Virus record (IMG/VR): IMGVR_UViG_3300047311_000323
Location: 62,001 to 126,000 of that record
Source: a virus
Length of the DNA: 64,000 nt
Reading direction: 5' to 3' (one strand)
The notes below the pieces were generated by a model. It did no database searches. It saw only the letters and a list, made by a program, of their open reading frames with translations, and was not told the DNA's origin. The translations under genes and the position numbers were made by a program. Shown piece after piece: positions 1-64,000 of this stretch. Numbering within the stretch: the stretch's first letter is position 1; each line of letters opens with the position of its first letter.

Positions 1-955
1 CGATACCAATGATTTCGCTAACTACCCAACCCAACTTTAGTTGTTTTGGTTCATCGGCAGGGAGTACTTCAATATCCTGACGGATTGGCATTACTCCTAC
101 AAATTCTGGATCGGCTACACCGTAGATGGTTCCAGGTGGAACAATCTTGCTGACCATGATGTCAGTACCCCAGATGTGGGCGTATAGACCGGTCTGTAGA
201 ACTTCTCTCATAGTTACTGGATCGAAGTCACCACCACCAACACCTTGTCCACCACCAGAACCCCACTTGAGGATGTCAGTGAACTCGTTGATGTTCATGA
301 AGTACTTAGTAGTTACTAAGTCCCAACGATCAATCTGTTGCTTGATTTCGACCAAGTCTCTCTTTAGAAGACCTGCATCGGCGATGTCAGTGAGAGTGTT
401 CTCAACTGAGGCAGCGGCATCCAAGGCGGCAAAGATGTTTGCATCTTCTTGAGCCATGATTTCCTGACGTGCCTTTTGAACAGCTCTGTCAATGACGTTG
501 AATCTACGACGCTTGACTTCAGCGATACGAACCGTTGGGTTCGCGTAGATTTCAAACTCTGGAACAACTACACGGTCACCGAATACACGGGACTCTGGAC
601 CAGTACCGTTGGAAGAGATAACAACTGCGGCAACGTCGATATCTCTATCGTAAGTTGGAATTGCTCCCTGTGGTAGTGGGTCAACAACCAAGGCACGACG
701 AGCGATACCATGGTAATCGAGGTTTCTACGGATTGGGTTTGCCATAGCCTGAGCTAGAGCAATCTTTCCGTCTTGAGTCATGATTGCGCGAGTGATCAAT
801 TCATCACGCTTCTCATCGCTCAATGCTGGTTGACCAGCTAGTCCTTGGTTTGCAGGGACATTCTCTTCGAGAATGGCTGCGTACTTTACCAAGGCTTGCA
901 ATGCATCCTTGAAAGATGAGGCGTTAATTTCGCCCTTGCCGCTAAACATATTCAT
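1..955 (-). CDS. Major capsid protein, HK97 fold (3' part beyond left edge)
   Basis: Main building block of the phage head shell. About 318 N-terminal residues are visible and the frame is still open at base 1, so the C-terminus is outside the window. The translated segment has the features of HK97-type major capsid proteins: an N-terminal helical arm (about residues 1-60), then a region around DRDIDVAAVVISSNGTGPES, the run RIAEVKRRRFNVIDRAVQKA, and a glycine-rich loop (GGGQGVGGGDFDP). The ATG at 955 follows a good ribosome site (AGGAGAA, about 5 bases upstream). Position supports the call: it lies downstream of prohead protease, portal and terminase in the same direction. Family assignment is by motif and context. 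Confidence 0.85.
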   Translation of the reverse strand, partial: MNMFSGKGEINASSFKDALQALVKYAAILEENVPANQGLAGQPALSDEKRDELITRAIMTQDGKIALAQAMANPIRRNLDYHGIARRALVVDPLPQGAIPTYDRDIDVAAVVISSNGTGPESRVFGDRVVVPEFEIYANPTVRIAEVKRRRFNVIDRAVQKARQEIMAQEDANIFAALDAAASVENTLTDIADAGLLKRDLVEIKQQIDRWDLVTTKYFMNINEFTDILKWGSGGGQGVGGGDFDPVTMREVLQTGLYAHIWGTDIMVSKIVPPGTIYGVADPEFVGVMPIRQDIEVLPADEPKQLKLGWVVSEIIGI

Positions 956-1043
956 AGTTTCTCCTAGAAAAATTTGCCAGTCTTACCAGCTTATATTCTT
1001 ACGTTAAAAGGGTGAGAGGGGTCCTTGCGGACTTCGAGAATGA

Positions 1044-1057
1044 CAAGCTTGCGCTTG
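1044..1057 (-). promoter_or_regulatory. Leader hairpin with GCAA tetraloop upstream of the capsid gene
   Basis: In the 144-base leader of the capsid gene the minus strand reads CAAGC-GCAA-GCTTG, a 5-bp stem capped by a GNRA-type tetraloop. It lies about 90 bases before the capsid start codon. It could stabilise or regulate an abundant late messenger; no U tract follows, so it is not a terminator. The function is inferred. Confidence 0.3.
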
Positions 1058-1099
1058 GCATCTCCCCCAGCCTCTCGGCCAGAGAAGTTTATTCAGCTA

Positions 1100-1828
1100 T
1101 TAGCCGATTGGTGGTGCAAAGTAGATGGTTGCAAACGTAAAGGCTCTTGGTTGAACCGAGGATACGTTTCCAGATGGGCTATTCAAAGCAGCTACTAAGT
1201 AGTTTGGAGTGGTTACCAAAGAACCGTTGGTGTTGAACTCAACTAGAGAAGCAACGACTGGGGCGCCGGAGAGCTTGTTACCAGCAGCATTTGGAGTCAA
1301 AAGACCCAAACTGGTGAAGCTTAGTGCAGCACCGACTGTGAGGGCAACGTTAGTTGGAATCAAACCGTTAGCGGCAGTGTCTACTGCGTCTAGGGAGACT
1401 GCGTAGAGACCTGGCTTGTCCCAGCAAGTTGTCTTGCCAGAGCCGGTTGAGGTGTGAGGTCCGAGGACGGCTCCACCAGTTACTTGCTGTCCGACAGCTC
1501 CACCAACAACAGATCCAAAGAGAGTTCCGTATCCGGTAATACCGTCATCGGAGAGCATCAATGGACGAGATGCGTTAGTTAGAGAAGTCGATCCATCAAA
1601 CTTACGAGATACTGCTGGACGCTTAAACGTACCAGAGGTATTGACGTAACCGTCAAATACATCGTAAGCTGCTTGATCAAGACCTGCGGTTGTTACACCT
1701 GGTTGACCACTTGTAGTTACTGCGGCGAAAGATACCACTTCACCACCCTTGAGGGTCAAAACATCAGAGTCAAGACCGTCAAACTGACCTAAAGGCTGAG
1801 TGCCTGGTTGCAAAAGTTTTAGAGACAT
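1100..1828 (-). CDS. Putative virion structural protein (possible head decoration protein)
   Basis: A 242-residue protein rich in Gly, Ser, Thr and Val, with few charged residues and alternating beta-strand-like segments. No catalytic motif or membrane segment is visible. It starts at an ATG preceded by AGGA 8 bases upstream and lies directly upstream of the major capsid gene in the same direction. Decoration or cement proteins are often small, beta-rich and encoded beside the capsid gene, so that is the best guess. A tail or fibre-related role is possible. I do not recognise a named family. Confidence 0.55.
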   Translation of the reverse strand: MSLKLLQPGTQPLGQFDGLDSDVLTLKGGEVVSFAAVTTSGQPGVTTAGLDQAAYDVFDGYVNTSGTFKRPAVSRKFDGSTSLTNASRPLMLSDDGITGYGTLFGSVVGGAVGQQVTGGAVLGPHTSTGSGKTTCWDKPGLYAVSLDAVDTAANGLIPTNVALTVGAALSFTSLGLLTPNAAGNKLSGAPVVASLVEFNTNGSLVTTPNYLVAALNSPSGNVSSVQPRAFTFATIYFAPPIG

Positions 1829-1854
1829 GGTTTTATCCTATTTAATCTATCAAA

Positions 1855-1868
1855 TGCCCTTTGGGGCA
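1855..1868 (-). promoter_or_regulatory. Leader hairpin upstream of the 242-residue virion gene
   Basis: The minus strand reads TGCCC-CAAA-GGGCA, a 5-bp GC-rich stem with a 4-base loop, about 30 bases before the start codon at 1828. No U tract follows. Like the hairpin before the capsid gene, it sits in the leader of a probably abundant structural messenger. The regulatory role is an inference. Confidence 0.3.
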
Positions 1869-1961
1869 CGGTAACTTACACCTTTAACTTACAAAATTCA
1901 TAAAGCATACTCGTTTATTGATATGTTTTCAAATAAAAAGTTGCCTGTATTGCAAAGATAT

Positions 1962-1974
1962 TGGGCTATGCCCA
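1962..1974 (-). terminator. Weak hairpin after the 428-residue virion gene
   Basis: The minus strand has TGGGC-ATA-GCCCA starting a few bases after the stop codon at 1977, followed by only a loose T-containing stretch. It may be a weak terminator or a processing hairpin between the membrane-protein operon and the next gene. Confidence 0.25.
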
Positions 1975-1976
1975 GA

Positions 1977-3263
1977 TTATTTGCCGAAAAGACCACCAAA
2001 TAGTCCCTTAGCTTCATCTTCAAGGGCGTCAAATGGACTTTTCTTCTTACCCTCTTCACTTGGAGCTGGAGTTTCACTACCACCACCGCCGGGTGTGGTT
2101 GGAGTTTTATCACCAGAAGGGGCAGTAAAGTTTGAAGACACTTCAGACTGACTTGTAGTCAATTCTTGTTGAGCCTTTTGCTTAATGCTTTCGACGCCCT
2201 GCATAACTTTGCCCAAATTAGCTAAGTCTACCTTCAAAGTTTGTAATGCATGCTTGACATCATCAAAATCATCAGCGACTAAACCGCCGCCACCATGCAA
2301 GAAGTCAACAGAGTCTACCAATGAAGATAACATGCCTTTTTGTGCAACAGCGCGCTGCTTGTAAGCGTCATTGCTGAAGCTAGCAATAGTGGTGTTGATA
2401 AATGGATAAGAGCTTGTCATTTGAGCTTGCAAATCTTGCACAGCTTTAATTGCATCATGAGTTTCAGGCTCATCTAGCATCTTCTTTAGCTCTTCAGCAT
2501 TTTTAGGAGTCTGCATCTTATCAAGAATTGGAATAGCCTTCATAACAGCAGTATTAAGTTTAGCTAACTCAGCTTTCAATTGCTGGAGAGTTTGAATGAA
2601 AGCTGGCGTGTAAGAATAACCGACTTCAAAATTCGTATTAGAATTTAGCAAGTCATCAATTTCAGCCGTGGCTTTTTCATAGTCTCTTGTCCAACCATCA
2701 CTGTGGAAACGCAAGTGTTGCTTAGCATAAATTGCGCCTATTACGATAGCGGCAGCGGCTAAGGCAGGAAGTACCCAGGCTGTTTTTTCAAGACTTTTTT
2801 TTTGAGACATCTGCTGAAGACAGACATCAGCCAATTTACGAAGTTCTTCGTTATCACGGGCGTCAAGCTCGTTGCCAATACGCACCAAAGAAAGCAACAA
2901 ATTCTTCCTGGCATATTTACGATTGATGAGGTGACCGTCCGGAGTCTTCATCACGATACGAATTCTGATGTTCTGGCCTTCGTTCTCGTTTTCGACGAGA
3001 CCGTTTAATTTATCATAAGATGGAGCGATGACAACAGAATCTGGATGCGCATCTTCAATGATGTTACGCTTGTATTCCATATCCTTTGGTAGCTCAGGCT
3101 TGGTATTGTATAGTTTGCTAATCTGCTCAATGGTTAACGAATCGAATCTTGGATTCGTCTCAGAGAAATCCTTCTCGGTATGCTCAGCCTTTTGTGCTGT
3201 AGACACGAGTCCCCTCTCTTGGGCAATTTTAGCAAAGCTTTCAAATATCTCACTTTTTCTCAT
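1977..3263 (-). CDS. Putative virion protein with one membrane segment
   Basis: A 428-residue protein of unknown family. The N-terminal part (1-155) is mixed and charged. One clear hydrophobic segment is near residues 163-180 (core PALAAAAIVIGAIYA), followed by helical, Gln/Lys-rich sequence with coiled-coil character, then a Pro/Gly/Ser/Thr linker and an FGGLFGK ending. The start has AGGTG 9 bases upstream. It is the last of five large genes (1977-8251) in one direction in the late region. Two of these have hydrophobic segments, which could suit proteins ejected with DNA or acting at the host membrane; that role is an inference. Confidence 0.55.
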   Translation of the reverse strand: MRKSEIFESFAKIAQERGLVSTAQKAEHTEKDFSETNPRFDSLTIEQISKLYNTKPELPKDMEYKRNIIEDAHPDSVVIAPSYDKLNGLVENENEGQNIRIRIVMKTPDGHLINRKYARKNLLLSLVRIGNELDARDNEELRKLADVCLQQMSQKKSLEKTAWVLPALAAAAIVIGAIYAKQHLRFHSDGWTRDYEKATAEIDDLLNSNTNFEVGYSYTPAFIQTLQQLKAELAKLNTAVMKAIPILDKMQTPKNAEELKKMLDEPETHDAIKAVQDLQAQMTSSYPFINTTIASFSNDAYKQRAVAQKGMLSSLVDSVDFLHGGGGLVADDFDDVKHALQTLKVDLANLGKVMQGVESIKQKAQQELTTSQSEVSSNFTAPSGDKTPTTPGGGGSETPAPSEEGKKKSPFDALEDEAKGLFGGLFGK

Positions 3264-3314
3264 GTGTTTTCACCTAAAAGGAAATTATATTGATATGTTC
3301 CGATATGCCCGATT

Positions 3315-4430
3315 TTAGGGAGCACTTTTGGCTACATCATCGATAAAATAGTCTACCAATTGTTTTTTAGACGTGAACAATCCTGGTATGAACGTAATGG
3401 AACTTCCCTCATTATGAGTATTGTACCAAACGATATTGTCTTTAACTGCCTGAAATGCAGGACTGTTTCTTATTAAACCCTCTTTGCCATCAAGCCCATT
3501 GTATACGTCTTTTGTAAACTGAACAACCATATTCTCAATATTTTGAGGGTTATTGACTACCGGCATACTACTTGGCAACGGACTATCGCCTTTAGGCGGA
3601 AACTTTGTCTGGGTTGCTTTTGGACCGCTTGGAGGCGCTGGTGCAGACTCTGAGCTTTCTTGACCACGCTGATACGTGCCACTAAGAGCGCTTGGACGAC
3701 CCATTACTTCATTAGCAACATCGCCTGCTACCATTAGTCCGGCAGAGGCCAATGCAAGCTTAATGACCCAACCAAAAACTTTACCAAGTAAATTGGTGCC
3801 TTTTGATTTGGTGTTTCCAAAGAAACCAGCCATTTTAACAACTGGGTCCTTAGTAAGTCTCATTGCCTGGTTTTCATATTCAATGAGAGCTAGCCTAAAT
3901 ATTCTAGCATCACTCAGTAACTCAAGTGAGCTGTAGATTTTTTTATCATCAGCTTGGGCTTCGGCAGGTGCTTGCTGTCCTTGTTGCCTTTGTTTTAGAT
4001 CCTGAAGTCCTTTTGACTCTTCTTCTGGAGTTGGTGCCTGATTGTATTGTTGAGTGGTTGCTTCAGCAGCCGCATCAACTTCAGCAGAGGAAACTTTCTT
4101 ACCACCGCTAATCATTTCTTTGACTTTACCATACAAAGAAGTGAGCATGCCGCTAACGTCTACATGGAATACATCCATTAATAGACCAAGCAGAAATCCC
4201 CATTTACCAATTCCAAATGATTGGAATAGTAACCACAAAGCACCTGGCGCTAGAATATCTAGAACACTTTTGACAGGATTCTTTGGGTCTATTTGATGGC
4301 TAAAATAGTCCTTAGCTTTGCCAAGCAAATCTTGGACGAAGTTAGCCTTCTTATAGAATTTGGGGTCCGCTAATATGGTTTCTACAAGGAGTGTATCAAC
4401 ACAAAAGCTGACTTCACTATTGGATATCAT
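3315..4430 (-). CDS. Putative membrane-associated virion protein
   Basis: A 371-residue protein without a recognised family. Two hydrophobic stretches are visible: about residues 58-88 (ALWLLFQSFGIGKWGFLLGL followed by LMDVF) and about 217-237 (GWVIKLALASAGLMVAGDVA). They are separated by a Gln-rich charged region, and a Pro/Ser-rich linker follows. The start codon overlaps the stop of the upstream gene by ATGA, so the two are probably translationally coupled. Possible roles are internal head protein, ejected protein or membrane-acting late protein; the sequence alone does not decide. Confidence 0.55.
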   Translation of the reverse strand: MISNSEVSFCVDTLLVETILADPKFYKKANFVQDLLGKAKDYFSHQIDPKNPVKSVLDILAPGALWLLFQSFGIGKWGFLLGLLMDVFHVDVSGMLTSLYGKVKEMISGGKKVSSAEVDAAAEATTQQYNQAPTPEEESKGLQDLKQRQQGQQAPAEAQADDKKIYSSLELLSDARIFRLALIEYENQAMRLTKDPVVKMAGFFGNTKSKGTNLLGKVFGWVIKLALASAGLMVAGDVANEVMGRPSALSGTYQRGQESSESAPAPPSGPKATQTKFPPKGDSPLPSSMPVVNNPQNIENMVVQFTKDVYNGLDGKEGLIRNSPAFQAVKDNIVWYNTHNEGSSITFIPGLFTSKKQLVDYFIDDVAKSAP

Positions 4431-5893
4431 TTTTGGCTTTTCACTTCTTGGTCAATACTATATCTCAATCTATTGAGAGTATCCATATTAGCCGTCTGAG
4501 GGCCACCAGGAGTTATTTGCTGCTGCATGGCACGGTAGTCAATATACTTTCCTCTAGCTGGATCTTGAGCAATTGTTTGTAGAGAGTTTACCAAGCGCTG
4601 GTATAACTGTCCAGCATACATGATAACTTCCATTAGTTGGTCAGCCGCAATCGTTGCGTAAGAACCATTTTGAAGCATGGACTTGAATTGATCTTTAGTC
4701 ATATTGTAGAGATTGATAGTATCAGTTCCACTGTAATATGATTTGAATTTCTTCATGCCAGCATCTAGTTTGTTAACCATATCTGTGACGGCCGGATCGT
4801 TAGCATACTGTCCATACAAAGTTAGGAACTTAGTAAGCTCTGGGAAACTGATGTATTGGCTGTTGAATGGCTTCAAAGAAGATAGCTGCATCAAAATCTG
4901 TGGTGATGCTGCGGCTAGACCGCCACCAGCTCCACCCGGTTTCTCTTGACCTGGCTGCTGTTGTCCGCCCAAATCACATCTGATTTCTGCAGCAATGGCT
5001 TTGACCTTTTGAGCATAAGCGGCAGCTACGGCTTTTGCATCGGCAGAAGTTGCTCTGGCTGCATTGAATGCAGCTCTCTGATTTAGAATCTTAAGCACGG
5101 CGCAATGATCAAACTCTGGGTGATTAATCATCATACCACCGGTATGTCCACCGATGTTGAGGCCAATCTTTTTATTACTCAGCCAAGCGTTTAGAGTAGT
5201 ACTATCTTTGAGATCGCCAAGTGTTAATGGAATATTGCCCTGAGTAGAGTACTGAGTAGGGTTTAGTTCTTGTGTCGTATTATCTGCAACAGTACTATCT
5301 GGTAGAGTCTTCTCTGGCTCTTTATATTGCTCGCTGATATCCAAATCAAGTTGCGTATTAGCATCTTGAATCAACTTTAGTAGCTGAACTTGGAACATAA
5401 CATTGTTCTTGAGCTTTGGATCTCCCTGAAGAGAAACTAGATAATTCTTCAAAGCTTCAGGATTGATCCAGTAAGCAACTACTGATCTATCTGGGGTAGC
5501 TAATGGTACAACAATTTCAGTACCTGGCTCGATTTTGAAATAACCATAGTCATCACTTGGACGCTCTCTATTTCCAGGATATACGATAGTACCGCCGCCA
5601 AATCTGGTTCCATTGCTGGAGAGCCACTGTACTAAATCTCCCATGCTGTCCATGTTGTGACTGAAAACATCAGCACCACTAGTTTCGTGAGTAATTGAGC
5701 CGCCGGGATCTTTGCCTGGAGTAATCTGATTCTTCAAATTATTCAAGATGGATTTTAGGGCAGTAGCGATTGGTTGTTCTGGTTGTGCAGTAGGCGCAGC
5801 TTGGCCCTTCTTCGCAAGCTTGGCCTCTGATTCAAGACCTGCTTGTAGAAGTTGACTAACTAACCAGGGATTTTCGTAAATCAATTTTGACAT
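4427..5893 (-). CDS. Uncharacterised late-region protein
   Basis: A 488-residue, mostly soluble and helix-rich protein, with Gln/Pro/Gly-rich linkers near residues 25-60 and 315-335. No catalytic signature is recognised. The start at 5893 comes one base after the stop of the upstream gene, and the stop overlaps the next start by four bases, so it belongs to the 1977-8251 operon. It is probably a virion or assembly protein by location. Confidence 0.5.
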   Translation of the reverse strand: MSKLIYENPWLVSQLLQAGLESEAKLAKKGQAAPTAQPEQPIATALKSILNNLKNQITPGKDPGGSITHETSGADVFSHNMDSMGDLVQWLSSNGTRFGGGTIVYPGNRERPSDDYGYFKIEPGTEIVVPLATPDRSVVAYWINPEALKNYLVSLQGDPKLKNNVMFQVQLLKLIQDANTQLDLDISEQYKEPEKTLPDSTVADNTTQELNPTQYSTQGNIPLTLGDLKDSTTLNAWLSNKKIGLNIGGHTGGMMINHPEFDHCAVLKILNQRAAFNAARATSADAKAVAAAYAQKVKAIAAEIRCDLGGQQQPGQEKPGGAGGGLAAASPQILMQLSSLKPFNSQYISFPELTKFLTLYGQYANDPAVTDMVNKLDAGMKKFKSYYSGTDTINLYNMTKDQFKSMLQNGSYATIAADQLMEVIMYAGQLYQRLVNSLQTIAQDPARGKYIDYRAMQQQITPGGPQTANMDTLNRLRYSIDQEVKSQK

Positions 5894-5894
5894 G

Positions 5895-6977
5895 TTAACC
5901 TAAATCCTTCCCCAATAGCTTTTCTTGCTGGGCCCAGATTTGATCAACTACATTTTGTGGAGTTACTTTAGATCCTTCTGGTATCAATTTCTTTAAAGCA
6001 TTCAAACTAAGCAAACTATCAATGGATACTTCTACTGGACCAGCGCCAAGGTCAACAGTAAATCCTTGAGGAAATTGTTGTTTCGCCAAATTTACTTGCT
6101 CTGGGGTTACTGGAGATTTGTATGACTTAAATGGTACAGAGTCTTCAATAAACTGTTGATAGGCTGGATGCTGCAAGATATTTTTCTTTACCTCATCATA
6201 CATCTTCTTAATGGCTTTGACGTGTTGAGTAACGACTGGAGCGGCTTCAACTTTTTGTTGTGGAGTTAGTGTGTTGTTTGGCGTTGCTGCTTTTTCCAAT
6301 TCAGCTAAAGATGATCTATCATAAGATGTAATTTGCATTTTCTTAGTGGCAAAACGATTTACATCATCTACGAAATCTAATAAACCAGAAGCGAATGCAT
6401 ATGCATCACGGACGGCGGCATTAGTACGAGGACCCCAAGCGCCATCAACAACTTTCTCTCCCTTTTTTGGATACCCAATACGATTCATAGTATCCATAAC
6501 TACGCTCATACGTGTTGGGTCATCAGGTTTCTTTTGAGAAACATCGGTAACATTAGGGTTCGGATCAAACTCAACACCTGGCACTTTGGTGTTTCTCATA
6601 TAGTTCTTGGCCAAGAATACTCCGAAAGCATCACGAGCCTTAGCTTCTTTTTCTTTTCTTGGGTCTCCACTAAATGCATCTTGTAGATTAATCTGTGAAG
6701 ATACTGCTTGCGCCAGCTCTTGAAGAGCTTGTTGCATTGACATGATGTTGACGTTGCCTCCGCCACCACCGGCACCACCACGACCTTGTGGTGCAACAGG
6801 CTTAGCGCTCCATGCATCACCTAAACCGCCAGGATCTGCAGTCGGAGCCGTAGTTGTACTAGCTGGAGTATTAGCAGGTGGCTTGTTAACCACTACATTA
6901 TCCAATTCGCCCTCGGCTATCTTTTTGATTTCTGCGACTATTTTTCTTAGCCTTGATTCTGTCATGATTTTATCCAT
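5895..6977 (-). CDS. Late-region protein with peptidoglycan-binding-like motif
   Basis: A 360-residue protein. The N-terminal 100 residues are a Pro/Thr/Gly-rich linker with a poly-Gly stretch. The middle (about 165-200) carries RIGYPKKGEKVVDGAWGPRT followed by NAAVRDAY. This resembles the signature of PG_binding_1 domains, in which a GY turn is followed by DGxxGxxT and an AV helix. If real, it could bind cell-wall material during entry or lysis. No catalytic domain is visible. It lies in a tight operon with uncharacterised late proteins. The domain call rests on one motif. Confidence 0.5.
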   Translation of the reverse strand: MDKIMTESRLRKIVAEIKKIAEGELDNVVVNKPPANTPASTTTAPTADPGGLGDAWSAKPVAPQGRGGAGGGGGNVNIMSMQQALQELAQAVSSQINLQDAFSGDPRKEKEAKARDAFGVFLAKNYMRNTKVPGVEFDPNPNVTDVSQKKPDDPTRMSVVMDTMNRIGYPKKGEKVVDGAWGPRTNAAVRDAYAFASGLLDFVDDVNRFATKKMQITSYDRSSLAELEKAATPNNTLTPQQKVEAAPVVTQHVKAIKKMYDEVKKNILQHPAYQQFIEDSVPFKSYKSPVTPEQVNLAKQQFPQGFTVDLGAGPVEVSIDSLLSLNALKKLIPEGSKVTPQNVVDQIWAQQEKLLGKDLG

Positions 6978-6982
6978 GGTGA

Positions 6983-8251
6983 TTATTGGGCTGGGGCTTT
7001 ATCAATGATTGCCGTTTTGAAGTAATTCAGCTTAGCAGTTACATCGGCGATAAGCTTATCTAGGTCTGCTTTGATAGATACAATGTCTGTGTCTTTTTTG
7101 TCCATATAGCTCTTTAGAACAGCTACGTTACTTCCGACACCAGCCAAGAAGTTTGTGATTTTAGCTTTTGAAGCTGGTGGGACTCTATTTTCAAAATGCA
7201 TATTTGTGTAAAGCTCGTATCTTTGGATAAGGGCATTTACTTGATTTTTGAAATCAGGAGCCTGGCTTACTGGCATTTTAGGAGCTGGTACGCCTGGAGG
7301 TAGTCTGGTTTGATCTGCAACCCAAGCGGTTGTAGGGGCCTTCAAATCATTGGTTGCCTGAATGGCGCCTTGGAAATCATTTGTTGCGGCCGTTCTTACC
7401 TCTTCATTATTAGAGTTCATGTAGACGGTAGTTTTAGCTTCTTCGAAAGCTTCTATCATTGCATTCAACTTAGGAACTGTAATTTCCTTGCTGGTTCGCA
7501 TTTCACTAACAACATTATTGGCTTTTTGAATTGTTCTTCCAAGATCACCAAGCCAATTGGTGTGTTCGTATCCAATCCAAGTTGTATGTTCTGCGTCTGT
7601 TTGTTCTTCTTTACCTTGCTTCATAGCAAGCTGTATTTTAGACATACCAGCGGCAGCTCTTTGATAAGCGCCGTATGCTGCCTCTATTAAATAGTTGGTA
7701 ACATATCTCTTCCACTTGTCTGGAGACGTTGACCAATCTTGAGCCATTTCAGGGCCAGTCCAATCTCTTGTTTGTGGTTGGGCTTGGCCGAGTACATTTC
7801 TAACAGAGTTAAGAATGGATGCGTTAGACAATTTACCGGTTGGCTTCTTGTTAACCATCTCAAGGTGTTTGAGATGTTGGTCAATAATAGTTTCAACAAC
7901 TGCTTCATCGCCTGCAACACCCTCTAGCTTGTGACTGCCTTTAGGATGAGCGGCATCAACTAAGTCATCACCCTTCTCTTTAGAAGTTTCGTAAAGAGTT
8001 TGAGCTTGCTTGTAGTTGAGATAGTTTGTTTCAATCTCGGCAGCCTCTTTAGCAAGACCTTGAGTCCTGAGACCAGCACATAGTTTGAAGATGTTCTCCA
8101 TAAGGTTAGGAGTTGGCGTGTAGTCCGCCTTCTTGGCAACAGAAGCCTTCTTTTCTAGAGTCTCTGGTTTAACCAGACCCTTTTCCTTTGCAACCTTTTC
8201 TAAGGCTCGCATAGTAGGAGAATCCTCGAATTTCATGTGTTTAAAAGTCAT
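6983..8251 (-). CDS. Putative helical virion protein
   Basis: A 422-residue, predicted mainly alpha-helical protein. The ATG at 8251 is preferred because GAGG lies 7 bases upstream; an upstream in-frame TTG has no ribosome site. Near residues 50-85 it has a helical segment containing GLRTQGLAKEAAEIE, like the small helix-turn-helix modules in the proteins at 9083 and 9937. It is the first gene of the 1977-8251 operon. No enzymatic motif is seen; virion or assembly function is inferred from location. Confidence 0.5.
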   Translation of the reverse strand: MTFKHMKFEDSPTMRALEKVAKEKGLVKPETLEKKASVAKKADYTPTPNLMENIFKLCAGLRTQGLAKEAAEIETNYLNYKQAQTLYETSKEKGDDLVDAAHPKGSHKLEGVAGDEAVVETIIDQHLKHLEMVNKKPTGKLSNASILNSVRNVLGQAQPQTRDWTGPEMAQDWSTSPDKWKRYVTNYLIEAAYGAYQRAAAGMSKIQLAMKQGKEEQTDAEHTTWIGYEHTNWLGDLGRTIQKANNVVSEMRTSKEITVPKLNAMIEAFEEAKTTVYMNSNNEEVRTAATNDFQGAIQATNDLKAPTTAWVADQTRLPPGVPAPKMPVSQAPDFKNQVNALIQRYELYTNMHFENRVPPASKAKITNFLAGVGSNVAVLKSYMDKKDTDIVSIKADLDKLIADVTAKLNYFKTAIIDKAPAQ

Positions 8252-8341
8252 TGATGGCCTCAATTGAGTAGATTGTCTATAATATGCGGTATTATAGAAA
8301 GCTTCTACTAAATAAAAGAATATGCAGCTATTCTTAGGGGT

Positions 8342-9031
8342 TTAGAACCACAAGACTTCGATCATTGGGTTCATCGGAGTCGGTGGAGCAGTAACCATTG
8401 CAACAGCAGGGTGAATCGGACTTGGCCTACGAGTGGTTAAGAAGCCCGTCTCAGAAACATATAAGTTAGCTCTGACAGGGTATTGCTGATTGGTTTCATA
8501 CTGGTCAGTTTGAAAAAACATTCTTTCAAACCAAACCGTCATTCTACCAGAACCAGCAGTGCTGTCATCTCCTGGGATATTAGCTACTTGGTAAGTATAA
8601 TTAACAATTGCTTTGATGGCATTTGGCTGTCCAGTACCTGCTAAGTCTAAATTCAGAGGTGTTCCAGCCACAAAAGTAATAATTCCATTCACAGGATTCA
8701 AGACTACATTTACTGTAGAGTTGAAACTGGATGGAACAATATTTGGCTTTCTTAATTCTGCTTTGATATCAACCGGAGTAACTAAAACTCCGCCTGGACC
8801 TGGGACACCAACTGCTGGAACAATGACAGATTCGTTCCAAGAAACGTTGGTAAATGCTTTGGTTTTAATGTCGTCAATAACGCCAATAGGTGCGGTACCG
8901 TTGCTAACAGTAGCCATTACCTGATTACCAATAACTGTTAATTCAGCTATTTGGCCCGGCTGAAATTCTGCTGATGGGTCGCAGATGAAACTGACGGGTA
9001 ACGTGTTACCCACTTGTACTAGTCTTAGCAT
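8342..9031 (-). CDS. Putative virion structural protein, beta-rich
   Basis: A 229-residue protein rich in Val, Pro, Asn and Thr. The N-terminal part (FQPGQIAELTVIGNQVMATV, then APIGVIDDIKT) is typical in style of small beta-barrel decoration or tail proteins, where a PGx(I/L) turn leads to a 'gIIDD' strand. It has AAGGA 6 bases before ATG. It lies between two virion-type operons and is probably a structural component of head or tail; I do not recognise a precise family. Confidence 0.5.
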   Translation of the reverse strand: MLRLVQVGNTLPVSFICDPSAEFQPGQIAELTVIGNQVMATVSNGTAPIGVIDDIKTKAFTNVSWNESVIVPAVGVPGPGGVLVTPVDIKAELRKPNIVPSSFNSTVNVVLNPVNGIITFVAGTPLNLDLAGTGQPNAIKAIVNYTYQVANIPGDDSTAGSGRMTVWFERMFFQTDQYETNQQYPVRANLYVSETGFLTTRRPSPIHPAVAMVTAPPTPMNPMIEVLWF

Positions 9032-9082
9032 TAGTGTCCTTTATATCACTTATACCGCTCTAGTAGCTATATAACGTTTGGA

Positions 9083-9928
9083 TTAATCTCTTTCGTCTTC
9101 AAAATCTTCAATAGCGGAATCATTATCAAAGACCTCTAAAGTGTCTTCTCCAATTTCCATTCCCATTAGCTCATCGTCAGAAGCGCCAACATCAAAATTT
9201 GGTGAGCCGAGTAGCTCGGCAAATTCAGGATCAATACCACCATCTTCGGCCATGTTAAAAACTGTACCGTGGTGTTTTAGGTTCTCAACTTCTTTGTCAG
9301 GAGTTAAGCCTTTGGTGTGATGGTCAGGTGAACTTTTTTTTTGAGCGATGCTCTTAAAGACCAACTCATCGGGGCCTTTTGGTAGCTTCTCATCATATTG
9401 TGGTCTCAGCAAACTCTTTCCTTCAAACTCTTCGCCTGGTTGGAGATTGCTTGGATCAACTGGTGTTGTTGGATTTGACATCCAGTCATAGATTTTGCTG
9501 AAAGAACGGTTTGGATCCATTACTTGCTTGGCATCATCTTCAGACATAACGTTGGTTGGTCCAATGAATCTTCCAATTTGGTGATCAGAATATCCAAGAC
9601 CACGTAGAATCAAATTGAACTTAGCTTTGGCAATTGGGCTTCCCTTAGCAAACTCATGCATGTCACGTTGAGTCAATCCAGCTTCCATTAGTTTATGGAC
9701 GGATGGCATTTGCTGAACGTCACGTGCCTCGTTGCTTTGCGCAAGCTTTTGTAGAAGTTGCAGAACTTGATCCGCCCTGGCGGCCATACCCTGCTCTTCA
9801 AAAATTTCTAAAGCAGCGTGGAGGCAGTCAGCGGCCTTAGAAACGCCTGGCTTCTCGCCAGCCGCTTGCTTACGCAACTGCTTTTCCATTCCTGCAATTA
9901 GTTCATCTTCAAAAAGAGATTTTGCCAT
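9083..9928 (-). CDS. Acidic helical virion-type protein (paralogue of the 9937 gene)
   Basis: A 281-residue protein. The N-terminus (LFEDELIAGMEKQL) and the helical module at about 30-65 (LHAALEIFEEQGMAARADQV, ending LQKLA) match the N-terminus and module of the neighbouring upstream gene, so the two are probably a duplicated pair. The middle part is a compact helical region, and the C-terminal 60 residues are strongly acidic. The start has AAGGA 5 bases upstream. Acidic late proteins can act as scaffold, internal head or DNA-mimicking proteins; the role is unknown here. Confidence 0.5.
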   Translation of the reverse strand: MAKSLFEDELIAGMEKQLRKQAAGEKPGVSKAADCLHAALEIFEEQGMAARADQVLQLLQKLAQSNEARDVQQMPSVHKLMEAGLTQRDMHEFAKGSPIAKAKFNLILRGLGYSDHQIGRFIGPTNVMSEDDAKQVMDPNRSFSKIYDWMSNPTTPVDPSNLQPGEEFEGKSLLRPQYDEKLPKGPDELVFKSIAQKKSSPDHHTKGLTPDKEVENLKHHGTVFNMAEDGGIDPEFAELLGSPNFDVGASDDELMGMEIGEDTLEVFDNDSAIEDFEDERD

Positions 9929-9936
9929 TTGGGTCC

Positions 9937-10422
9937 TTATACAAAAAACTTTGCGACCTTTAGTGCAGTCATAATCTGACTGACTAATTTATCTTTAACT
10001 TCTGGGTCTGTTATATCATGCTCTTTAGCTACATTAGAAACAGCTTCAGATAAAGTACTGTCTCCTTTGAGAACACTTCCAATCTTCTTGGCTAAACCAA
10101 TCAACTGTGCGGGGGTAGACATCTCTAACAGATTGTGTAAATCATGTTCGTTGACGCCTAACACATCGATTTTGCTCATCAAATCGGACAAAGAAAAAGC
10201 CTCACTAATCAATTGGTCAATGGCCATTGATTGCAAGACTTTTGTAACTTCTTCAGATTCTTTGCGCATACCTGCACGGTCGAAAATATCGGCCGCAGTA
10301 TTCAAAAGGTCAGCAGCTTGAGCTAGCTTATTGAAACCGTGAGTATTCTCGGTCTGGTTTTTGACTATAGTCTTCTCCATCGAACGATAGAGTTCGTCCT
10401 CAAAGCTGCCTAGTTTGTACAT
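9937..10422 (-). CDS. Helical virion-type protein (paralogue of the 9083 gene)
   Basis: A 161-residue helical protein. Its SFEDELYRSMEK start and its QAADLLNTAADIFDRAGMRK module correspond position by position to the same segments of the gene just downstream, which indicates local duplication followed by divergence. The C-terminal half is a different helical domain without the acidic tail of its partner. It has AAGGA 5-6 bases before ATG. The function is unknown; the setting between scaffold/protease and capsid genes suggests a head-assembly role. Confidence 0.5.
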   Translation of the reverse strand: MYKLGSFEDELYRSMEKTIVKNQTENTHGFNKLAQAADLLNTAADIFDRAGMRKESEEVTKVLQSMAIDQLISEAFSLSDLMSKIDVLGVNEHDLHNLLEMSTPAQLIGLAKKIGSVLKGDSTLSEAVSNVAKEHDITDPEVKDKLVSQIMTALKVAKFFV

Positions 10423-10430
10423 TGTCGTCC

Positions 10431-11144
10431 TTACTTAGAAGATTTGGATGACTTCTTGTCGTCCTTCTTGTCAGACTTCTTTGGATCGCTCTTCTTATCC
10501 TTTGCAGAATGAGAATCGCTCTTCTTGGAATCTTTCTTGTCGTCCTTCTTCTTAGCGAATGGATTAGACTTCTTGTCCTTAGCAGACTGAGAGTCACTCT
10601 TCTTTTTCTTGTCAGACTTCTTGGTATCCTTTTCCTTCTTCTTGGCTTCAACAGTCAAGGAAGCAATCTTTAGGACAAGGGCAGATCCACGACCGAGGCC
10701 AACGGAGTCTAGAGCGGCAGATGCAGTTAGCAAGCTGTCGATAGCTACGTCGAATGCAGCAGAAGCTTCTAGATCATCGTCAGCAGAGCTGTCGTCAGAA
10801 TCAGAGTCCTTCTTTGCCTTACGAGCATCGTTGTCATCATCGTCATCAGCATCGCTAGAATCAGAATCGGAATCCTTCTTTTTGCGTGCATCGTTGTCAT
10901 CCCAGGCGCTGGAGGAATCTGAATCAGAATCCTTCTTTGCCTTACGGGCGTCATTGTCATCATCGTCGGCCATGCAGCTATCTTTATCTGCGTGACTGGA
11001 ACCGCACTTGGAACAGGAATGCTTTGCATCATTCATGTCTTGTGCATACTTGTATTGAACATCGAACAACGACTTGTGTTCTTTGCTGTTTAGAACCGCA
11101 TTCATAGTTGCGGCTACAAAATCTGATACGCTCTGGTTTTTCAT
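10431..11144 (-). CDS. Low-complexity Asp/Ser/Lys-rich protein with zinc-like knuckle
   Basis: A 237-residue protein of extreme composition. Residues 1-40 are ordinary. A CSKCGSSHADKDSC knuckle at about 44-57 could bind a metal. Next come three imperfect copies of DDNDARKAKKDSDSDSS (about 60-120), a helical module (AIDSLLTASAALDSVGLGRG) like those in the two following genes, and about 70 residues of Lys/Ser/Asp repeats. It has GAGGA 9 bases before ATG. It is probably a non-globular virion or assembly protein, perhaps an internal head or scaffolding component. No known family is recognised. Confidence 0.5.
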   Translation of the reverse strand: MKNQSVSDFVAATMNAVLNSKEHKSLFDVQYKYAQDMNDAKHSCSKCGSSHADKDSCMADDDDNDARKAKKDSDSDSSSAWDDNDARKKKDSDSDSSDADDDDDNDARKAKKDSDSDDSSADDDLEASAAFDVAIDSLLTASAALDSVGLGRGSALVLKIASLTVEAKKKEKDTKKSDKKKKSDSQSAKDKKSNPFAKKKDDKKDSKKSDSHSAKDKKSDPKKSDKKDDKKSSKSSK

Positions 11145-11172
11145 TTGTAGTATCCTCGTTCTAGGTTAAGCT

Positions 11173-14100
11173 TTAGAACACACCCTTTTTATTACCAAAG
11201 AGGTTTGACAACTGGGTATAAGAGTCATCCTCGACTGCTTGAGCTGGAGAGAATTCTCCATCAACTCTGAGACCAACTTGTGGCATGCTTCCTGCAGACT
11301 TACGCAGCATACCTGGTTCATGACGGGCAACGACCTTCTTGAGGGATTCGAATGCGTCATCATTAAACTTCATAATCTGATCAACTTGATCTGAGATGGT
11401 TACTCTGTCATGCTTGCACAGACCACGGTCAACCATGTCATAGGTTAGTTCATAGGCACGAGCTAGCTTAATTCTGAAGGTGTTTAACTCTTCTTCCATA
11501 GCTGACTTGACATGTTCCTTCACCATTTCACTGGCAAATTCACTTCCGCCATCAACTTCACCGAAGTACTTCTTCCAGTAAGCAACAGCTTCCTTGTCCA
11601 ATCCGTAAGATGCTAGAGCATCAACGTCATTTGGATCAAGCTTGCCCTCAGAGACGAGTCTCTGAATGACTTCTGCTTCTTTGCGAACCTTTGGTGGTGC
11701 CTTAGCAACCTCCAACATTCTCTTGTTTACTTCTGGGAGGGTCTCAACCAATCCGAGGCTGTCGGATGGCTTTACTTCCAATTCAGTTTGTCCATCGGCT
11801 AGTCTGTCGGCCTGGTCTAGCATATCACTAAACTTTTGCTTGGACATGTCTTGGATTTCTCCGTCTTCTTCTTTACCGAGAGCGTCAGCAGCCAACTTGG
11901 CCCTGAGAGCTGCACGGCCTGCTCTATCATCAAATGATGCCATAGTTAACTTCTTTCCGGCCAACTCTGGTGGTACTTTCTCACCTTGTTCAAAAGTGAG
12001 ATCGTTGTCGTCAGCCAAACCTTCTAGTAGTGGTTCTGCATGTGGCTCTTCGTGTTCGTGTTCTTCACCGCCCACATCTCCATCTAGAAGACCTTCGAGT
12101 CCATCCAAACCACCCAAACCTTCGCCACCCAAATCGCTGTGGTCTTGGTCATCGCCCATCATTTCTTGGACGGCATCCAAATCTGCGTTGGTGTCGTTGA
12201 TTAAGCCCATTAAGTCGCCGCCATCTGCGGAGTGGTTATCCTTCATGCTCATAGCGTCTCCTTCGTCTGAGGCAAGTGATTCGAGTTCTGACTCAATCTC
12301 TGCACGCTTGACAATGGCTTTAGTACCACGAGCATACTTGACGAATGCGGTCATTAGCTTAAAGCCGTCTGCTACAGCAGTCTTGGCTTCGTTTAATGCA
12401 TCGTCTACAATATTGCCTACAAAATCTTGGTTAGAATCAGTTACAGCGCCCTTGTCGTACATTCCAACAATCATATCTAGTTCTTGCTGGTGTTCAGTTA
12501 GTTCTGCAATAGCTTCTTTCATTGCATGAGTTAGTGCGCCATTCAATTCTCTTCTTAGAGTATTGAGGGTTGCTGTGCTGAAGTTATCAGAAGCAGAGGA
12601 CTCCATGGAGTCTTTCTTCTTCTTTGCATCTTGGTCGTCAGCAGCCATTGGGCCACCGGCTGGACCGCCTACGCCACCTGCTGGAGGAGCGCTACCTGCT
12701 TCTGGACCGCCCATTTCAGCTTGTTCACCAGTTAAGGCACGAACAGCTTCTACTAGGTCAGAGCTTAGGTCTCTTACCTTTTCGGCAAGTTCAACTGCAC
12801 TCTGCTTTGGGTCACCAGACTTGCCTGCGTCTTCTGCTGGAGGACCAGCATCTGGACCGGCATCACCACCTGGAGGTGGGGCACTGGATGGGTCACCGGC
12901 TGGAGGGCCGGCTGGTGGAGCACCACCTGGAGCGCCTTGTGCTTTCTTAATTAGTTTGCTTACCGCATCAGCACCATTAACTTTGACCTTTTCGATCAAC
13001 TTGGCACCGAAGTCCTTGGTAGCAATTGAGTCATATAGAACGTCAGTGTTTCCACCGGATAGTTCTGCAACAGATGCAGTCAACAATAGCTTGTCACCTA
13101 GGAATACTTCCCAAGCGCTTCTGCCCTTGTTCTGGGTGCCGTTGCTGTTGGCAGCCTTGACGAATCTGGCTCTTAGTTGAGCGCGTGCTAGCATCTGCTT
13201 ACGCTTCAATTCATCCTTTGGATCAGCGGAGGATGGAGAAGGGTGCATGCCGTCTACTGGACCAACACCTGGGAATGGTGGTTGACCAACCATGTGCTTG
13301 TCTTCGTATTCACGTAGTTCTTCGTTAAGCTTATCTTTTGGATACTTAACTTTACCTGGGGTTGGCTCGTTTACGCCGCCACCACCTAGGTAATAGGCTT
13401 CTTTGCTTCTCAAAGCGTCTTTTGCCATATTGACAATGGAGTTACGCTTGAGGGTGCGCTCTTCTGCTTCTGCACGAGCGAGCATCTTCTTACGCTCTAA
13501 CTCGCCAGATGGGTCAGCCGAAGCTGGAGAAGGGTGCATACCATCGACTGGACCTACCTCAGGGAAAGGAGGCTGACCCGTCATGTGCTTGTCTTCGTGT
13601 TCACGAAGTTGCTCATTGAGTCCGTCTTTTGGATATTTAACTTGGCCTGGAGTTGGCTCATTAACGCCACCGCCACCCTGGAAATAAGCTTGCTTATTGA
13701 TTTCTTTTGATCCGGACATGTGTTCCTCTTGTATTTTGGTAGTAGAAGTTTTTGCTAACTTATCCAAGCTCTTCTTCATTTGACTTAACGTAGCTTCAAT
13801 TGATGCAGTAACTTGCTGAAGCTCAGCCAATGATTCCGCCTCTACATCTGCGGATGCAAGCCTAATGGCTTGCGGAGTTTGGAGAGCCAATCCAGAATCC
13901 GGGGTTGTGCCAGTATCCATGGCTTGCGAACCCGACGATTGATTATATGTTGAAGAATTAGTATCTTTTCCAGAATTTTTTACGTTCTTGAATTCTTGCA
14001 CCTTACGAAAGGCTTCATCTAATTCTGTCTTGAAACTATCAATGTCACTTGCTTCGACGTTGAATTGAGCGCTTCCGCCGCCTTCTTCGCCATTTGGATC

Positions 14101-14931
14101 TGACACGTTTACATTAGCACTAAACTTGAGATCGGCCATTTTTTCTAGTTCTTTGGCACGATTCTCTAGATAAGTATTCATTGTATTTGCTGCAGCAATG
14201 ATGTGTTTGATGTTGGCTCTAGGATCCGCACCATTTACAACGATAGATAGCTCAATTGGATTGAGGTCTACGTTGATTTCACCGTAGCAAGTCTTGTTCT
14301 TCATATGACTGCAGAAGTCAGCTTCAGCGCGAGCGACTCGACCGCAATCATAACAGATGGCTCTTCCAACAGCAGTGCCCATAGATACGCAGTTAGAAAC
14401 GCCGGTTGAAATTTGTCTAGCTAATTGAGGGAATCCAGCCTTATCTAAGGCGCACAACGCAATCACTCTCTTGAGGCTGCGATCGTAATAGGTATCAACG
14501 ATAAAACCTCTAACATGGTCAACCGAACTCGATTTATGATCCACGCATAGAGGCTTGTGTTTCCACTTCTTGTAAGCTTTGGTTAATTCTGCTTCTGGAA
14601 AAATATCTCCATTGGAATTCTTATATGGCTTAATGTTAGGGTCATTTGATGCCCATTTCCATGTACCACCACTAGTATCCCAGCCTACTTCGACTGGTTC
14701 GCCCTTGAGCGTTAGCTTTGGTGTGCCATCTTCGTTAAGCGCTGCGGCCTCGGCGGCATGCATCATAACGGCAGAGAAATATAGGAAGTCTTCAGCTTTA
14801 GGTGCAATCTTCTTTAGGTTAGTTGCGAACTTCCTAAAGTTCTCCAATACCTCAGCACTCACCTCAGGAAGACATGATTCCATGTTCTCTAGTTTAATTT
14901 CGTGGGCTTCGCCTAATTTAATAATGGGCAT
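11173..14931 (-). CDS. Prohead maturation protease fused to long scaffold-like region
   Basis: A 1252-residue protein. About residues 1-250 form the protease part: a conserved His in VDHKSSSVDHVRGFIVD (near 131), a Ser in GVSNCVSMGTAVG (near 181), a Cys-rich insert CYDCGRV..FCSHM that may bind zinc, and the ending ELSIVVNGADPRANI. This is the arrangement of phage prohead serine proteases (T4 gp21/S78-like), which cleave scaffold and capsid proteins inside the prohead. The remaining 1000 residues are scaffold-like: charged helices, two 73-residue repeats, Pro/Gly-rich linkers, an acidic region, and a C-terminal helical domain (about 1150-1206) also found in the 43131-44198 gene. Most prohead proteases are 200-300 residues, so the fusion is unusual; self-cleavage is likely but not shown. 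The start is preceded by GGGAG. Confidence 0.75.
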   Translation of the reverse strand: MPIIKLGEAHEIKLENMESCLPEVSAEVLENFRKFATNLKKIAPKAEDFLYFSAVMMHAAEAAALNEDGTPKLTLKGEPVEVGWDTSGGTWKWASNDPNIKPYKNSNGDIFPEAELTKAYKKWKHKPLCVDHKSSSVDHVRGFIVDTYYDRSLKRVIALCALDKAGFPQLARQISTGVSNCVSMGTAVGRAICYDCGRVARAEADFCSHMKNKTCYGEINVDLNPIELSIVVNGADPRANIKHIIAAANTMNTYLENRAKELEKMADLKFSANVNVSDPNGEEGGGSAQFNVEASDIDSFKTELDEAFRKVQEFKNVKNSGKDTNSSTYNQSSGSQAMDTGTTPDSGLALQTPQAIRLASADVEAESLAELQQVTASIEATLSQMKKSLDKLAKTSTTKIQEEHMSGSKEINKQAYFQGGGGVNEPTPGQVKYPKDGLNEQLREHEDKHMTGQPPFPEVGPVDGMHPSPASADPSGELERKKMLARAEAEERTLKRNSIVNMAKDALRSKEAYYLGGGGVNEPTPGKVKYPKDKLNEELREYEDKHMVGQPPFPGVGPVDGMHPSPSSADPKDELKRKQMLARAQLRARFVKAANSNGTQNKGRSAWEVFLGDKLLLTASVAELSGGNTDVLYDSIATKDFGAKLIEKVKVNGADAVSKLIKKAQGAPGGAPPAGPPAGDPSSAPPPGGDAGPDAGPPAEDAGKSGDPKQSAVELAEKVRDLSSDLVEAVRALTGEQAEMGGPEAGSAPPAGGVGGPAGGPMAADDQDAKKKKDSMESSASDNFSTATLNTLRRELNGALTHAMKEAIAELTEHQQELDMIVGMYDKGAVTDSNQDFVGNIVDDALNEAKTAVADGFKLMTAFVKYARGTKAIVKRAEIESELESLASDEGDAMSMKDNHSADGGDLMGLINDTNADLDAVQEMMGDDQDHSDLGGEGLGGLDGLEGLLDGDVGGEEHEHEEPHAEPLLEGLADDNDLTFEQGEKVPPELAGKKLTMASFDDRAGRAALRAKLAADALGKEEDGEIQDMSKQKFSDMLDQADRLADGQTELEVKPSDSLGLVETLPEVNKRMLEVAKAPPKVRKEAEVIQRLVSEGKLDPNDVDALASYGLDKEAVAYWKKYFGEVDGGSEFASEMVKEHVKSAMEEELNTFRIKLARAYELTYDMVDRGLCKHDRVTISDQVDQIMKFNDDAFESLKKVVARHEPGMLRKSAGSMPQVGLRVDGEFSPAQAVEDDSYTQLSNLFGNKKGVF
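13177..13398 (-). repeat. Coding repeat copy 2 in the protease-scaffold gene
   Basis: Second 73-residue unit, beginning AYYLGGGGVNEPTPG and ending MLARA, about 98 residues after the start of copy 1. Substitutions are mostly conservative, which suggests selection on the repeat and not a recent slip. Confidence 0.85.
13475..13693 (-). repeat. Coding repeat copy 1 in the protease-scaffold gene
   Basis: Encodes a 73-residue unit beginning AYFQGGGGVNEPTPG and ending MLARA. By hand alignment 60 of 73 residues match copy 2. Its head motif also opens the protein encoded at 26490-27563. Confidence 0.85.
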
Positions 14932-14936
14932 GCGTA

Positions 14937-15092
14937 TTAGCTCCCTGACTTCTTCTTGGAAGAATCAGTTGACTCATCAGATTGTTTGATGAGATCTTTT
15001 GAACGATCTTTGACAGCTTTCTTTTGCTCTTCATTGAGTTCTTCGCCGTCAACGACGTTAAGTATTTTTCCATCACCGTGTTTAATAAACAT
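14937..15092 (-). CDS. Small charged protein upstream of the prohead protease
   Basis: A 51-residue ORF starting MFIKHGDGKILNVVDGEE and ending in a Ser/Lys-rich tail. GGAGAG precedes the ATG, and its stop lies 5 bases before the protease start. The tight spacing, good ribosome site and protein-like composition support it over the overlapping longer frame (14918-15169). The function is unknown. Small charged proteins at this position next to head protease genes could be assembly cofactors. Confidence 0.6.
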   Translation of the reverse strand: MFIKHGDGKILNVVDGEELNEEQKKAVKDRSKDLIKQSDESTDSSKKKSGS

Positions 15093-15171
15093 AAACTCTC
15101 CAAATGGGAGACCACACAGGTATAATGTAATATTGCTACAAATTTCCGGTCTGAGACTGAAAACTTCATCT

Positions 15172-15177
15172 ATTATA
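15172..15177 (-). promoter_or_regulatory. Candidate -10 element upstream of the small protein and protease genes
   Basis: A perfect TATAAT on the minus strand in the 105-base gap upstream of the gene at 15092, one of the longer gaps in the region. No convincing TTGACA box is seen 17 bases upstream. It would drive the 51-residue gene and the protease-scaffold gene. Confidence 0.35.
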
Positions 15178-15197
15178 CAGCGATATTACCATTTTAA

Positions 15198-15848
15198 TCA
15201 TCTACCTGACGGGTTCCTCTCCTCTACTGCATCATTTAGCTGTTCTTGCCTCTGATTATATAGATCCACGATTAGTGGGGTCTTCTTCTCTATTTTCATC
15301 TGCAAATCATTACTAATTGCATCTACCCAACTACTTGCCAGTATATTAGTTTGAATATGAGATTTAATTCTTTCATCAATGATTTCATCAATCTCATCGC
15401 ACTGTTTTTGAATACCTTCAATAGCGGCTGTTACATCTTTCACAAACTCTTTAGACTGCAAATCGTTAAACAAATCTGCAAACTGATTAACTGAAACTTC
15501 CAAATCATCCACTGAAGCAATAAATGATTTCATCAGTTTAAGTGTTTGAGTATCGCTTTCAAATGTCTGCATAATGTTAACGCAGTCAAAAGATACCTTC
15601 TTAAACTTATCAAAATTCTCAATGGCCTTATCTCTAAAACGTCTAATGACAGCACGAGCTTTCATTACGTCTTCAGGCGTCATATCTGGGTTGTCTTTGA
15701 ATGGAGTCTTCATAATATTCAAATGATCGGCAGCCTGTATTAGAAACCTCTCAGCAGCCTTAAAATACAATAGCGCCTTCTCTGCCTGCTGCTTTTCGCT
15801 GTCAGACACATTATAGCTCATTTGTACCGAGTAAGACTTTTTAATCAT
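15198..15848 (-). CDS. Helical coiled-coil-type protein of unknown function
   Basis: A 216-residue, almost entirely alpha-helical protein rich in Lys, Asp, Glu, Phe and Ile, with heptad-like spacing. No catalytic motif or membrane segment. The ATG directly abuts the stop codon of the phosphatase gene (TGAATG), so it is likely co-translated. It lies in the late operon between the phosphatase and the protease-scaffold gene; a structural or assembly role is inferred. Confidence 0.5.
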   Translation of the reverse strand: MIKKSYSVQMSYNVSDSEKQQAEKALLYFKAAERFLIQAADHLNIMKTPFKDNPDMTPEDVMKARAVIRRFRDKAIENFDKFKKVSFDCVNIMQTFESDTQTLKLMKSFIASVDDLEVSVNQFADLFNDLQSKEFVKDVTAAIEGIQKQCDEIDEIIDERIKSHIQTNILASSWVDAISNDLQMKIEKKTPLIVDLYNQRQEQLNDAVEERNPSGR

Positions 15849-16619
15849 TCAATGACCTACCTCTGAGAAGAAACCATCCATACGTTCCACTGGTCCGAAA
15901 CCTCGCTGCCCAGCATCATTGTCATATTCTCCCACATTAGGGATTGTGACACTCTCACTAGGATCATGCCTAAATAGTGGTGGGCTATCATAATTTTCGC
16001 GAGTGGGGTATTGATCCAAATCTGATGGGTACAATGAATCTACTGGGTCCTGCTTAGTCTGGTTCAAGTGTGGAGAGAACGATCCTTGATGTCCTTCATC
16101 CAAGAAAGTGTCACGGTTATCACCAATATACTCTCGTTCATTGGAGACTATATCAGCACTATTAGTATCTTTATCGGGCTTGCAGTGACGGATAATCTGT
16201 TCGAACATATGCATGCTCTGAGGCGGGATACCAACACCAAAGCCTAATGCCTTAGCTTCTTGAATTGCTTTCTCTGGGTCTTTACCAAGAAATCTACACT
16301 CTACTATTGCAGAAGCTAATCCAGTTCTATCCTTACCTTCATGGCAATGAACAAATGTGGGGCCACCTTCTAGAAATAGCTTTTTCATATCCTGAGATAA
16401 AAAATCATACAAGCTTTTTCTAGTATGATCGATATACAGTTTGATATGATTGATTCCTAACATCTTACAAGCTCGATCAATCTTCTCGCCTGTTTCTTGA
16501 TCTAAAGATACAATCTTTTTAATACCCAACTTATCTTTAAGCTCAAGTACATCTTTTGGAGTAGGGCCAGAACCACGATACAATACATCAGGAATAACTG
16601 AACGGAATCTTCTAATCAT
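15849..16619 (-). CDS. Dual-specificity/tyrosine phosphatase-like protein
   Basis: A 256-residue protein whose first 160 residues form a cysteine-dependent phosphatase domain. The signature HCHEGKDRTG at 91-100 contains the nucleophile Cys92 and phosphate-binding Arg98 in the C-x5-R pattern. An upstream Asp in LYIDHTRKS (near 64) could be the general acid. The catalytic set looks complete, so activity on phosphoprotein or another phosphate ester is likely. The C-terminal 95 residues are Asp/Pro/Asn-rich and probably disordered. It starts with GAGGAG 3 bases upstream and overlaps the previous gene by ATGA. A phosphatase in a virion operon is unusual; the substrate is unknown. Confidence 0.8.
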   Translation of the reverse strand: MIRRFRSVIPDVLYRGSGPTPKDVLELKDKLGIKKIVSLDQETGEKIDRACKMLGINHIKLYIDHTRKSLYDFLSQDMKKLFLEGGPTFVHCHEGKDRTGLASAIVECRFLGKDPEKAIQEAKALGFGVGIPPQSMHMFEQIIRHCKPDKDTNSADIVSNEREYIGDNRDTFLDEGHQGSFSPHLNQTKQDPVDSLYPSDLDQYPTRENYDSPPLFRHDPSESVTIPNVGEYDNDAGQRGFGPVERMDGFFSEVGH

Positions 16620-17368
16620 AGACTCCTCGACAAGCTATTTAGAACGCCCCTAATGTAAGTAGCATCTTGATTAAACAATACATGCTTAACGAATGTAATA
16701 GCTTGGCCATAAACGGCTGCATTTGGCATATGCTTTCCGGCAATTGCATTCTCACTCATAACAGCAAATTTTTGTTTGAGCACTTGTGCAGCCTTGAGCC
16801 TTTTTTCAGGCTCCAGTCTGTTTAAAATGAAATGAACAATACCAGCCAAATACTGGCCAACTTGGTCGGAATTTCCTAGTTCCGCTACCGCAGCACACTT
16901 AACCATCTTCTTATCTAATTTGACAGGATGAACCTTGTGAAATTTGAGAATAGCATTCTGCAAAGCTACTCGTTCTGGCTTGTTTATCTTGCCTTTAACT
17001 GCCCTATCAAATTGTAGTTTGAACAGCTTAAGAAATACTGTTACTTGCTCTGGGCTAGCTTCTTGACGAAGTTTTCTCATAAGAGCAGAGTAGCTAAACT
17101 CATCAGCGCCGGTTAAGTCAATTGGCGTAATGGCGTTACCTTGGTCATCAGCTTTTGACTTATCAAGGTGCTTAAAAAATTCTACCTGACGAAGACGCTT
17201 CTCAGCGGCTTTCCTAGACTTGTACGTACCTAGGTCTTTTCCCTTTTGAGAGAGCACACGAAAGCTACCGTTTGGTAGTTGGCGAATACGCGCAACCTTT
17301 ACCAAACCCTGTAAGCACTTAGTTTCATAAGTGCTGGCAAGTTGTAACAGTGTGTCTGAGTTTTTCAT
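16616..17368 (-). CDS. Late-region protein with recurrent phage 'RLRQVEFFKH' module
   Basis: A 250-residue protein. Near residues 30-70 it has a short basic module (NGSFRVLSQKGKDLGTYKSR, followed by AEKRLRQVEFFKHLDKS) of a kind I have seen repeatedly in phage proteins without a firm function. The rest is helical. Four-base ATGA overlaps at both ends tie it to the phosphatase and the 135-residue gene. It is probably a virion or assembly protein. Confidence 0.5.
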   Translation of the reverse strand: MKNSDTLLQLASTYETKCLQGLVKVARIRQLPNGSFRVLSQKGKDLGTYKSRKAAEKRLRQVEFFKHLDKSKADDQGNAITPIDLTGADEFSYSALMRKLRQEASPEQVTVFLKLFKLQFDRAVKGKINKPERVALQNAILKFHKVHPVKLDKKMVKCAAVAELGNSDQVGQYLAGIVHFILNRLEPEKRLKAAQVLKQKFAVMSENAIAGKHMPNAAVYGQAITFVKHVLFNQDATYIRGVLNSLSRSL

Positions 17369-17772
17369 TTTCTTGTGTATGGTTTTTCTAGATGAGAGAA
17401 TGCCTCTTTGACATCCAAAGTCTCTTTGCTTCGAAGCATCATGTCTTCGATCGTTCCCTTACCATCAACTTCATTCAAAGCCCTAATGGCTCTTTCATTG
17501 ACGAACATCATATTGCCCATTTGTAAATGACGATTGCCGCCAACAAATGCGCAATTGAGAATCAAACATTCGCGGTAAGCTGCAACAACTTGACCACAGA
17601 ATACGGCCGGGTATGTAGTAGAGATTTGCTCTGTACTTACATCTTCATAAGCATCTCCCACATACACCTCGATGAATTTGCCTTTAAAAATCTCTGCGAG
17701 AAATTCAGCAAACGTTTTGCCAGAACCTTGAAGTTGCTGAATCGTGTCTAAAAGTTGTTGTTCCGATACCAT
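17365..17772 (-). CDS. Small late-region protein of unknown function
   Basis: A 135-residue soluble protein with a central beta-rich segment (GKFIEVYVGDAYEDVSTEQI to AYRECLILNCAFVGG) and helical ends. No motif or membrane segment is recognised. It is translationally coupled by ATGA to the next gene and lies 9 bases after the transglycosylase gene. By place it may be a small tail or baseplate component. Confidence 0.45.
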   Translation of the reverse strand: MVSEQQLLDTIQQLQGSGKTFAEFLAEIFKGKFIEVYVGDAYEDVSTEQISTTYPAVFCGQVVAAYRECLILNCAFVGGNRHLQMGNMMFVNERAIRALNEVDGKGTIEDMMLRSKETLDVKEAFSHLEKPYTRK

Positions 17773-17781
17773 TGCATTTCC

Positions 17782-18933
17782 TTAGATAAATTTGAGCAGG
17801 AACTTCCTGTGGTTAGTATCAGCAGTTCTAGGGCTGATTGGTTGATAAGATGACTTTTTATTCATAATTTGATTTGTTATGACGTTAATTCCACCTATTT
17901 TAGCTGTTGCATCTTTAAAAGCTTCGACAACTGCTTGAGTCATTTGTCTAACTGCAGCAACACATTCTTTCTCTGGACCAGCGATTGTGCATTCGATTTC
18001 TACGTCATGACCGTCTGTATGAGGATAAGAATTAGATAGTAACTCTTCATCTAGGGCAGAGGTTAATACATTAGAGAATTCAATGGCACTAGAGTAATCT
18101 GGAGCTGAAATACAAATGAGAATGTTATGAGTTGGTAAGGCACGCTTGTACAACCTCTTCAAATCATGAGTTGTGGCGGCTCTTTGCATTTGTGCTTCTT
18201 GTAGATATTTATCCATGATGCTGTCCAATCCCTGTAGATGGTTATCATTTTGTGCGACCATTGATGGTGGTGCTTGGCCAGGTTTTTCTTTACCAGGTTG
18301 ATATCCTGTTTCTTTAGCCATAGTAGCCACTGCCTTTTGGTAGGCTGGATTCTTTCTGTTAATCTCTGTCTGCTTAATCATGTCGCCATAAGTAATGTAA
18401 CCCTTCTTATCATGATCAAAAAGAGGGTTAGCTTCGTATGCTTTCTTTTCAAATTTAGCGGATATCTTGTATCCTAAATCAAAATACTTCTTGCTATACT
18501 TACCACTAGGATCAGTATCTGGATTAGATTCTAAAATGCGAGTAGAAGGATCTCCCTTGATTACGCCTGGTAGTTTAAGAGCGATAGGCCATAGGTTACC
18601 CGTATAGTACAAACCGGCAGAAGTAAATTTGCGGCCATTCATTAATCCGCTTTTACCTTGAATAAATTTCTTGACCCAATCTAATTGTTCTTCGCCACTT
18701 AGCTTAATAAAATCTTGCCAAGTTCCTTGATATCCAAGTCCTCTTAGCGTAGCGGGCATGAATCCAATAAGACCAGATCCCTTGTATTTTTCTTCATATG
18801 CAGACGGATTCAAGCCAGACTCCGAGGTCATGACAGCCAGAAGGTCTTCTGGTTTCATCCCCAATTCTTCGGATATTTTGACCAATTTCGTATAGAAATT
18901 TGGGCCAAGGTTAGCTTTACCTCCTACTGGCAT
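17782..18933 (-). CDS. Virion lytic transglycosylase (SLT-type) with EF-hand-like loop
   Basis: A 383-residue protein. Residues 8-130 match the lysozyme-fold SLT domain: the catalytic Glu lies in AVMTSESGLNP (near 38), followed by GSGLIGFMPATLRGLG, the usual G-L-x-Q/G-x-M-P turn. This enzyme cuts the glycan strands of peptidoglycan, probably during DNA entry. Near 178-192 FDHDKKGYITYGDM resembles a calcium-binding EF-hand or dockerin loop, with Lys at one usual ligand position. The C-terminal half is of unknown fold. The start has AAGGGG 5 bases upstream. There is no signal peptide, which fits a tail-associated enzyme better than a secreted endolysin. Confidence 0.75.
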   Translation of the reverse strand: MPVGGKANLGPNFYTKLVKISEELGMKPEDLLAVMTSESGLNPSAYEEKYKGSGLIGFMPATLRGLGYQGTWQDFIKLSGEEQLDWVKKFIQGKSGLMNGRKFTSAGLYYTGNLWPIALKLPGVIKGDPSTRILESNPDTDPSGKYSKKYFDLGYKISAKFEKKAYEANPLFDHDKKGYITYGDMIKQTEINRKNPAYQKAVATMAKETGYQPGKEKPGQAPPSMVAQNDNHLQGLDSIMDKYLQEAQMQRAATTHDLKRLYKRALPTHNILICISAPDYSSAIEFSNVLTSALDEELLSNSYPHTDGHDVEIECTIAGPEKECVAAVRQMTQAVVEAFKDATAKIGGINVITNQIMNKKSSYQPISPRTADTNHRKFLLKFI

Positions 18934-18934
18934 A

Positions 18935-20176
18935 TTACCCCTTTAGTTTTTTGACGATGGAGAATAGCGCAATAGCCGTTTCCGGATCATCTCCTTGGAT
19001 GGACGTAGCGTACTTAGCGATGTAGCTGCAAAGAATACGAGGGTCTTCTGCACTCATAGACTCTAATGATTGATAGAATCTTTCGTGAGTTTGAACTCTG
19101 ATTTTTGGATCTCCAGTATCAACAGTTGGTGCGATACGAACTTGTGGAGTTCTCTCAGTGTCAGGCGCATTGTCTGATGGAGGTGCAGCAGGAGATGGTT
19201 GAACAAAAGACGATGGTCCAACCGTTACAAACCTTCCCATTGGAGGTAAGTTTGCAGGAGGCGCGGCTGGCGCAGCAGGTCCACCTGGTGGTGCTGGAGC
19301 CGGCTCTGACTCATGACCCAGTTCAGATTTACCTGGAGCTGGACCAGTTGTGGCTGGAGTTCCAGTAGTTTGGTTCTTCGTTAATTCTTTGTCCATCTCA
19401 TCCTTGATTCTCATCCAAGGAGTAACGGCTGTTTGATAGTAGCTCTTGAATGCACCATCAAATTTATTGAAGTCTGACTTAATTTTGTTGGCAGAGTCCA
19501 TATACTCATCTGGCCTACGAGTTGCTCTGGCAGTTGCCATATCCTTCATAGTAGAAATAGCGTTAGCCAATACTGTTTCAGCTTGGTCTAGTAACTTGAG
19601 TCCGCCCTCACGTAGAGCCTTGGTTTCTTTTGGATATTTCTTTTCCCAGGCTGCAAGACCACGTCCACGACTTGTGAAAAAGTTGAACAAAGAATCGATG
19701 ATACCAGCTTCTTTAATAAGTTGGTCAGCAATTAGAGAGGCGCCTTTTGGCTCCATATGTTGACGAAGTCTATTGATTTTTTCATCATCAACTCCTTCAA
19801 AAAGGAATCTGTGATGAATCTTATTGACATCAACAAAGAACTTATCAATATCATTAACAATAGCTTGTATTTTCTTATGGAACATAGCCAAATCAGAAAC
19901 GCCAGACATCCACTCTCGACGGTTGAAAGCAGTTCTAGATAGTTTCAACAGATCCTTGGCGGACTGTTTGATGGCAGGCTCTTCGGCCTTTCCAATTTGT
20001 TTGCCGGTTAATTCTGAACGAACACGGTCATCTAGCGCTTTGAGGGATTCCATAACCCTATTTAATTCAGGCTTGAATATACCGTCTACGAAAGCACCAG
20101 GAGCATTGATCTTTTCACGCAGATTGTTGAAAAAACCACGACCTGTTTCTCTTTTACTTTGAGCTAATTTATCCAT
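18935..20176 (-). CDS. Uncharacterised late-region protein next to portal
   Basis: A 413-residue protein. Residues 1-265 are helical and charged; a Pro/Ala/Gly linker at about 270-320 and a compact C-terminal helical segment follow. No catalytic motif. GAGGGT lies 6 bases before ATG; the stop is one base from the transglycosylase start. Placement between portal and transglycosylase suggests a head-neck or ejected protein; this is an inference. Confidence 0.45.
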   Translation of the reverse strand: MDKLAQSKRETGRGFFNNLREKINAPGAFVDGIFKPELNRVMESLKALDDRVRSELTGKQIGKAEEPAIKQSAKDLLKLSRTAFNRREWMSGVSDLAMFHKKIQAIVNDIDKFFVDVNKIHHRFLFEGVDDEKINRLRQHMEPKGASLIADQLIKEAGIIDSLFNFFTSRGRGLAAWEKKYPKETKALREGGLKLLDQAETVLANAISTMKDMATARATRRPDEYMDSANKIKSDFNKFDGAFKSYYQTAVTPWMRIKDEMDKELTKNQTTGTPATTGPAPGKSELGHESEPAPAPPGGPAAPAAPPANLPPMGRFVTVGPSSFVQPSPAAPPSDNAPDTERTPQVRIAPTVDTGDPKIRVQTHERFYQSLESMSAEDPRILCSYIAKYATSIQGDDPETAIALFSIVKKLKG

Positions 20177-20259
20177 GGAAACCCTCTACTTGTGCGTAAT
20201 AGCTAAAACAATGCTGGATTATTCACAAGTAGGGCATATTCAGCGGATTTAAAACATTA

Positions 20260-22143
20260 TCACGCTGGTGGTGGTGGACCTGGTGGAGCGCCGCCTCCTG
20301 GTGGCATTAATCCGGCTGAAGCTCCACTTGGTGGAGGTGGAGGAGGACCGCCTGGGCCACCGCCTGGAGGAGGTGGTGGTGGACCACCTGGTAGACCCAA
20401 ATCTGGCATTCCGCCGCCTGGTGGTGCTCCGCCTGGAGTCTCTCCTGGTAGTGGGGCTTCTTGACCAGCTCCCTGTTGTTTTGGCTCTGGAATTTCATCC
20501 TCGTCATCCAATGCACGGAGAGAGTTGAGGTCCATAGCTTCAAGGGCGGCCGTTTCCTTCTTGGCAATTGCGTTCTGAACATTTTCTTTACGCATCTTGC
20601 GTACTTCGTCTTCATACTCAAGACCCAAAGAACGGTATAGGGTGTGAATAGAGACTCTCTTCTGGTCGGCTTGACCCTGAGATAGAGTAACTAAGCTGTT
20701 GATGTAGTCACCTGCATCAAACAAGCTCATGTGGTTCCAATCAATTTCAGGAACGATAAGTTGTTTCTCACCACCAGAGTAGTCATAGAAGCCCTGGATC
20801 TTGGAGATTGGAGCAAAAATCTTAGTCTTGAGCCACTGAGACATCATATTACGGAACTGCATGTATCTCTGACGTAGAACGTCCAAAGCTACACCGCCGT
20901 TAGCGTAAGTGGTATCAGAACCACCGTCCATCATAACTGGTGGAACGAACAAACCAACATAGATTTCCTTCATGAGCTGAGTAATATCGCCGGAGATATC
21001 GTAGATACCTTGTCCCCAACCGACTCTCTCAACAGCAACGCCTTCATGGGTGAAGATTTTGAAGTCTTTGTCGTATTGCGCTTCTTCGAAGACGCCTCTC
21101 CATGCTTCAAGGTCAGCAAAGGTTGGCTTGTAGTCAGCCGAACCAATCTTAACCAAAGTCAATGGGTTGATCATGTTATCAGACTGGGCGTACTTAGATT
21201 CACGTAGCTTATCAAAGAGCATCAACTGACGGAAAATACAGACTGGAAGGCCAGTGCCTCTAATTTCGTAAGGGCTGATACGACGAGCTAAGTGTGATAC
21301 ATGGAAGTTGTCTAGTGGAATGTTTTCTCCACGTCTTACAGAGTCGATAATGTGCTGGTTAAGCTGCTTACGCTGTTCAATATCGGTTGGACGGTTTGAG
21401 AAAATGATTTTCTTGAGGTTCTCATCAGGACGAAGCATGATGATTGGTTCGCTGGCTACGACCGTACGTTTGACAATCATGAAATCTGGGTTTTGAATGT
21501 GTAGGCGACTCCACTTGCCCTTACCTTCATCCAGTTCTGCATAAACAAACGCTTCTCCTAAGAGCCAATACTCTTGGGCAATCTGTACACAGATGTTCAT
21601 TAGGTCAATCTCTTCGATCATGTCATCGAAGAACTTTTCAATATCCTTATTAGGACACTTGATAGATAGTTTGCTGATTGGGTATGTGCTATGCAAACTG
21701 ACAGCATTATGCACGAATGGGTTCAATGCAAAGAAGCTTCGGCACCATGCATTAATAGTTGCACGGTCACGCGGTAGGTTCAAGTTGCTGTTGAGCCAAA
21801 GTGGGGAATAAACTTCAGGAGTCTGCTTGACGGTGTCGCCATGGATACCACGGAACATACCACCAGAGCTAGACACTACCTGTGAATTTTTCTTGAAGCC
21901 TACGGAGGAGACAACGTTAGAAGCCGTAGTAGGCGCGTTGGCCAATGAAAGTTTGTTATAACTTGGGCCAGAGCCATCCCTGAAGTATCCCTGTTCGACC
22001 TCGTCAGAAAGAATAACTCTTCTTTCTCCGGAGACGCCACTTGCCATAATAGCACTTACTTGTGGGGTAGTGGATCTACCTGATAAGAATCTTGCTGAAA
22101 AGGATGGGGCTTCCCCTAATCCCGATTTTTTAATACCAGCCAT
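20260..22143 (-). CDS. Portal protein with long Pro/Gly-rich tail
   Basis: A 627-residue protein forming the ring through which DNA is packaged and released. The core (about 120-530) has portal-type features: a segment on non-productive segments of DNA entry, EYWLLGEAFVYAELDEGKGK followed by WSRLHIQNPDFM, SPYEIRGTGLPVCIFRQLML, and a C-terminal helix-rich region. The final 75 residues are almost only Pro and Gly (PGGPPPPPPGGGPGG style). The ATG has GAGGT 3 bases upstream. It directly follows terminase in transcription order, as usual in tailed phages. The assignment rests on motif style and gene order and is firm. Confidence 0.85.
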   Translation of the reverse strand: MAGIKKSGLGEAPSFSARFLSGRSTTPQVSAIMASGVSGERRVILSDEVEQGYFRDGSGPSYNKLSLANAPTTASNVVSSVGFKKNSQVVSSSGGMFRGIHGDTVKQTPEVYSPLWLNSNLNLPRDRATINAWCRSFFALNPFVHNAVSLHSTYPISKLSIKCPNKDIEKFFDDMIEEIDLMNICVQIAQEYWLLGEAFVYAELDEGKGKWSRLHIQNPDFMIVKRTVVASEPIIMLRPDENLKKIIFSNRPTDIEQRKQLNQHIIDSVRRGENIPLDNFHVSHLARRISPYEIRGTGLPVCIFRQLMLFDKLRESKYAQSDNMINPLTLVKIGSADYKPTFADLEAWRGVFEEAQYDKDFKIFTHEGVAVERVGWGQGIYDISGDITQLMKEIYVGLFVPPVMMDGGSDTTYANGGVALDVLRQRYMQFRNMMSQWLKTKIFAPISKIQGFYDYSGGEKQLIVPEIDWNHMSLFDAGDYINSLVTLSQGQADQKRVSIHTLYRSLGLEYEDEVRKMRKENVQNAIAKKETAALEAMDLNSLRALDDEDEIPEPKQQGAGQEAPLPGETPGGAPPGGGMPDLGLPGGPPPPPPGGGPGGPPPPPPSGASAGLMPPGGGAPPGPPPPA

Positions 22144-22224
22144 GTAACCTCTGTTGTTCCACTATACCCTCTACTAGAATACACTAAATATGATATATCC
22201 AGTAAGCTTAGGTATTTAGGCCGC

Positions 22225-24108
22225 TTAGAACCTTCTCGGTACATAACCGCTCATTACCATGGGTTTATTCAGGTTTTTAGGGGTATGAAGCATTGGATTG
22301 TTATTTGTGAAGCCTCGACTAACTAAGAATTTAAAAGCCAAATAAGCGTTCAGCAGTGCCATAAATCCGTCGTTTGGTGTTCCGCCCTTGACATAATGGA
22401 CTGTGTGGTCACCATATTTAGAAATAGATGGCTTGAGTTCCATACTACAACAATGGTCAATTAACCATGCAACCTTCTCATAATCTCCATATGGGAATCT
22501 AATCAGACCTTTCTTCATTTGGTCATAAAGCTCACTAATATAGAAGTCTCTCTCGAAGATAATTTCTTTTGGAAAAGCCTCATGATTAAACTTAACATGA
22601 TCATTAACTCTGTTATGAGCACGAGAGACTAGATATCTATCTCCATAAGTGTTATGTAGTGTAGAAGAAAAGTCATTAGAGTAACCAATGTCTCCAATGG
22701 TTAGCTGCACACTATACTGTCTCATCAATTGATCAATGAGCCCCTTTTTGCTTTCCGGATCATTTCGTTTAAACTTAGTAGCAAATTCAATTGACAGTAA
22801 GTTAGATCCTTTGGTTTGCAAAATAACAGCGGTACTATAAGATTGGCCAGCAGGTTTTACTCTTTCTGGGTCAGCTAATTGTTCTAGGTCAGAACGGGCA
22901 CCATAATCGATTCCCATTACCGTCAACTGCTGCATTGGTCCTTTGGTTGGAAGAATACGTGGGCTATATTTTCTTTCGAAGTCAGCACATAGAGTACGTA
23001 CCTCGTCTGGAGACATCGGACTTGCATCTCCCTGATAGAACTCTCCAAGAACTTCGTTTTGGAAAACACGCTCAGTATTGATTGGATGACGGCCCGGCTT
23101 TTCCTTATCGATATCTTCTCTAGTGAATTTGGGCATGTAAAGCTGATTGATATGGAAACCAATCATATCACAGTCTGGATCGTTTGGATTCTTCAGAGCA
23201 ACCCACTTGCCACGTTCTTGTGCTTGTAGTTTATCTTGTTCATGGCCGCATTTTGAACACTTAACTACTTTACCATGAATCCAAACTTTCTCCCAATCAT
23301 CAGAACCTGGCGTGTAAAGTGGGAAATGCTCTTCACATTTCTCACAGCCTAAGTAGTAATATTGCTGAGAAGAAGACTGCCACATCTTGTGGTAGTCAGA
23401 TCCTTTACGACGGGGCGTTCCAAAGAAAACTTGTACTCCCTGTGTAGGTCTGCCATATTTGGCGTTGGTTAGAATTTTAAGAGCGTTTCCAATAGCCTGA
23501 GTCGTTGTCTTCTGAACTTCGTCAAAGAATAGAATATCAGCGGTACGACCCATGATTCTGTCGGCGTCTACGCCAGTCGACTCTACCCACAAGTGGTTTC
23601 CGCCAATGAACTGTTTAAAATGCAAAGAATCGTTGGTAGGAGAAGACTGGTCTAGTAATTGCTGCATGAAAGACTTTGGACGAGAGCCCTTGTTTTCGGG
23701 AGTTCCTTCAGGGACCTTAGCCATATTGATCATTTGGTTTAGCTTGGTCTTAGAATAGGCCGCAGCTAACTCCAATTGAGGGAAAGCGTGGATGATACGG
23801 ATTGGTGGACGGAACCCGTCTCCGAACAAACCAGAGCCCATGAAATACATTTCCAAAGCACTAGCCATGGTAGTAGCTCCTACCTGACGGCCTTTGACTA
23901 AGATAACTGGCTTAGCATCTGGCTCTAATGCTTTAATACCAATGTATCTGTAAATATCTGAGAAGGGCTTATATCCATTACCACTCAATCTGAATGGTTC
24001 ACCTTCTAATGTTAAATTCTCTTGACAAAATGTTACGGGGTCAATCATTGAGAGTTGTCTTTTCATCTTCTCAAAGATTTCCTTATTTTCAATATTTATA
24101 CTGGGCAT
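22225..24108 (-). CDS. terL: Terminase large subunit
   Basis: A 627-residue packaging motor. The ATPase half has a Walker A variant KGRQVGATT (residues 72-80) and Walker B ILFFDEVQKT (near 191). A zinc-ribbon-like insert (CEKCEEHFP then KCSKCGHEQ) lies around 258-305, as in GpA-type terminases. The nuclease half has acidic RNase-H-like motifs MGIDYGARSD and IGDIGYSNDF. The protein cuts concatemeric DNA and pumps it into the prohead through the portal encoded just downstream. It diverges from a plus-strand gene 26 bases away. The length is typical. Confidence 0.9.
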   Translation of the reverse strand: MPSINIENKEIFEKMKRQLSMIDPVTFCQENLTLEGEPFRLSGNGYKPFSDIYRYIGIKALEPDAKPVILVKGRQVGATTMASALEMYFMGSGLFGDGFRPPIRIIHAFPQLELAAAYSKTKLNQMINMAKVPEGTPENKGSRPKSFMQQLLDQSSPTNDSLHFKQFIGGNHLWVESTGVDADRIMGRTADILFFDEVQKTTTQAIGNALKILTNAKYGRPTQGVQVFFGTPRRKGSDYHKMWQSSSQQYYYLGCEKCEEHFPLYTPGSDDWEKVWIHGKVVKCSKCGHEQDKLQAQERGKWVALKNPNDPDCDMIGFHINQLYMPKFTREDIDKEKPGRHPINTERVFQNEVLGEFYQGDASPMSPDEVRTLCADFERKYSPRILPTKGPMQQLTVMGIDYGARSDLEQLADPERVKPAGQSYSTAVILQTKGSNLLSIEFATKFKRNDPESKKGLIDQLMRQYSVQLTIGDIGYSNDFSSTLHNTYGDRYLVSRAHNRVNDHVKFNHEAFPKEIIFERDFYISELYDQMKKGLIRFPYGDYEKVAWLIDHCCSMELKPSISKYGDHTVHYVKGGTPNDGFMALLNAYLAFKFLVSRGFTNNNPMLHTPKNLNKPMVMSGYVPRRF

Positions 24109-24134
24109 ACTAAAATGATCGTATATTCAGTAGA

Positions 24135-24701
24135 ATGGCTTCCACGAAAAAACGAAGAAAAAGAGTATGCCTCAAATGTGGCGTTTCATTAACCACTAAG
24201 AATTGGGCTACTTACGACCAAAACAAGGGCTATTATATCTGCAAGCCATGTCGAAAATCCAATGACAAGAAGTCTCATCAGACCGATCCTGATTACTCTA
24301 AAAAACAAAACAGCCGCTATCGTATGAAACGAAGCGCTGTTATTTGGGCTTATGGTAATGCTTGCTGTATTTGCGGAGAAGATGAGTATACTAAACTAAC
24401 AATCAATGGTGATATCAACTATCTGTATGAAGGTCTTGTCCAAAAAACTGGATATCAAGTTACATGTTACAATTGTTATAAGGGTAAACCTTACAAAAGT
24501 AAATATGTCGAGTCATACAGGAAGAAAATAGTCAAGTACTATGGTGGTTGCTGTAAAGAGTGTGGTGAAAGAAAGGTTGAAACACTAACTCTCAACAAAA
24601 ATAAAGAACTGCTATGCTACAATTGCAAGTATAGCAAGATTGCGCTTGAGAAATACCCTCCAGAACCCGAAAAACAGGCTGGGCAAGTGCAAAGCACTTA
24701 A
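24135..24701 (+). CDS. Zinc-binding protein with degenerate HNH-like modules (plus strand)
   Basis: A 188-residue basic protein with three tandem Cys-pair modules: CLKCG..CKPC (residues 13-40), CCICGEDEY..CYNC (77-115) and CCKECGE..CYNC (139-165). The middle unit follows the layout of small phage HNH nucleases (YGNxCxxCG then a CYNC pair), but the position where the catalytic DH normally stands reads TINGDIN. It is therefore probably catalytically dead or a different zinc protein. It is one of only two plus-strand genes, starts 26 bases from the divergent terminase and ends by a 4-base convergent overlap with the next gene. Its isolated reversed orientation suggests later insertion. Confidence 0.65.
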   Translation: MASTKKRRKRVCLKCGVSLTTKNWATYDQNKGYYICKPCRKSNDKKSHQTDPDYSKKQNSRYRMKRSAVIWAYGNACCICGEDEYTKLTINGDINYLYEGLVQKTGYQVTCYNCYKGKPYKSKYVESYRKKIVKYYGGCCKECGERKVETLTLNKNKELLCYNCKYSKIALEKYPPEPEKQAGQVQST

Positions 24702-25333
24702 AATTTCGCAGGCATTAAAGCGTTGAATGCATCAGTATTTGATGGATCAATATCGGAATTAACAGTAGAATGGTCGCCTTGACCTAGCTGACTGAAATTA
24801 TCATAGCTACTAGGGTTACTAGTCTTAGCTTGTAGGTTGTATTGACTAACAAGGCGGGTCAATTTGTCATCTTCCCATGATGCTTCGTTAGAAATATCAC
24901 CAGCATGCAAAGAACGCAAGCGACTAATGATGGCAGGGACTGACAAATTACCCTTAGACTCCCTAACAATGTTCTCAAGCGTATTCAGAATGCTTGGCTT
25001 GTCTTGGATAATCTTTGGCATGTTAGCATTAGTCTGAGCCTGAGCTGTTTTACGAGGCTTGCTAGGTGGTGGAGCATCTTCAGATGACGTTTTGGTCTGT
25101 AGATAGTCGGTCAAACCACTACGGTGCATCATATCATCAACGGCAGCCTGTACCGATGGATACTTAGACTTGCCATTCATGATGGTGCTAATCTGTTCGA
25201 ACAAACTGTTGCCACGTGGTTGCACGCTGGTCTTTTGAAGGGAGTTCTCAAACGCCCTTAACCAGTGGTCATCGCTCTCAGGAGCATCAGATTGTCTATT
25301 GATCACCGATTGGTGTCGTGAATTTTTGCTCAT
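24698..25333 (-). CDS. Uncharacterised late-region protein
   Basis: A 211-residue protein. The ATG at 25333 is chosen because it follows the stop of the upstream gene by two bases (TAATAATG), whereas the longer start at 25360 lacks a ribosome site. It is helical with Ser/Asn/Gln-rich linkers and a PPPSKPRKTAQ linker in the middle. No motif is recognised. It shares the operon with the 361-residue gene. Confidence 0.45.
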   Translation of the reverse strand: MSKNSRHQSVINRQSDAPESDDHWLRAFENSLQKTSVQPRGNSLFEQISTIMNGKSKYPSVQAAVDDMMHRSGLTDYLQTKTSSEDAPPPSKPRKTAQAQTNANMPKIIQDKPSILNTLENIVRESKGNLSVPAIISRLRSLHAGDISNEASWEDDKLTRLVSQYNLQAKTSNPSSYDNFSQLGQGDHSTVNSDIDPSNTDAFNALMPAKF

Positions 25334-25335
25334 TA

Positions 25336-26421
25336 TTAAGCCCTGTAGTTGGCTGCCCAATCCATATTGTCAGTATCGTATACTTCAAGATCATCATCTG
25401 GGAAGAAGCCACGATCCTCACGCATTGGATAACCCATATCCCACAATAGTTGTCTTACTTCGGCTTGCTCACGGTCATCAAGCTTGTATTTAGAAACTTG
25501 ACGCTTGTACAAATCTTCGATATCATGGCCAGCAGAAACAGTACCGTTAATGCAAACACGAGCAATTCTAGAAATCAAAAGAGGAACAGTTACGTAAACT
25601 CCTTGAACTCCAGTAATCTTCTGTGCGTGCTTAGTCAAACCAAATCCTTCAAAGCCTGGCTCTTCACCATTATTAGCTAGTTGAACGATTACCTTTGCGG
25701 CAGTCCATTCCTCACCAGGAATAGTAGTATCAGCTACCCAATCCTGTAGGTCTTCATCTGAGTATCTCTCAAGAACTTTGTTGATTTCAGGTTGCAATTC
25801 TTGGGCAGTCTTCTTACGCTTCTTAGAAGACTTCTTGGAATCTTTTACCTTATCTAGACGATCACGCAAACGAGACAAACCATTATCTAGCTCGGAACGA
25901 ATCTTCTCAACCTTGTTAGCATCTAACTCAGAGTCGAGGTCCATTCTCATAGCCTTAGAAATTTCGCTATCTAGTTTCTCCATGTAGGACATGGCACGTT
26001 CTAGACCGGCAGAGTCGTAACCAGAGTGCTTAGGAACACTGTCTAGTCTTTCCTTGACCCAGGCTACAAAGCCGTGTGGGCCATGCTTAGACCAATCCCA
26101 TTTAGCATTCTTGCTCTCTTTAGGATCTTCTTTCTTATCTTCACCGTCATCCTTAACTTCGAGAGTCTCATCATGTACTTCGAGTTCGGGTTCTGGGTGC
26201 TTAGTGCCAGGTGGTGCGCCGGGAAGGTCTTCAACTACGATTTCAATTTCGCCAGGCTCAGATACTTCGATTGGAGCGCCGGACATAAGTTCTTCAATGC
26301 CCTCGTGTTGTAGTTCGGCAGGGATAGCCTCAACCGAGTGCTCATCATGCGCCGGTAGCTGTGACGCCGGGGAAATCGGGTCTATGACGTATAGCTGCTG
26401 TGCTCTGGATCGTAAAGTCAT
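25336..26421 (-). CDS. Uncharacterised charged late-region protein
   Basis: A 361-residue protein. The N-terminal 105 residues are acidic and Pro-rich; a Lys/Asp/Ser-rich helical coiled-coil-like stretch follows (about 140-205, including DSKKSSKKRKK), then a compact C-terminal domain of about 150 residues. No enzymatic motif. It lies in the virion module upstream of terminase and is probably structural. Confidence 0.45.
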   Translation of the reverse strand: MTLRSRAQQLYVIDPISPASQLPAHDEHSVEAIPAELQHEGIEELMSGAPIEVSEPGEIEIVVEDLPGAPPGTKHPEPELEVHDETLEVKDDGEDKKEDPKESKNAKWDWSKHGPHGFVAWVKERLDSVPKHSGYDSAGLERAMSYMEKLDSEISKAMRMDLDSELDANKVEKIRSELDNGLSRLRDRLDKVKDSKKSSKKRKKTAQELQPEINKVLERYSDEDLQDWVADTTIPGEEWTAAKVIVQLANNGEEPGFEGFGLTKHAQKITGVQGVYVTVPLLISRIARVCINGTVSAGHDIEDLYKRQVSKYKLDDREQAEVRQLLWDMGYPMREDRGFFPDDDLEVYDTDNMDWAANYRA

Positions 26422-26489
26422 TTAGGTACCTCTGGGAGTGCTTTCTTTATATGATAATATGCGGTTGTATGCAATGATAATGATTGGTT

Positions 26490-27563
26490 TTAGATATTCC
26501 ACTTATCCTCATAGATATCGGTACCAATATCAGAAGTTCCAGTAAATGGCTCTTCTACTTGCTCGGTTTGGTCAGCATCGTGACCTTCTGGATCTACGCC
26601 ATCTGGCAAGCCAAATAAACCGTCTTCAGATGGGGTTAGGTACTTATTAAAAAGTTTTTGCAGGATATCCTCGTGAAGACCTCTAGCTGGCTTTGTCTCT
26701 TCGTCATAATCTCTACCGAAATTAAGGGCATCAGCCGAACGACCATCAAAATCGTTTTCTGGTAAATAAGAGTGCTCACCAGCAATCTGTCCAGATTGGA
26801 ATGAACTCTGGAAAAGCTCAGGTCCTATATCTCCTGGGAAAAGAGAATAGTCATCATTGCCTGCAGGACCTAACGGACCCACTAGTCTTGGCTTATGATA
26901 CTGCTCTTCACCAGGATAAATCATTTGGTTATAGTGGTTTACCTGTTCATCAATCGGGAAGTCAATATGATTGACATCCTTTTTCTTCTTCTTTTTTGGA
27001 CCAGGGGTGCCTTGATATGGACTGTTTTTCCAATCATAGATACTGGTGCCATGCTCTTTAGGCGGAAGCATATGATCGGCATTGTCATCGGCAAAGAAAG
27101 CGCCTGGACCGTGATCTTCCTCTTCCCTGAACTCTTCAACACTGTCAACTTTGCCATCGCTCATTTCTTGATAGAGACCTTTTCCTAAATCATAATTAGG
27201 GCCTGCGGTCTTGATTATTCTTTCAAAAATAGCTGCACGGGCTTTAATGCCAGGATTTTCTTTAGTACGTTTGCCAGAATCCAATTGCCAAGAATCGTCG
27301 GCTTCATAGCGACCCTTCATCCTACTACGCCTTGCTTCTAGAAATTCCTGGACGCTATCGTAATTTTGTAGACCGTGGTATCCCGTGCCGGGGCCGATGT
27401 CCTCCATGCCGGGAATTGTATACAAATCGTAGTTGTAATAAAATGGTTCTTCAAAACGTGGCTGAACAACCAAGGCCGGATCGGACTTGTATTTCTTTTC
27501 ACCAGGCGTTGGTTCGTTGACCCCGCCTCCACCTTGGAAATAACCTTTCTTATTGACTGACAT
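26490..27563 (-). CDS. Late-region protein with N-terminal motif shared with the protease-scaffold
   Basis: A 357-residue protein. The ATG at 27563 is chosen because AAGGA lies 8 bases upstream; it overlaps the nucleotidyltransferase gene by 14 bases. It opens MSVNKKGYFQGGGGVNEPTPG, nearly the same as the NKQAYFQGGGGVNEPTPG head of repeat 1 in the protease-scaffold protein. The rest is Tyr/Asp/Gly/Pro-rich, with KKKKKKDV in the middle and an acidic C-terminus. The shared head suggests a common sorting, binding or processing signal during head assembly. Confidence 0.55.
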   Translation of the reverse strand: MSVNKKGYFQGGGGVNEPTPGEKKYKSDPALVVQPRFEEPFYYNYDLYTIPGMEDIGPGTGYHGLQNYDSVQEFLEARRSRMKGRYEADDSWQLDSGKRTKENPGIKARAAIFERIIKTAGPNYDLGKGLYQEMSDGKVDSVEEFREEEDHGPGAFFADDNADHMLPPKEHGTSIYDWKNSPYQGTPGPKKKKKKDVNHIDFPIDEQVNHYNQMIYPGEEQYHKPRLVGPLGPAGNDDYSLFPGDIGPELFQSSFQSGQIAGEHSYLPENDFDGRSADALNFGRDYDEETKPARGLHEDILQKLFNKYLTPSEDGLFGLPDGVDPEGHDADQTEQVEEPFTGTSDIGTDIYEDKWNI

Positions 27564-28323
27564 TGGATTTTCCTTTAACATGCTTCATGTAGTATGGATA
27601 TACCTTTTCTGTAATTGGTATCTGAGTCCATAGATTCATCTGAGTAATTAGTTGAGCTGCCTTCTCTGGATTCCTAGTGAAAGCTTCATTTAGCTTATCG
27701 TTCATTGATTTCTCAGTTGAAATCTTAACAGTTTCAGGATACTTTCTTACATACTCAATAATTGAATCATCCAAGTCAAAATCCAATTTACAAGCAAGAT
27801 AAATTGCCCTTACAACTCTATTCCTATTAGAAGTGAGAGTTACCTCAGGCGCTAAACAAGTTCTAATCTTCTTCTCTTTGATATCTTTGAATCCTCGTTT
27901 AGTTGGATCCAAAGTTTGCTTTAGGTCTAACGTCAGCAACAAAGAGTTACAGGTAAAATCACGACTGAACATTTCGCGCTGCATGTTGGTAGGATTTCTG
28001 ATTCCTAACTTCGCTAGCTCTTGGTCAATGTTTTCGACCATAAAATTAGAAGAGAAGTCTACCTTCAAAGTACCTACGAAGATAGAGCTGTGTCCATCTT
28101 CCATAGTTTTTCTGGTGACGTTATACTTCTTACGAAACTCAATGAAAAACTCTTGAGACAAATAGTCAACGGTCTTATCACCAGTAGTAACATCTATGTC
28201 GGCGATGTTTTCTAGTTTACCCATGTACTTATCTCTAGGCGTACCTCCGCAGATATAGGGCGGAGATGCGCCTATCTGTTCTTGCACTCTCTTCATTTCT
28301 GAAAGCAGTTCGCGGAGTTTCAT
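27550..28323 (-). CDS. Nucleotidyltransferase of the CCA-adding/poly(A) polymerase family
   Basis: A 257-residue protein with class II pol-beta-type nucleotidyltransferase motifs: YICGGTPRDK (25-32, the GG..RD helix), DIDVTT (42-47, two metal-binding Asp), FSRDFTCNSLLL (the R-R-D-F-T-x-N region) and DPTKRGFKDIKEKKIRT (the D..G..DI...IR region). These are hallmarks of bacterial tRNA nucleotidyltransferase and poly(A) polymerase I. It is shorter than bacterial CCA enzymes (about 400), so the C-terminal tRNA-body domain is reduced. It may repair or tail RNA, or act on another substrate. No tRNA gene is in this window. It sits among late genes. Confidence 0.8.
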   Translation of the reverse strand: MKLRELLSEMKRVQEQIGASPPYICGGTPRDKYMGKLENIADIDVTTGDKTVDYLSQEFFIEFRKKYNVTRKTMEDGHSSIFVGTLKVDFSSNFMVENIDQELAKLGIRNPTNMQREMFSRDFTCNSLLLTLDLKQTLDPTKRGFKDIKEKKIRTCLAPEVTLTSNRNRVVRAIYLACKLDFDLDDSIIEYVRKYPETVKISTEKSMNDKLNEAFTRNPEKAAQLITQMNLWTQIPITEKVYPYYMKHVKGKSNVSQ

Positions 28324-28331
28324 TTATCTCC

Positions 28332-30233
28332 TTAAACGGCTGGTGGTCTTGGAGCTGCCGGAGCTGGAGGTGCTGCTGGTGGAGGAACGGCTGGAGGAGC
28401 TGGAGGGGCTAGTTCACCCATTTCTACTGCTGGAGTTTCTTTGGCTTCTTCCTTGCCGGCGTTCTCCATTTCGGTAGCTTCTTGCTCTTTCCTCATTTGT
28501 TTACGAGCCTTCTCTTTATCTTGGTCACTCTGTAGTTTGCCCTTGATACCGGCAACATCTTCTCTTTCAGGAGATGGTGCGATTGGAGCCTTCTCTGCGC
28601 TGGCCATAGCTCCACGCAACTTAGCAAGGATATCATCTACACGAGTAGAGATATAGTTGTTAGCTTCGAGAGCTTTGTTTTGGGCTTCAGATAGTGAAGG
28701 GAATAGCGAAGCTAATCCAAGACTATCTAACATCATATCAACAATGCCTAATTGTCTTGGCATTTCTCTAGTCTTGTAAGACTTGGAAATATCTTCTAGC
28801 TTAGCTACAACATCAGAGATGGCAACGTTTTTGAAAGCGCTGTCTATTTGGCTATCGAAGTTCGATGCGGTTGGAGAAGGTTCACCTGCGCCAGCATCTG
28901 GGATATCATCTTCCGTTACTTCTAACGGCTCTTCGGTAGCTGGAGCTTCTGGCTTTTCAGCGGCAGGAGGAATAAAAGCTGGAGGGTTTCTCTCTGGCTT
29001 AGGACTGTCGGTAGTTGGAACATCTTCCAATGCAGCAGGAGGAATATTAGCGCCTGGTGGTGGAGCGATTTGAGCTTCTGTTACCATTAACTCATCTTCG
29101 GCATCTAGCACTTCTAGTTCGTCATCTTCCGCGCCCGTGACATCACCATCCGTCTTATTTCCATCGTTCATGTTATCGATGAATTCTTTAATGCCTTTTG
29201 GCTGAGGAGGATCGTTCTGGTCCCCGCCTACTGGGGTCTGTACGCTAGGAACGCCTGGTGGTTGAGCTGGCAATCCACCTGGGGCTCCAGGGTTACCAGC
29301 ACCAGATGGGTCGTCTGGTGGGGTTGCAGGAGGCACAGCACCGCCTTGTTGCTTGCCATCATCTTTAGCAGCTTCACCGCCTGCACCAGGGGTTTGTGCT
29401 AGAGCATATAGAACTTCAGCAGCTTTGACGAATCCACTGCGCTTAAGGACATTACCCTCACGCACAATCATGTCTTCGTACAAACGTGTAGACACGCTTA
29501 GCTTGTTGACAAGCTGAACCTTCTTCTTGAGGCTATAGATAGCCTCCATCAGATTTTCTAACTCACCACCAGCAAATTCTTGACCGTCCTGAGAACGAAG
29601 TAATTTTTCAGCAGAGTCCAAACGTCCAATAATCTTGGAACGTTGCTTCTCAATGATTTGCCTTTTCTCTTCATTACGCTCAGCATCTTGGCTAGCTTTT
29701 TCAACAGAGTCGCCATCTGTGCGAGGTTCTGGTTCTTTTTGAGCATCTGGCTTGACATGCAAGAAGTAACCAGGCTGTCCATTTTCATACCAGACTTGTG
29801 CAAACTTATATTTCATGTGAGTTCCTTCTTCGTGGAATCTTAGCCAATTCAAGAAGTCATAGATTTCCATTTTCACCCAACCACTAGTGGCAAGCTTAAT
29901 TGCCTCTCGATATGGGAACCCAGCCTTTTGTTTGTAGTGAATGTCCTTAAGTGCATACATCCACTTTCTCATGTCATGCTGACCAGCAATGTGCTGATAC
30001 TGGTCGTAGTTGGGGTAAGCCTTCTTGTCAGTTACATAAGAGTAAAACTTAGGAACAAACTTACTATAGTCAATGCCATGGTGATCAAAAAACTCCATGA
30101 GCTTTTTCATCTTCTCTTCCATCTCTGGAGTGAGCGCTAGCTCTTCATCAGAATATGGTTGAACGACCTTCTCCAACTGCTTTTTGGATGGCATGTCGAT
30201 AATGGGTTTGTTTGAAGGCTTGTTCTCTGGCAT
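28332..30233 (-). CDS. Large modular late-region protein with Pro-rich tail
   Basis: A 633-residue protein. The N-terminal 160 residues are a compact, aromatic-rich domain (KFVPKFYSYVTDKKAYPN, HDMRKWMYALKDIHYKQKAG). A charged helical region follows, then a Pro/Gly-rich acidic middle, a helical region with DLVAKLEDISKSYK-type sequence, and a final APPAVPPPAAPPAP-style tail. No catalytic motif. The start overlaps the previous stop by one base (TAATG). It is probably a virion protein of unknown role. Confidence 0.45.
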   Translation of the reverse strand: MPENKPSNKPIIDMPSKKQLEKVVQPYSDEELALTPEMEEKMKKLMEFFDHHGIDYSKFVPKFYSYVTDKKAYPNYDQYQHIAGQHDMRKWMYALKDIHYKQKAGFPYREAIKLATSGWVKMEIYDFLNWLRFHEEGTHMKYKFAQVWYENGQPGYFLHVKPDAQKEPEPRTDGDSVEKASQDAERNEEKRQIIEKQRSKIIGRLDSAEKLLRSQDGQEFAGGELENLMEAIYSLKKKVQLVNKLSVSTRLYEDMIVREGNVLKRSGFVKAAEVLYALAQTPGAGGEAAKDDGKQQGGAVPPATPPDDPSGAGNPGAPGGLPAQPPGVPSVQTPVGGDQNDPPQPKGIKEFIDNMNDGNKTDGDVTGAEDDELEVLDAEDELMVTEAQIAPPPGANIPPAALEDVPTTDSPKPERNPPAFIPPAAEKPEAPATEEPLEVTEDDIPDAGAGEPSPTASNFDSQIDSAFKNVAISDVVAKLEDISKSYKTREMPRQLGIVDMMLDSLGLASLFPSLSEAQNKALEANNYISTRVDDILAKLRGAMASAEKAPIAPSPEREDVAGIKGKLQSDQDKEKARKQMRKEQEATEMENAGKEEAKETPAVEMGELAPPAPPAVPPPAAPPAPAAPRPPAV

Positions 30234-30991
30234 TACTGGTTATTCAACTTTTTGTTAATGGTTTCGTTGAGTATTTTGGCTTCAGCAAGCTTCATGTCAG
30301 TATTGAGCGGCTGCTCTTGAGTTGGCATCTTTAGCTTGGCCATCTTCTCTTGGAAAATCTCCATAAATAACATGGAGCTTTCTAGGTCCAATTGGGACAA
30401 AACATCTCGGATTACATCATGAAATACCGAAATATGCTGATCTACCGCCTGCAAAGTCACGTTGTGTTGAATGACTAAGTCAGCGGGATTCTCAGTAAAT
30501 TTGTAATACTTCTCCAATAAGCCGCCAAGAAGCTCGCCGTATTCAATTAGAACACGATCTATCTTGGTATTGATATTACGTGGGTCTTCTTGAATTTCAT
30601 CAAAAACCTGACCCAAACGTGTTTCAATAGCCAGACATAACTGAGCTACCATTTGGCGCACATCTATTTCTTTGCCAGCTAATTCCAACATTTTACTCTT
30701 GTAAGTTGGATTACTCTTTACGGCCAATTCTAATTGGTCCGCTGTACCGGCAGCTACAGCTTGCTTGGTATTTATCATGTCCTCACGGATCATGGAATAT
30801 ACATCAAGATAGTTATCTTTGAATACTTTAATTGACTTTTCAGCCACTACAAATTTAGCTTCACTGACATTAGTATATTTACCAGCAAGCCATTCATGAA
30901 TGTCTTTTGCAGGATAATCTAATACTAACTTCGCAATGATTTCATCTTTATCTGGGTGGTCCAGAATCTTTTTAAGTGCGTTTTTGTTCAT
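30233..30991 (-). CDS. Helical protein of unknown function
   Basis: A 252-residue alpha-helical protein (EWLAGKYTNVSEAKFVVAEK, then long amphipathic helices). No membrane segment or catalytic signature. The minus-strand leader has TTATAATCAG just upstream, a possible -10 element. It is coupled by TAATG to the 633-residue gene. Virion or assembly function is only inferred. Confidence 0.45.
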   Translation of the reverse strand: MNKNALKKILDHPDKDEIIAKLVLDYPAKDIHEWLAGKYTNVSEAKFVVAEKSIKVFKDNYLDVYSMIREDMINTKQAVAAGTADQLELAVKSNPTYKSKMLELAGKEIDVRQMVAQLCLAIETRLGQVFDEIQEDPRNINTKIDRVLIEYGELLGGLLEKYYKFTENPADLVIQHNVTLQAVDQHISVFHDVIRDVLSQLDLESSMLFMEIFQEKMAKLKMPTQEQPLNTDMKLAEAKILNETINKKLNNQ

Positions 30992-31033
30992 AAAACCTCT
31001 GATTATAATATTGTTTTATAACCAGGGTATCGC

Positions 31034-31747
31034 TTACTTGTTGTAACCTAGTCGACCTTCACGGGTGTCAAAGATGGCATGGAAGGGGGTATCCAAGCCG
31101 TTAGTTTGTTGAGCAACATCGCCACCAGGGACTCTAGAACCATTAGCTAGTTCGAATCCAGTTTCAAAATTGTAAGTCTTCTTATCCAAGTCGCATTGCC
31201 ACATATGTTCACCTACACGGGCAATCTGGGCTCCTGGATGGTCTGGGCAGTAACGAGAGCTTAGTGGAGCTTCTAGGATCTTGTATTCCTTAGTGAATCC
31301 GCTGTTCTCAATCGCCTTCTCAGACTTTCCAATTTGATTGTACTTGTGCAAATCTTGACGTGGTTGTTCGTACTTTGCCTTTATAGCATCAGCTCTTGCA
31401 TCTACCAAGTCTTTGCGTTCGGCATAAGCATTTGGTGGAGCAGCAATAGTTAGAAGTAGTTCATCTAAAACCGAAGCAACTCTCTTGAGTTGTGGGTCTC
31501 CAGACTCATCTAGAGCTTGTGCCAAGGCGGCAGTCTCTTCAATAGATTCTGAGGTGATGACGGACTCGGTTGGAGTCTCGATAACATCTACTTCATCGGC
31601 GGCCTTCTTTAGAAGGGCGGCGGCCAGAACACAAGACTCTGCTACTACTTGCATGCACTTTTCATCGGCCTCAGCAAGTAGCAGAGCTTCGTTATTTGGG
31701 CTCTCTAGCCAAGAAGCCATAGCATTTAATAGTTCAGCAATTCTCAT
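31034..31747 (-). CDS. Late-region protein with N-terminal helical module and zinc-like C-terminal part
   Basis: A 237-residue protein. The ATG at 31747 has GAGG 5 bases upstream and overlaps the upstream stop by ATGA, so it is preferred to 31762. The N-terminal module (ELLNAMASWLESPNNEALLL) is a type I have seen in other jumbo-phage virion proteins. Near 155-185 YCPDHPGAQIARVGEHMWQC looks like a small metal-binding knuckle. The function is unknown. Confidence 0.5.
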   Translation of the reverse strand: MRIAELLNAMASWLESPNNEALLLAEADEKCMQVVAESCVLAAALLKKAADEVDVIETPTESVITSESIEETAALAQALDESGDPQLKRVASVLDELLLTIAAPPNAYAERKDLVDARADAIKAKYEQPRQDLHKYNQIGKSEKAIENSGFTKEYKILEAPLSSRYCPDHPGAQIARVGEHMWQCDLDKKTYNFETGFELANGSRVPGGDVAQQTNGLDTPFHAIFDTREGRLGYNK

Positions 31748-32856
31748 TTTATCCTCATCCATCGATCAAAAGTGAGTCCATTATACTTGCTAATTAATGC
31801 CTCTTCTTGTTGTCTTTTTTGTTCTACTCTTTGTTCGTGCTCTAGGTCCCTTTGCTCAATACGCTCTTGCAACTGGTCCGGTGTTAGAACGGAAGGGTTC
31901 TGCTCTTGTTCTAATAGTTTCTGCTGCTTAGCCTCTTGCATCTGCCTAGACCATCGTTGGTTTGGATTCAAGGCATCTAATTCTTTTTGTTTATCTTCTA
32001 ATTCTTCTTGCCTACGACCAAAATCCATTTGTTCTCTAGCGCCTTCTTCAGTATCATCAAATAGCGCGTTATTGGTCTGTAGTTTTTTAATAAGATCTTG
32101 AAAAGAATCATGAGCAGTTAAAATAACGGGAGCTGCCTTTGGGCTGTGTCCTCTTCTAACAGAACGAATTAAGTTTTCCACTAATGGTCTTAATTTGGTT
32201 TCGTTCAATAGTTTGGACAAAAACTCAGTATTATCTAATCCGTATCTGTGTGCTTCTGGGTGAGTTGTAAAACTCAAAAGATTATCTTTGGAAAGACCCT
32301 TAGCTTTTTGAAGTTCATAACCGCCTATTGACTCTTTATCAATTGCGGATTTTTCAGCAGATGGAACAAACTTAGATAGGGTTGATCTGACTTCGTCAAA
32401 TCCACCATCTAATCTTCGAAGAAAAGTTCTAATCTTTGATTCTTGATGCTCAAATCTATTCAGATCTGGGTGTCTCATATTGCCTTTGAGGCTGAGCTTC
32501 ATAGCATCTTTAATCTCAGTAAGACTAAAATCTTTTAGGATCTTAGAGATGGTTAAGCCCCTCTGAACTGCCCTATAAGTATCGGTAGGGCCGAGCGATG
32601 GATTAACGGCGAGTGTTTTGACTATAGCAACAAGTTCACGGATCAAATCAAACTGTGGGCCCTTGTTATCGTCATCTGCCCAGGCCAATATACTCTGGTC
32701 TTTGACTCTTGGACCGTCTAGCCACATCTCTCGTAAAACTTTTAGACGCTTCCTGACCTCCGCCATAATGGCTGGAGATACGGGCATAGGTTCAGCCGCG
32801 ACTGAGATAAGCCGGTACTTCAAATCTAAAAAATCGGCTAGCCTATCTATTCTCAT
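31744..32856 (-). CDS. Helical, Gln/Glu/Arg-rich protein of unknown function
   Basis: A 370-residue protein. The C-terminal 120 residues are a long, highly charged helix with repeated RQEELEDKQKELDAL-type sequence, probably a coiled coil. The N-terminal 250 residues are helical with no known motif. Its stop overlaps the next start (ATGA), and it starts 3 bases after the 532-residue gene. It is probably structural. Confidence 0.45.
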   Translation of the reverse strand: MRIDRLADFLDLKYRLISVAAEPMPVSPAIMAEVRKRLKVLREMWLDGPRVKDQSILAWADDDNKGPQFDLIRELVAIVKTLAVNPSLGPTDTYRAVQRGLTISKILKDFSLTEIKDAMKLSLKGNMRHPDLNRFEHQESKIRTFLRRLDGGFDEVRSTLSKFVPSAEKSAIDKESIGGYELQKAKGLSKDNLLSFTTHPEAHRYGLDNTEFLSKLLNETKLRPLVENLIRSVRRGHSPKAAPVILTAHDSFQDLIKKLQTNNALFDDTEEGAREQMDFGRRQEELEDKQKELDALNPNQRWSRQMQEAKQQKLLEQEQNPSVLTPDQLQERIEQRDLEHEQRVEQKRQQEEALISKYNGLTFDRWMRIK

Positions 32857-32859
32857 GGA

Positions 32860-34458
32860 TTACCCGAAAATCTTGGCGTTGATGAAGGAAGCCCCCTCAT
32901 AAGTCTCATCCATACCCTTACGGTATAGAGGACGGCAATATCCACTTGTATCTTGGTATACCTTGTTTACTGGTAGGCCGGTGTGTGAGCAAATTGGGTA
33001 CTCACTGTTAGCGCTCTTAATCATCTTAGAGCATTTTGTCTCAGCCGTTTTGACACCAGCTAGTCCGGTCATGTATAGCTGGAATGCGAGGGCATAAGCC
33101 TTTTCATCACCAGCATTTGCTAGTACGTTGAGAGCGTCTTCTGCCTTAGCATAATTCTCTTCCGAGAGGGCTTGACGCAAATTGCCAACAAGCTCACTTG
33201 GTTTGAGAGATGCCATGTTAGAAGCAACAGCGGCAACCTTAGAATCAGTCTTCTTTTGAGAAACTAGACCATTGATGCCGGCCTTATCAAAGGAGGCAAT
33301 TGATCCATTACACAACATAATGACTGGCTTTTGTAGTTTATCATTAGCTACTTTAACTGGAACAGTGAAAGCAACTTTTCCGGTTTCTAATGATACGCCA
33401 CAGAAAATGGTGTTCTCATCATTACCAGTAACTACAATTTGATGATTAGCAAATCCCATGGACTGTAGCTCACGGGAGATATGGTTCTTAGCGGCCCCAA
33501 CTTTTTCTGGACCAAATCTCCAAGAGGCAAGACCTTGTGGAGTGGTGAACTTCTCTTCAAAAGAAACAAACTCATCAGACTTTGGAAGTGCAACATCTGC
33601 CTTAGCAGCGGCATCAACCTTGAGTCCAACGACCTGGCCTTGGAAGAATTCAGACTGACCCTGACGTTCTGCGTTCATACGGGTTACTGCTAACTCGGCA
33701 GCAGATACTTCACGCTTATCACTGGCAGCATGAGTCAAAGCGGCAAGAATATCGGTAGCACCAATCTTGGTCTTAGAGCCAGCTTGTTGCTTCAAGTAAG
33801 CTTTGATAGTAGTGTGATTGAGGTCTTCTGGACCAGTATTACCCATGAATACTTCTGGTTCTACGACATCACTCTTCTTAACTTCTACAGGAACGTAGAA
33901 GGAGGTGACTCCCTTTGGAGTTTCGTAGTCAGCCTTGATTACAATGAACTTGTCATTACCATCGCTGATAGTTAGATGAGACGGCCTTAGATTCCAAGCA
34001 TCCAAAGTAGTGCCAACTGACTTCATAGCCTTTTCAGCCACTGGTTGGGAGTATAGCTTGAGCGGAGCGTGCTTATCGAAAACGCTCTCCAAAGCATTGG
34101 CCAAAACCTGGTCACCTACATGATAGGCGTTGGCTTTGACGGCTTCGTCACGTTGATAAGTGGTAATTTCTGGCTCGACTGCTTCGCCAAGCTCATCTGA
34201 TAACAACTCAGCAACCTTGGTGCCATGTTGATACAGCTTTCCGTAAAGAGACTTCAACTCTGCTTTACGAATGAAATTTGTGTTGTTGTCAACCATCTTA
34301 TCGATAATTCTGGACATAGATCCAAGAGTTTTATCTTGAGGATAGACTTCAACGTATCGTGCTAGCTTAGCAGCTAAAATCGGAGTTGGGATTCTCTGAT
34401 TTTCGTCCACTGCTTTTGCTAAGGAACCTACTAGTTGATGTATTTTATCAAAGCTCAT
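32860..34458 (-). CDS. Large uncharacterised protein of the virion module
   Basis: A 532-residue, mixed alpha/beta protein with internal similarity by eye: ALESVFDKHAPLKLY..DGNDKFIVIKADYETPKG..VPVEVKK (about 120-215) and GFANHQIVVTGNDENTIFCG..VPVKVANDK (about 340-390) look like two related domains. A helical C-terminal region with small-protein features (ICSHTGLPVNKVY) ends the protein. No active-site motif is recognised. Confidence 0.45.
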   Translation of the reverse strand: MSFDKIHQLVGSLAKAVDENQRIPTPILAAKLARYVEVYPQDKTLGSMSRIIDKMVDNNTNFIRKAELKSLYGKLYQHGTKVAELLSDELGEAVEPEITTYQRDEAVKANAYHVGDQVLANALESVFDKHAPLKLYSQPVAEKAMKSVGTTLDAWNLRPSHLTISDGNDKFIVIKADYETPKGVTSFYVPVEVKKSDVVEPEVFMGNTGPEDLNHTTIKAYLKQQAGSKTKIGATDILAALTHAASDKREVSAAELAVTRMNAERQGQSEFFQGQVVGLKVDAAAKADVALPKSDEFVSFEEKFTTPQGLASWRFGPEKVGAAKNHISRELQSMGFANHQIVVTGNDENTIFCGVSLETGKVAFTVPVKVANDKLQKPVIMLCNGSIASFDKAGINGLVSQKKTDSKVAAVASNMASLKPSELVGNLRQALSEENYAKAEDALNVLANAGDEKAYALAFQLYMTGLAGVKTAETKCSKMIKSANSEYPICSHTGLPVNKVYQDTSGYCRPLYRKGMDETYEGASFINAKIFG

Positions 34459-34473
34459 TGAATACCTATTCCG

Positions 34474-34941
34474 TTAAACCAGTTCCGGGTATCGTCTAGA
34501 TACCTCTAGTCTAGCTGTCTCACTTAGTTCACTCAATAAAGCCTTGACGAGCTTCTTGTTAGTGGCTAGTTTTTCTGGTAGGTACTGCTCGGCCTTGTGC
34601 AACTCTGTACTTGGAATACCGAGTTTAGAAGATGCCAATCTTACAAGGGGGTCACCCTTGTAAGAAATTTGCAAGTCATGACCGTTCTTGGTCACGAATA
34701 CTCCCCAGGGATTAGAAGAGGCGGTCTTTTCGACTTCAGCCTCATTATCATCATATAGAGCAACGATGTAATCACCATCATCTGCGCTTTGAATTTGCCA
34801 CAGATCGGCACCCTTGTCGCCATCCTTGAATCTAACTACATCAAAAGCAACAGTTTCTAACTGATCTTTAACGTCAGCAAGACGATATGCCTTTTTTTGA
34901 ATTTGGGCTAAACCTGAGTAATCGATACTAAATTTTGGCAT
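34474..34941 (-). CDS. Small protein at the boundary of virion and replication modules
   Basis: A 155-residue protein. The second of two adjacent ATGs (34941) is chosen because GGGAG lies 5 bases upstream; the longer start at 35019 lacks a ribosome site and would extend into the gap. It has a beta-rich middle (DVVRFKDGDKGADLWQIQSA, DDGDYIVALYDD) and a helical C-terminus. It follows the sigma-like gene after a 100-base gap. The function is unknown. Confidence 0.45.
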   Translation of the reverse strand: MPKFSIDYSGLAQIQKKAYRLADVKDQLETVAFDVVRFKDGDKGADLWQIQSADDGDYIVALYDDNEAEVEKTASSNPWGVFVTKNGHDLQISYKGDPLVRLASSKLGIPSTELHKAEQYLPEKLATNKKLVKALLSELSETARLEVSRRYPELV

Positions 34942-35043
34942 CATGTCTCCCGTTGTACAGAACGTACCCTTCTTAAATAGAGTAATATTGATACTAATTC
35001 TGCACTTTATTGGTAGCAAACCTACTACGTAGATTTCAGATTA

Positions 35044-35484
35044 TTACCACTTTTCATCGCGGGCATCACTCATTTTCTTGAGAATATCCTTGATCTTCTC
35101 ATCATTTTCGATGATCTTACGGATTTTCTTTCTGGCTCCACCATAAATCTTCTTACCATTCTTGTAATCAACGTTTCCATTGAGAGACTTGGTAATGGAG
35201 CTTTGGTTGACATTCAGCATCTTAGCTATCTCCATTTGAGTATAGCCGTCAGCGTAAAGTCTAATTACTTCTCTTTGTCTTGGGGTCAGTAGTGTGTCTA
35301 CGACTCTCCAAAACTCTTTCTTGAGCTGTTCCTCCAGCTCGATTAAGTCTTCATTATACTCGAAAGGATTCAATCTTGCAGAGATACTATCTTCGTTGCA
35401 AAATGCCTCCATCATGTCATTTGAACAAACTGTTTCGAGTAGCACCCACTGATATTTATCTGATCTGTTTTTTCTACGTTCCAT
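35044..35484 (-). CDS. Sigma-region-4-like helix-turn-helix transcription regulator
   Basis: A 146-residue protein. The C-terminal half has the sigma-70 region 4 layout: LTPRQREVIRLYADGYTQ, then EIAKMLNVNQSSITKSLNG, that is, a helix, turn and recognition helix. The N-terminal half is short and lacks a clear region 2, so this is either a reduced phage sigma factor (compare T4 gp55, a divergent sigma factor) or a DNA-binding regulator. The ATG at 35484 has GAGGGG 6 bases upstream. TGATATAT lies 35 bases upstream of this ATG, and a double GAAATTTC palindrome lies about 60 bases upstream, which suggests autoregulation. It sits at the border between late and replication modules. Confidence 0.7.
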   Translation of the reverse strand: MERRKNRSDKYQWVLLETVCSNDMMEAFCNEDSISARLNPFEYNEDLIELEEQLKKEFWRVVDTLLTPRQREVIRLYADGYTQMEIAKMLNVNQSSITKSLNGNVDYKNGKKIYGGARKKIRKIIENDEKIKDILKKMSDARDEKW

Positions 35485-35518
35485 CTTTGACCCCTCTATA
35501 GATAACAACACAAACACA

Positions 35519-35526
35519 ATATATCA
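35519..35526 (-). promoter_or_regulatory. Candidate phage promoter element TGATATAT upstream of the sigma-like gene
   Basis: The octamer TGATATAT occurs here on the minus strand, 35 bases before the start at 35484. The same octamer occurs in leaders at 45177, 52173, 60327 and 62137. Its distance from the start codon fits a -10 element with a leader of about 28 bases. Confidence 0.45.
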
Positions 35527-35540
35527 ATAGAGGAAAGATG

Positions 35541-35560
35541 GAAATTTCAAGAAATTTCAA
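35541..35560. repeat. Tandem decamer with double palindrome upstream of the sigma-like gene
   Basis: Two head-to-tail copies of GAAATTTCAA; each contains the perfect palindrome GAAATTTC. It covers the stop of the primase-TOPRIM gene and lies 15 bases upstream of the TGATATAT element. Its position and symmetry make it a candidate operator for a dimeric regulator, possibly the product of the downstream gene. Confidence 0.45.
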
Positions 35561-36333
35561 TCCTTGACGCCAAAAGACAGCTCACCGTAATCACTAATTC
35601 CTCCCTTAGTGATGTATTCATCTATGTCTTTGAAGTCGTCTGATAAGTAAAAATTGCGAATATTGGCCATATGGCCAAACTTACTGATAATCCGTTTCCT
35701 CCCTTTTTGTCCCGAAAAATCATTATCCAATAACAAAAACATGTTATTCGAGTATCTGCTAATGACAGAAAATTGATAGGGAGTCATAGAAGAAGTGCCT
35801 AAAGCGACAATATTTCTAAACCCTATCTCCATTGCCTTTATAACATCGAACTGGCCTTCTACGATATAGACGCAACCTCGATCTAATATATGTTGCTTAT
35901 TTTCGTAAAGTCCAAATACTAGATTACCCTTTCGGAAATCTAAAGAGTCTTTAGTATTCTTATACTTGGAGATTTTCTTTTCTTGCTGTTCCTTATCGGA
36001 AAGCAGGGTACGCCCAACCAGACCCACCGGCTGTCCGTAGGGGTTACGGAAGGGCATTACCAGAGGATAGTCCTCAAAGTAGCAGGTGGGTATCTTTCGA
36101 GGGAAAAGAGAGTCCTCGATTTCTCTATTGTAGAACAACCCTTCTTTTTGCAGGGCTTCCTCTCCAACCAAATCAACCAAAGCAGACAAATCTTGAACGC
36201 CTGGGAAATACCCAAACCGGAACAAATCTTGGCTGGTTTCATTAAGTCTGGAATCGAGATAGGACTTACTTGCTTGCGCTCCTGGATAATTATTCAACAG
36301 GAAGCGACATGATTCAACTATCTTGTCTAGCAT
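35557..36333 (-). CDS. DnaG-type primase catalytic (TOPRIM) subunit
   Basis: A 258-residue protein matching the catalytic core of bacterial primase: a DnaG-type N-terminal region (SYLDSRLNETSQDLFRFGYF), the strand FRNPYGQPVGLVGRTL, and the TOPRIM domain with Glu159 in VYIVEGQFDVIKA and Asp203/Asp205 in LLLDNDFSGQKG. These acidic residues bind the metals for RNA primer synthesis. The CHC2 zinc-binding domain that normally precedes it in one protein is absent here and is encoded at 58647-59273. The two products probably work together. It directly abuts the zinc-ribbon gene at 36334. Confidence 0.85.
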   Translation of the reverse strand: MLDKIVESCRFLLNNYPGAQASKSYLDSRLNETSQDLFRFGYFPGVQDLSALVDLVGEEALQKEGLFYNREIEDSLFPRKIPTCYFEDYPLVMPFRNPYGQPVGLVGRTLLSDKEQQEKKISKYKNTKDSLDFRKGNLVFGLYENKQHILDRGCVYIVEGQFDVIKAMEIGFRNIVALGTSSMTPYQFSVISRYSNNMFLLLDNDFSGQKGRKRIISKFGHMANIRNFYLSDDFKDIDEYITKGGISDYGELSFGVKD

Positions 36334-36681
36334 TTATACGTCTTTGTTAGCGGTTCGTAGTTTGTCCTTCAGCATCATTTTGAAGGGCTCGCTGAGGTGG
36401 TCGTGCACTTTATTGCACCCCGGACAGACTATATCATCGTTGACGACCTTCGGCTGAGCCTCTTTTCCACACTTTGTGCACTTGACCCCGAAAGCGACCG
36501 CTTGTTTTTGCCTAAATTGTTTGAGCGCCTTCATCTGAACTTTGACGAAGTGCGTGACGTTAGGCATCTCCTGATCGCACAAGCTACAGTAGACTTTATC
36601 GGTTTTTGGATCCAAATAGGGCTCCATTTGGTTTCCGGTTCCCTTACAACCTTTGTGTTGGCAAAACATTGCGAATGGCAT
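36334..36681 (-). CDS. Small zinc-ribbon protein
   Basis: A 115-residue protein with several Cys pairs: CQHKGC near 7-12, CSLC near 32-35, CTKC near 68-71 and CPGC near 85-88. These could form two zinc ribbons. The start overlaps the DnaJ stop by one base, and the stop abuts the primase start, so it belongs to the DnaJ-primase operon. It probably binds nucleic acid or a replication partner. Confidence 0.65.
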   Translation of the reverse strand: MPFAMFCQHKGCKGTGNQMEPYLDPKTDKVYCSLCDQEMPNVTHFVKVQMKALKQFRQKQAVAFGVKCTKCGKEAQPKVVNDDIVCPGCNKVHDHLSEPFKMMLKDKLRTANKDV

Positions 36682-37613
36682 TATACTACCTCATCTAGAA
36701 GAACGCCAATCAATTTATCAGTGTTCTTTGGATATTCAACGTCTAGAATCACCCTATGGTCTCCAGCGCCGCTTACTCCGCAATGAGGTATAATTACCTC
36801 ATCACAGTTTCTAGACTGCGGTTTTACTAGAATTTCCTTGTCACCATTAATAGTCTTCACCGTATGCTTACAGCCACGTAAAGCATCCAATAGAGGAATG
36901 GTTATATGGCTGACAACACTTGTACCCTCAATATTCAATCCCGGCTCTTGAGTTACGTGTATATGACAGAACGCATCGGTATGTTGATCGGCTAGCCCCA
37001 TAAAGGAGCCGGCGTAATTTCCCATGCCCTGAAGGCGCAAAGTATTGTTATCAAGAATGCCCGCAGGCACAGACACGTGCACAGACACGTCTGCCTGTAA
37101 GGTTCCACCACCATGGCAAACGTCACATTCGGCCATATTGGCCTGCCCATAACATTCGTTACAGGTCGTCACCATAACCATATTACCCTGTCGATTGATA
37201 ACCTGGCCACGGCCGCCACACTTCTTACAACCGTTGTTGAGCTTGACATTGCCAGCTCCTCCACAGTTTTGGCACTTGCTTTGTCGAGAATACTTGATTT
37301 CTTTCTTGCAACCTAGGACAGATTCCTTGAAAGAGATGGTTAGATTCACTTCAACGTTTTCTAGTTGAATGACTTGTTGTCGATGGAATCCACCTTGATG
37401 ATAGGCAGACCGTCTGTCTTGTGGGTCAGTACTCTTACCAGTTTGTATGACCTGATTGGCTTCATTAATTTTCTTGAATCTATCCTCAGCGCCCGCTTCT
37501 TTATTTATGTCGGGGTGGTACTTTTTAGTAAGTTCGCGGTACTTCTTCTTGGCGTCCTCCGGGCTGGTGCCCTGAGGTATTTCCAGAGTTGCGTAGGCTT
37601 CCTTAAGATTCAT
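36681..37613 (-). CDS. dnaJ: DnaJ-family co-chaperone
   Basis: A 310-residue protein with complete type I DnaJ architecture: J domain with HPD at 33-35 (KYHPDINKEAG) that stimulates the Hsp70 ATPase, a short linker with reduced Gly/Phe region, a Cys-rich domain with four CxxCxGxG-like repeats (CQNCGGAG, CKKCGGRG, CNECYGQA, CDVCHGGG), then C-terminal substrate-binding barrels. It is shorter than E. coli DnaJ (376). It overlaps the RuvC gene by four bases. It probably recruits host DnaK for replication-complex remodelling (as lambda uses host DnaJ) or for folding virion proteins. No DnaK is in the window. Confidence 0.9.
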   Translation of the reverse strand: MNLKEAYATLEIPQGTSPEDAKKKYRELTKKYHPDINKEAGAEDRFKKINEANQVIQTGKSTDPQDRRSAYHQGGFHRQQVIQLENVEVNLTISFKESVLGCKKEIKYSRQSKCQNCGGAGNVKLNNGCKKCGGRGQVINRQGNMVMVTTCNECYGQANMAECDVCHGGGTLQADVSVHVSVPAGILDNNTLRLQGMGNYAGSFMGLADQHTDAFCHIHVTQEPGLNIEGTSVVSHITIPLLDALRGCKHTVKTINGDKEILVKPQSRNCDEVIIPHCGVSGAGDHRVILDVEYPKNTDKLIGVLLDEVV

Positions 37614-38170
37614 TTTTTCTTACCCTTGGGCTTCACTAAGCCCGCTAATGTACGAGCGTGATAAAGGGCGACTGCCACACCGTCGGCTTTGTCGTAACTT
37701 TCCACTTTTATTCCGCCCTTCTTATTGTACTCGTAGGGGAACGTAATTCCTAAATGTTGGGCGACAAGGGCCGGCATTTCTTCTTTTTTTGGTAAATCCT
37801 TGCCGGTCTTTAGGCCATGACGAATAGTCATTACACTATAAAGAGTTGGGGATTTGCCCAAATAGTCATAAGCAGTCAGACAAATCATTCTGTTAAATGT
37901 AGTTAACATAATGACGGTTTTGGCTGTGCTCTTACCCTTCATAAATTGAATGATCTCTTCAATTGCAATATAGTCGGGTTTGGCATCCACAATAACCTTT
38001 TGGACTTGATTTCTGGTACTTACTATTCTCTCAATAATAGTACCCTTCTTGGCCGGCTTAAGATATCCAGCTTTGACGAATGAGATGTCGTTAGTTGTTT
38101 CGTCCCAACTTAATATGCAATAGCCAATCGTAGTAGAAGAGGCATCGAAGCCAAGTATAGTTTTTACCAT
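37610..38170 (-). CDS. ruvC: RuvC-type Holliday junction resolvase
   Basis: A 186-residue RNase-H-fold nuclease. The first acidic residue is Asp9 in ILGFDASSTTIGY, a second is Glu in YIAIEEI (near 73), and the C-terminal acidic pair lies in ESYDKADGVAVAL. These four sites form the metal-binding catalytic centre of RuvC. The ATG at 38170 is preferred because the longer start at 38206 lies inside the terminator hairpin of the SSB gene. It resolves recombination or branched packaging intermediates. The stop overlaps the DnaJ start. Confidence 0.85.
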   Translation of the reverse strand: MVKTILGFDASSTTIGYCILSWDETTNDISFVKAGYLKPAKKGTIIERIVSTRNQVQKVIVDAKPDYIAIEEIIQFMKGKSTAKTVIMLTTFNRMICLTAYDYLGKSPTLYSVMTIRHGLKTGKDLPKKEEMPALVAQHLGITFPYEYNKKGGIKVESYDKADGVAVALYHARTLAGLVKPKGKKK

Positions 38171-38184
38171 ACTTGGTAATATAA

Positions 38185-38229
38185 CAAACAAAAAAGAAAA
38201 GCCCACAACGGGGGAGTTGTGAGCTTTTC
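38185..38229 (-). terminator. Rho-independent terminator after the SSB gene
   Basis: On the minus strand a stem GAAAAGCTCACAAC pairs with GTTGTGGGCTTTTC (one A-C mismatch) around a CCCCC-containing loop, followed by TTTTTTGTTTG. This is a strong intrinsic terminator. It ends the SSB transcript before the RuvC gene, so RuvC-DnaJ-primase expression would need read-through or another promoter. Confidence 0.9.
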
Positions 38230-38253
38230 AGTACTATCTAGGGAGTGATAGAC

Positions 38254-38985
38254 TTAGGACTGAGGTGCTTGTCCGTCTTCATAAGAAGGGAACGAGTTCT
38301 CTAGCTCTTCATCATCAGTCATGCTGACGGCTGGAGCGGCAGCCTTGGTGCTCTTCTTTGCAGCGGCAGCAGGAGCTGGTACTGTGGCAGGTGTTGCACC
38401 GGTGGTCGTTACACCATTAATCTTGTCCAATCTAGCCTGTACTTTCTCAGGGGTTGGTGGAGTGACTCTGCGCTTCAGGTCATCAAAATCAATGCTGTCC
38501 TTAATTACTTGATCAGCAGCCGATAGTGGCTCTTTTGGTAGGGCTTGGACACTGTAGTATCCGGTAGCTCCGCCGTTCTTATCAACTTCAACGTTGATGT
38601 CATACTTGGTAGGATCACCAAATCTTGCGTTCTTGTTGTACTTTCTAATCTGTGAGAACACAGCGAAAGAGATGTCAAGAATCTTGTAAGTGTTGGTCTT
38701 ACGGGAAATTACTCCGAGCAACCAACGTGGCTTGGCTTTGTCGCCAGTGGCGCAGAGTGGGCAGCTTCCGTGAATTGCGGAACACTGAACCTTCTGTCCG
38801 AAACCCGTGTCGCCGTCTTTCTTGTACTTATGAACCAAGTACTGGTGTGGCTGGGTCAAGAGCCTGATCTCATTTGGACCCTCATCTAAACGAAGAAAGA
38901 GGTCTTTGCTGTTTGTTTGTTTCTTGTTATCACCTGGAAAAACGTCTGAATTCCAGTCTACTTCACCGAATGTATTCGTTGTCAT
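38254..38985 (-). CDS. Single-stranded DNA-binding protein
   Basis: A 243-residue protein resembling the gp32-type single-stranded DNA-binding proteins of large phages. It has an early aromatic/charged region (LRLDEGPNEIRLLTQPHQYL), a CPLC pair (near 75-78, GSCPLCATGDK) that may bind zinc, an OB-type strand (RWLLGVISRKTNTYKILDIS), and an Ala/Pro/Lys linker followed by an acidic tail (MTDDEELENSFPSYEDG). Acidic tails of SSBs recruit replication proteins. It has its own terminator, which fits high expression. The neighbours RecA, RuvC and primase support the role. Confidence 0.75.
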   Translation of the reverse strand: MTTNTFGEVDWNSDVFPGDNKKQTNSKDLFLRLDEGPNEIRLLTQPHQYLVHKYKKDGDTGFGQKVQCSAIHGSCPLCATGDKAKPRWLLGVISRKTNTYKILDISFAVFSQIRKYNKNARFGDPTKYDINVEVDKNGGATGYYSVQALPKEPLSAADQVIKDSIDFDDLKRRVTPPTPEKVQARLDKINGVTTTGATPATVPAPAAAAKKSTKAAAPAVSMTDDEELENSFPSYEDGQAPQS

Positions 38986-39067
38986 ATTGATCTCCTACTG
39001 TTATCTCTTTTGTACATTACTAGTACGTTATCTACTTAACAAAACCATCGATCGTATATCTATCACA

Positions 39068-39367
39068 TTAGTGTGTAAATCGTACGTAACGAGTGCGGGC
39101 GTGGTCAGTGGTGCGGTTGAATCTTACTCCGATACCCCTGCTTCGTAGTCTATTGGCTACTCTGTTAATTACCACTCTGAGAGCACCTGGGGAGCCGGGT
39201 AGAATTCCTCTTTGACGCCTGCTAGAAACTCTGTTCAAAGCAGTCATCAAATTTGTCATCGTTCCGATCCACTTGCTGCCAGATTGGTTGCTTACTATCG
39301 TATTTACTTTCGTGAACACTAAATCGTTCACATTGATTTCTCCTGTCATCTCATTACTCACTTTCAT
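39068..39367 (-). CDS. Small winged-helix-like DNA-binding protein
   Basis: A 99-residue basic protein. The middle and end (IGTMTNLMTALNRVSS, PGSPGALRVVINRVANRLRS, RGIGVRFNRTTDHARTRYVR) resemble the winged-helix domain at the C-terminus of many phage or plasmid primase-helicase proteins, where it binds DNA. Here it stands alone. It lies between the SSB gene and a small unknown gene in the recombination cluster. The start could also be the seventh codon (Met). Confidence 0.55.
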   Translation of the reverse strand: MKVSNEMTGEINVNDLVFTKVNTIVSNQSGSKWIGTMTNLMTALNRVSSRRQRGILPGSPGALRVVINRVANRLRSRGIGVRFNRTTDHARTRYVRFTH

Positions 39368-39379
39368 ATTCGTAATATC

Positions 39380-39730
39380 TTACTTGGTTTCTTTACCTGG
39401 GTTATTCACAGTCTTTACTGCATTGAAGACTAAACTTCTAATGCTATAAACTCTGTGCAGTGGGAACAACATCTCTAATATAAGTTCTTTAGAGGTGCTT
39501 GTCAAGATATCGGAAAAACCTTTGATAATTTCATCATCGTCCTTATCACAGAAAATTCCTTTAACTTGGATAAAACCATTTTCTGATAGAGGCTTATCCA
39601 AAGAAATAAATCTCTGAAAATTACGAGTCTTCCCCGTAACACCATCATCTAATGTAACTAGGAATGGTGGCTTTTTAAGGGATGGCGCAATGGCCATTGT
39701 CAGACTGTTTGGGCCCAAATCAATTGGCAT
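39380..39730 (-). CDS. Small protein of the RecA cluster, unknown function
   Basis: A 116-residue protein beginning MPIDLGPNSLTMAIAPSLKK, mixed alpha/beta, with hydrophobic strands (FLVTLDDG, FIQVKGIFCDKDD). No motif is recognised. It starts 3 bases after the RecA stop and so is co-transcribed with it. Confidence 0.5.
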   Translation of the reverse strand: MPIDLGPNSLTMAIAPSLKKPPFLVTLDDGVTGKTRNFQRFISLDKPLSENGFIQVKGIFCDKDDDEIIKGFSDILTSTSKELILEMLFPLHRVYSIRSLVFNAVKTVNNPGKETK

Positions 39731-39733
39731 GGT

Positions 39734-40942
39734 TTACTTACCTTTCTTCCGTTTCTTTACTTCTGTTGTATCATCGCCAGCATCGTCTACTATTGGAGCC
39801 AGAACAGCGGCTTTCTTTGCCTCTTGTTCTCTTCTAGCAGAATCTCTCTTGGCATCACGAGCCTCACCAATCTTTACGGTGAGTTCGGCAGCCAAGGCTG
39901 GGTCATCTTTGAGAGCTTCACAGAACTTTGGAAATCCAACCCACTTCTTGTCACCATATTCATGGGACACTGTGGAGGTCTTGACGACCACGTTGTAGTC
40001 CAAAGCTAATTGTGCAACTTCTTCGTGCTTGTCTATAACACCGATACCGAAGTTTACTTTGAATTCGCACTTACGTGGGTAAGGGCCGAACTTCGACTTT
40101 TCAATGGTTGCTCGCATCGTATGACCGATCTTTTGCTCTTTTTCATCCAAGATTTGTGCATCAGCACGAGCCACCGCTTCAAAGTAAACGTTGGCACTCA
40201 AGAAGTGAGCGTAAGTATTTCCACCGGAGAACGAGTGATCAACCCCATAAGGATCCATATTAGCTTTCTTGTGGTTGATGAAAATGAAGGGCACTTGCGC
40301 TCTGTTTGCATCAAGAGAAAGCTTACGGAAAGTAGTAGTTAAGAATCTGGCTAACAAAGCCATGTTCATCTTTCCAACAGCCGAAACATCTTCGCCTGGT
40401 GGAATAATGGCGCCTAGTGAATCCAATACAACCATGTTGATATTGAAGTCGCCAGCCATAATCATATCAAGTAATCCTTGCTTAGTCTTACCGACTAGCA
40501 AATGAGTCTTCTTGTCTTCCTTGGGAACACCAAGAATCATTTCGAAACAGCTACGACCAATAACGGCCGTCTCACCATCAACGACAATGATACGGGAAAC
40601 ATCCAAGCCCAAAATCTCTGCCCACTTAGCATCGAAGGTTCCTTCGGCATCAATGAACATCTGTTGGGTGCCAGGCTCAGCTTGCTGAGCTTCTTTGATA
40701 GCCAACATGGCCATGAGCGTCTTGCCGCTACCAGGAGCGCCGTAGAACTGAATCAATCTGCCTTTAGGTAGTCCTCCAGATGATAAAGCATCATCGAGAA
40801 CTAAAGAGCCAGATGGAGTTACCGGCAGCTTCTCTCCCATGGTTTCATGGGCAAGTCTGAAATCTAATTGTTCGTCGGCCTTAGCAAAACTTTGGAAAAA
40901 TGCGGTTAGCTTATCTGACTTCTTTTTCTTATCATCTGACAT
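39734..40942 (-). CDS. recA: RecA/UvsX-family recombinase
   Basis: A 402-residue strand-exchange ATPase. Walker A is GAPGSGKT at 68-75, Walker B is MVVLDSLGAI, and the L2-type DNA-binding region is FINHKKANMDPYGVDHSFSG. The ending is a charged Lys/Ala-rich and acidic tail. The ATG at 40942 has AGGAG 5 bases upstream; the longer frame starts at TTG. In the T4 model such a protein drives recombination-dependent replication and repair together with the SSB, SbcCD-type nuclease and RuvC-like enzyme, all encoded in this window. Confidence 0.9.
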   Translation of the reverse strand: MSDDKKKKSDKLTAFFQSFAKADEQLDFRLAHETMGEKLPVTPSGSLVLDDALSSGGLPKGRLIQFYGAPGSGKTLMAMLAIKEAQQAEPGTQQMFIDAEGTFDAKWAEILGLDVSRIIVVDGETAVIGRSCFEMILGVPKEDKKTHLLVGKTKQGLLDMIMAGDFNINMVVLDSLGAIIPPGEDVSAVGKMNMALLARFLTTTFRKLSLDANRAQVPFIFINHKKANMDPYGVDHSFSGGNTYAHFLSANVYFEAVARADAQILDEKEQKIGHTMRATIEKSKFGPYPRKCEFKVNFGIGVIDKHEEVAQLALDYNVVVKTSTVSHEYGDKKWVGFPKFCEALKDDPALAAELTVKIGEARDAKRDSARREQEAKKAAVLAPIVDDAGDDTTEVKKRKKGK

Positions 40943-40953
40943 TTTATCTCCTA

Positions 40954-41460
40954 TCAATCGTAGCCTTCGCCCGCATTGCTGGTCCCTGAACTATAACCGA
41001 GGATCGTCTTTCGCAGGCCCGCCGCAATGTCTTTAAAATGGTGGTGGGACTTGACTAAAATCTCGTATTTTCGTTCGAGGACGATCTTTGCGCCCTTGGC
41101 TTCCGCTAATTTGATTTGTACTTTTTCGACTTCAGGCGATGACTCTCCCGCCCATTTTTTCATGTCCACTGTCGTTCGAGCCCCATCGGGTGCTGCATAT
41201 TCTAAGGACACTTTATTCTTCGTACTGTTTACTTGCGATTCTAGATAACCTACTGTCTTTACAATCTTTGAAAGGTAACCGACTATAATGTCCGCACCTC
41301 TTAGAGATTGTTGCTGCAATAATTCAGCATGAGCCAAATCAATTGCGTCTATATCTCGTAGCTGTTCTAATACTTCCTGTATTTCGGTGAGGTCGAAATC
41401 TTTGAAATCTTCCTCTAAATTAGAACCTAAAACATCGCCTAGTCTTACTGTTTGGCTCAT
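40954..41460 (-). CDS. Helical protein upstream of RecA (possible recombination mediator)
   Basis: A 168-residue, largely helical protein (LRDIDAIDLAHAELLQQQSL, KVQIKLAEAKGAKIVLERKY). Its stop is 11 bases before the RecA start. Size, helicity and position would suit a UvsY-like mediator that loads RecA onto SSB-covered DNA, but there is no sequence signature that proves it. Confidence 0.5.
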   Translation of the reverse strand: MSQTVRLGDVLGSNLEEDFKDFDLTEIQEVLEQLRDIDAIDLAHAELLQQQSLRGADIIVGYLSKIVKTVGYLESQVNSTKNKVSLEYAAPDGARTTVDMKKWAGESSPEVEKVQIKLAEAKGAKIVLERKYEILVKSHHHFKDIAAGLRKTILGYSSGTSNAGEGYD

Positions 41461-41513
41461 GTTTGTCTTTCTCCTGTAATATTGAATTAAACGAACTTTT
41501 TCTCGACAAATGG

Positions 41514-41816
41514 TTATTTGGAAGCCTTATTATTTTTCTTTAGTTCGGCCACCACTTCATCTATCTGTTGATGCATTAATCGCAGGTGTTGGTGCTGCAT
41601 TACTGCCATTAGAAATAGGAATACTTCCAAGCTGGTCCTTCGTTTAGAAGGTGGCTTTAGGAAGATAATAATACCGTCATCATTGGCCTCAAAAAGGTCT
41701 ATGAATAGGTCTTCGCCTTTACCCGTCATGTCGGTGTATGACTTGACGATTTTATTGTACATATCGTACTCGTCATCCGTCATTTCCACTTTCTTATTGT
41801 CAATGACTCTAATCAT
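41514..41816 (-). CDS. Small conserved-type phage protein, unknown function
   Basis: A 100-residue protein (MIRVIDNKKVEMTDDEYDMY to GIIIFLKPPSKRRTSLEVFL) followed by a helical C-terminus. The compact N-terminal strand-helix pattern is protein-like, and it looks like a type of small protein I have seen in other large phages. No function is known. It is followed after 53 bases by the RecA-proximal gene. Confidence 0.5.
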   Translation of the reverse strand: MIRVIDNKKVEMTDDEYDMYNKIVKSYTDMTGKGEDLFIDLFEANDDGIIIFLKPPSKRRTSLEVFLFLMAVMQHQHLRLMHQQIDEVVAELKKNNKASK

Positions 41817-41819
41817 GGC

Positions 41820-42665
41820 TTACCCTCTTGAGAAACTGCCTTTACCTGAGCCCAATCTCTTGGATGCTCCTTGAGCTTTTGCTTGCATGTTGACAAGCGC
41901 TCTCATATCCTTCTCATTAGCTCCGGCCGGGCCGTTACCCTTTTTCATGTTGGCCATGGCCAGAACAGCAGGCGGAATTTCGTCATCGTCACCATCGGCC
42001 ATAGAAGAAACTGGCAATCCCGAAGCAACTATATCACCGCTACCAATGACGGACTGGAATTCGGCAACAGCTTCAGGATCGGCTTCTGCCATTGATTCTT
42101 TGCTCATCATAGATGCCACACCACCTTCTTTGTTGGACATGGCTGCCGCGACTTCTCTTTTGACTTTTTCTGCAACTGCCCTAAGATCTTTAGTTTTGTC
42201 GGCGACACTTTTAGGGTCACCGTCCACGGCTTTCTCTTGCTTTAGCATATTGTTCGCACGATCATGGAACGTTTGGGTCCTATCATCAGTTGCCATCTTT
42301 TCAACAACAACATCCTGCTCAACTACCTTACCATCTTCATCAAGAGTCTTAATCCTCATAACGGACTTCTTCTTTTCTTGGAACTCTTCATCATCAAGAA
42401 CTTTGCGCATCTCTTTGATGGCTTCCTTAGGAAGATAGGCTTTGAGATCTGGAGAATCTGTTTTGATGTAGTTGTGGTTAGATAGCAGCCAGTCATCGAG
42501 TTGTTCTTGGTATTTCTGCATATCACCCATAGCAACAGCTAAATTGGCGAGGCAATTCTTAAGATGCTCTTCCATAATCTGTTTACCACAGAAGGGACAC
42601 ACATTAATTTCTATGGCGTGGGTCCATTTTGGATTGATTTCTGTTTCACAAGATACGCATTTCAT
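41820..42665 (-). CDS. Protein with N-terminal zinc ribbon, unknown function
   Basis: A 281-residue protein. The N-terminus has a classic zinc ribbon, CVSC (3-6) and CPFC (23-26). The middle is helical and charged. The C-terminal half is Met/Ala/Gly/Asp-rich and probably flexible, ending GSGKGSFSRG. It stands three bases from both neighbours in a continuous operon. Its role is unknown. Confidence 0.5.
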   Translation of the reverse strand: MKCVSCETEINPKWTHAIEINVCPFCGKQIMEEHLKNCLANLAVAMGDMQKYQEQLDDWLLSNHNYIKTDSPDLKAYLPKEAIKEMRKVLDDEEFQEKKKSVMRIKTLDEDGKVVEQDVVVEKMATDDRTQTFHDRANNMLKQEKAVDGDPKSVADKTKDLRAVAEKVKREVAAAMSNKEGGVASMMSKESMAEADPEAVAEFQSVIGSGDIVASGLPVSSMADGDDDEIPPAVLAMANMKKGNGPAGANEKDMRALVNMQAKAQGASKRLGSGKGSFSRG

Positions 42666-42667
42666 GT

Positions 42668-43123
42668 TTAGATCACCCTTCTAAAACTTCTCAAGGATCT
42701 GGTTTGAATAGATCCGTCCGCACCTGCCGTCTTGACAAGATCACTTTCTTGAGTGATAACGGATTGGGCACGTGCTTGCTTATATCTAGCCCATTTGACC
42801 TCTTGCGGTAAAGAAGATTCATCTACAGCAATACAGCCTTCAATTTCTTTGGCTGTCTCCTGAATCTTTTCTGCCAATTCCTCGCTAAGAGCTTTCACAT
42901 ATTCTCTGTGTCTGTAGACGGAGACGGGGTTATTAGCTTCCCCATTGAGAGGAATTAGCCCCAATGAATTGATTAGTGCTTCATCTCTGGTAACCAATGC
43001 ATGCTCATACAATCCCTTCAAACGAAGTTCGAGGGGCGTAGGAGGATACTTTTCGTCATCCCCATTGGCTAGGTCACGAATACTTCCTCTATCTGATTGC
43101 TGCTGAACACGTCTAATTGGCAT
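42668..43123 (-). CDS. Helical charged protein, unknown function
   Basis: A 151-residue protein with a helical core (YKALSEELAEKIQETAKEIE-like sequence) and an N-terminal PIRRVQQQSDRGSIRDL segment. No catalytic motif. It lies between the zinc-ribbon gene and the 355-residue virion-like gene with very short spacing. Confidence 0.45.
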   Translation of the reverse strand: MPIRRVQQQSDRGSIRDLANGDDEKYPPTPLELRLKGLYEHALVTRDEALINSLGLIPLNGEANNPVSVYRHREYVKALSEELAEKIQETAKEIEGCIAVDESSLPQEVKWARYKQARAQSVITQESDLVKTAGADGSIQTRSLRSFRRVI

Positions 43124-43130
43124 TTATACC

Positions 43131-44198
43131 TTATTTCTTAGTTCTTCTAAAAGAGCCCTTGAATTTGTTTTCTGCAATTGCGTCTTTAGTAGGAGCATAT
43201 CTATTGATTACTCTTTCAAGAGCATCAAAATTATTATCATGCCAATTTAGCATTTGACTGATTTGTTCTTCACGAGCCTTATCATTTGCTTCGCAAAAGC
43301 CCTTATCTATCATCAATTGAGTTAGTTTGGTGGCGCGCTCAGTCTTGAGCTTTAGTTCTGCCTGAAATTCAGGAGTAGCTTCTTTGGCCGCCTTGGCTTG
43401 AGCCTTCTTTGTAGAGGCAAGGTCATGCAAACTACGACCAGGTGGACGGTTTGTTGGGGCACGCTCTTTACGATCGGATTCAACCTTCAAAGTGGATGGG
43501 CCTTCTTTTACTGGCTCCGTGTTAGCCACTCTATGAACTCTTGGACCAGGGCCTCTTACTGTCTTACCTTTGTTTAGCTTCCTCTTACCGGTTTTGATTC
43601 CAGCAGGCTTGACATCACCGAGTTTCTTACTGAGGTCTGTCATAAACTCTCTTAGCTCTTGAATAGCATCGCCTGGTTCAAACTTGGTTGGCTTATCGTC
43701 AATCATGCGAATCTCACGCTTTTCAGCCTCAGGAGCAATTTGATCTACCTTCTGAGCAATATGATCAATTGGTTCTTCGGTAAAATCTTCGACTCTTCCT
43801 AGATTAGGAATTCTAGACAAATCGGTAAGCTCCATGAACTTATCCTTAGTCAGTTGCAAATCTTTGAGAGTTCCTCTAGTCTTGTTGAACTTTTGTTGAA
43901 CCCAAGATAGGTCGTAATCTTCATCGAAATCTTTTTCATGTTTATCATCAAAGAAGGCTTCTAATCCTTTTAGGAATTCAGCTTTGTCTTTGGCACCTGG
44001 CACTGCTTCAGGATCTAATCCTTGAACAACAAGTAGGTGTCTCATTATAGAATTGATTGGGGCTAGGACTGTGCTAACTGCTGTGATACCACCGTCAACA
44101 TACTTCTTAAGTAGATCAGGATTTTCACTCAGAAAAGACTTAAGTAGTCTATCGGTTTCTTTTTGGAACAAGCTAGAAAGGCGATTGTGTAGTTGCAT
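43131..44198 (-). CDS. Helical protein sharing a C-terminal domain with the protease-scaffold
   Basis: A 355-residue charged protein. About residues 282-336 (ATKLTQLMIDKGFCE..QISQMLNWHDNNFDALERVI..RYAP) align with residues about 1150-1206 of the 1252-residue protease-scaffold protein (YELTYDMVDRGLCK..QVDQIMKFNDDAFESLKKVV..RHEP). A basic linker (about 190-260) and a KGSFRRTKK end are further features. The shared domain suggests a related role in head assembly, although the gene lies in the replication half. Confidence 0.55.
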   Translation of the reverse strand: MQLHNRLSSLFQKETDRLLKSFLSENPDLLKKYVDGGITAVSTVLAPINSIMRHLLVVQGLDPEAVPGAKDKAEFLKGLEAFFDDKHEKDFDEDYDLSWVQQKFNKTRGTLKDLQLTKDKFMELTDLSRIPNLGRVEDFTEEPIDHIAQKVDQIAPEAEKREIRMIDDKPTKFEPGDAIQELREFMTDLSKKLGDVKPAGIKTGKRKLNKGKTVRGPGPRVHRVANTEPVKEGPSTLKVESDRKERAPTNRPPGRSLHDLASTKKAQAKAAKEATPEFQAELKLKTERATKLTQLMIDKGFCEANDKAREEQISQMLNWHDNNFDALERVINRYAPTKDAIAENKFKGSFRRTKK

Positions 44199-44200
44199 GG

Positions 44201-45088
44201 TTATCTCTTCTTAGATGGTTTTCTGCCACGCTTACGTGGGAGGTCGTCAGTTTCGGCAGTCTCTATAACTTGAGTTGCTGACTGTATTTCTTTTTGAGTT
44301 GGCTGGAATGCTACGGGAACTGAGAATCCGCCGGCTGGAGATGCGACGAATACTGCATTCAAGCTTGCTCCGCCAAATGGCGCACCACCCACTAGTTGGC
44401 TACTATTTACGGCAGCACCTTCCACAAGGGAAGAGCTGTTACTGAAGGTCTGGCTTGTAGAGCCGGTATAGTTGATCTGTTGTGGAGTTGTGTCAAAATC
44501 AACACTTCGTGATACCAGACCTTCAGTAACATTCCCGTACATACGCACGTCTGTTGCATCAGGAGATGCTAAGAAAACTTTAAGAGCTTGCTCATCGATA
44601 GCCAGAGAAGCAGATGAAGTGGCCGCTGTAGGAGGCGCGGCTTCAGCGGGCACAACATCACCAGCTTGCTTACCTTCCTTGAGCAAAGTCTTAACGGCTT
44701 TTAGGTGCTCAACGGATTCCTTATCTGGTAAGAATTGCTGGAAGTGTTTTTGCACTTCATCTGCTTCTGGCTTTCGACGAGAGTATCTTGGACTATCGGG
44801 GGAGGATAGTAATCGTAATTGGCAATTAGAGATAACGAAAGCGGCAAAGTCTTCTACAGTAGAGTCGTTTTTACTAAACTCAACTGTCTTCTTTAAGAAA
44901 AGAGACATTGCATCGCCTGTATGGGAATTGGCTGCCATGGACTGCTCCGGAGAATCATCCTCCACAAGGATGGTTCCTGAGTCTAGCTGGACCGCACCTG
45001 GGATCATACCTGCATGAAAATGTCTATTTGCAGTGAGGTATGACAGGTCGTGTCTATCTGCCCATTCCTTGAGTTTGATTTTGGTCAT
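44201..45088 (-). CDS. DNA-binding protein: MerR/IS607-like helix-turn-helix plus AT-hook-like tail
   Basis: A 295-residue protein. The ATG at 45088 is preferred, with AGGA 8 bases upstream; a 20-residue longer frame is possible. Residues 1-42 (IKLKEWADRHDLSYLTANRH, FHAGMIPGAVQLDSGTILVE) match the small winged HTH domain of excisionases and IS607-type resolvases. The middle is Ser/Thr/Ala-rich, low complexity and probably disordered. The end RKRGRKPSKKR has the RGR core of AT-hook minor-groove binders. There is no recombinase catalytic domain. It is probably a regulator or DNA-organising protein; the target is unknown. Confidence 0.6.
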   Translation of the reverse strand: MTKIKLKEWADRHDLSYLTANRHFHAGMIPGAVQLDSGTILVEDDSPEQSMAANSHTGDAMSLFLKKTVEFSKNDSTVEDFAAFVISNCQLRLLSSPDSPRYSRRKPEADEVQKHFQQFLPDKESVEHLKAVKTLLKEGKQAGDVVPAEAAPPTAATSSASLAIDEQALKVFLASPDATDVRMYGNVTEGLVSRSVDFDTTPQQINYTGSTSQTFSNSSSLVEGAAVNSSQLVGGAPFGGASLNAVFVASPAGGFSVPVAFQPTQKEIQSATQVIETAETDDLPRKRGRKPSKKR

Positions 45089-45176
45089 GACTTCATTCCT
45101 TATTATGCATATACAATCGATATCATCTGTATCATTTTTCGACGACACCGTCGATTTTGTTATTATTCCATATCGT

Positions 45177-45184
45177 ATATATCA
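45177..45184 (-). promoter_or_regulatory. Candidate phage promoter element TGATATAT upstream of the HTH gene
   Basis: A minus-strand TGATATAT, followed by ACGATATGG, in the 93-base leader of the gene starting at 45088. The element overlaps the last codons of the polymerase gene. A GACGGTGTCGTC imperfect inverted repeat lies 30 bases downstream of it. Confidence 0.4.
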
Positions 45185-48100
45185 ATCATCCTCGGATTCG
45201 TCATCCAAATCAATCAACCCTTCGTCATACAAAGTATCCTCGATTTGATCGAGTATCTCTTGAGGACTCTTAGGTTTTTCGTCTTCTTCCTTAATTCCAA
45301 ACATTTTGGCCTTAGCCTCTTTGAGATTGATTTTCTTGGCTTTCAAGTCATCAGGCAAAGAGGGAGGTAAGGCAATATGGTATAATTGATCCAATATGAC
45401 GCCCATGTCATCTTCATAAGAATTGGTGTTCCCCGAGAAGAACAAGGCTATACCTGTATCGAATTTGGCCTTCTTGTTAATTTCTTGTATTCTCTCCTGC
45501 ACCGTCTTCCATCGATCCGGGAAGATGGTCAAAGTACACTGATCGCCGTTCTTATCCTCGAATACGGCCTTTACCATGGGCTGGCCATAATACTTGCCTT
45601 CCTTCTTTACGCGGAACTCGAAGAAGTCTCGGATGATGCCTTTGACAGACGACACGTTGGTTTTGTCTTTGGAACGCTTGATATCCTGGACCGTTACATG
45701 ATCCCCATCGAAGAACTTGCCATAAGCCAACGACGGTTTACAAGTAAACGACTCTCCCAGATAGTATTGCTCCAAAGCATACACCTCCGGCATAGTCCAT
45801 TCATTCTCAGCAGGCCATGGGTAAACAAACTGTTCCTGAGTCGGATCATGCTTCTTCAACCAGACCTGTAGCTTCTTACGATAATCGGATACATACAGAT
45901 AAATCAGCTTGCGAGGAATCTTGAAAGAATCCAACGCTCCGCATGCGGCAAGAGCCTGAATGCTATTAGCTCGCACTGCTTTAGAACTAATTCTAGTCAT
46001 AAAGTCAAAGAAGTTTGCAAATGGCCTCTTCGAAATAATATCGTTGATAGCATCCACCCCTACAAACTTAATTGCATCCAAACCAGTAATCAATCTGTTG
46101 CCATCTTCAATAGTGTACACCAATTGAGACTTATTGATATCTGGCGGAACAATCTTAACTCTACGCTTACGAATTTCCTTCTTGATCTTCTCAATGTTTC
46201 CCTTAGAGTCTGGGGCATTAGATTTAACTTCAGCCATTAAGTTAGCCATCAAGAACTCAACCGGATAATGAGCTTTCAGATATGCCGTCTTGTAACTTGT
46301 CATAGAATACAAGATTGAGTGGGACATATTGAAACCGTAACCCTGGAACTTGTCAACAACTTCGTCCCAGATACGCTTAGCAATAGCTTCATTGACGTTG
46401 TTCTCAACAGCGCCTTTAATGAAATCGTTTCTCCACTCCTGAGCCTTCTTAGGATTCTTACCTTTTTCCTTGGTTAGTTTCCTAAGACGGTCTGCTTCGT
46501 GCAAACTCCATCCAGCTACATCCTGAGCTAGATACATAAGACTTTCTTCATACAAACCGAACCCGAAGGTGTTATTGAATGCTCGACCCAATGTCGGATG
46601 CAATAATGAGAATGGCTTCTTGCCATCCTTGGTTTTGATGAAATCGTCACGCATATCACGAGCTGACGGACGAGCTAGAGAGTTGATGTAGCTGATGTCG
46701 TTGACAGACTGGGGCTTGATACGACGGCACAGATCAATCGTGCCGCCAGATGTTCCAAGCTGGAATACACAGAAGGTATCACCACTAGAAATGGTATCGT
46801 ACGTTTCCTTGTCGTACTCATCATAACTGATGACCTCTGGCAAATACTTGCCCGAAGCCTTGATGAGCTGAACGGCTTGACCAATAATATCCAGAGTCGA
46901 GAGACCCAAAGTATCCATCTTGACCAGACCATTTTCTTCGGCCTTGTCCTTATCATACTCAATTGCTAGTGCGCCATCTTTATCCTTTCTCAAAGGAACA
47001 AGTCCAGTGAGGGGACGAGCGGAGATGATAATACCACCAGCGTGAGTCGACCAAGCGCGGTACTTTCCACAGATCGCCTTGTACTGTTCGAACTGCGGAT
47101 ATTTCTTGGCGTACTCTGCAAAGAGTGGAACTTTGGCAAGCGCATCGTCAATGGAATGGATTTCTGCTGGGATGCAGTTGGCCACTTCATTACCGATTCT
47201 TACGGCGTCTTCTTTGGAACCACCAAGCTCGCAAACGCGGGCAATGTCTTTCACATACACCTTGGGTGTAATAGTGTTGACGTTGCTGACGTGAGCTACA
47301 TGGTCCGCACCATATTTCTGTCGGAGATAATTCTGAACTTTCTCACGACCTGACGGAGCAAAGTCCGTATCAATATCAGGGAAGCTCGACTTTTCCTTGT
47401 TGTGGAAACGAGCAAAGATTAGATTATACTTGATTGGGTCTGCCTGGTGAATTCCCAGCAGATAAGCAATCAGCGAGCCGCCCACTGACCCACGACCCTC
47501 ACCAACAGCAATTTCATGCCTTCTAGCCCACTCTATAAAATCGGCCACGATGAGCATGTAGCTGGAGAAGCCATGGAACTCCAGAACGTCTAGTTCTTCG
47601 TCTATGCGCTCCATATATTGCTTGTGCTGCTCTGGCGTCAGATTCTTGACACGAGAATCAAAACGAATGACGCAACGATAGCGTAAAAACAGTTTGTCCT
47701 CATCCAGCTTCTGAACGTCTTCCGGCTGCGTAGCAACCCAAGTACGAAACTCAGCATAGTCTAACTCATCCTTGACGGGGAACTGTGGCAATTCCTTACC
47801 CGTTGGATTAGAGTACTTAGGATCAATCCACTCTGGCTTCTCGCACAGATTGGAGAAATAGATGCTGTTGTCAACAAACGTCTGTGCATCTTCCTTGTAA
47901 ATTCTGGTAAAAAACTCTTTGACTTCATCACCAGTCTTGAGATAAAACTCAGGCACAGGATAACGAAGACGGAATCCAGAATGAATTGGCTGATGCGAAC
48001 CGATGGCCAAGAAAGCATCGTGAGTGCCCGACTCTTCTTTGGTCAGGTAGTGAGCGTTACAGGCAGCGACTACACGAACGTTGTGCTTCTTACCTAGCTT

Positions 48101-48697
48101 CACTAGTTGCCTGTTCAAAAAGTCTTGATCGATTTCATCGTTGAAGATGTTTGAACCGCGCTTCATATTGTTGGGCTGAATCTCAATGCCCAAGTTATCA
48201 CCGAACAAATCTTTGAGGCGTAGAAGCGTTTGTTCAGCTTCATCAAACTTGCCCTTCATGATGGGCTGGCTGATGATACCATTACCACAAGCAGTGAGAC
48301 AAATGAGACCTTCGGTATGCTCGGCCAGTAGCTTCCAGTCGAGAACGGAATAAACTCGCTTGCCAACGAAAGAACTCTGGTCAAATCCCTTTTTGTTCAA
48401 CGTCAACAGATTGCGATAGCCAGTAGCATTCTTGGCTATCAAAACAATGTGACGGAATTTCTCATTGACATTGGAGGCGTCATCTTGAAAATAACACTCG
48501 CACCCAATGATGAGTTTGACTCCAGTTTCTTTGGATGCTTTCCATGCATCCCAAGCACCAGCTAATGTGCCGTGGTCTGTGACTGCAACGGCTGTCTGCC
48601 CAAGTTCTTTGGCCCTTTTGAAAAGACCTTTAGGCGTGATAAGCGAATCGAGAATAGAAAACTCAGTCTGATTATGCAATGAAACAAAGTCGGTCAT
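45182..48697 (-). CDS. dnaE: DNA polymerase III alpha subunit (DnaE type)
   Basis: A 1171-residue bacterial-type replicative polymerase. Residues 1-270 are a PHP domain (FVSLHNQTEFSILD, VAVTDHGTLAG). The second metal His of the usual H-x-H motif is replaced (LHNQT), so proofreading by PHP is probably lost. The catalytic palm has GEGRGSVGGSLIAYLLGI, then FPDIDTDF with the catalytic Asp pair near 440. Fingers and a C-terminal region with OB-type strands follow. The ATG at 48697 has AGGAGG 4 bases upstream. Most large phages use family A or B polymerases; DnaE-type enzymes occur in a subset of phages. No exonuclease or sliding clamp gene is recognised here, so host clamp and proofreader may be used. 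Confidence 0.92.
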   Translation of the reverse strand: MTDFVSLHNQTEFSILDSLITPKGLFKRAKELGQTAVAVTDHGTLAGAWDAWKASKETGVKLIIGCECYFQDDASNVNEKFRHIVLIAKNATGYRNLLTLNKKGFDQSSFVGKRVYSVLDWKLLAEHTEGLICLTACGNGIISQPIMKGKFDEAEQTLLRLKDLFGDNLGIEIQPNNMKRGSNIFNDEIDQDFLNRQLVKLGKKHNVRVVAACNAHYLTKEESGTHDAFLAIGSHQPIHSGFRLRYPVPEFYLKTGDEVKEFFTRIYKEDAQTFVDNSIYFSNLCEKPEWIDPKYSNPTGKELPQFPVKDELDYAEFRTWVATQPEDVQKLDEDKLFLRYRCVIRFDSRVKNLTPEQHKQYMERIDEELDVLEFHGFSSYMLIVADFIEWARRHEIAVGEGRGSVGGSLIAYLLGIHQADPIKYNLIFARFHNKEKSSFPDIDTDFAPSGREKVQNYLRQKYGADHVAHVSNVNTITPKVYVKDIARVCELGGSKEDAVRIGNEVANCIPAEIHSIDDALAKVPLFAEYAKKYPQFEQYKAICGKYRAWSTHAGGIIISARPLTGLVPLRKDKDGALAIEYDKDKAEENGLVKMDTLGLSTLDIIGQAVQLIKASGKYLPEVISYDEYDKETYDTISSGDTFCVFQLGTSGGTIDLCRRIKPQSVNDISYINSLARPSARDMRDDFIKTKDGKKPFSLLHPTLGRAFNNTFGFGLYEESLMYLAQDVAGWSLHEADRLRKLTKEKGKNPKKAQEWRNDFIKGAVENNVNEAIAKRIWDEVVDKFQGYGFNMSHSILYSMTSYKTAYLKAHYPVEFLMANLMAEVKSNAPDSKGNIEKIKKEIRKRRVKIVPPDINKSQLVYTIEDGNRLITGLDAIKFVGVDAINDIISKRPFANFFDFMTRISSKAVRANSIQALAACGALDSFKIPRKLIYLYVSDYRKKLQVWLKKHDPTQEQFVYPWPAENEWTMPEVYALEQYYLGESFTCKPSLAYGKFFDGDHVTVQDIKRSKDKTNVSSVKGIIRDFFEFRVKKEGKYYGQPMVKAVFEDKNGDQCTLTIFPDRWKTVQERIQEINKKAKFDTGIALFFSGNTNSYEDDMGVILDQLYHIALPPSLPDDLKAKKINLKEAKAKMFGIKEEDEKPKSPQEILDQIEDTLYDEGLIDLDDESEDD

Positions 48698-48761
48698 ACG
48701 ACCTCCTGATGGGTTGTGTATTGTAACACGTGCGTACATCTTACCCACTCTAGGGATTTTT

Positions 48762-48779
48762 CAGTCTAAGGGTAGACTG
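48762..48779. promoter_or_regulatory. Perfect 7-bp inverted repeat upstream of DNA polymerase
   Basis: CAGTCTA-AGGG-TAGACTG on the plus strand, about 65 bases before the polymerase start, in a 119-base gap. There is no T tract after it in the minus-strand sense, so it is a candidate operator or leader RNA hairpin for polymerase control and not a terminator. Confidence 0.45.
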
Positions 48780-48816
48780 CGTGTACTGTGCCAGGGAATA
48801 CGGTGTGAAACTTACG

Positions 48817-49482
48817 TTACCTTGACAAGATAATCTTTAAATCTTTTTCGTCAAGGCTTTGGCTATTGTCGTAAAAATAGTTGATCTTCTTGAATTGATC
48901 TTTCCAAAACTTTTTATTATGAGTCTTTTTGGTAAGTAATTCTTGTAAATCATTGAATGATAATCTGCGATGACGGAACAGGGCGTGTGAAACCACCATG
49001 ACCGCATCCCAATGAGCATGAAGCTCTTGTTGAACTTCTCTCATTAGCTTTTGTTTATAAAGCGTTCTTTTAGGCCCTGGAGGTGCCAGGTTGTACTTTT
49101 TAATCACCTCTCGGGCTGATTTGTTGTCATCACTGGAGCCATCACTAATAAACGTTGGAGTTTGTCTAGATCCCGAAATACTTCTAAACAAAGAGGTTTC
49201 CGCAATCAAACCAGCGTAACTAATGCCAACTTCGGCTCTAACTAAGGTATTTAATAGGTCAGAATCTTGAATCTCATCAAAATCACTGGGATAATCGTAA
49301 TATGTAATTCCGTGAATTCTTTTTAATTTCTTATTTTCAAATACTGCAACTGAACTAACCTTCATTAGATGCAATAGCGCGTAAACTGTATGTCCAGCTT
49401 CATGATATGAAGTAGATATAAATTCGTGGGTTTTGGTAACTTTCTTTCTGATTTCAGCGATAGAACCTGTCCCATTTGCCAT
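48817..49482 (-). CDS. Stand-alone M41 (FtsH-type) peptidase-domain protein
   Basis: A 221-residue protein with the zinc-metallopeptidase motif HEAGH at 27-31 (TSYHEAGHTVYALL), the defining site of FtsH peptidase domains. A downstream acidic region (ISDGSSDDNKSAREVI) stands where the third zinc-ligand Asp is expected. There is no AAA+ ATPase domain and no membrane segment, whereas FtsH (about 650 residues) has both. It must act without its own unfoldase, or borrow one. The ATG at 49482 is chosen (GGGGTG upstream), with GTG at 49488 as alternative. It is the last of a run of short genes after trigger factor. Confidence 0.75.
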   Translation of the reverse strand: MANGTGSIAEIRKKVTKTHEFISTSYHEAGHTVYALLHLMKVSSVAVFENKKLKRIHGITYYDYPSDFDEIQDSDLLNTLVRAEVGISYAGLIAETSLFRSISGSRQTPTFISDGSSDDNKSAREVIKKYNLAPPGPKRTLYKQKLMREVQQELHAHWDAVMVVSHALFRHRRLSFNDLQELLTKKTHNKKFWKDQFKKINYFYDNSQSLDEKDLKIILSR

Positions 49483-49484
49483 TA

Positions 49485-49763
49485 TCACCCCATTCTGACA
49501 AGTAACGCCTCAAAATCATTGAGGGATTGGGTACAGTCTGCTTTTTTGCACTTTGCATTGAGCTTGTCCCCACCAAACGGACCTGTTACTATTAAGTCCG
49601 AATTATCGGCATACACCATGCCGGCTTTGGTAAAGTGGGGAGCCTCTGTAAACCCGTTACTTTTCAGAATGTCAAGCAAGGCTTGGTCCACAGGTCTGTC
49701 TAATTTGAAGACGATCTGTGTCTTGTTGCAACATGCTTGTATGAGGAACCTTTCAACCTTCAT
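49485..49763 (-). CDS. Small protein of the trigger-factor operon, unknown function
   Basis: A 92-residue protein with a compact alpha/beta pattern (QIVFKLDRPVDQALLDILKS, FTKAGMVYADNSDLIVTGPF) and four Cys (CCNK, CKKADC). It overlaps the next upstream gene by one base (TAATG). It looks like a globular small domain; no known function is recognised. Confidence 0.5.
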   Translation of the reverse strand: MKVERFLIQACCNKTQIVFKLDRPVDQALLDILKSNGFTEAPHFTKAGMVYADNSDLIVTGPFGGDKLNAKCKKADCTQSLNDFEALLVRMG

Positions 49764-50083
49764 TAGGTTCCTTTGTTATCTAGATCCACGCCTTTGCTCT
49801 CTAAGCACAGTAGAGCATACTGAATCTTAGCTTGCTGATGCTTCTTAGCATCACGATGTGGAGCAGATAGTTCTTTGGACGTTTCTCTTGCAGCAGCAAG
49901 AGCCAAGTCGGCCTCTTCCTCTTTACTGAGAGTGTAAAGGTTACCCTCACACTCAACAATAATCTTCTTTAGCTCATCAACACCAGCCGCATCGGCCGTG
50001 TCTTTGAACTCTGGCATCTTCTTAATGAGATCGTCCCACTTCTTAGGTAAACTAGTCAATGGGGTATTGATAACTTTTGCCAT
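49763..50083 (-). CDS. Small helical protein of the trigger-factor operon
   Basis: A 106-residue helical protein (PLTSLPKKWDDLIKKMPEFK, EEEADLALAAARETSKELSA). No motif is recognised. It lies 15 bases after trigger factor and overlaps the 92-residue gene by one base. It may work with either neighbour; unknown. Confidence 0.45.
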   Translation of the reverse strand: MAKVINTPLTSLPKKWDDLIKKMPEFKDTADAAGVDELKKIIVECEGNLYTLSKEEEADLALAAARETSKELSAPHRDAKKHQQAKIQYALLCLESKGVDLDNKGT

Positions 50084-50098
50084 TTATACTTTCTCCTC

Positions 50099-51346
50099 TT
50101 AATCAATCAATTTTACTGTCTTAACTACATAGTCCATAGTATTCTCGTCTCTAATACGAGAGAATAGAATCTGTAGGTAACCTGTCTTATTCATTTGCTG
50201 AATAACTTCATCTAGACTTTGGGTAACCTTAGTTTGAGCTAGGTTCTGTTTGATAATCTCAAATACTTCTTGATCAGTCAACTGAGCATCGGGCTCAGCT
50301 TCTCTAATCTTATCCAAGACCAAAGATAGCTTCACATTCTGTGCAGCCATTTCAATCATTCTTTCTTTATCAGAGTCTGGCAATACATTCCAGTCTAGCT
50401 GGGACTGTTGCGTCAAATACTGAGCTTCTGATAGAGACATCCAATTTGGAACCTGGACTTCTGTTTCAGCAACTAGCTTCTTAGCGACAGCTTCATGAAT
50501 AGCCATCTTGTTCATGGATGCAGAGCGAGCAAATGCGGCTTGAGCCACAGTCTCCTGCAATTCGGCAAAGTTGGTTTTACCAATCTTCTTAGCCATCTCA
50601 TCATCCAATGCACATGGCACAGTCTTAGAACCCATCATCAAAGTAACTTTGAAGTGGATGCTCTTGCCTGACAAAGATGGTAAACCGCCTTCAGGGGACA
50701 CGAAATCAAATTCTCGCGTCTCGCCCATAGTCATGCCCAAAAGGTTGTTGTCAAAAGCTACTAGTGGACTGCTACCAATGGTAACCATTTCACCTTCAGC
50801 AATTAGACTATCAACCTTCTCACCATCTACAGTGCCGACGTAATCAATGATAACATTGTCTCCGGCCTGCACGAAATCCGTCTCGCCATATGGAGAGGTG
50901 TCGCCAAGTCGTACACGCAAGTCCTGCATCATCTTTTCGCCTAGCGAAGTGGCATCGGCTTGTTCATGAGGCTTTGGAATCTCAATGTCTTTCCAAGCTG
51001 GTAGTTCGAAATTTGGTTTCGTCAAAATCTCAAACTCACAAGTAAACTTGCCGCCATCAAGCAACAAGTTATTGAAACGAGGTGCTCCGTGTGGTCTAAG
51101 CTTCTTTTCGAAGAGAGTATTGTGGAAAGCATCTTCAGCTAGCGCGCGCTTGAGAGCGTCATCAATCTGCTGACGATAATGGATTCGGATATGTTCGGGA
51201 CCGGCCTTGCCTTCTCGAAATCCTGGCACTGGTGCCTTTTTGAAATGGGTTTCTACTTCCGCTCTCTTGTCAGAGATTTCTAGGAAGTTAGCCTCATAGT
51301 GAACGGCCAATCTGCATTGTTCAATTTCAGTTACATCAATTTTCAT
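50099..51346 (-). CDS. tig: Trigger factor (ribosome-associated chaperone)
   Basis: A 415-residue protein, close to the 432 of E. coli trigger factor, with all three parts. The N-terminal ribosome-binding domain (1-110) contains PGFREGKAGP with GFREGK at 42-47, the signature that docks on ribosomal protein L23 at the exit tunnel. An FKBP-type prolyl isomerase domain follows (about 150-245: AGDNVIIDYVGTVDGEKVDS to LPSLSGKSIHFKVTLMM). The C-terminal helical arms (250-415) cradle nascent chains. The start has GAGGA 5 bases upstream. The docking site is intact, so it probably competes with or replaces host trigger factor on ribosomes, favouring phage proteins; this is an inference. Confidence 0.92.
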   Translation of the reverse strand: MKIDVTEIEQCRLAVHYEANFLEISDKRAEVETHFKKAPVPGFREGKAGPEHIRIHYRQQIDDALKRALAEDAFHNTLFEKKLRPHGAPRFNNLLLDGGKFTCEFEILTKPNFELPAWKDIEIPKPHEQADATSLGEKMMQDLRVRLGDTSPYGETDFVQAGDNVIIDYVGTVDGEKVDSLIAEGEMVTIGSSPLVAFDNNLLGMTMGETREFDFVSPEGGLPSLSGKSIHFKVTLMMGSKTVPCALDDEMAKKIGKTNFAELQETVAQAAFARSASMNKMAIHEAVAKKLVAETEVQVPNWMSLSEAQYLTQQSQLDWNVLPDSDKERMIEMAAQNVKLSLVLDKIREAEPDAQLTDQEVFEIIKQNLAQTKVTQSLDEVIQQMNKTGYLQILFSRIRDENTMDYVVKTVKLID

Positions 51347-51355
51347 CGGTTCCTC

Positions 51356-52141
51356 TTACCAGTTAACTTCACCGTAAACTTGTTGATCAAAAGCTTTACT
51401 CTTGCCGGCTGGGCACTGTTGTAGATAATCGCAATAGTTACAGAGATTGGTTGGGGTTGGCGGAAACTCTTTTTCCGCTCTCATTTGTGCAGCATACTCT
51501 TCGAACTTATCTTTCACCGATAGTATCTCGGCCAAAGAGAACTCCGTTGTAATATACTCAAAATCATGCCTCAACAACACATAAGAGCCCCTTACTTTCG
51601 TAATAGTGGGATCATCGTGAAGTAGCACGTAAGCATATGTCAAGAGTTGGAACCAATCATTCTTCAGATATTTTTTATGTTTGGTCGTTTTGTAGTCGGC
51701 CACGTGGATGACATTATCAGCATCCAACTGAATCCTGTCAATTGCTCCGTTTAAAACAATATTTTCAGTGATCGGAAAGTCGAATCTTTTTTCTGCCGCA
51801 ATTACGTTGGCTGGCATGCCGCTTTGTTTTTCTTTTGAAGCAAGCGCCAAATATCCGTTGAGAATTTCCCAGCATTCCTTTTTCATCTCTGGAGTCATTC
51901 TGTCTTTGAATTCCGCCCAAGCATGTTTGAATGCATCACCCATTGTAACATTGTATGGCAGCAAGCAACCATCAATATACTGCTTATGAAAATACTCTAA
52001 AGCTGAGTGGCAGAATTTACCAAAAGTGTGAAACTCCCATTCTTTGCGTGGCAATTTCTCAACATAACAAAACTTAAACTTAGCTTTGCAATCCAAAAAG
52101 GTTTTGGTCTTGCTAACCGATAGGCGCAATTCATCTGTCAT
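51356..52141 (-). CDS. RecB/Cas4-type PD-(D/E)XK nuclease with iron-sulfur cysteine pattern
   Basis: A 261-residue protein. The nuclease core is LNGAIDRIQLDADN followed by VADYKTTKHKK, giving the G-x-x-D...D-x-K site. Cys18 (FLDCKAKF) together with the C-terminal CNYCDYLQQC trio has the spacing of the 4Fe-4S cluster that clasps AddB/Cas4-type nucleases. It probably degrades or trims DNA ends in recombination. It lies 9 bases before trigger factor. TGATATAT and an inverted repeat are in its leader. Confidence 0.85.
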   Translation of the reverse strand: MTDELRLSVSKTKTFLDCKAKFKFCYVEKLPRKEWEFHTFGKFCHSALEYFHKQYIDGCLLPYNVTMGDAFKHAWAEFKDRMTPEMKKECWEILNGYLALASKEKQSGMPANVIAAEKRFDFPITENIVLNGAIDRIQLDADNVIHVADYKTTKHKKYLKNDWFQLLTYAYVLLHDDPTITKVRGSYVLLRHDFEYITTEFSLAEILSVKDKFEEYAAQMRAEKEFPPTPTNLCNYCDYLQQCPAGKSKAFDQQVYGEVNW

Positions 52142-52165
52142 TCGTAATTCTTCCGTTTAATGTGT

Positions 52166-52186
52166 AATACTTATATATCAAGTATT
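52166..52186 (-). promoter_or_regulatory. TGATATAT element inside a 7-bp inverted repeat, upstream of the nuclease gene
   Basis: The minus strand has AATACTT-GATATAT-AAGTATT, a perfect 7-bp inverted repeat enclosing the octamer TGATATAT (52173-52180), 32 bases before the start at 52141. Promoter plus operator in one is plausible. Confidence 0.45.
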
Positions 52187-53109
52187 CAGGGCAATTGTTT
52201 CCTGTCAAAATTAGGATCATCATAGTCTAGGATCTTAGATCCAAAAGCCCTAACTACTTTAGGCGCGCTCATTGAACTTTGATTGTACCCATACTTGGTA
52301 ACAAAATCTGTATTGTGGAACTGGAATTTTGGTTCCTTTGAGTTTGTAATATCTGCCTTCCAAGAGCCCATAGGACTTATAGGGTCTTTACCGGCGTGAT
52401 GGACTTTATGCATCAACATATACTGGCCTTGCCCTTTAAGTAGGATAAAATCCTGAGCCAGAACATTGTATATGTTTTGAGGGGCGGGAGGTGGGGTCGG
52501 AGTAGTTGGCGTCGAAACAGGACTATTGGGGCTAGGTGTCTTAACGGGCACTTTTGCGTTAACTGCCGTAAATGGTGCTTGAAACTTCTTCAAAGAAGAT
52601 TTGATCTCTTCAAGAAGTTTAACATACTGATCAGCGATCTGATGAATGGCCTTATCCTGTGAAGTACTTAGCTGATCATACGCCCCATTAAGCGTAGTTA
52701 GATCTTGCCCTTTGGACTGAAGAATTCTCACCAACTCTTCATACTTCTTAGTTGTCTCCTCGTAAGAAAGAATGAACTCCTTCTTCGTATCAAAAGACCT
52801 TTCATCGCCTTTGAAATATTCATACAAAATGTATTGCTCTAACGGTTCAATAAAACACTTATCAGGACCATTGATAATAACATCATCCGTTATTCTAGCC
52901 TCATAAGTGCTGCCCCCATCTTGAGCAGATCCCATCAAACTGTGCTTGGGGTTTGCATTTAGCACCTTGAGAAAATCGCCTTTTGTATTTCTCTTGCTGG
53001 CATCTTCGGCAATACCGGGCTTATATGCATAAGTCCTAAAGTCATCATTGCTGTTAACCTTTTTGGCTTTGCACTTTCTTGAGTACAAATCAATCATTTT
53101 ATCTTTCAT
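52186..53109 (-). CDS. Uncharacterised protein with Pro-rich linker
   Basis: A 307-residue protein. The N-terminal 180 residues are helical and charged, with a coiled-coil-like section (EETTKKYEELVRILQSKGQD); a Pro/Ser/Thr linker (PTTPTPPPAPQN) follows, then a C-terminal beta-rich domain (FILLKGQGQYMLMHKVHHAG). No motif is recognised. It has its own sigma-70-like promoter. It could be a virion-associated protein in the replication half; unknown. Confidence 0.45.
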   Translation of the reverse strand: MKDKMIDLYSRKCKAKKVNSNDDFRTYAYKPGIAEDASKRNTKGDFLKVLNANPKHSLMGSAQDGGSTYEARITDDVIINGPDKCFIEPLEQYILYEYFKGDERSFDTKKEFILSYEETTKKYEELVRILQSKGQDLTTLNGAYDQLSTSQDKAIHQIADQYVKLLEEIKSSLKKFQAPFTAVNAKVPVKTPSPNSPVSTPTTPTPPPAPQNIYNVLAQDFILLKGQGQYMLMHKVHHAGKDPISPMGSWKADITNSKEPKFQFHNTDFVTKYGYNQSSMSAPKVVRAFGSKILDYDDPNFDRKQLP

Positions 53110-53137
53110 TTTAGCTTTATCCTTGCAATGTCAAATA

Positions 53138-53166
53138 TAAATAACCGGCGGGGAGCCGCTTGTCAA
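53138..53166 (-). promoter_or_regulatory. Sigma-70-like promoter upstream of the 307-residue gene
   Basis: On the minus strand a perfect -35 box TTGACA (53161-53166), 17 bases of spacer and a weaker -10 box TATTTA (53138-53143), 29 bases before the start at 53109. It lies in a 98-base gap after the virion-like gene. This is the clearest host-type promoter seen in the window. Confidence 0.5.
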
Positions 53167-53207
53167 CGCCCAAATACTTTTTGGATTTACGGCACTATTG
53201 AGGAAAA

Positions 53208-54242
53208 TTAGAATAGAACGCGCCTGGTAAATGGCAGCCACTCGAAAACTACGCCAGCTCCGCTCTTGGTTCCCATAGCTGTTGCTGCCATGTTTCCGTC
53301 AAACGTTCCGTTGGGTTGGTAAGGTGCTGTGGAGATAATCCATTTGTTAGACCAGGAGTCTCTGTAATAATGTGTAATTGTATTGGTACGTGGGTTGTAG
53401 TGCGCTCTTACAAAAGAACCGCTTATTGGGGCTGAGGCATCTAGTCCAGTATTGAAATAGAAAGTGCCGTCCCTGGCTCTCTCAGGATTCTCTAGTGTGA
53501 AAAACTGTCTGTTAATCTGTGGAGGATCGTTTGGGTCCTCTTTGCTAAAGTCTTGGAAGATAACCATAGCCCTAGGGTCAAACAAATTGGTAAATTGCTG
53601 AGTCTCCTCTGGGCCCTGTCCTGAAGTCTGTCCCCTATCTATCTGAACGTCACTTGGGTACGGCAAAGTGGTTTTGCCTGGCATGTTACCAATATTGCCA
53701 CCTTGATTACCGCTAGCGTCTCTATCTGTGTAAGTGATTTGATAGTTGGTAGAATTGTATGGTTTGTTGGTGAATCCAGTAGGATTTCCCTTCCCATCAT
53801 ATCCGTTTGGAATAGCTGGCTTTGAAGGATCATAAACTGCGCCATCATATGGTCCCGCATTGGCCGGGTTAGTGTATCCCTGTTGCGGCTGGAATGGAGG
53901 AGTTCCAAATGGATAGGCGTCTGGAATAACGCTACCGGCTTCAGCGGTAGTTCCAGAGTGTGGCAAACGGGCATTGCCGTCTACAATGTTAGTCATATAC
54001 TGATCAACAACAATCGGAGATGAATCTACACCGTTAGTGGCTAGCGCTTTTAGTGTAACCAATAGCTGGTCAAATGGCAAAAAGATTGGACCTGTGTACA
54101 TGCTAGAGAACAAAGTTGGGTCAGTGCCATCTAGGGTATAGAAAATGGTAGCTGGAATATTGGTGGTAATAGAGACCGTCTTAGGTATTCCTGAGACTAC
54201 CTGTTCTGACGATTGTGTAATTGTAACGCTAATGACTGCCAT
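53208..54242 (-). CDS. Putative virion protein with chitobiase-C-terminal-like domain
   Basis: A 344-residue protein. Residues 1-85 resemble the immunoglobulin-like domain at the end of chitobiase/beta-hexosaminidases (IPATIFYTLDGTDPTLFSSM, then YTGPI), which in phages often decorates tail or neck proteins. The middle is Gly/Asn/Pro/Tyr-rich and the end has beta strands (GTFYFNTGLDASAPISGSFV). No catalytic motif. It is a probable structural protein, coupled to the 104-residue gene by one base. Confidence 0.55.
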   Translation of the reverse strand: MAVISVTITQSSEQVVSGIPKTVSITTNIPATIFYTLDGTDPTLFSSMYTGPIFLPFDQLLVTLKALATNGVDSSPIVVDQYMTNIVDGNARLPHSGTTAEAGSVIPDAYPFGTPPFQPQQGYTNPANAGPYDGAVYDPSKPAIPNGYDGKGNPTGFTNKPYNSTNYQITYTDRDASGNQGGNIGNMPGKTTLPYPSDVQIDRGQTSGQGPEETQQFTNLFDPRAMVIFQDFSKEDPNDPPQINRQFFTLENPERARDGTFYFNTGLDASAPISGSFVRAHYNPRTNTITHYYRDSWSNKWIISTAPYQPNGTFDGNMAATAMGTKSGAGVVFEWLPFTRRVLF

Positions 54243-54243
54243 A

Positions 54244-54558
54244 TTATACCAAATTGAGGAATTTTGCGTTTCTTTCGGTCATCTGTTTCTTCAACATGAC
54301 ACGGTAGACTTTATGACCGGCTCGGCGAAAGACTCGGGCTAAATCTAAATAAACTTCCTCACCTTCTCTCCTATACAGAATTATGAACTGGTCATAATAA
54401 TCTAAAAACTCCAACTCAGGTGATTGACCTTTGAAGGAGCCTTTTTCAATATAGATTAGTTTATTTAAAGCGTAAAGAAGCAAGAAGCGATAGAATTTCT
54501 GTTCTCCTGTCGCCAGGTACTTGGGTACAAAGTTCCTTTTAAGGGCCTCAACGCTCAT
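54244..54558 (-). CDS. Small protein of unknown function
   Basis: A 104-residue protein with a hydrophobic, aromatic core (KFYRFLLLYALNKLIYIEKG, FLDYYDQFIILYRREGEEVY) and basic C-terminus. No signal or membrane segment is convincing. Its leader contains TATAAT-like sequence (AAGTATAATGTG) on the minus strand. The function is unknown. Confidence 0.45.
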   Translation of the reverse strand: MSVEALKRNFVPKYLATGEQKFYRFLLLYALNKLIYIEKGSFKGQSPELEFLDYYDQFIILYRREGEEVYLDLARVFRRAGHKVYRVMLKKQMTERNAKFLNLV

Positions 54559-54586
54559 TATAAGGATATGTCACATTATACTTAGT

Positions 54587-55222
54587 TTATCGCTGTAAGC
54601 GTGGAACTATATTGTTTTTAACCTCTTCCTTCAAATCTTCTAGGGATTTGTTGTTGAATAATACATAGTCGAATTCTTCGTCTTTGATAGAGCTTTGACC
54701 AGTCTCACTAATGTGTTCAATAGGGGCCATACCCGTATCTCGATACAAACGAATTTGGAAAAAGCCCTTCTTCTTGAGGTGGTCAAACTCATTTCGGAAT
54801 CTGACATCGGTTACTACCAATATATTGGGAGGCGTCTTCTTCAAAAGAACCTGGTCATAACGGTGGTCAAAATTCTCTAACCAAACCTTATCATTGTAGT
54901 TACGGCCGACCTCAGTACCGATATCAATCAACGCCTGCCTGTATGTCAAGGGTTTGTCTCCTTTGAATGCACCAGGAATTGGTTCAGTGCGTAGGTGTGA
55001 TGGGCCGTATAGACATTCTTTATTGGCTCTTGGGAACATAACCATCACTATCTCTTTGATAGGATCGGCAAAGGCCATAAACTTACCTTGATAAGCCTGA
55101 AGATTGATAGCGTGTTTTGCCATGAACTCAGCGCTGTCTCGTTCATAGGCTTCCTGGTATAGAAGATTGGCTAACGTGTTCTTGCCAGTATTAGCTCTAC
55201 CAGTTATTGCAATTTTGTACAT
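54587..55222 (-). CDS. Deoxynucleoside monophosphate kinase
   Basis: A 211-residue P-loop kinase: Walker A ITGRANTGKNTLANLL (6-20), a lid region, and LVVTDVRFRNEFDHLKKKGF typical of T4 gp1-type dNMP kinases, which phosphorylate dNMPs from degraded host DNA to feed phage DNA synthesis. It has GGGGGT before the ATG and lies 9 bases after the SbcC gene in the nucleotide/recombination operon. Confidence 0.85.
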   Translation of the reverse strand: MYKIAITGRANTGKNTLANLLYQEAYERDSAEFMAKHAINLQAYQGKFMAFADPIKEIVMVMFPRANKECLYGPSHLRTEPIPGAFKGDKPLTYRQALIDIGTEVGRNYNDKVWLENFDHRYDQVLLKKTPPNILVVTDVRFRNEFDHLKKKGFFQIRLYRDTGMAPIEHISETGQSSIKDEEFDYVLFNNKSLEDLKEEVKNNIVPRLQR

Positions 55223-55231
55223 CTGACCCCC

Positions 55232-57457
55232 TTACCACGAGGAAACTACTCGGGCACGTGATATCATGTTTATATCTTGTTCTACTAGAACGGCATGAGA
55301 AAACTTATCCTTCAAACGATCATTGTGCGTAATAACCAAAATGGAATAATCCTTCTGGAAAAACTTTACAATGTCCGCAAAGAAATCTACACTGGCCTTA
55401 TCCAAAGATTGGTCAATCTCATCCAATAGTAGGAATTTGACATCTACTCCACTCAATTTTTGGAGTAGAAATGAAAGTCCTAATTTCAGACTGAAGTTAA
55501 CGGCTAACTGCATGGCGCCAGAAATGTTCTCATAATAGCGCTTCTTGCCATTAATTGAATATTGAATATCCAATGTATCAGCTTGATCGCCAGTCTTTTC
55601 TACCGTCTTCTCAATAGAGAATGACAATTGAAGACCTGGCTTTAGTTGAGTTAGCAGGGCATTAGCCTCTATCTGCAAATCATCTAACACATTTTGAATA
55701 ATTAGATTTGGGATACCAGTGCTAGAGAAAGCTTGAACAACGGCTGGATACATACCCAACTTATCTTCAAGTTCTTTTTGTAGCTTGATATACTCAATCT
55801 TCTTGCGCTTCTCATCAGCTCGTTGATTCATTTCATGCTGTAAAACAGCTTTGTTACTATTGAAATGAGTTAGCTCTTTGTTGTTGAGAAGATTTTGATT
55901 CTCAATAACTTTAGCTTTCTGCTTGGCCTCGTGAATTTCCTTCTCCAGAACCTTAGCTTCTGTGATAGAGGAGTTCTGTAGATCTTTAGCGACTACATCC
56001 ATCTCCTTAATCTTATCTTCTAGTTCTTGGTTGAACTTATCCAAAAGAGCTTTGTATTCATCATGGATGGTGCGCCTATCAATCATCTCCTTCTTCTTGG
56101 AAGAAATCTTGCTATTGATACTCTCTAAATGTTGTTTGGAAAGCGTCAGATGATTGATGGTCTGCTGATGCACGGTGTTCTGCGTATTGAGGGCAGCAAT
56201 ATCCTTCTTGCAATTTTGCATATTGATTTGCTTCTCGCCTCGCTCCTCGTTCAGCTTCTCCTGACAGATTTTCCTGTGTTCTGCTGTGATGGGCTGGCGG
56301 CATTCCTCGCACTCACCATCATGCGGGATTGGCTTCCTCAACTTCTCCATCCTTGCCATATCATTTTGAATGGTAAGGTTTAATTGAGCAGACTTCTCTT
56401 TATTAGAGATAATCTGTTCTGACAGAATATCTATCTGATGGAAATCTAGTGCTGCCAGCTTAACCTGAGTTTCTTCAAGCTCTTTTAGCTCAACAATTGA
56501 CTCCTTAGCTAGCTTTACTATATTGGATTTCTTAGTGGTATACTCTTTGATAGATGTTTCTATTCTAGTCTTTTCGTTATTGAGAGTTTGCTCCCTAACA
56601 ACCAAAGCCGAAAACTTCCCCTCTAGGTTAGCATGGAGATTGACAAGCTGATTGATCTTTTCGTTAGCTAGAGTAATCTGAGCTTCGAAATCGCCTACTT
56701 TGGTTTGGCGGTCATCAATTTCCCTATCTACTGCTGCCAGTTTGCCAGCAATCTCTGCCAAGGCATGATCTGGGTCGCCAATGCTATCGATAAGCGTACG
56801 GAACCTATCTGCCTCTTTAGAAAGAGCAGAAGACTTGTCTTTAGCAATCTTTTCCAGCTTGGAATAGATGATTAGGTTTAAAGCATCTTTGAGAATCTTT
56901 TTACGAGTCTCGGGCGTGGCAGTCGTTAGTCCGCCGAAATCATGCTGCATGAAATGCACGAAAATCCTGAAGGACTTTAGATTTACCTTGACTAGCTTGC
57001 CAATTTCCTTTTCTGTATCAGGGGTGCGGCGGCCAGAAATGTCTTTCCAGTACTTTTCCTCATCATCCGCAACGGGAACATATCGGTCCCCACTAATACT
57101 ATGAAGGGCGTCGGTTTCCTCGCCCTCTAAACCGGTACGCTTGTAGAGCGTCAAATCACTTGTACCCTTGCGTGTACGTGTGCGTGTGGCTCTGTATTCT
57201 TCATCACCTACCATAAAATCAAAGGTGATACTGCACTTATCTGCGTCATCTCGAACGATGTTCTCCAAATTAACATCAGAGTGATTGAACAATACGTATT
57301 CAATAGCTCGGAAGATGGTTGTCTTTCCTACGCCGTTTGACACGTCATTGTTATTCTCGGTCTTGCCAACAATGAGAGCCGAACTGAATTCAGAGAAGTC
57401 AATATAGGCGTCATCATAGCACATGAAGTCCTTGATGTACAATCTGGATGGCTTCAT
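55232..57457 (-). CDS. sbcC: SbcC/Rad50-type ATPase (T4 gp46-like)
   Basis: A 741-residue SMC-type protein. Walker A is split by a short insert (IVGKTENNNDVSNGVGKTT); two long coiled coils flank a zinc hook GECEECRQPI (near 379). The C-terminal half has the ABC signature region (YENISGAMQLAVNFSLKLGL), Walker B LLLDEIDQSLD and H-loop ITHNDR. With the nuclease subunit encoded next to it, it resects DNA ends to start recombination-dependent replication. The start overlaps the SbcD stop by four bases. Confidence 0.9.
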   Translation of the reverse strand: MKPSRLYIKDFMCYDDAYIDFSEFSSALIVGKTENNNDVSNGVGKTTIFRAIEYVLFNHSDVNLENIVRDDADKCSITFDFMVGDEEYRATRTRTRKGTSDLTLYKRTGLEGEETDALHSISGDRYVPVADDEEKYWKDISGRRTPDTEKEIGKLVKVNLKSFRIFVHFMQHDFGGLTTATPETRKKILKDALNLIIYSKLEKIAKDKSSALSKEADRFRTLIDSIGDPDHALAEIAGKLAAVDREIDDRQTKVGDFEAQITLANEKINQLVNLHANLEGKFSALVVREQTLNNEKTRIETSIKEYTTKKSNIVKLAKESIVELKELEETQVKLAALDFHQIDILSEQIISNKEKSAQLNLTIQNDMARMEKLRKPIPHDGECEECRQPITAEHRKICQEKLNEERGEKQINMQNCKKDIAALNTQNTVHQQTINHLTLSKQHLESINSKISSKKKEMIDRRTIHDEYKALLDKFNQELEDKIKEMDVVAKDLQNSSITEAKVLEKEIHEAKQKAKVIENQNLLNNKELTHFNSNKAVLQHEMNQRADEKRKKIEYIKLQKELEDKLGMYPAVVQAFSSTGIPNLIIQNVLDDLQIEANALLTQLKPGLQLSFSIEKTVEKTGDQADTLDIQYSINGKKRYYENISGAMQLAVNFSLKLGLSFLLQKLSGVDVKFLLLDEIDQSLDKASVDFFADIVKFFQKDYSILVITHNDRLKDKFSHAVLVEQDINMISRARVVSSW

Positions 57458-58650
57458 TCTTTACCCTCAGTTTTATAGATGTTGTAGATTTCCATAGACA
57501 GCTCGATAAAGCCGGGTCTTGCAGCATCTTCTATATAGGTCTGCGCATAGGTTTTGATAGCCGCAGACACATCCATCTTCGAATCAATAGTGTTGGTATT
57601 ATCTTTCTTGATCAGATTAACCTTTTTAGATTCAGAAATGGCATTGACATTGAAGGCACCATTGCCAGTCAAATACTTTTCGATTATAGACTTGTTGATG
57701 GACTTGAGATCAGGAGAAGTTAGCGAAACTTCAACACGTACGATTGCTTGGTTCTGGACGCCAGCCTTCTTTACCTGCTCCAAAACATAGGCCGTAGTAT
57801 CTTCAGTATCCTTAGGAACACTGATAGTAATCTTTTGCAAAGGTCTAGTTGGCAGATATTCTTGGCTCCAGCCATTCTCCTCATCACAATTGAAAATGAC
57901 GATATGTTTCTTATGGTCGGTTTCACCGAAGTTAGAAATGTCCATACTTCCAATATGGGCGATGTAAGGATCCTTCTTCTTCATTACCTGCGGCTTATGA
58001 ACGTGTCCCATCCACACATAGTCGTATCCTTGGAACATATCCAAAGGACAAAACAACTCGTTAGTGAGGTCATCAATTTCATCACCAACTGGGATAGAGC
58101 CCTCGATGGCCAAATGTCCAATCACAACTTTGTGATAAGTGTCTGGGATACTGGCAAGCTCGTAGACAAGACTATCTCGAACCAGCGAAATTGCTTCCGC
58201 ATTCGATCCTACACTGAATGATTTTCTATCACGAAAGGGCACCATTGTAAAAGCGGTAGTGCCAATTATGATCGTGTTAATGTCCTTGTAGACACTAATC
58301 CCGTCTAGTTCGACCTCACTAATGATATCAAGCGGGGAAGTAGACACAAGTCCGCTACGTAAGATATCGTGATTGCCCACAATGATGTGGACTTGGACAT
58401 CATGCACTTGACATTTCTTGAGCCAAGCGATAAATAGTGTAATCAGAGCGGGATGGGGCTTTGGGTCTTCAAACACATCTCCTGTGAGGATGATATGATC
58501 AGCATGGTGCTCAATAGCACGATCCAACGTCCAATCCAAAAGATTAAGTTGATCAACGATGCGACTATTCAGTGTGGAACCGATACCACCTTTACCGATG
58601 TTCGTTCCTTTACCCAAGTGCACATCGCCAAGAATTATGGCATTTGTCAT
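57454..58650 (-). CDS. sbcD: SbcD/Mre11-type nuclease (T4 gp47-like)
   Basis: A 398-residue metallophosphoesterase with all motifs: ILGDVHLGKG, LTGDVFEDPK, VGNHD, VIGHLAIEG and WMGHVHKP. These coordinate two metals in Mre11/SbcD. The C-terminal part binds the ATPase partner. It overlaps both SbcC and the CHC2 primase gene by ATGA, linking primer synthesis with end processing in one operon. Confidence 0.92.
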   Translation of the reverse strand: MTNAIILGDVHLGKGTNIGKGGIGSTLNSRIVDQLNLLDWTLDRAIEHHADHIILTGDVFEDPKPHPALITLFIAWLKKCQVHDVQVHIIVGNHDILRSGLVSTSPLDIISEVELDGISVYKDINTIIIGTTAFTMVPFRDRKSFSVGSNAEAISLVRDSLVYELASIPDTYHKVVIGHLAIEGSIPVGDEIDDLTNELFCPLDMFQGYDYVWMGHVHKPQVMKKKDPYIAHIGSMDISNFGETDHKKHIVIFNCDEENGWSQEYLPTRPLQKITISVPKDTEDTTAYVLEQVKKAGVQNQAIVRVEVSLTSPDLKSINKSIIEKYLTGNGAFNVNAISESKKVNLIKKDNTNTIDSKMDVSAAIKTYAQTYIEDAARPGFIELSMEIYNIYKTEGKE

Positions 58651-59273
58651 GGTTTATATAGGGTTATGTATTCCTTGAAAAGCCCAACAACACGCTGTAA
58701 TGCCTCATTGTTAAGCTTCTTTCTCAGATTCAGCGTGTCGAATTTCTTGCACGCTGCCTCAACATATACCCCTGCTTCCTCGGTCGGATAAGTCAGATAA
58801 AACTCGCGAACGGTGTTTGAAAAGTCCATCATTAATTTGAGGCGCTCTTCAAAATCTTCGGGGTCATAGATGTTATCCTCATCTACATCGGAAGCATACT
58901 GTTGAAGTATTTTATAGGCTGCTTGTACTTTAGTGATACCATCCATAGCTGCCATGAATTCACAGCCATGTGCGTATTGACCACCAATCTTGCAACCGAA
59001 ACAATAGAAACTGTTTGTCTCAGGATAATAGTAGAAAGAGCCAGATCGTTCGCGGCCACCTTTATGTGACTTGAACGGGCACGTCGATTTCTTATTATGT
59101 GAGTCTAAATGAATATTGTAATGCTTGAAGAGCTTGACAATAGGGACCGTATTGGCCTTACTAATCAGCTCTTGGTAATAATCTTTTCCTGCAAAAGCTG
59201 CTGAAGGACTTCCAGTTTCCCCTGGTGTCTCGCCATCGCTATCGGATCTGGAGGTATTTGGTAGAGGGCACAT
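58647..59273 (-). CDS. CHC2 zinc-binding primase subunit (DnaG N-terminal half)
   Basis: A 208-residue protein with the CHC2 zinc site: STCPFKSHKGG (Cys65, His70) and SFYCFGCKIGG (Cys91, Cys94), preceded by helices typical of DnaG. This domain recognises template for priming. The catalytic TOPRIM half is a separate gene 22 kb away (35557-36333), so the primase is split. The listed ATG lacks a ribosome site and gives a 109-base overlap with the gene at 59165. A non-canonical CTG at 59168, overlapping that gene's stop as CTGA, would match the 4-base overlap habit of this genome. Confidence 0.8.
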   Translation of the reverse strand: MCPLPNTSRSDSDGETPGETGSPSAAFAGKDYYQELISKANTVPIVKLFKHYNIHLDSHNKKSTCPFKSHKGGRERSGSFYYYPETNSFYCFGCKIGGQYAHGCEFMAAMDGITKVQAAYKILQQYASDVDEDNIYDPEDFEERLKLMMDFSNTVREFYLTYPTEEAGVYVEAACKKFDTLNLRKKLNNEALQRVVGLFKEYITLYKP

Positions 59274-59344
59274 AATTGGGAATATTGCCCGAAGCGCTCT
59301 TTTTCTTCGGAAATTAAAGATAAAAGTAGCTCCTTGGGTGTCAT
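59165..59344 (-). CDS. Small amphipathic helical protein upstream of CHC2 primase
   Basis: A 59-residue ORF (MTPKELLLSLISEEKERFGQ, continuing to LEVLQQLLQEKII), helical with well-spaced hydrophobics. Its ATG is 7 bases after the upstream stop. The composition looks more protein-like than the overlapping N-terminal extension of the CHC2 frame, so one of the two overlapping readings must be partly wrong. It could be a small primase-related peptide; the function is unknown. Confidence 0.45.
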   Translation of the reverse strand: MTPKELLLSLISEEKERFGQYSQLCALYQIPPDPIAMARHQGKLEVLQQLLQEKIITKS

Positions 59345-59351
59345 GGTCAAG

Positions 59352-59897
59352 TTATTCACTACCTTTTTTCTTGTCAAGCGCTTTAGTAATTTCTTTGTTT
59401 ATGAAATCGGCCATTGCAACAGGATCTAGCTTCTTATTGAGTACAGATAGATGATACTCTAACTCATTCATCTTGTCTCTCTGATTGAAACAAGTTTTGA
59501 GAAGGAGGACAATCCAAGTTAGGGAGCCTTCACTTTCTCTTTCATTTGGGTCGCTATTAATCTCTGCTGCAAGCACAATCATATTCTGCAGCAGTTCTTT
59601 TTCAGATTCCGCATTGAATACGTTACGATTTTGAGGAAGAGTTTTATCAGCCATCGACTTTTGAAATTGCACGAACAGTTCGGCCGCGCGCTTCTTATAC
59701 CCAGACTGAACATCTTGAACTTGTTGAACTTGATGTTGGAATTCTTGCTGGGAAGGCTTTTTGCGCTTGCCATCAAACATGGATTGGCCCTGTGACTTTA
59801 CACCGCCTCTTGGCGTATACTCGTCTGGCCCTTGTAAAGACTGCTGTCCCTGATTTGGATGTCCTTGATTTGGTGGCGGTCCATTTCTATTCGTCAT
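59352..59897 (-). CDS. Uncharacterised protein with Gln/Pro-rich N-terminus
   Basis: A 181-residue protein. The N-terminal 55 residues are Asn/Gln/Pro/Gly-rich and disordered; the rest is helical (FQHQVQQVQDVQSGYKKRAA, LLQNMIVLAAEINSDPNERE). No motif is recognised. It lies in the primase-SbcCD operon. Confidence 0.5.
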   Translation of the reverse strand: MTNRNGPPPNQGHPNQGQQSLQGPDEYTPRGGVKSQGQSMFDGKRKKPSQQEFQHQVQQVQDVQSGYKKRAAELFVQFQKSMADKTLPQNRNVFNAESEKELLQNMIVLAAEINSDPNERESEGSLTWIVLLLKTCFNQRDKMNELEYHLSVLNKKLDPVAMADFINKEITKALDKKKGSE

Positions 59898-59907
59898 ACA
59901 ACCTCAA

Positions 59908-60294
59908 TTATCTCTTCTTGGAAGGAATGAGTGGCTTAGGGACACGTTTGATAATCACAAACTTGTCAGCCAACTCAACTGTGAAATCTGGAGACACGGC
60001 AGCTTCCAAAGAAGGAAGAGTTGCGCTAGAACGAATAGTTACATACAAGGCGCTTGGCTCTATCCCAACAAATGTGGCATGTTGAAAAACATACTGATCT
60101 GGTAGGCCGAACATGAGGATTGGGCGATTTTGAATCTCGGCCCAAATCTTGTCCGCTTCTGATTTGACAGGAGGCGCTGGAGGCGCAACAACTACTGGAG
60201 CTACAACCGGAGCTTCAACTTTCTTTACCTTTTTAACAGGCTTCTTGGTTGTTTTGGCGGCAGTAACTTTCTTGTTTTTCTTAGTCTTTGGCAT
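59908..60294 (-). CDS. Protein with Lys-rich histone-H1-like N-terminus
   Basis: A 128-residue protein. The ATG at 60294 is chosen with GGAG 8 bases upstream. Residues 1-35 are Lys/Thr/Val/Ala-rich (PKTKKNKKVTAAKTTKKPVK), like the tails of H1-type DNA-binding proteins; a Pro/Val/Ala linker and a compact C-terminal domain (LYVTIRSSATLPSLEAAVSP) follow. It may coat or bridge DNA, or bind RNA. This is inferred from composition. TGATATAT lies 33 bases upstream. Confidence 0.5.
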   Translation of the reverse strand: MPKTKKNKKVTAAKTTKKPVKKVKKVEAPVVAPVVVAPPAPPVKSEADKIWAEIQNRPILMFGLPDQYVFQHATFVGIEPSALYVTIRSSATLPSLEAAVSPDFTVELADKFVIIKRVPKPLIPSKKR

Positions 60295-60315
60295 AGTTTT
60301 CTCCACTTACAGTAT

Positions 60316-60624
60316 TCAAGAGTTACATATATCAGCAAAAGTGCTTCTAAAAGCGCTGGTTAAAACCAGCCCACTGATTCGCTTAACCTCTTTCCCGTCC
60401 TTCAGAACTAATACTTCGGGGACAGAATTGACTGCAAACCTCTTACATTGATTAGGAAAAGCGTCAACATCTACCGCAAAAAAGGAGATATCCTTATGTT
60501 TTTCTTCAATTTTGCTTATCATAGTAAGAAACTTATTATGGTACGGCATCCAGGAAGCATAAAAATATAAAGCCTGCAATGGCAGGTCAATTTGTAATTC
60601 CTCTTCTTGCGTGATGAATTGCAT
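60316..60624 (-). CDS. Thioredoxin-fold protein lacking the active-site cysteines
   Basis: A 102-residue protein with thioredoxin layout: strand LQALYFYASWMPYHNKF (17-32), where the usual WCGPC is replaced by SWMPYHN, then helix, strand ISFFAVDVDAFP, and the cis-Pro region VNSVPEVLVLKDGKEV. It has no CxxC, so it cannot act as a dithiol reductase. It could be a structural partner, as host thioredoxin is for T7 polymerase; that is a guess. It is coupled by TAATG to the 85-residue gene. Confidence 0.7.
   Translation of the reverse strand: MQFITQEEELQIDLPLQALYFYASWMPYHNKFLTMISKIEEKHKDISFFAVDVDAFPNQCKRFAVNSVPEVLVLKDGKEVKRISGLVLTSAFRSTFADICNS
60327..60334 (-). promoter_or_regulatory. Candidate phage promoter element TGATATAT upstream of the Lys-rich gene
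   Basis: A minus-strand TGATATAT located inside the last codons of the thioredoxin-like gene, 33 bases before the start at 60294. The spacing equals that seen at 35519 and 52173. Confidence 0.4.
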
Positions 60625-60881
60625 TAGTTCTTGAGGTCTTTCTTTTCTTTATCAGAAGCTTCCAAATCCGCAATGAACTCTTCTATGTTCTTAGAGGCTT
60701 GGGCCCTCTCAATAACCACTTTAGCTACTCTTTTAGCAATTTCCTCAGTAGAAGAAGTTAATTCTTCTTGAGTGAAAACGCCCTTTTCAATTAGAAGCTT
60801 TTCAATAGCAGTTACGCGCAGCATAATATCTGCCATCATAATATCATTAGTTAGTTCTTGCTTATCTTTTTTGTCAGTCAT
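60624..60881 (-). CDS. Small helical charged protein
   Basis: An 85-residue helical protein (DIMLRVTAIEKLLIEKGVFT, continuing with Lys/Glu-rich sequence). AGGAG lies 6 bases before ATG. It overlaps the thioredoxin-like gene by one base. It could be an adaptor or inhibitor; the function is unknown. Confidence 0.5.
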   Translation of the reverse strand: MTDKKDKQELTNDIMMADIMLRVTAIEKLLIEKGVFTQEELTSSTEEIAKRVAKVVIERAQASKNIEEFIADLEASDKEKKDLKN

Positions 60882-60919
60882 TAGAATCTCCTGTATCTTC
60901 TATAACAGGAAGAATGGTC

Positions 60920-61447
60920 TTAGCGACCACAACACTTCTTATATTTCTTGCCAGAACCACAGATACAAGGTTCGTTGGGGCCAACTTTAGCTTTCTTGAT
61001 CACTGGCACCGGTTTAGGAATACTACGATCCATAAACAGCGTGGAATTCAAATGGTCCAGCTCGTGCTGACAAACGACCGCCACGAACCCACTAGCTACA
61101 AAGCTATGAGGCTCAGTCAGATTATTGACGATGTACACCTCCTGAAATCGTGTGGTATTCTCCGAACGACCAGGGAAAGACAAACATCCTTCATCTGTAA
61201 AAGTGGCAGGGTCGAACCCTTGGACTAACTTAGCGTTCACTAAGTTGAAACTTATCTTTGGCAAACGCACAATAGCAATATCTTTAGCGATACCTATTTG
61301 GGGCGCGGCTAAGCCGATGCCATTTTTTCCTAGACGATTAGCGTGCTCCAGCTCTTTTTCAAGAAGCTCTACTAACGAACCAACCTCGTCCATGGTCACA
61401 GGTTCGCAAAATACACGCAGCGCAGCTTCATTATTTGTGATTATCAT
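60920..61447 (-). CDS. def: Peptide deformylase with C-terminal SEC-C motif
   Basis: A 175-residue enzyme removing the N-formyl group from new proteins as they leave the ribosome. All three motifs are present: GIGLAAPQ (43-50), EGCLS (86-90) and QHELDH (127-132), giving the metal ligands Cys and two His and the catalytic Glu. The last 25 residues form a SEC-C zinc motif ([17 protein letters not shown]), a fusion not found in ordinary bacterial deformylases, which may add a docking site. AGGT precedes the ATG. Phage deformylases are known, for example in cyanophages, where they favour phage or photosystem proteins. Confidence 0.92.
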
Positions 61448-61477
61448 GTCTTACCTATATACCCCGAAGGATCGTAA

Positions 61478-61675
61478 TCACTTTTTACCACAGTTGCAAC
61501 CGCCGGACTTTGGTTGCAAGGGCGTAAGTTTTTTCAAACACACCGAGCAAATCTTATCAGTTGTGGAGCAAAGTTCACAGATTACGGCCACATTGACAAC
61601 GACCGTACCTTGACATCGCATGCACTGCTTCTTAGTGTATAGAAAGGCTAGCTTGGAACAGTTGGAACACATCAT
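61478..61675 (-). CDS. Small zinc-finger protein
   Basis: A 65-residue protein with five Cys pairs (CSNC, CMRC, CELC, CSVC and CNCG), so it probably binds two zinc ions. It starts with two consecutive ATGs at 61675; the second is also possible. It is divergent from the plus-strand gene at 61716. The function is unknown. Confidence 0.55.
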   Translation of the reverse strand: MMCSNCSKLAFLYTKKQCMRCQGTVVVNVAVICELCSTTDKICSVCLKKLTPLQPKSGGCNCGKK

Positions 61676-61715
61676 GTTATCAATATTCCATCATAATACT
61701 AGACCGGAGGCCGCG

Positions 61716-61871
61716 ATGGATACGTTCTTTCCTTTTATCCACAAGATCGAAAAGAAAAAGAAAGAAGAGCTGCAACCTCTTTATATCGAACTCGAACCAC
61801 CACCTCTTGAGCGCAAGCAAAAGAGTGAAGAAGATGAAGAGACTCCACGAGTCATCATCATTGAGTTATGA
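61716..61871 (+). CDS. Small plus-strand protein with KKKK core and acidic/hydrophobic end
   Basis: A 51-residue protein beginning MDTFFPFIHKIEKKKKEELQ, with a PLYIELEPPP middle, and ending VIIIEL after an acidic stretch. The ATG at 61716 is chosen because GGAGG lies 5 bases upstream, an excellent ribosome site; a longer frame from 61620 overlaps the divergent gene and lacks one. It overlaps the convergent zinc gene by six bases. I have seen similar small proteins in unrelated phages, but no function is known. Confidence 0.6.
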   Translation: MDTFFPFIHKIEKKKKEELQPLYIELEPPPLERKQKSEEDEETPRVIIIEL

Positions 61872-62126
61872 ATTCTTTTTAGCGTTGAAATCGTCCAAAA
61901 TACTGGAGGCTTCTTTGAATAGACCTCTAGCTTCAGCGAACCAAAGATAAGAGCTAATGATCTCACGAGCTTGACGATAATCCTCAGCAGGATCACACTG
62001 GTCAAGACAATTCTGGCAAATCTTAAAACGAGTTACATTGATTTTAGATAGAGCTACGCTCTGGAGTTCTTCAGAATCGAACTCCTGAGCACAAACAATG
62101 CAGTTACAAGATGTTACCGGGGTCAT
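61866..62126 (-). CDS. Small protein: zinc finger plus helical tail
   Basis: An 86-residue protein with CNCIVC near the N-terminus and CQNCLDQC near 37-44, a probable single zinc site, then a helical C-terminal half (DYRQAREIISSYLWFAEARG). It has AGGAAG 7 bases before ATG. It probably binds nucleic acid or a protein. The leader has TGATATAT. Confidence 0.55.
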   Translation of the reverse strand: MTPVTSCNCIVCAQEFDSEELQSVALSKINVTRFKICQNCLDQCDPAEDYRQAREIISSYLWFAEARGLFKEASSILDDFNAKKNS

Positions 62127-62136
62127 GGTGCTTCCT

Positions 62137-62144
62137 ATATATCA
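62137..62144 (-). promoter_or_regulatory. TGATATAT element directly upstream of the small zinc gene
   Basis: A minus-strand TGATATATAGG, only 11 bases before the start at 62126, so any transcript from it would have almost no leader. The proximity weakens the promoter reading for this copy. Confidence 0.3.
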
Positions 62145-62178
62145 TGGGAAAGTATATAGGTATTCCATATTATTGACC

Positions 62179-62212
62179 GGAAAAACGGGGATAATGTTTA
62201 CATTATCCCCGT
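62179..62212 (-). terminator. Rho-independent terminator after the HNH endonuclease gene
   Basis: The minus strand has a perfect 12-bp stem ACGGGGATAATG/CATTATCCCCGT with a TAAA loop, followed by TTTTCC. It begins 15 bases after the HNH stop codon. It is one of the two clearest terminators in the window. Confidence 0.92.
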
Positions 62213-62226
62213 CCAGCGACCCAGTT

Positions 62227-62736
62227 TTAGCCCTGTAGGAAGTCGTCCCAATCCTTATGCCAGTATTCCTGGGGATCCGCCACATAGTAATGGGCAGAAA
62301 AAGATGGGTGAGTTGGCTTCTTTAGGAGCTTCATATTGGCCTGTTCAGGCGTCTTGTCAGCTTTTTGGTTATTACATACCTGACACGAGACTACACAGTT
62401 CACGAAGGACGTAATACCCCCTTGTGCTCTTGGTAGAACGTGGTCGATAGTAATCTGAGAAGCGGTTAGCTTCCTACCACAATACTGACAGGTGCTTCTA
62501 TCTCTTTTCACCAAAGCCTTGCGGCTGAAGTTTGAGTTGAAGTAATTGCGTTTGACGTGAGTCTTCAATCTCAAGATAGAAGGGTGCTTAACCTTTCCAG
62601 AACCCCAGGTGATGAACTCGTCCCAAGAAGAGACAACTTCAACCTTGTCCTTGAAAAGCAACTTGAATACTTTTCTTTCTGGAATGAAAGAAAGCACCTC
62701 ATACGATGCATTTAGCAACAGCGTTTTCTTTGACAT
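62227..62736 (-). CDS. HNH endonuclease
   Basis: A 169-residue protein. The C-terminal half has a complete HNH site: DRSTCQYCGRKL (zinc pair), ITIDHVLPRAQGG (catalytic His) and NCVVSCQVCNNQKADKTPEQ (Asn/His region and second zinc pair). The N-terminal half (ASYEVLSFIPERKVFKLLFK) is a common phage/bacterial HNH-associated domain. It may cleave DNA at packaging, act on host DNA, or be a free-standing homing enzyme. It ends at a strong terminator. Confidence 0.88.
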   Translation of the reverse strand: MSKKTLLLNASYEVLSFIPERKVFKLLFKDKVEVVSSWDEFITWGSGKVKHPSILRLKTHVKRNYFNSNFSRKALVKRDRSTCQYCGRKLTASQITIDHVLPRAQGGITSFVNCVVSCQVCNNQKADKTPEQANMKLLKKPTHPSFSAHYYVADPQEYWHKDWDDFLQG

Positions 62737-62754
62737 GATGTTTTATATCTCCGT

Positions 62755-63453
62755 TTACAATTCGGCAAGGGCATCGTATATGTCCTTACCATCAATCTCG
62801 TTACCTAGACAAGTCCAACCCGGTCGGAGTCTCCTGGCGAACAATTCTAGTTTACGAGCTAATGGAAACATGGTTTCCATTGATTCCTGCAAGTCATCCG
62901 GCTTGGCCGAATGTTTTAGGTTCTCAGCAAAGCTAACTGAGCGTTGTGATTTGTTAGCTAACTGCTTGAGAATCTTACCACGAGTTCCAATCAAACAAAT
63001 CTCGTGAGTCTGTCTAAACAATCGACCCATAAAGAAAGCTAGTTCCTCTGCTAAGTCTATTCTTAGTAGATTTTCCATAATCGACTTGACTGCTCGGTCA
63101 TAGGCGAATTTGTCATAAGCTACCTGTTGATGTTTCAATATGCTTTTCTTAATCCACTTAATGAAACGTTGGAATCTGTGCTTTTTGATTTTGACCCATA
63201 CATAGGTCTGCTTGTGGTCGAAGCCCCAAGCTTTCATGGTGTTCAGCCCATCTTGCAGCAATGAGCCTGGCACCCATAAACATAAGACTGCACCATCGGG
63301 ATCGCAAGCCTCTTCTACGGGCATCTCGCGAATTTGTTGCATTGTCATGGTGTCGTAGTTGGCCTTGGCCCCACGCTTGACATCCGACATTTTAAGAGAA
63401 TCCTTGAATGGCCAGGGAGGATCAGCCACAATTACCGAATACTTTTTACCCAT
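62755..63453 (-). CDS. MT-A70-family adenine methyltransferase
   Basis: A 232-residue protein with the MT-A70 catalytic motif ADPPWPF (10-16), then MTMQQIREMPVEEACDPDGA and LCLWVPGSLL. The family transfers methyl to N6-adenine in DNA or RNA. An inserted basic helical segment (about 105-150) interrupts the usual fold, and the C-terminal strand GRLFRQTHEICLIGTRGKI is intact. It is probably DNA methylation for restriction evasion. GAGG lies 6 bases before ATG, next to the HNH gene. Confidence 0.85.
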   Translation of the reverse strand: MGKKYSVIVADPPWPFKDSLKMSDVKRGAKANYDTMTMQQIREMPVEEACDPDGAVLCLWVPGSLLQDGLNTMKAWGFDHKQTYVWVKIKKHRFQRFIKWIKKSILKHQQVAYDKFAYDRAVKSIMENLLRIDLAEELAFFMGRLFRQTHEICLIGTRGKILKQLANKSQRSVSFAENLKHSAKPDDLQESMETMFPLARKLELFARRLRPGWTCLGNEIDGKDIYDALAEL

Positions 63454-63466
63454 AGGGGCCTCACAA

Positions 63467-64000
63467 TTACTTGATGATCATCATTGGTAATTCGAGAGGT
63501 GATTGGGCGCCATCCACTTGAATATCTTGTACCGCTTCAAGCTTCTCTTTGTTCATAGAAGCTTGCTTGGTGATCGTCACTCGATATGCTCCTATACCAA
63601 GGGAAGCCATCCATTTACCGGTTCCATTTGTTCTTGTTTTGAAAACTGGCTGTCCAGTTGACAGGTCCACAATCTCAACGGGTGCCAAGAAGAGAGACTT
63701 GCCATTTTTGTCAACACAGCGCTGCATGACAGGAATCTGTCCTTGCCCAGATGACATTGGGGTATCGCCCTCTGCCATAGGAACTTGCTCAGCATGCGAA
63801 AATGGTGATCCACCTGGATTAGGTGGCGCCAAGACATTACCCCTTCTACTTGAAGGCACATTGGTGCCTCCTGGGACCACTACAGTGGAGTCGGTTGCAT
63901 TGCGCCCTGGAGGAGGCTGCATTGGCTGCTGACGGCCTGGAGGCATCTTAGGAAGCTGCATTGGCATCTTCACTTCTTGCTCTGGACGTGGCAAAACAGC
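63467..64000 (-). CDS. Uncharacterised protein with Pro-rich N-terminus and Ig-like end (cut by right edge)
   Basis: The frame is open to base 64000, so the N-terminus may lie outside; the visible start at 63994 is TTG. There are about 175 visible residues: a Pro/Gly/Met-rich stretch (MPPGRQQPMQPPPGR), then a beta-rich carboxypeptidase-regulatory-like domain (LFLAPVEIVDLSTGQPVFKT, MASLGIGAYRVTITKQA), a fold common in phage surface proteins. No catalytic motif. Confidence 0.5.
   Translation of the reverse strand, partial: AVLPRPEQEVKMPMQLPKMPPGRQQPMQPPPGRNATDSTVVVPGGTNVPSSRRGNVLAPPNPGGSPFSHAEQVPMAEGDTPMSSGQGQIPVMQRCVDKNGKSLFLAPVEIVDLSTGQPVFKTRTNGTGKWMASLGIGAYRVTITKQASMNKEKLEAVQDIQVDGAQSPLELPMMIIK

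Follow-up and report, generated by a model that had tools for sequence, protein, structure and literature searches.

The locus described here raises the question of why two proteins of one phage head-gene block, a protease-scaffold fusion protein (P) and a largely disordered protein (T), carry the same short peptide. The window, i.e. the whole stretch of DNA analyzed, is 64,000 nucleotides long and corresponds to bases 62,001-126,000 of a 198,396-base phage record; the giant-phage clade concerned is known here from metagenome contigs alone. The genes discussed are all on the minus strand and lie within one head-gene block. In this block TerL (22225-24108, minus strand) and the portal (20260-22143, minus strand) are followed by several unknown genes, P, further unknown genes, a decoration candidate and the major capsid protein, whose gene sits at the window's left edge. 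The probable decoration protein was assigned by position alone. The virion gene cluster covers 1-35019 of the window.

The tag and its two carrier proteins

Scanning all 198 kb of the record in six frames detected three copies of a 24-residue tag, two in P and one in T, and no further copies beyond these two proteins. Copy 1, KQA-YFQGGGGVNEPTPGQVKYPKD, is located at 13624..13695 (minus strand, P residues 413-436), copy 2, KEA-YYLGGGGVNEPTPGKVKYPKD, at 13333..13404 (minus strand, P residues 510-533) and copy 3, KKG-YFQGGGGVNEPTPGEKKYKSD, at 27480..27551 (minus strand, T residues 5-28). The preliminary description had stated that the motif heads two repeats in P and opens the protein encoded at 26490-27563. 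Both statements were borne out: the P frame (11173-14931) reads KQAYFQGGGGVNEPTPG from K413 and KEAYYLGGGGVNEPTPG from K510, and translation of the T frame opens with MSVNKKGYFQGGGGVNEPTPG. The earlier count of 60 identities in 73 residues between the repeats proved exact on an ungapped recount, with a repeat spacing of 97 residues. One reading had to be corrected, as the second P repeat has YYL and not YFQ ahead of GGGG. Alignment of 139 distinct copies gave the unit common to P and T as K-x-[AG]-Y-[FYW]-x-G-[GA]-G-G-[VI]-N-E-P-[TAS]-P-[GK]-x-x-K-Y-x-x-[DE], simplified to K-x-[AG]-Y-x-x-G-[GA]-G-G-V-N-E-P-T-P-G-x-x-K-Y-x-x-D. Positions G0, G2, N5, E6 and P7 are 100% conserved in these copies. 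A text search of the literature returned YFQGGGG in unrelated subjects alone and did not find the VNEPTPG part.

P (1252 aa, 11173..14931, minus strand) was annotated from PHROG 18299 and phage G gp19 for its N-terminal part and, weakly, phage G gp21 for its C-terminal part. The prohead protease domain (residues ~34-247; 14191..14832, minus strand) matched phage G gp19 with hhalign E 2.3e-25 and 34% identity, and the N-terminal part matched the head maturation protease family PHROG 18299 with E 2.5e-12. Sequence homology to this curated family places P with the Caudoviricetes prohead (head maturation) proteases. The top PDB fold match of the protease model was T4 gp21 (5jbl), a weak match (E 0.14) of a low-confidence model. 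Repeat unit 1 (R1; residues 416-512; 13396..13686, minus strand) has K-x-A at each end, and unit 2 (R2; residues 513-594; 13150..13395, minus strand) ends in FVKAA, so that K-x-A sites flank both repeats, after A415, A512 and A594. The two units are an evident tandem duplication. They are followed by a small folded domain (residues 586-663; 12943..13176, minus strand; pLDDT ~80). The C-terminal ~60 residues form a scaffold-like module (11311..11490, minus strand) that matched the ORF at 43131-44198 (hhalign E 2.4e-8) and, weakly, phage G gp21 (E 3e-4). This is a second common module, outside the tag, and it ties P to the protein of that ORF. In one relative (L062) the P gene seems to be split by an intein-like insertion (CFVPGTKVLMANGSVKNIEDVKAGD...) just within the protease domain.

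T (357 aa, 26490..27563, minus strand) is acidic-tailed and predicted to be disordered over nearly its whole length, with a mean pLDDT of 47.5; its frame permits an alternative start 18 nt upstream, at 27581. The start of T is overlapped by a nucleotidyltransferase gene (PolyA_pol head domain; 27550..28323, minus strand), and the two are fused in 9 of 28 distinct T sequences, where the tag lies mid-protein at residue ~259. About a third of relatives thus have T fused behind the nucleotidyltransferase, so the tag is not bound to an N-terminal position. A further fusion, in relative L070, has an extra segment of ~340 residues between the two parts, containing a J-domain-like stretch. In three relatives (G008, G009 and G010) T has no tag; P retains two tags in G009 and G010, and one tag plus one degenerate copy in G008. 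Therefore the tag behaves as an add-on and, alone, cannot be essential for T.

Distribution and conservation of the tag

Viral contigs were scanned with a DNA pattern obtained by back-translating the motif core, and at least 119 stretches matched; among the matches listed, every one reading as the motif falls in P or T. A degenerate pattern gave one to three matches in each of 16 related records, and its reversed control gave none. Exactly three strict copies were found in each of five large records (252-481 kb), with the T copy ahead of the two in P, which lie 13-14 kb downstream; the other records had one or two. Complete relatives have no more than three copies, and P and T are always the carriers. 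When a tag HMM was run against all ORFs fetched from 10 phages, P and T alone matched, with degenerate P copies at E 5e-6 and 5e-5 and the next-best hit at E 6.8; degenerate copies occur in G008 and G012. The preliminary description had named absence of the motif from relatives as grounds for refutation. The motif is present in them, and in the frames searched it is restricted to P and T.

The degenerate pattern had eight matches in 257 Gb of sequence from 84,980 bacterial and archaeal genomes. One of them encodes the protein (L200, on a 383-kb contig binned with a Chitinophagales MAG) and the other seven are without tag context. The contig is probably of phage origin and was placed in a bacterial bin. 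A bacterial origin of the tag was rejected, as only this one prokaryote match encodes the protein.

Identity of the tag at the amino acid level was 0.77-0.89, compared with 0.37-0.53 at third positions, which is near saturation. At the DNA level R1 and R2 were as alike within a locus (0.49) as between different loci (0.48), with no sign of gene conversion. Since synonymous sites are near-saturated and repeats within a gene are no closer than repeats across loci, it is the peptide that is under selection. The same observations led us to reject a DNA-level element or a recombination hot spot, as synonymous sites are free to vary and same-locus repeats are not more alike.

The likeness of P and T does not extend past the tag. 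An initial match of 42% over ~85 aa was gone once the tag was removed, and hhalign comparison of the segments after the tag gave a probability of 0.2%, below the reversed control. P and T thus have ~24 residues in common between unrelated flanks. In predicted structures both P tags and the T tag are in low-confidence coil, with no strand or helix predicted at any of them. A short, conserved, disordered and position-independent segment common to two unrelated proteins has the properties expected of a short linear motif used for docking.

The VNE site and the K-x-A signal

Prohead proteases of T4 (L/I-x-E) and of phiKZ and SPN3US (A-x-E) recognize a short motif with Glu as its last residue and cut after it (PMC9026906, PMC10052503). 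Based on this precedent, and on a putatively gp21-like protease domain in P, the tag itself could be a maturation site at which the protease cuts after VNE, much as T4 gp21 does after L/I-x-E; this had been among the earlier proposals. The data speak against it. The tag Glu is followed by Pro at P1' in all 139 copies, which makes a T4-like cut unlikely, and in virion proteins x-x-E pairs show weak enrichment or none (L-x-E, z=2.6; V-x-E, z=1.6; compare K-x-A, z=5.9). With the tag HMM on ORFs of 10 phages, the motif was not found in the capsid protein or in any virion protein other than P and T. A T4-type x-x-E site calls for a permissive P1' and recurrence in several head proteins, and the VNE site has neither. 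The long invariant tag also differs from the two-residue motifs that known prohead proteases use. We consider cleavage after VNE the least probable of the explanations weighed here. Any cut is more likely just ahead of the tag, after K-x-A/G.

Because the VNE Glu always precedes Pro and x-x-E pairs showed little or no enrichment, we searched for any residue pair that was both conserved and over-represented. Spacings of 1-6 were analyzed in 29 head-block gene families from up to ten phages, and expected counts were obtained by within-family permutation (400 shuffles). K-x-A ranked first of all pairs, with 42 conserved sites against 18 expected, a count reached in none of the 400 shuffles. In the same families A-x-K (18), K-A (15), K-x-x-A (16) and R-x-A (8) were at expectation. 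No K-x-A excess was detected in 44 gene families outside the head block of the same phages (15 against 19.9 expected), and the excess persisted when P, portal and TerL were left out (28 against 11.4). Hydrophobic residues occupy the position two places before the K in 62% of cases, compared with 29%. In a single genome the count was weakly enriched (97 against 80), and the signal emerged with conservation across 10 phages. Phage G served as a separate test of the K-x-A pair alone: its head block had 60 sites against 33.5 expected (0 of 500 shuffles), and its other genes showed a small excess (107 against 88).

Directly before the tag Tyr, K/R-x-[AG] is present in 131 of 139 copies (T, 29 of 29; R1, 69 of 73; R2, 33 of 37). 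A conserved K-Y-A (residues 24-26 of the major capsid protein; 878..886, minus strand), is a probable maturation site. It lies within an N-terminal extension of ~43 residues that the capsid protein of this clade has and that phage G gp27 (PDB 6wkk) lacks. Given the enrichment, its repetition in phage G and the K-Y-A in the capsid extension, a K-x-A cut signal is a reasonable inference, and K-x-A/G is probably the recognition sequence of the clade's prohead protease. It may instead be a docking or structural signature rather than a cut site. Gly replaces Ala before the tag in 24-40% of R1 and T copies, and conserved K-x-G is not enriched elsewhere in the head-block families; the K-x-A/G upstream of the tag could therefore belong to the docking motif. 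The sites in portal and TerL indicate that chance occurrences exist too. K-x-A has the form of the P3-x-P1 pair with a free middle residue used by the T4, phiKZ and SPN3US proteases; those cut after Glu, whereas the putative clade motif ends in Ala. A K-x-A cut rule was not found in a literature search made mostly without subscription papers. If confirmed, the rule would be a specificity other than that of the Glu-directed prohead proteases (PMC9026906, PMC10052503).

Possible roles of the tag in head assembly

P and T alone carry the tag and it starts at an apparent protease cutting signal; it is therefore probably an address label in head building. Two of the earlier proposals, a capsid-binding address and an interaction motif, together make up the class of explanation that best fits a conserved, disordered short motif that two unrelated head-cluster proteins share, that does not depend on position and that T can be without; the third, cleavage after VNE, did not hold. 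For the fuller claim, a portable docking or address motif that binds a partner during head assembly, the comparisons presented here leave the chances evenly balanced, and a cut at the N-terminal edge of the tag is somewhat less certain. According to the scheme we propose, the two tags in the disordered linker of P and the one in T would bind the same prohead surface, most likely the inner capsid, core or portal, and would so gather P and T into one compartment. On maturation, cuts in P after K413-Q-A415, K510-E-A512 and K592-A-A594 would free two tag-headed peptides, 97 and 82 residues long. In T the cut would follow K-x-A/G and, in fused relatives, separate T from the nucleotidyltransferase; in unfused T it would take off only about 7 residues, which counts against the scheme. 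We infer this order of events. The whole proposal, in which the protease of the clade and of phage G cuts after K-x-A and not Glu, the P polyprotein of the clade frees two tag-headed peptides and the tag also recruits disordered T into the head, so that targeting is built around a freed N-terminus, is tentative and somewhat more likely to be wrong than right.

Other partners are conceivable. The tag might bind not the capsid but the protease domain itself, as an exosite ligand or pseudo-substrate that keeps P inactive or recruits T as a preferred substrate. This would account for P and T as sole carriers: two of the tags share a polypeptide with the protease, and the third is next to a probable cut site on another protein. 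We regard it as unlikely, since the model gave no confident contact, with the tags in low-confidence coil, and other putative K-x-A substrates are without the tag. Slightly less likely still is self-association, by which P repeats and T would bind each other directly and form a scaffold core: the motif is aromatic and glycine-rich, shared by P and T and in tandem in P, but two tags persist in P where T has none, and neither strand nor helix is predicted at the tag. As for a conserved linker left over from duplication and recombination, with no specific partner, the tandem origin of R1 and R2 and the degenerate copies in G008 and G012 would fit. The near-invariance of the tag in more than 100 divergent sequences whose synonymous sites are close to saturation, without a trace of gene conversion, makes this very improbable.

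The closest working analogue of the docking motif proposed here is the capsid targeting sequence (CTS) of T4, a short peptide on the otherwise unrelated IPI-IPIII and Alt that is thought to direct them to the prohead core and lies beside a prohead-protease site processed by gp21 (PMC9026906). Like the CTS, the tag is a short peptide on unrelated proteins adjoining a putative prohead-protease site. Unlike the CTS, an N-terminal propeptide removed by the cut, the tag is longer, follows the putative cut, has another sequence and is present twice inside the protease-scaffold protein. It was not classed as a CTS because it is internal in P and in the nucleotidyltransferase-T fusions. The head module of Bacillus phage G resembles the present one in its homologous protease (gp19), its homologous capsid protein (gp27, PDB 6wkk; E 3.8e-96) and the K-x-A enrichment of its head genes. 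It differs in that the protease and the scaffold-like protein are separate genes, and the tag was not found in phage G. In the herpesvirus assemblin-scaffold system protease and scaffold are also in one self-cutting polypeptide, with Ala at P1; the likeness to P is one of analogy only, and we know of no tag repeats there.

Apart from T4 and the phiKZ group, little is known of how giant phages collect dozens of head proteins ahead of DNA entry. Should the tag be an address label, it would provide a sequence-level handle on proteins entering the head in a widespread metagenomic clade, and the short peptide could load foreign cargo. If K-x-A is a cut signal, maturation sites are predicted across the head proteins and could be checked directly in phage G, a cultured phage with reported virion mass spectra (PMC8570332).

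Several neighbours of P and T in the head block have features of their own. The ORF adjoining P (10431-11144) is of low complexity, with Asp/Ser-rich blocks alternating with Lys/Ser-rich blocks. At 15849-16619 and 17782-18933, within the conserved block, are genes resembling those of a tyrosine phosphatase and an SLT transglycosylase. A small Cys-rich gene on the opposite strand (24135-24701, plus strand) separates TerL from the next head gene; it was not found in some relatives and is highly variable among the others, with 29-79% identity.

Follow-up and report, generated by a model that had tools for sequence, protein, structure and literature searches.

A trigger factor, a peptide deformylase ending in a SEC-C metal knuckle, a DnaJ and an M41-like protein are phage-owned core genes of a lineage of huge tailed phages, and, judging from their sequences, the chances seem about even that the first two act at the ribosome of the host. 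In bacteria, trigger factor and deformylase share a site of action, the exit of the ribosomal tunnel. The window, which is the whole stretch of 64,000 nucleotides that was analysed, comprises bases 62,001–126,000 of the 198,396-base IMG/VR virus record IMGVR_UViG_3300047311_000323 and belongs to a tailed phage, as a terminase (phrog_675, 6e-61) and a portal (phrog_16240, 6e-50) were detected in it. The initial annotation had located the four genes correctly and had left their strand unstated; all four lie on the minus strand (Table 1). The nearest isolate relative of the portal (window 20260–22143, minus strand) is that of Bacillus phage G, at 33.5% identity, which suggests a distant kinship with this 497-kb phage.

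Table 1. Positions in the window of the genes and motifs discussed, with the evidence for each.
Feature	Position	Strand	Evidence
DnaJ, 310 aa	36681..37613	-	Pfam; all large contigs tested
M41-like peptidase domain without ATPase	48817..49488	-	AlphaFold, Foldseek, FtsH profile match
HEAGH zinc motif of the M41-like protein	49390..49404	-	HE[AS]GH in 42/42 loci
X92, conserved Cys-containing protein	49485..49763	-	42/42 loci
Y106, conserved protein directly downstream of trigger factor	49763..50083	-	42/42 loci
Trigger factor, 415 aa, three domains	50099..51346	-	Pfam, PDB sequence match, Foldseek to 1w26
GFREGK ribosome-docking loop of trigger factor, residues 42–47	51206..51223	-	sequence
Thioredoxin-like protein beside deformylase	60316..60624	-	Pfam Thioredoxin 2.7e-10; conserved neighbour
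Peptide deformylase with C-terminal SEC-C, 175 aa	60920..61447	-	Pfam, alignment
SEC-C metal knuckle (CxC...CC) in place of ribosome-binding helix	60923..60976	-	Pfam SEC-C

The trigger factor is full-length and its docking motif is intact, as had been proposed from the first reading of the sequence. The Pfam domains Trigger_N (5e-17), FKBP_C (1.3e-5) and Trigger_C (5.9e-8) follow one another in order, all above the cut-off. Trigger factor chains were matched in a sequence search of the PDB, and in a Foldseek comparison the predicted model matched E. coli trigger factor 1w26 over its full length (E 4.7e-22), the relative placement of the domains in the model being uncertain (pTM only 0.54). 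The phage protein therefore shares domain order, docking loop and predicted fold with bacterial trigger factor (Tig; E. coli 1w26, V. cholerae 1t11), whereas its identity to the bacterial trigger factors compared does not exceed about 28%, it is encoded by a phage and not beside clpP/clpX, and it differs in its peptidyl-prolyl isomerase (PPIase) region, where the loop is shortened and two conserved positions are changed. In the alignment, the FEGG and EDY positions are lost, some aromatic positions remain, and each of the eight phage rows displayed has an IPGF loop shorter by one residue. The docking loop conforms to G[FYC]R.G[KHR] in 41 of the 42 phage loci (the exception reads GFRKNK) and is conserved among phage trigger factors down to 38% identity. 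Its retention while the PPIase region was rewritten suggests selection on docking and chaperoning, not on isomerase activity, and we infer that the phage protein has kept the former two functions with a weakened isomerase.

The kept docking loop and degraded PPIase region would also suit a competitor that displaces host trigger factor from uL23, leaving host chains mishandled or defence proteins misfolded. Such a role is highly improbable, because the substrate-binding C-terminal domain is kept and strong purifying selection acts on the gene, whereas the N domain alone would suffice. It is unlikely, to a much lesser degree, that the protein acts chiefly away from the ribosome, as an assembly chaperone devoted to a small number of large virion or replication proteins, with the deformylase as an independent auxiliary gene. 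Bacterial trigger factors also bind folded assembly intermediates (the title of the Foldseek-matched PDB entry 3gty names folding and assembly activities), the phage gene sits in a replication/recombination block and its PPIase region is altered, all of which would agree with a function of this kind; however, the docking loop, which is not needed off the ribosome, persists at the lowest identities within the clade.

An alignment-based scan of IMG/VR recovered 41 trigger factor loci on contigs of up to 480,838 bases, and trigger factor identity across this clade of contigs is 38–86%. A 127-base terminal repeat on one of the contigs (451,956 bases) is consistent with a complete genome. In an independent check by terminase search, trigger factor was present in all seven contigs of at least 100 kb and in two shorter ones, and the terminase-search contigs without it are all shorter than 53 kb; no related contig of sufficient length to be judged lacks the gene. 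In a tree of 20 phage and 24 bacterial rows, some of the bacterial rows being duplicates and the bacterial sampling limited, the 20 phage trigger factors stand together on one side (branch support 100/100, length 1.47), a topology consistent with a single ancient acquisition and vertical descent thereafter. Because the clade is so deeply separated, the gene is neither contamination nor a recent host gene. Recent transfer from a host was considered and rejected, since a scan of genome contigs, made with phage-biased peptide patterns, gave only trigger factors of 21–27% identity and the phages form one clade in the tree.

In the isolate-phage collection, the trigger factor search returned weak matches only (below 35% identity); almost all of the records are unannotated, and the single one with annotation is plainly a bacterial locus, tig-clpP-clpX, that was wrongly labelled as phage. 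Weak matches and a mislabelled bacterial locus would be in keeping with bacterial contamination or mis-assembly having brought host genes into the window. This explanation can practically be dismissed, however, because 42 contigs share the phage gene order, all large terminase contigs have trigger factor, the phage proteins form their own clade and the gene is present on the 452-kb contig with the 127-bp terminal repeat. Among the PHROGs, the unnamed family phrog_26774 matches the window trigger factor (3e-27), so that a related sequence had already been clustered, although not named.

For the deformylase, Pfam (Pep_deformylase 9.8e-25; SEC-C 2.5e-9, above the cut-off) and alignment confirm the three motifs and the SEC-C tail that the initial annotation had reported; the window protein has GxGLAAxQ, EGCxS and HExDH, and with them the active site, intact. 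Among 29 full-length phage deformylases, motif I is found in 28, motif II in all 29 and motif III in 28, the deviants being the relatives L041 with a variant motif I and L044 with HEIGH in motif III, and the Cys knuckle tail is present in all 29 by inspection and in 19 by a strict pattern. The phage enzyme is without the C-terminal ribosome-binding helix of types 1A and 1B, a linker and SEC-C standing there instead, and it retains the FMD segment treated by Grzela et al. (PMC5591237). The deformylases of cyanophage S-SSM7 and Vibrio phage Vp16 have the same catalytic motifs and likewise no C-terminal ribosome-binding helix, but the window protein has the SEC-C knuckle in addition; the best 20 deformylase matches in isolate phages end at residues 134–143, before SEC-C. 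No deformylase-SEC-C fusion was found among the listed isolate-phage deformylase matches or in the open-access literature, and in 100 Pseudomonadota genomes none of the stop-free deformylase matches listed ran into SEC-C, SEC-C matches in the same genomes lying at separate places, some of them in SecA-length proteins. A C-terminal SEC-C knuckle is also present in the metal-binding domain of SecA, in YecA and in YchJ, from which the phage domain differs by its fusion to deformylase.

The E. coli deformylase contacts the ribosome via its C-terminal helix (PMC5591237, PMC12690207), and the metal-binding domain of SecA interacts with 70S ribosomes, the SecA C-terminal tail crosslinking to or near uL23 (PMC6620043). 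By analogy, it is plausible that SEC-C is the ribosome tether of the phage deformylase. SEC-C in SecA also binds SecB (PMC8076867), and because SEC-C domains have such other partners, the tail may have a purpose other than tethering to the ribosome.

The initial annotation had proposed looking for trigger factor and deformylase-SEC-C genes together in large phage genomes, and the two do co-occur, the deformylase being absent from short contigs only. It lies upstream in 31 of the 42 loci as fetched and was found by direct search in four of the other 11, giving 35 of 42 contigs, and the remaining seven are all of 35.5 kb or less. The order trigger factor-Y106-X92-M41 is kept in all 42 loci and in two more distant contigs, and these genes abut or overlap. 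Values of dN/dS of about 0.02–0.12, approximate because dS is near saturation in several pairs, indicate purifying selection on all the genes, and together with the conservation in 42 loci they exclude chance. PD-(D/E)XK, SbcCD-like and thioredoxin genes, among others, also belong to the 12.6-kb block, and their order is constant throughout the clade. Because recombination genes are kept in order too, adjacency from trigger factor to M41 is not proof of joint function; it reflects a stable core genome and not a dedicated operon.

It is possible, although on the improbable side, that no joint system exists and that this core genome acquired trigger factor, deformylase, DnaJ and the M41-like protein independently of one another, as four helpers with a role each. 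The conserved order of the whole block, including unrelated recombination genes, the distance of 11 kb to DnaJ and the occurrence of deformylase and of DnaJ each alone in other huge phages (PMC7162821, PMC12619734) would all be in keeping with separate acquisition, whereas the shared site of action of trigger factor and deformylase in bacteria, and the fact that the four genes are never apart in contigs long enough to judge, argue for a common role.

Of the M41 peptidase without ATPase that had been claimed, the fold, the HEAGH motif and the absence of an ATPase stand, and the family assignment is to be weakened: the Pfam M41 match is sub-threshold (E 0.015, 15.6 bits against a curated cut-off of 29.9), so that the product is better described as a remote M41-like protein. 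Its open reading frame reaches 49488 with a GTG start, relatives favour the ATG at 49482, and neither an AAA ATPase nor a membrane anchor was found in its 223 aa. The AlphaFold model (pLDDT 86.7) matches FtsH/m-AAA peptidase domains in Foldseek with a best E of 2.7e-5 and a probability of 1.00 at modest TM-scores, and the profile of the clade matches E. coli FtsH (0.0021) over a stretch that includes HEAGH and the region of the distal Asp. The likeness to the peptidase domain of FtsH/m-AAA (M41) thus lies in the predicted fold and the HEAGH motif, and the difference in the small size, the low sequence similarity and the lack of ATPase and membrane segment. The free-standing V. cholerae structure 5iqj, which has no assigned function, also matches the model, and ATPase-free versions of the M41 fold therefore appear to exist elsewhere. 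No match to the M41-like protein was found in isolate phages, and no relatives of Y106 or X92 in the PDB. An SPFH partner for the M41-like protein was considered and dropped, the candidate having no Pfam match. A part for this protein in nascent-chain turnover, as initially proposed, is speculation.

The DnaJ, which had been called complete, has a J domain (4e-15) and a DnaJ_C domain (3.2e-21), both above the Pfam cut-off, with HPD visible in the sequence, but its central CXXCXGXG zinc domain (E 2.7e-6, 28.0 bits) falls under the cut-off of 32.7, and the gene lies about 11 kb outside the range to which it had been assigned. DnaJ was found in every contig of the two sets tested, 12 of 12 and 13 of 13. 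Neither GroEL nor Hsp70 was found in 15 large contigs, the control genomes being positive in 14 and 12 of 14 cases, and the phage DnaJ would therefore need host DnaK.

Ribosome binding, timing and clients of the phage proteins are what we infer in the following scheme. Through its GFRxGK loop, the phage trigger factor would dock on host uL23, and it would cradle nascent chains with its prolyl-isomerase activity weak or absent. The phage deformylase would strip N-formyl groups, its SEC-C knuckle, in replacement of the missing C-terminal helix, would keep it close to the exit, and DnaJ would hand clients to host DnaK. Such handling of newborn chains may sustain the synthesis of very long phage proteins. 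Host trigger factor is abundant, and the phage copy must therefore be well expressed to matter. A wider proposal, in which the viral trigger factor and the SEC-C-tethered deformylase form one ribosome-exit machine with the linked Y106, X92 and free M41-like peptidase, long kept in this huge-phage lineage and taking over host nascent-chain handling, is doubtful.

The open frame at the record end spans about 2,100 codons and continues beyond it, and other long phage open reading frames encode 1,693, 1,514 and 1,364 aa. TAG recoding behind the seemingly gene-free record end was considered and rejected, as one long ordinary open frame lies there. Two predicted tRNAs with a CUA anticodon (L107 1813–1887 and 3232–3305, minus strand), a class I W/Y tRNA synthetase (record 195796–196758, minus strand) and a TAG stop in only 3 of 155 open reading frames of at least 150 aa hint at amber suppression or TAG avoidance. 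Outside the window, all on the minus strand, are genes for a NifU/IscU-type scaffold (5e-54; record 153633–154067, L107 8633–9067), an IscA-type Fe-S protein (1e-15; record 182622–182957, L112 2622–2957) and an adenylosuccinate synthetase family protein (1e-107; record 184200–185339, L112 4200–5339) that may represent either PurA or the PurZ type which phages employ for modified-base DNA. An AAA ATPase (record 177857–178963) and a DUF2201 metallopeptidase/VWA-like protein (record 190812–192611), also outside the window and on the minus strand, resemble a MoxR-VWA pair. The motif GYFQGGGGVNEPTPG, or a close version, occurs twice inside a 1,252-aa protein (window 11173–14931, minus strand) and N-terminally in a 363-aa protein (window 26490–27581, minus strand), and is perhaps a cleavage or packaging tag. 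An Rfam search of the window and three flanking pieces gave no match, and a promoter and terminator scan gave consensus matches only.

Phage-encoded tRNAs, translation factors, ribosomal proteins and deformylase are known, and within this takeover of translation the trigger factor and the SEC-C deformylase are the new elements. The initial annotation knew of no phage with such a combination; deformylase has been reported in huge phages (PMC7162821) and DnaJ/DnaK in moraphages (PMC12619734), whereas no description of a phage trigger factor was found in the open-access literature. The systems of these two reports resemble the present one in phage deformylase, tRNAs, tRNA synthetases and DnaJ, but their main texts do not mention trigger factor, which here is a universal core gene, and DnaK and GroEL are absent here. 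As a universal core gene, trigger factor would bring nascent-chain folding into the phage takeover of translation, and an enzyme could, as the SEC-C deformylase suggests, be tethered at the ribosome exit in a second way. With its altered PPIase site, the phage protein amounts to a natural experiment that can show which functions of trigger factor are important, and because trigger factor and deformylase are small and soluble, their binding to the ribosome is directly testable.

Follow-up and report, generated by a model that had tools for sequence, protein, structure and literature searches.

Huge phages of an uncultivated lineage carry, as a core gene, a full-length trigger factor with a conserved ribosome-docking loop

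An uncultivated lineage of huge phages carries a trigger factor (TF) as a core gene, located beside the gene for DNA polymerase III alpha. We describe it from the window, by which we mean the whole 64,000-nucleotide stretch of DNA analyzed here, positions 62001 to 126000 of a 198,396-base IMG/VR virus record. By family, fold, and docking motif, the open reading frame (ORF) is a true trigger factor, and it is a phage-specific variant. We think it fairly probable that this protein, made with the replication block, docks on ribosomes and acts as a holdase for phage proteins during their synthesis. The gene and its parts are as follows, with approximate domain limits.

50099..51346, minus strand: phage TF, 415 amino acids (aa), full length (TIGR00115, Pfam, AlphaFold2 model)
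51011..51346, minus strand: N-terminal ribosome-binding domain, residues 1 to 112 (Trigger_N, 1oms_B match, lowest mean entropy)
51206..51223, minus strand: ribosome-docking loop GFREGK, residues 42 to 47 (G and R equivalents kept in 51/51 phages of the tree set; G-x-R-x-[GN] in 71/71 polymerase-anchored loci)
50612..50899, minus strand: FKBP-type isomerase domain with an eroded pocket, residues 150 to 245 (FKBP_C, residue loss)
50102..50611, minus strand: C-terminal chaperone domain with arms, residues 246 to 415 (Trigger_C, model helices)

The original prediction, made from the sequence letters, had called this ORF a full-length TF and proposed a profile search against the family. The ORF scored 188.9 bits with the NCBI equivalog model for trigger factor, TIGR00115 (curated cutoff, 180.2). 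Trigger_N (residues 1 to 135; 63 bits against a cutoff of 22.2), FKBP_C (residues 158 to 217; 25.9 against 21.1), and Trigger_C (residues 261 to 408; 33.3 against 22.7) all exceeded their Pfam gathering scores and followed each other over the full length in the order typical of trigger factors. An AlphaFold2 model built from an alignment of 42 phage sequences (mean pLDDT, 84.7; pTM, 0.65) matched E. coli TF (1w26_A) from end to end (Z = 19.0; root mean square deviation [rmsd], 9.2; 393 residues). An rmsd this large is consistent with a different placement of the domains, and the N domain by itself matched 1oms_B closely (Z = 13.2; rmsd, 2.1; 114 residues). The predicted isomerase domain and arms are thus present as a fold, but the isomerase pocket is eroded. 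The window and E. coli proteins share the three domains in the same order, the whole-length fold, and G-F-R-x-G docking, yet they are only 21% identical and differ in length (415 and 432 aa). Among the 42 phage copies, Pfam recognized Trigger_N in 42, Trigger_C in 41, and FKBP_C in 29. The best PHROG match, phrog_26774 (E = 3.3e-27), carries no function; our results suggest that this PHROG is a viral trigger factor family.

Scans with phage-specific patterns recovered 41 viral loci, on contigs of up to 480 kb, whose TFs were 43 to 86% identical to that of the window, and a wider scan reached copies at 20 to 42% identity. Once contigs retrieved twice had been discounted, TF was carried by 69 distinct viral contigs, always in the same position beside the polymerase (69/69), an arrangement far beyond chance. 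Even six deep contigs, with TFs 20 to 26% identical to the window copy, shared the polymerase linkage. To avoid selecting by TF, we also ran the search in reverse, anchored on the polymerase, and scored those loci that had 3 kb or more of upstream sequence. TF was present in all 71 such loci, ending no more than 3.4 kb from the polymerase, and nearly all copies were 400 to 430 aa long. Near-identical contigs remain in both the 69 and the 71, so these counts do not represent independent events. The presence of TF at every polymerase-anchored locus makes it a core gene of the lineage.

The following genes flank TF in the window.

51356..52141, minus strand: PD-(D/E)XK (RecB/Cas4-like) nuclease, upstream of TF (PF12705, 117 bits)
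49763..50083, minus strand: 106-aa small protein, directly downstream of TF (homologues in 63/69 distinct contigs)
49485..49763, minus strand: 92-aa small protein containing CC(G) and a Cys late in the sequence (homologues in 64/69 distinct contigs)
48817..49488, minus strand: candidate M41-like metallopeptidase with HEAGH (46/69 distinct contigs)
45182..48748, minus strand: DNA polymerase III alpha, 1188 aa (phrog_405, E = 3e-251)

The nuclease lies upstream of TF in 68/69 contigs, and the remaining contig ends there. The immediate neighbors had been put forward as possible partners of TF. For the M41-like gene we reject a general role of this kind, as the outer members of the clade lack the gene (absent from 23/69 contigs). 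It scored 15.6 bits against a gathering score of 29.9 for peptidase M41 (PF01434) and can be called M41-like only. The two small genes are better candidates. The 106-aa protein had no Pfam family above the cutoff, and a weak match to phrog_1244, seen in 1 of 29 members, was discarded. In the 92-aa family, Cys11 is invariant and Cys12 and Cys77 are nearly so. The AlphaFold2 model of this protein (pLDDT, 90.8) had no Foldseek match in the PDB at E ≤ 0.001, and a Pfam spider-toxin match (3 of 28 members; best E, 0.001) was taken as an artifact of cysteine spacing.

Several further observations concern this block. A 344-aa protein with a chitobiase C-terminal/Fn3-associated domain (53208-54242, minus strand), an odd domain for a replication block, is encoded in 68/69 distinct contigs, the remaining one being cut. 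Between it and the nuclease lies a 307-aa gene (52186-53109, minus strand) that is absent from all 41 near relatives. The polymerase is in two pieces in six loci (L174, L177, L178, L180, L181, and L186), possibly because of an intron, intein, or homing insertion.

The record is a genuine phage and not a bacterial contig. The window includes the following phage genes alongside TF.

20260-22143: portal
22225-24108: large terminase
39734-40957: UvsX/RecA recombinase

It also encodes SbcC, SbcD, a primase, a dNMP kinase, and DNA polymerase III alpha. Almost all long ORFs are on the minus strand, and the gaps between TF and its neighbors are 9 and 15 bases. Shine-Dalgarno sequences were counted at 26 of 52 genes, a figure that has no background control and was set aside. 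Elsewhere in the window are a 1252-aa protein that resembles a head maturation protease at residues 105 to 213 and has no Pfam domain (11173-14931, minus strand) and a candidate MT-A70 type adenine methyltransferase (62755-63453, minus strand; 110.8 bits).

A bacterial contig mis-binned as phage, or a host gene captured recently, would be suggested by the housekeeping role of TF in bacteria and by certain "phage" TFs in databases that are in fact bacterial; one example is a contig of Acinetobacter "phage" MD-2021a on which the gene order is tig-clpP-clpX. Terminase, portal, and replication genes share the window with TF, however, and the same gene block recurs in the 69 distinct viral contigs. 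In an unrooted tree of 58 rows (24 phage and 34 cellular), a single branch divided phage from cellular TFs (support, 99/98; present in 98% of bootstrap trees), and a quick tree of 117 rows (51 phage and 66 cellular) gave the same division with a support of 97. Identity between phage and cellular TFs is only 20 to 29%. The phage-specific patterns, scanned against 84,980 species genomes, found no TF copy. Mis-binning and recent capture, which we regard as extremely improbable, are rejected because the trees, the shared block, and the species-genome scan all contradict them. The original prediction had named a place inside a mis-binned bacterial contig or cellular flanking genes as outcomes that would undo it; instead, replication genes of the phage flank TF, which falls outside all sampled bacteria in the tree.

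The phylogeny thus returned the phage-specific clade that had been raised as one possibility. The best cellular matches were weak, reaching 22 to 33% identity in the best segment, and were spread among Acidobacteriota, Thermodesulfobacteriota, Bacillota, and Pseudomonadota. The hope of guessing the host from the nearest cellular branch was disappointed, as no cellular branch lies near enough to give a usable signal. Marks of cellular origin, namely, grouping with cells and a place beside clpP-clpX, are absent: unlike bacterial tig, the window gene sits on a phage-only branch, neighbors DNA polymerase III alpha rather than clpP-clpX, and encodes an eroded pocket. Judged from the sequences sampled, the window TF is an old phage-private branch that was not captured recently; the bacterial sample was drawn with the pattern GFR[KP]GK and lacks some phyla, e.g., Bacteroidota and Cyanobacteria, so that a nearer cellular branch may still exist.

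Our search, which covered a library of open-access papers, found none on a phage-encoded TF; one match concerned TF as a solubility tag, and the main text of a huge-phage survey (PMC7162821) does not name TF. Among isolated phages in INPHARED, we found none with TF. The INPHARED matches were rejected as phage genes because they look cellular (unannotated faecal contigs; pieces 95 to 99% identical to E. coli TF), although the Acinetobacter contig was the only one of them examined gene by gene. Three INPHARED "phage" records, L043 (CAKLQH020000005), OR851629, and OR845171, carry bacterial tig, in one case as tig-clpP-clpX together with tatABC.

The docking loop is under strong constraint, and TF as a whole is under purifying selection. 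The signature predicted at residues 42 to 47 reads GFREGK, as expected, and matches the degenerate GxRxG form used elsewhere (PMC11559001). In the longer signature, GFRxGxxP, the final Pro is out of register in the window copy (GFREGKAGP), as in most of the clade. Unlike bacterial tig, the phage genes usually lack this residue, which the alignment places in 14/45 main-clade phages against 65/66 cellular TFs. Among the tree phages, part of which were retrieved with the docking motif itself, the equivalents of the E. coli residues were kept at G43 (51/51), F44 (49/51), R45 (51/51), G47 (50/51), and K48 (48/51). The polymerase-anchored loci gave a similar picture: G-x-R-x-[GN] was found in 71/71, with R in 71/71 and GFR in 63/71, the Phe being replaced by N, S, or Y in the other 8. 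Across the 41 near loci, the N domain was the most conserved part of the protein (mean entropy, 0.94, versus 1.22 to 1.46 in other parts) and had the most invariant columns (28/112). The dN/dS ratios of TF were 0.051 (L003/L004) and 0.068 (window/L002), as read from the two closest pairs, the remaining pairs being near or beyond synonymous saturation.

In the main clade, by contrast with cellular TFs, the isomerase domain has retained its fold and lost key pocket residues. The equivalent of Tyr221 (E. coli numbering) was found in 0/45 main-clade phages versus 56/66 cells, and the GG motif was found in 0/45 versus 51/66; the Phe185 equivalent was likewise absent from all 45. The equivalents of F198 and F233 were mostly retained, and Tyr221 was retained in 4/6 deep phages. 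These positions sit in a gapped part of the alignment, yet 30/45 phages had no aromatic residue at all across the segment, and none of the 45 main-clade copies had an intact FKBP-type active-site pocket. TF chaperoning has been reported not to need isomerase activity (PMC11559001), so membership in the TF family stands despite the eroded pocket.

Two further genes of the record belong to translation and folding.

36681..37613, minus strand: phage DnaJ with a J domain and a DnaJ C-terminal domain (PF00226, 56.1 bits; PF01556, 76.4 bits)
G000:127094-127465, just outside the window: bS21, 123 aa, with N- and C-terminal extensions

Both bS21 and DnaJ were present in 15/15 large genomes tested, which held 1 to 58 tRNAs each and no GroEL; all 15 were selected for carrying TF, and the set lacks unrelated huge phages as a control. 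For Bacteroidetes lake phages with bS21, a redirection of initiation in the late phase of infection has been proposed (PMC9723584). Those phages resemble the window lineage, which also has bS21, in aiming genes at the host ribosome, but bS21 is proposed to act at initiation and TF would act at the exit tunnel; we claim no common lineage. The DnaK/DnaJ of moraphages (PMC12619734) are, like the window TF, phage-encoded folding helpers. They are reported to bear signs of recent transfer from Flavobacteriales, whereas no such signs are seen in the window TF, a constant gene of its lineage.

These features suggest the following course of events. The phage-private TF, inherited within the huge-phage lineage, would probably be cotranscribed with the polymerase, the nuclease, and both small genes. 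Its N domain, to judge from conservation, would dock on uL23 of host ribosomes, and the protein would hold nascent phage polypeptides until folded, among them large proteins like the 1188-aa polymerase, acting as a holdase and not as a prolyl isomerase. It may combine with phage bS21 and DnaJ into a phage-supplied cotranslational folding path that is independent of the host TF supply. The fold, the retained docking loop, the dN/dS values, the core-gene status, the phage-only branch, and the isomerase erosion all favor this reading, as does the company of bS21, DnaJ, and tRNAs. Counting against it are the substitutions of the docking Phe and the usual absence of the final Pro, and the constant linkage to replication genes, which could mean a role in the replisome. 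The phage protein may also compete with host TF for ribosomes, as had been suggested from the retained loop. A bolder form of this idea, which we put forward only tentatively, has the host ribosome re-equipped at both ends, with phage TF at the exit tunnel, backed by phage DnaJ, and phage bS21 at initiation; phage TF would displace host TF in infection, providing a phage-specific holdase for nascent phage proteins and reducing host cotranslational folding.

Because TF lies so regularly beside the polymerase and the PD-(D/E)XK nuclease, with the 106- and 92-aa genes nearly constant, it might instead work mainly off the ribosome, folding or assembling these adjacent proteins and small partners; TF is known to act in assembly off the ribosome, and the titles of 3gty and 3gu0 speak of folding and assembly activities. 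We find this unlikely, given that the ribosome-docking residues need not then have been kept and that expression timing alone can preserve gene order. The docking loop is the best-kept part of the phage protein, and this would also suit a TF that slows host protein synthesis and division simply by being an extra complete ribosome-binding copy in a cell that can bear no more than a single dose. One TF gene is found in 97.44% of TF-bearing bacterial genomes, and more than one complete copy is found in only 0.15%; overproduced E. coli TF lowered total protein to 64.7% and blocked Z-rings in an N-domain-dependent manner (PMC11559001). As bacteria mostly have a single TF and excess TF lowers synthesis, the phage copy may burden host translation. 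Such a purpose nevertheless seems quite unlikely to us: phage translation should suffer too, the chaperone arms are likewise constrained, as seen in the recognition of Trigger_C, and the gene lies in the replication block and not among known host-takeover genes. The same harm bears on the ribosome-docking holdase that we favor. A second complete TF, when overproduced, harms bacteria (PMC11559001), so the benefit to phage proteins would have to exceed it. N-terminally defective TF homologues, e.g., in Myxococcus (PMC11559001), are similarly extra TF-type proteins in a TF-bearing cell, but they lack the N domain and docking motif, both of which the phage copies retain.

Bacteria almost never hold two complete ribosome-binding TFs (PMC11559001), and yet this huge-phage lineage imports one as a core gene. 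The lineage is therefore a natural system for why TF dose matters. It lets one ask whether viral takeover of the ribosome can extend from initiation to the exit and how TF functions when its isomerase pocket is no longer intact, and it offers structure-function studies a new and diverse branch of TF.
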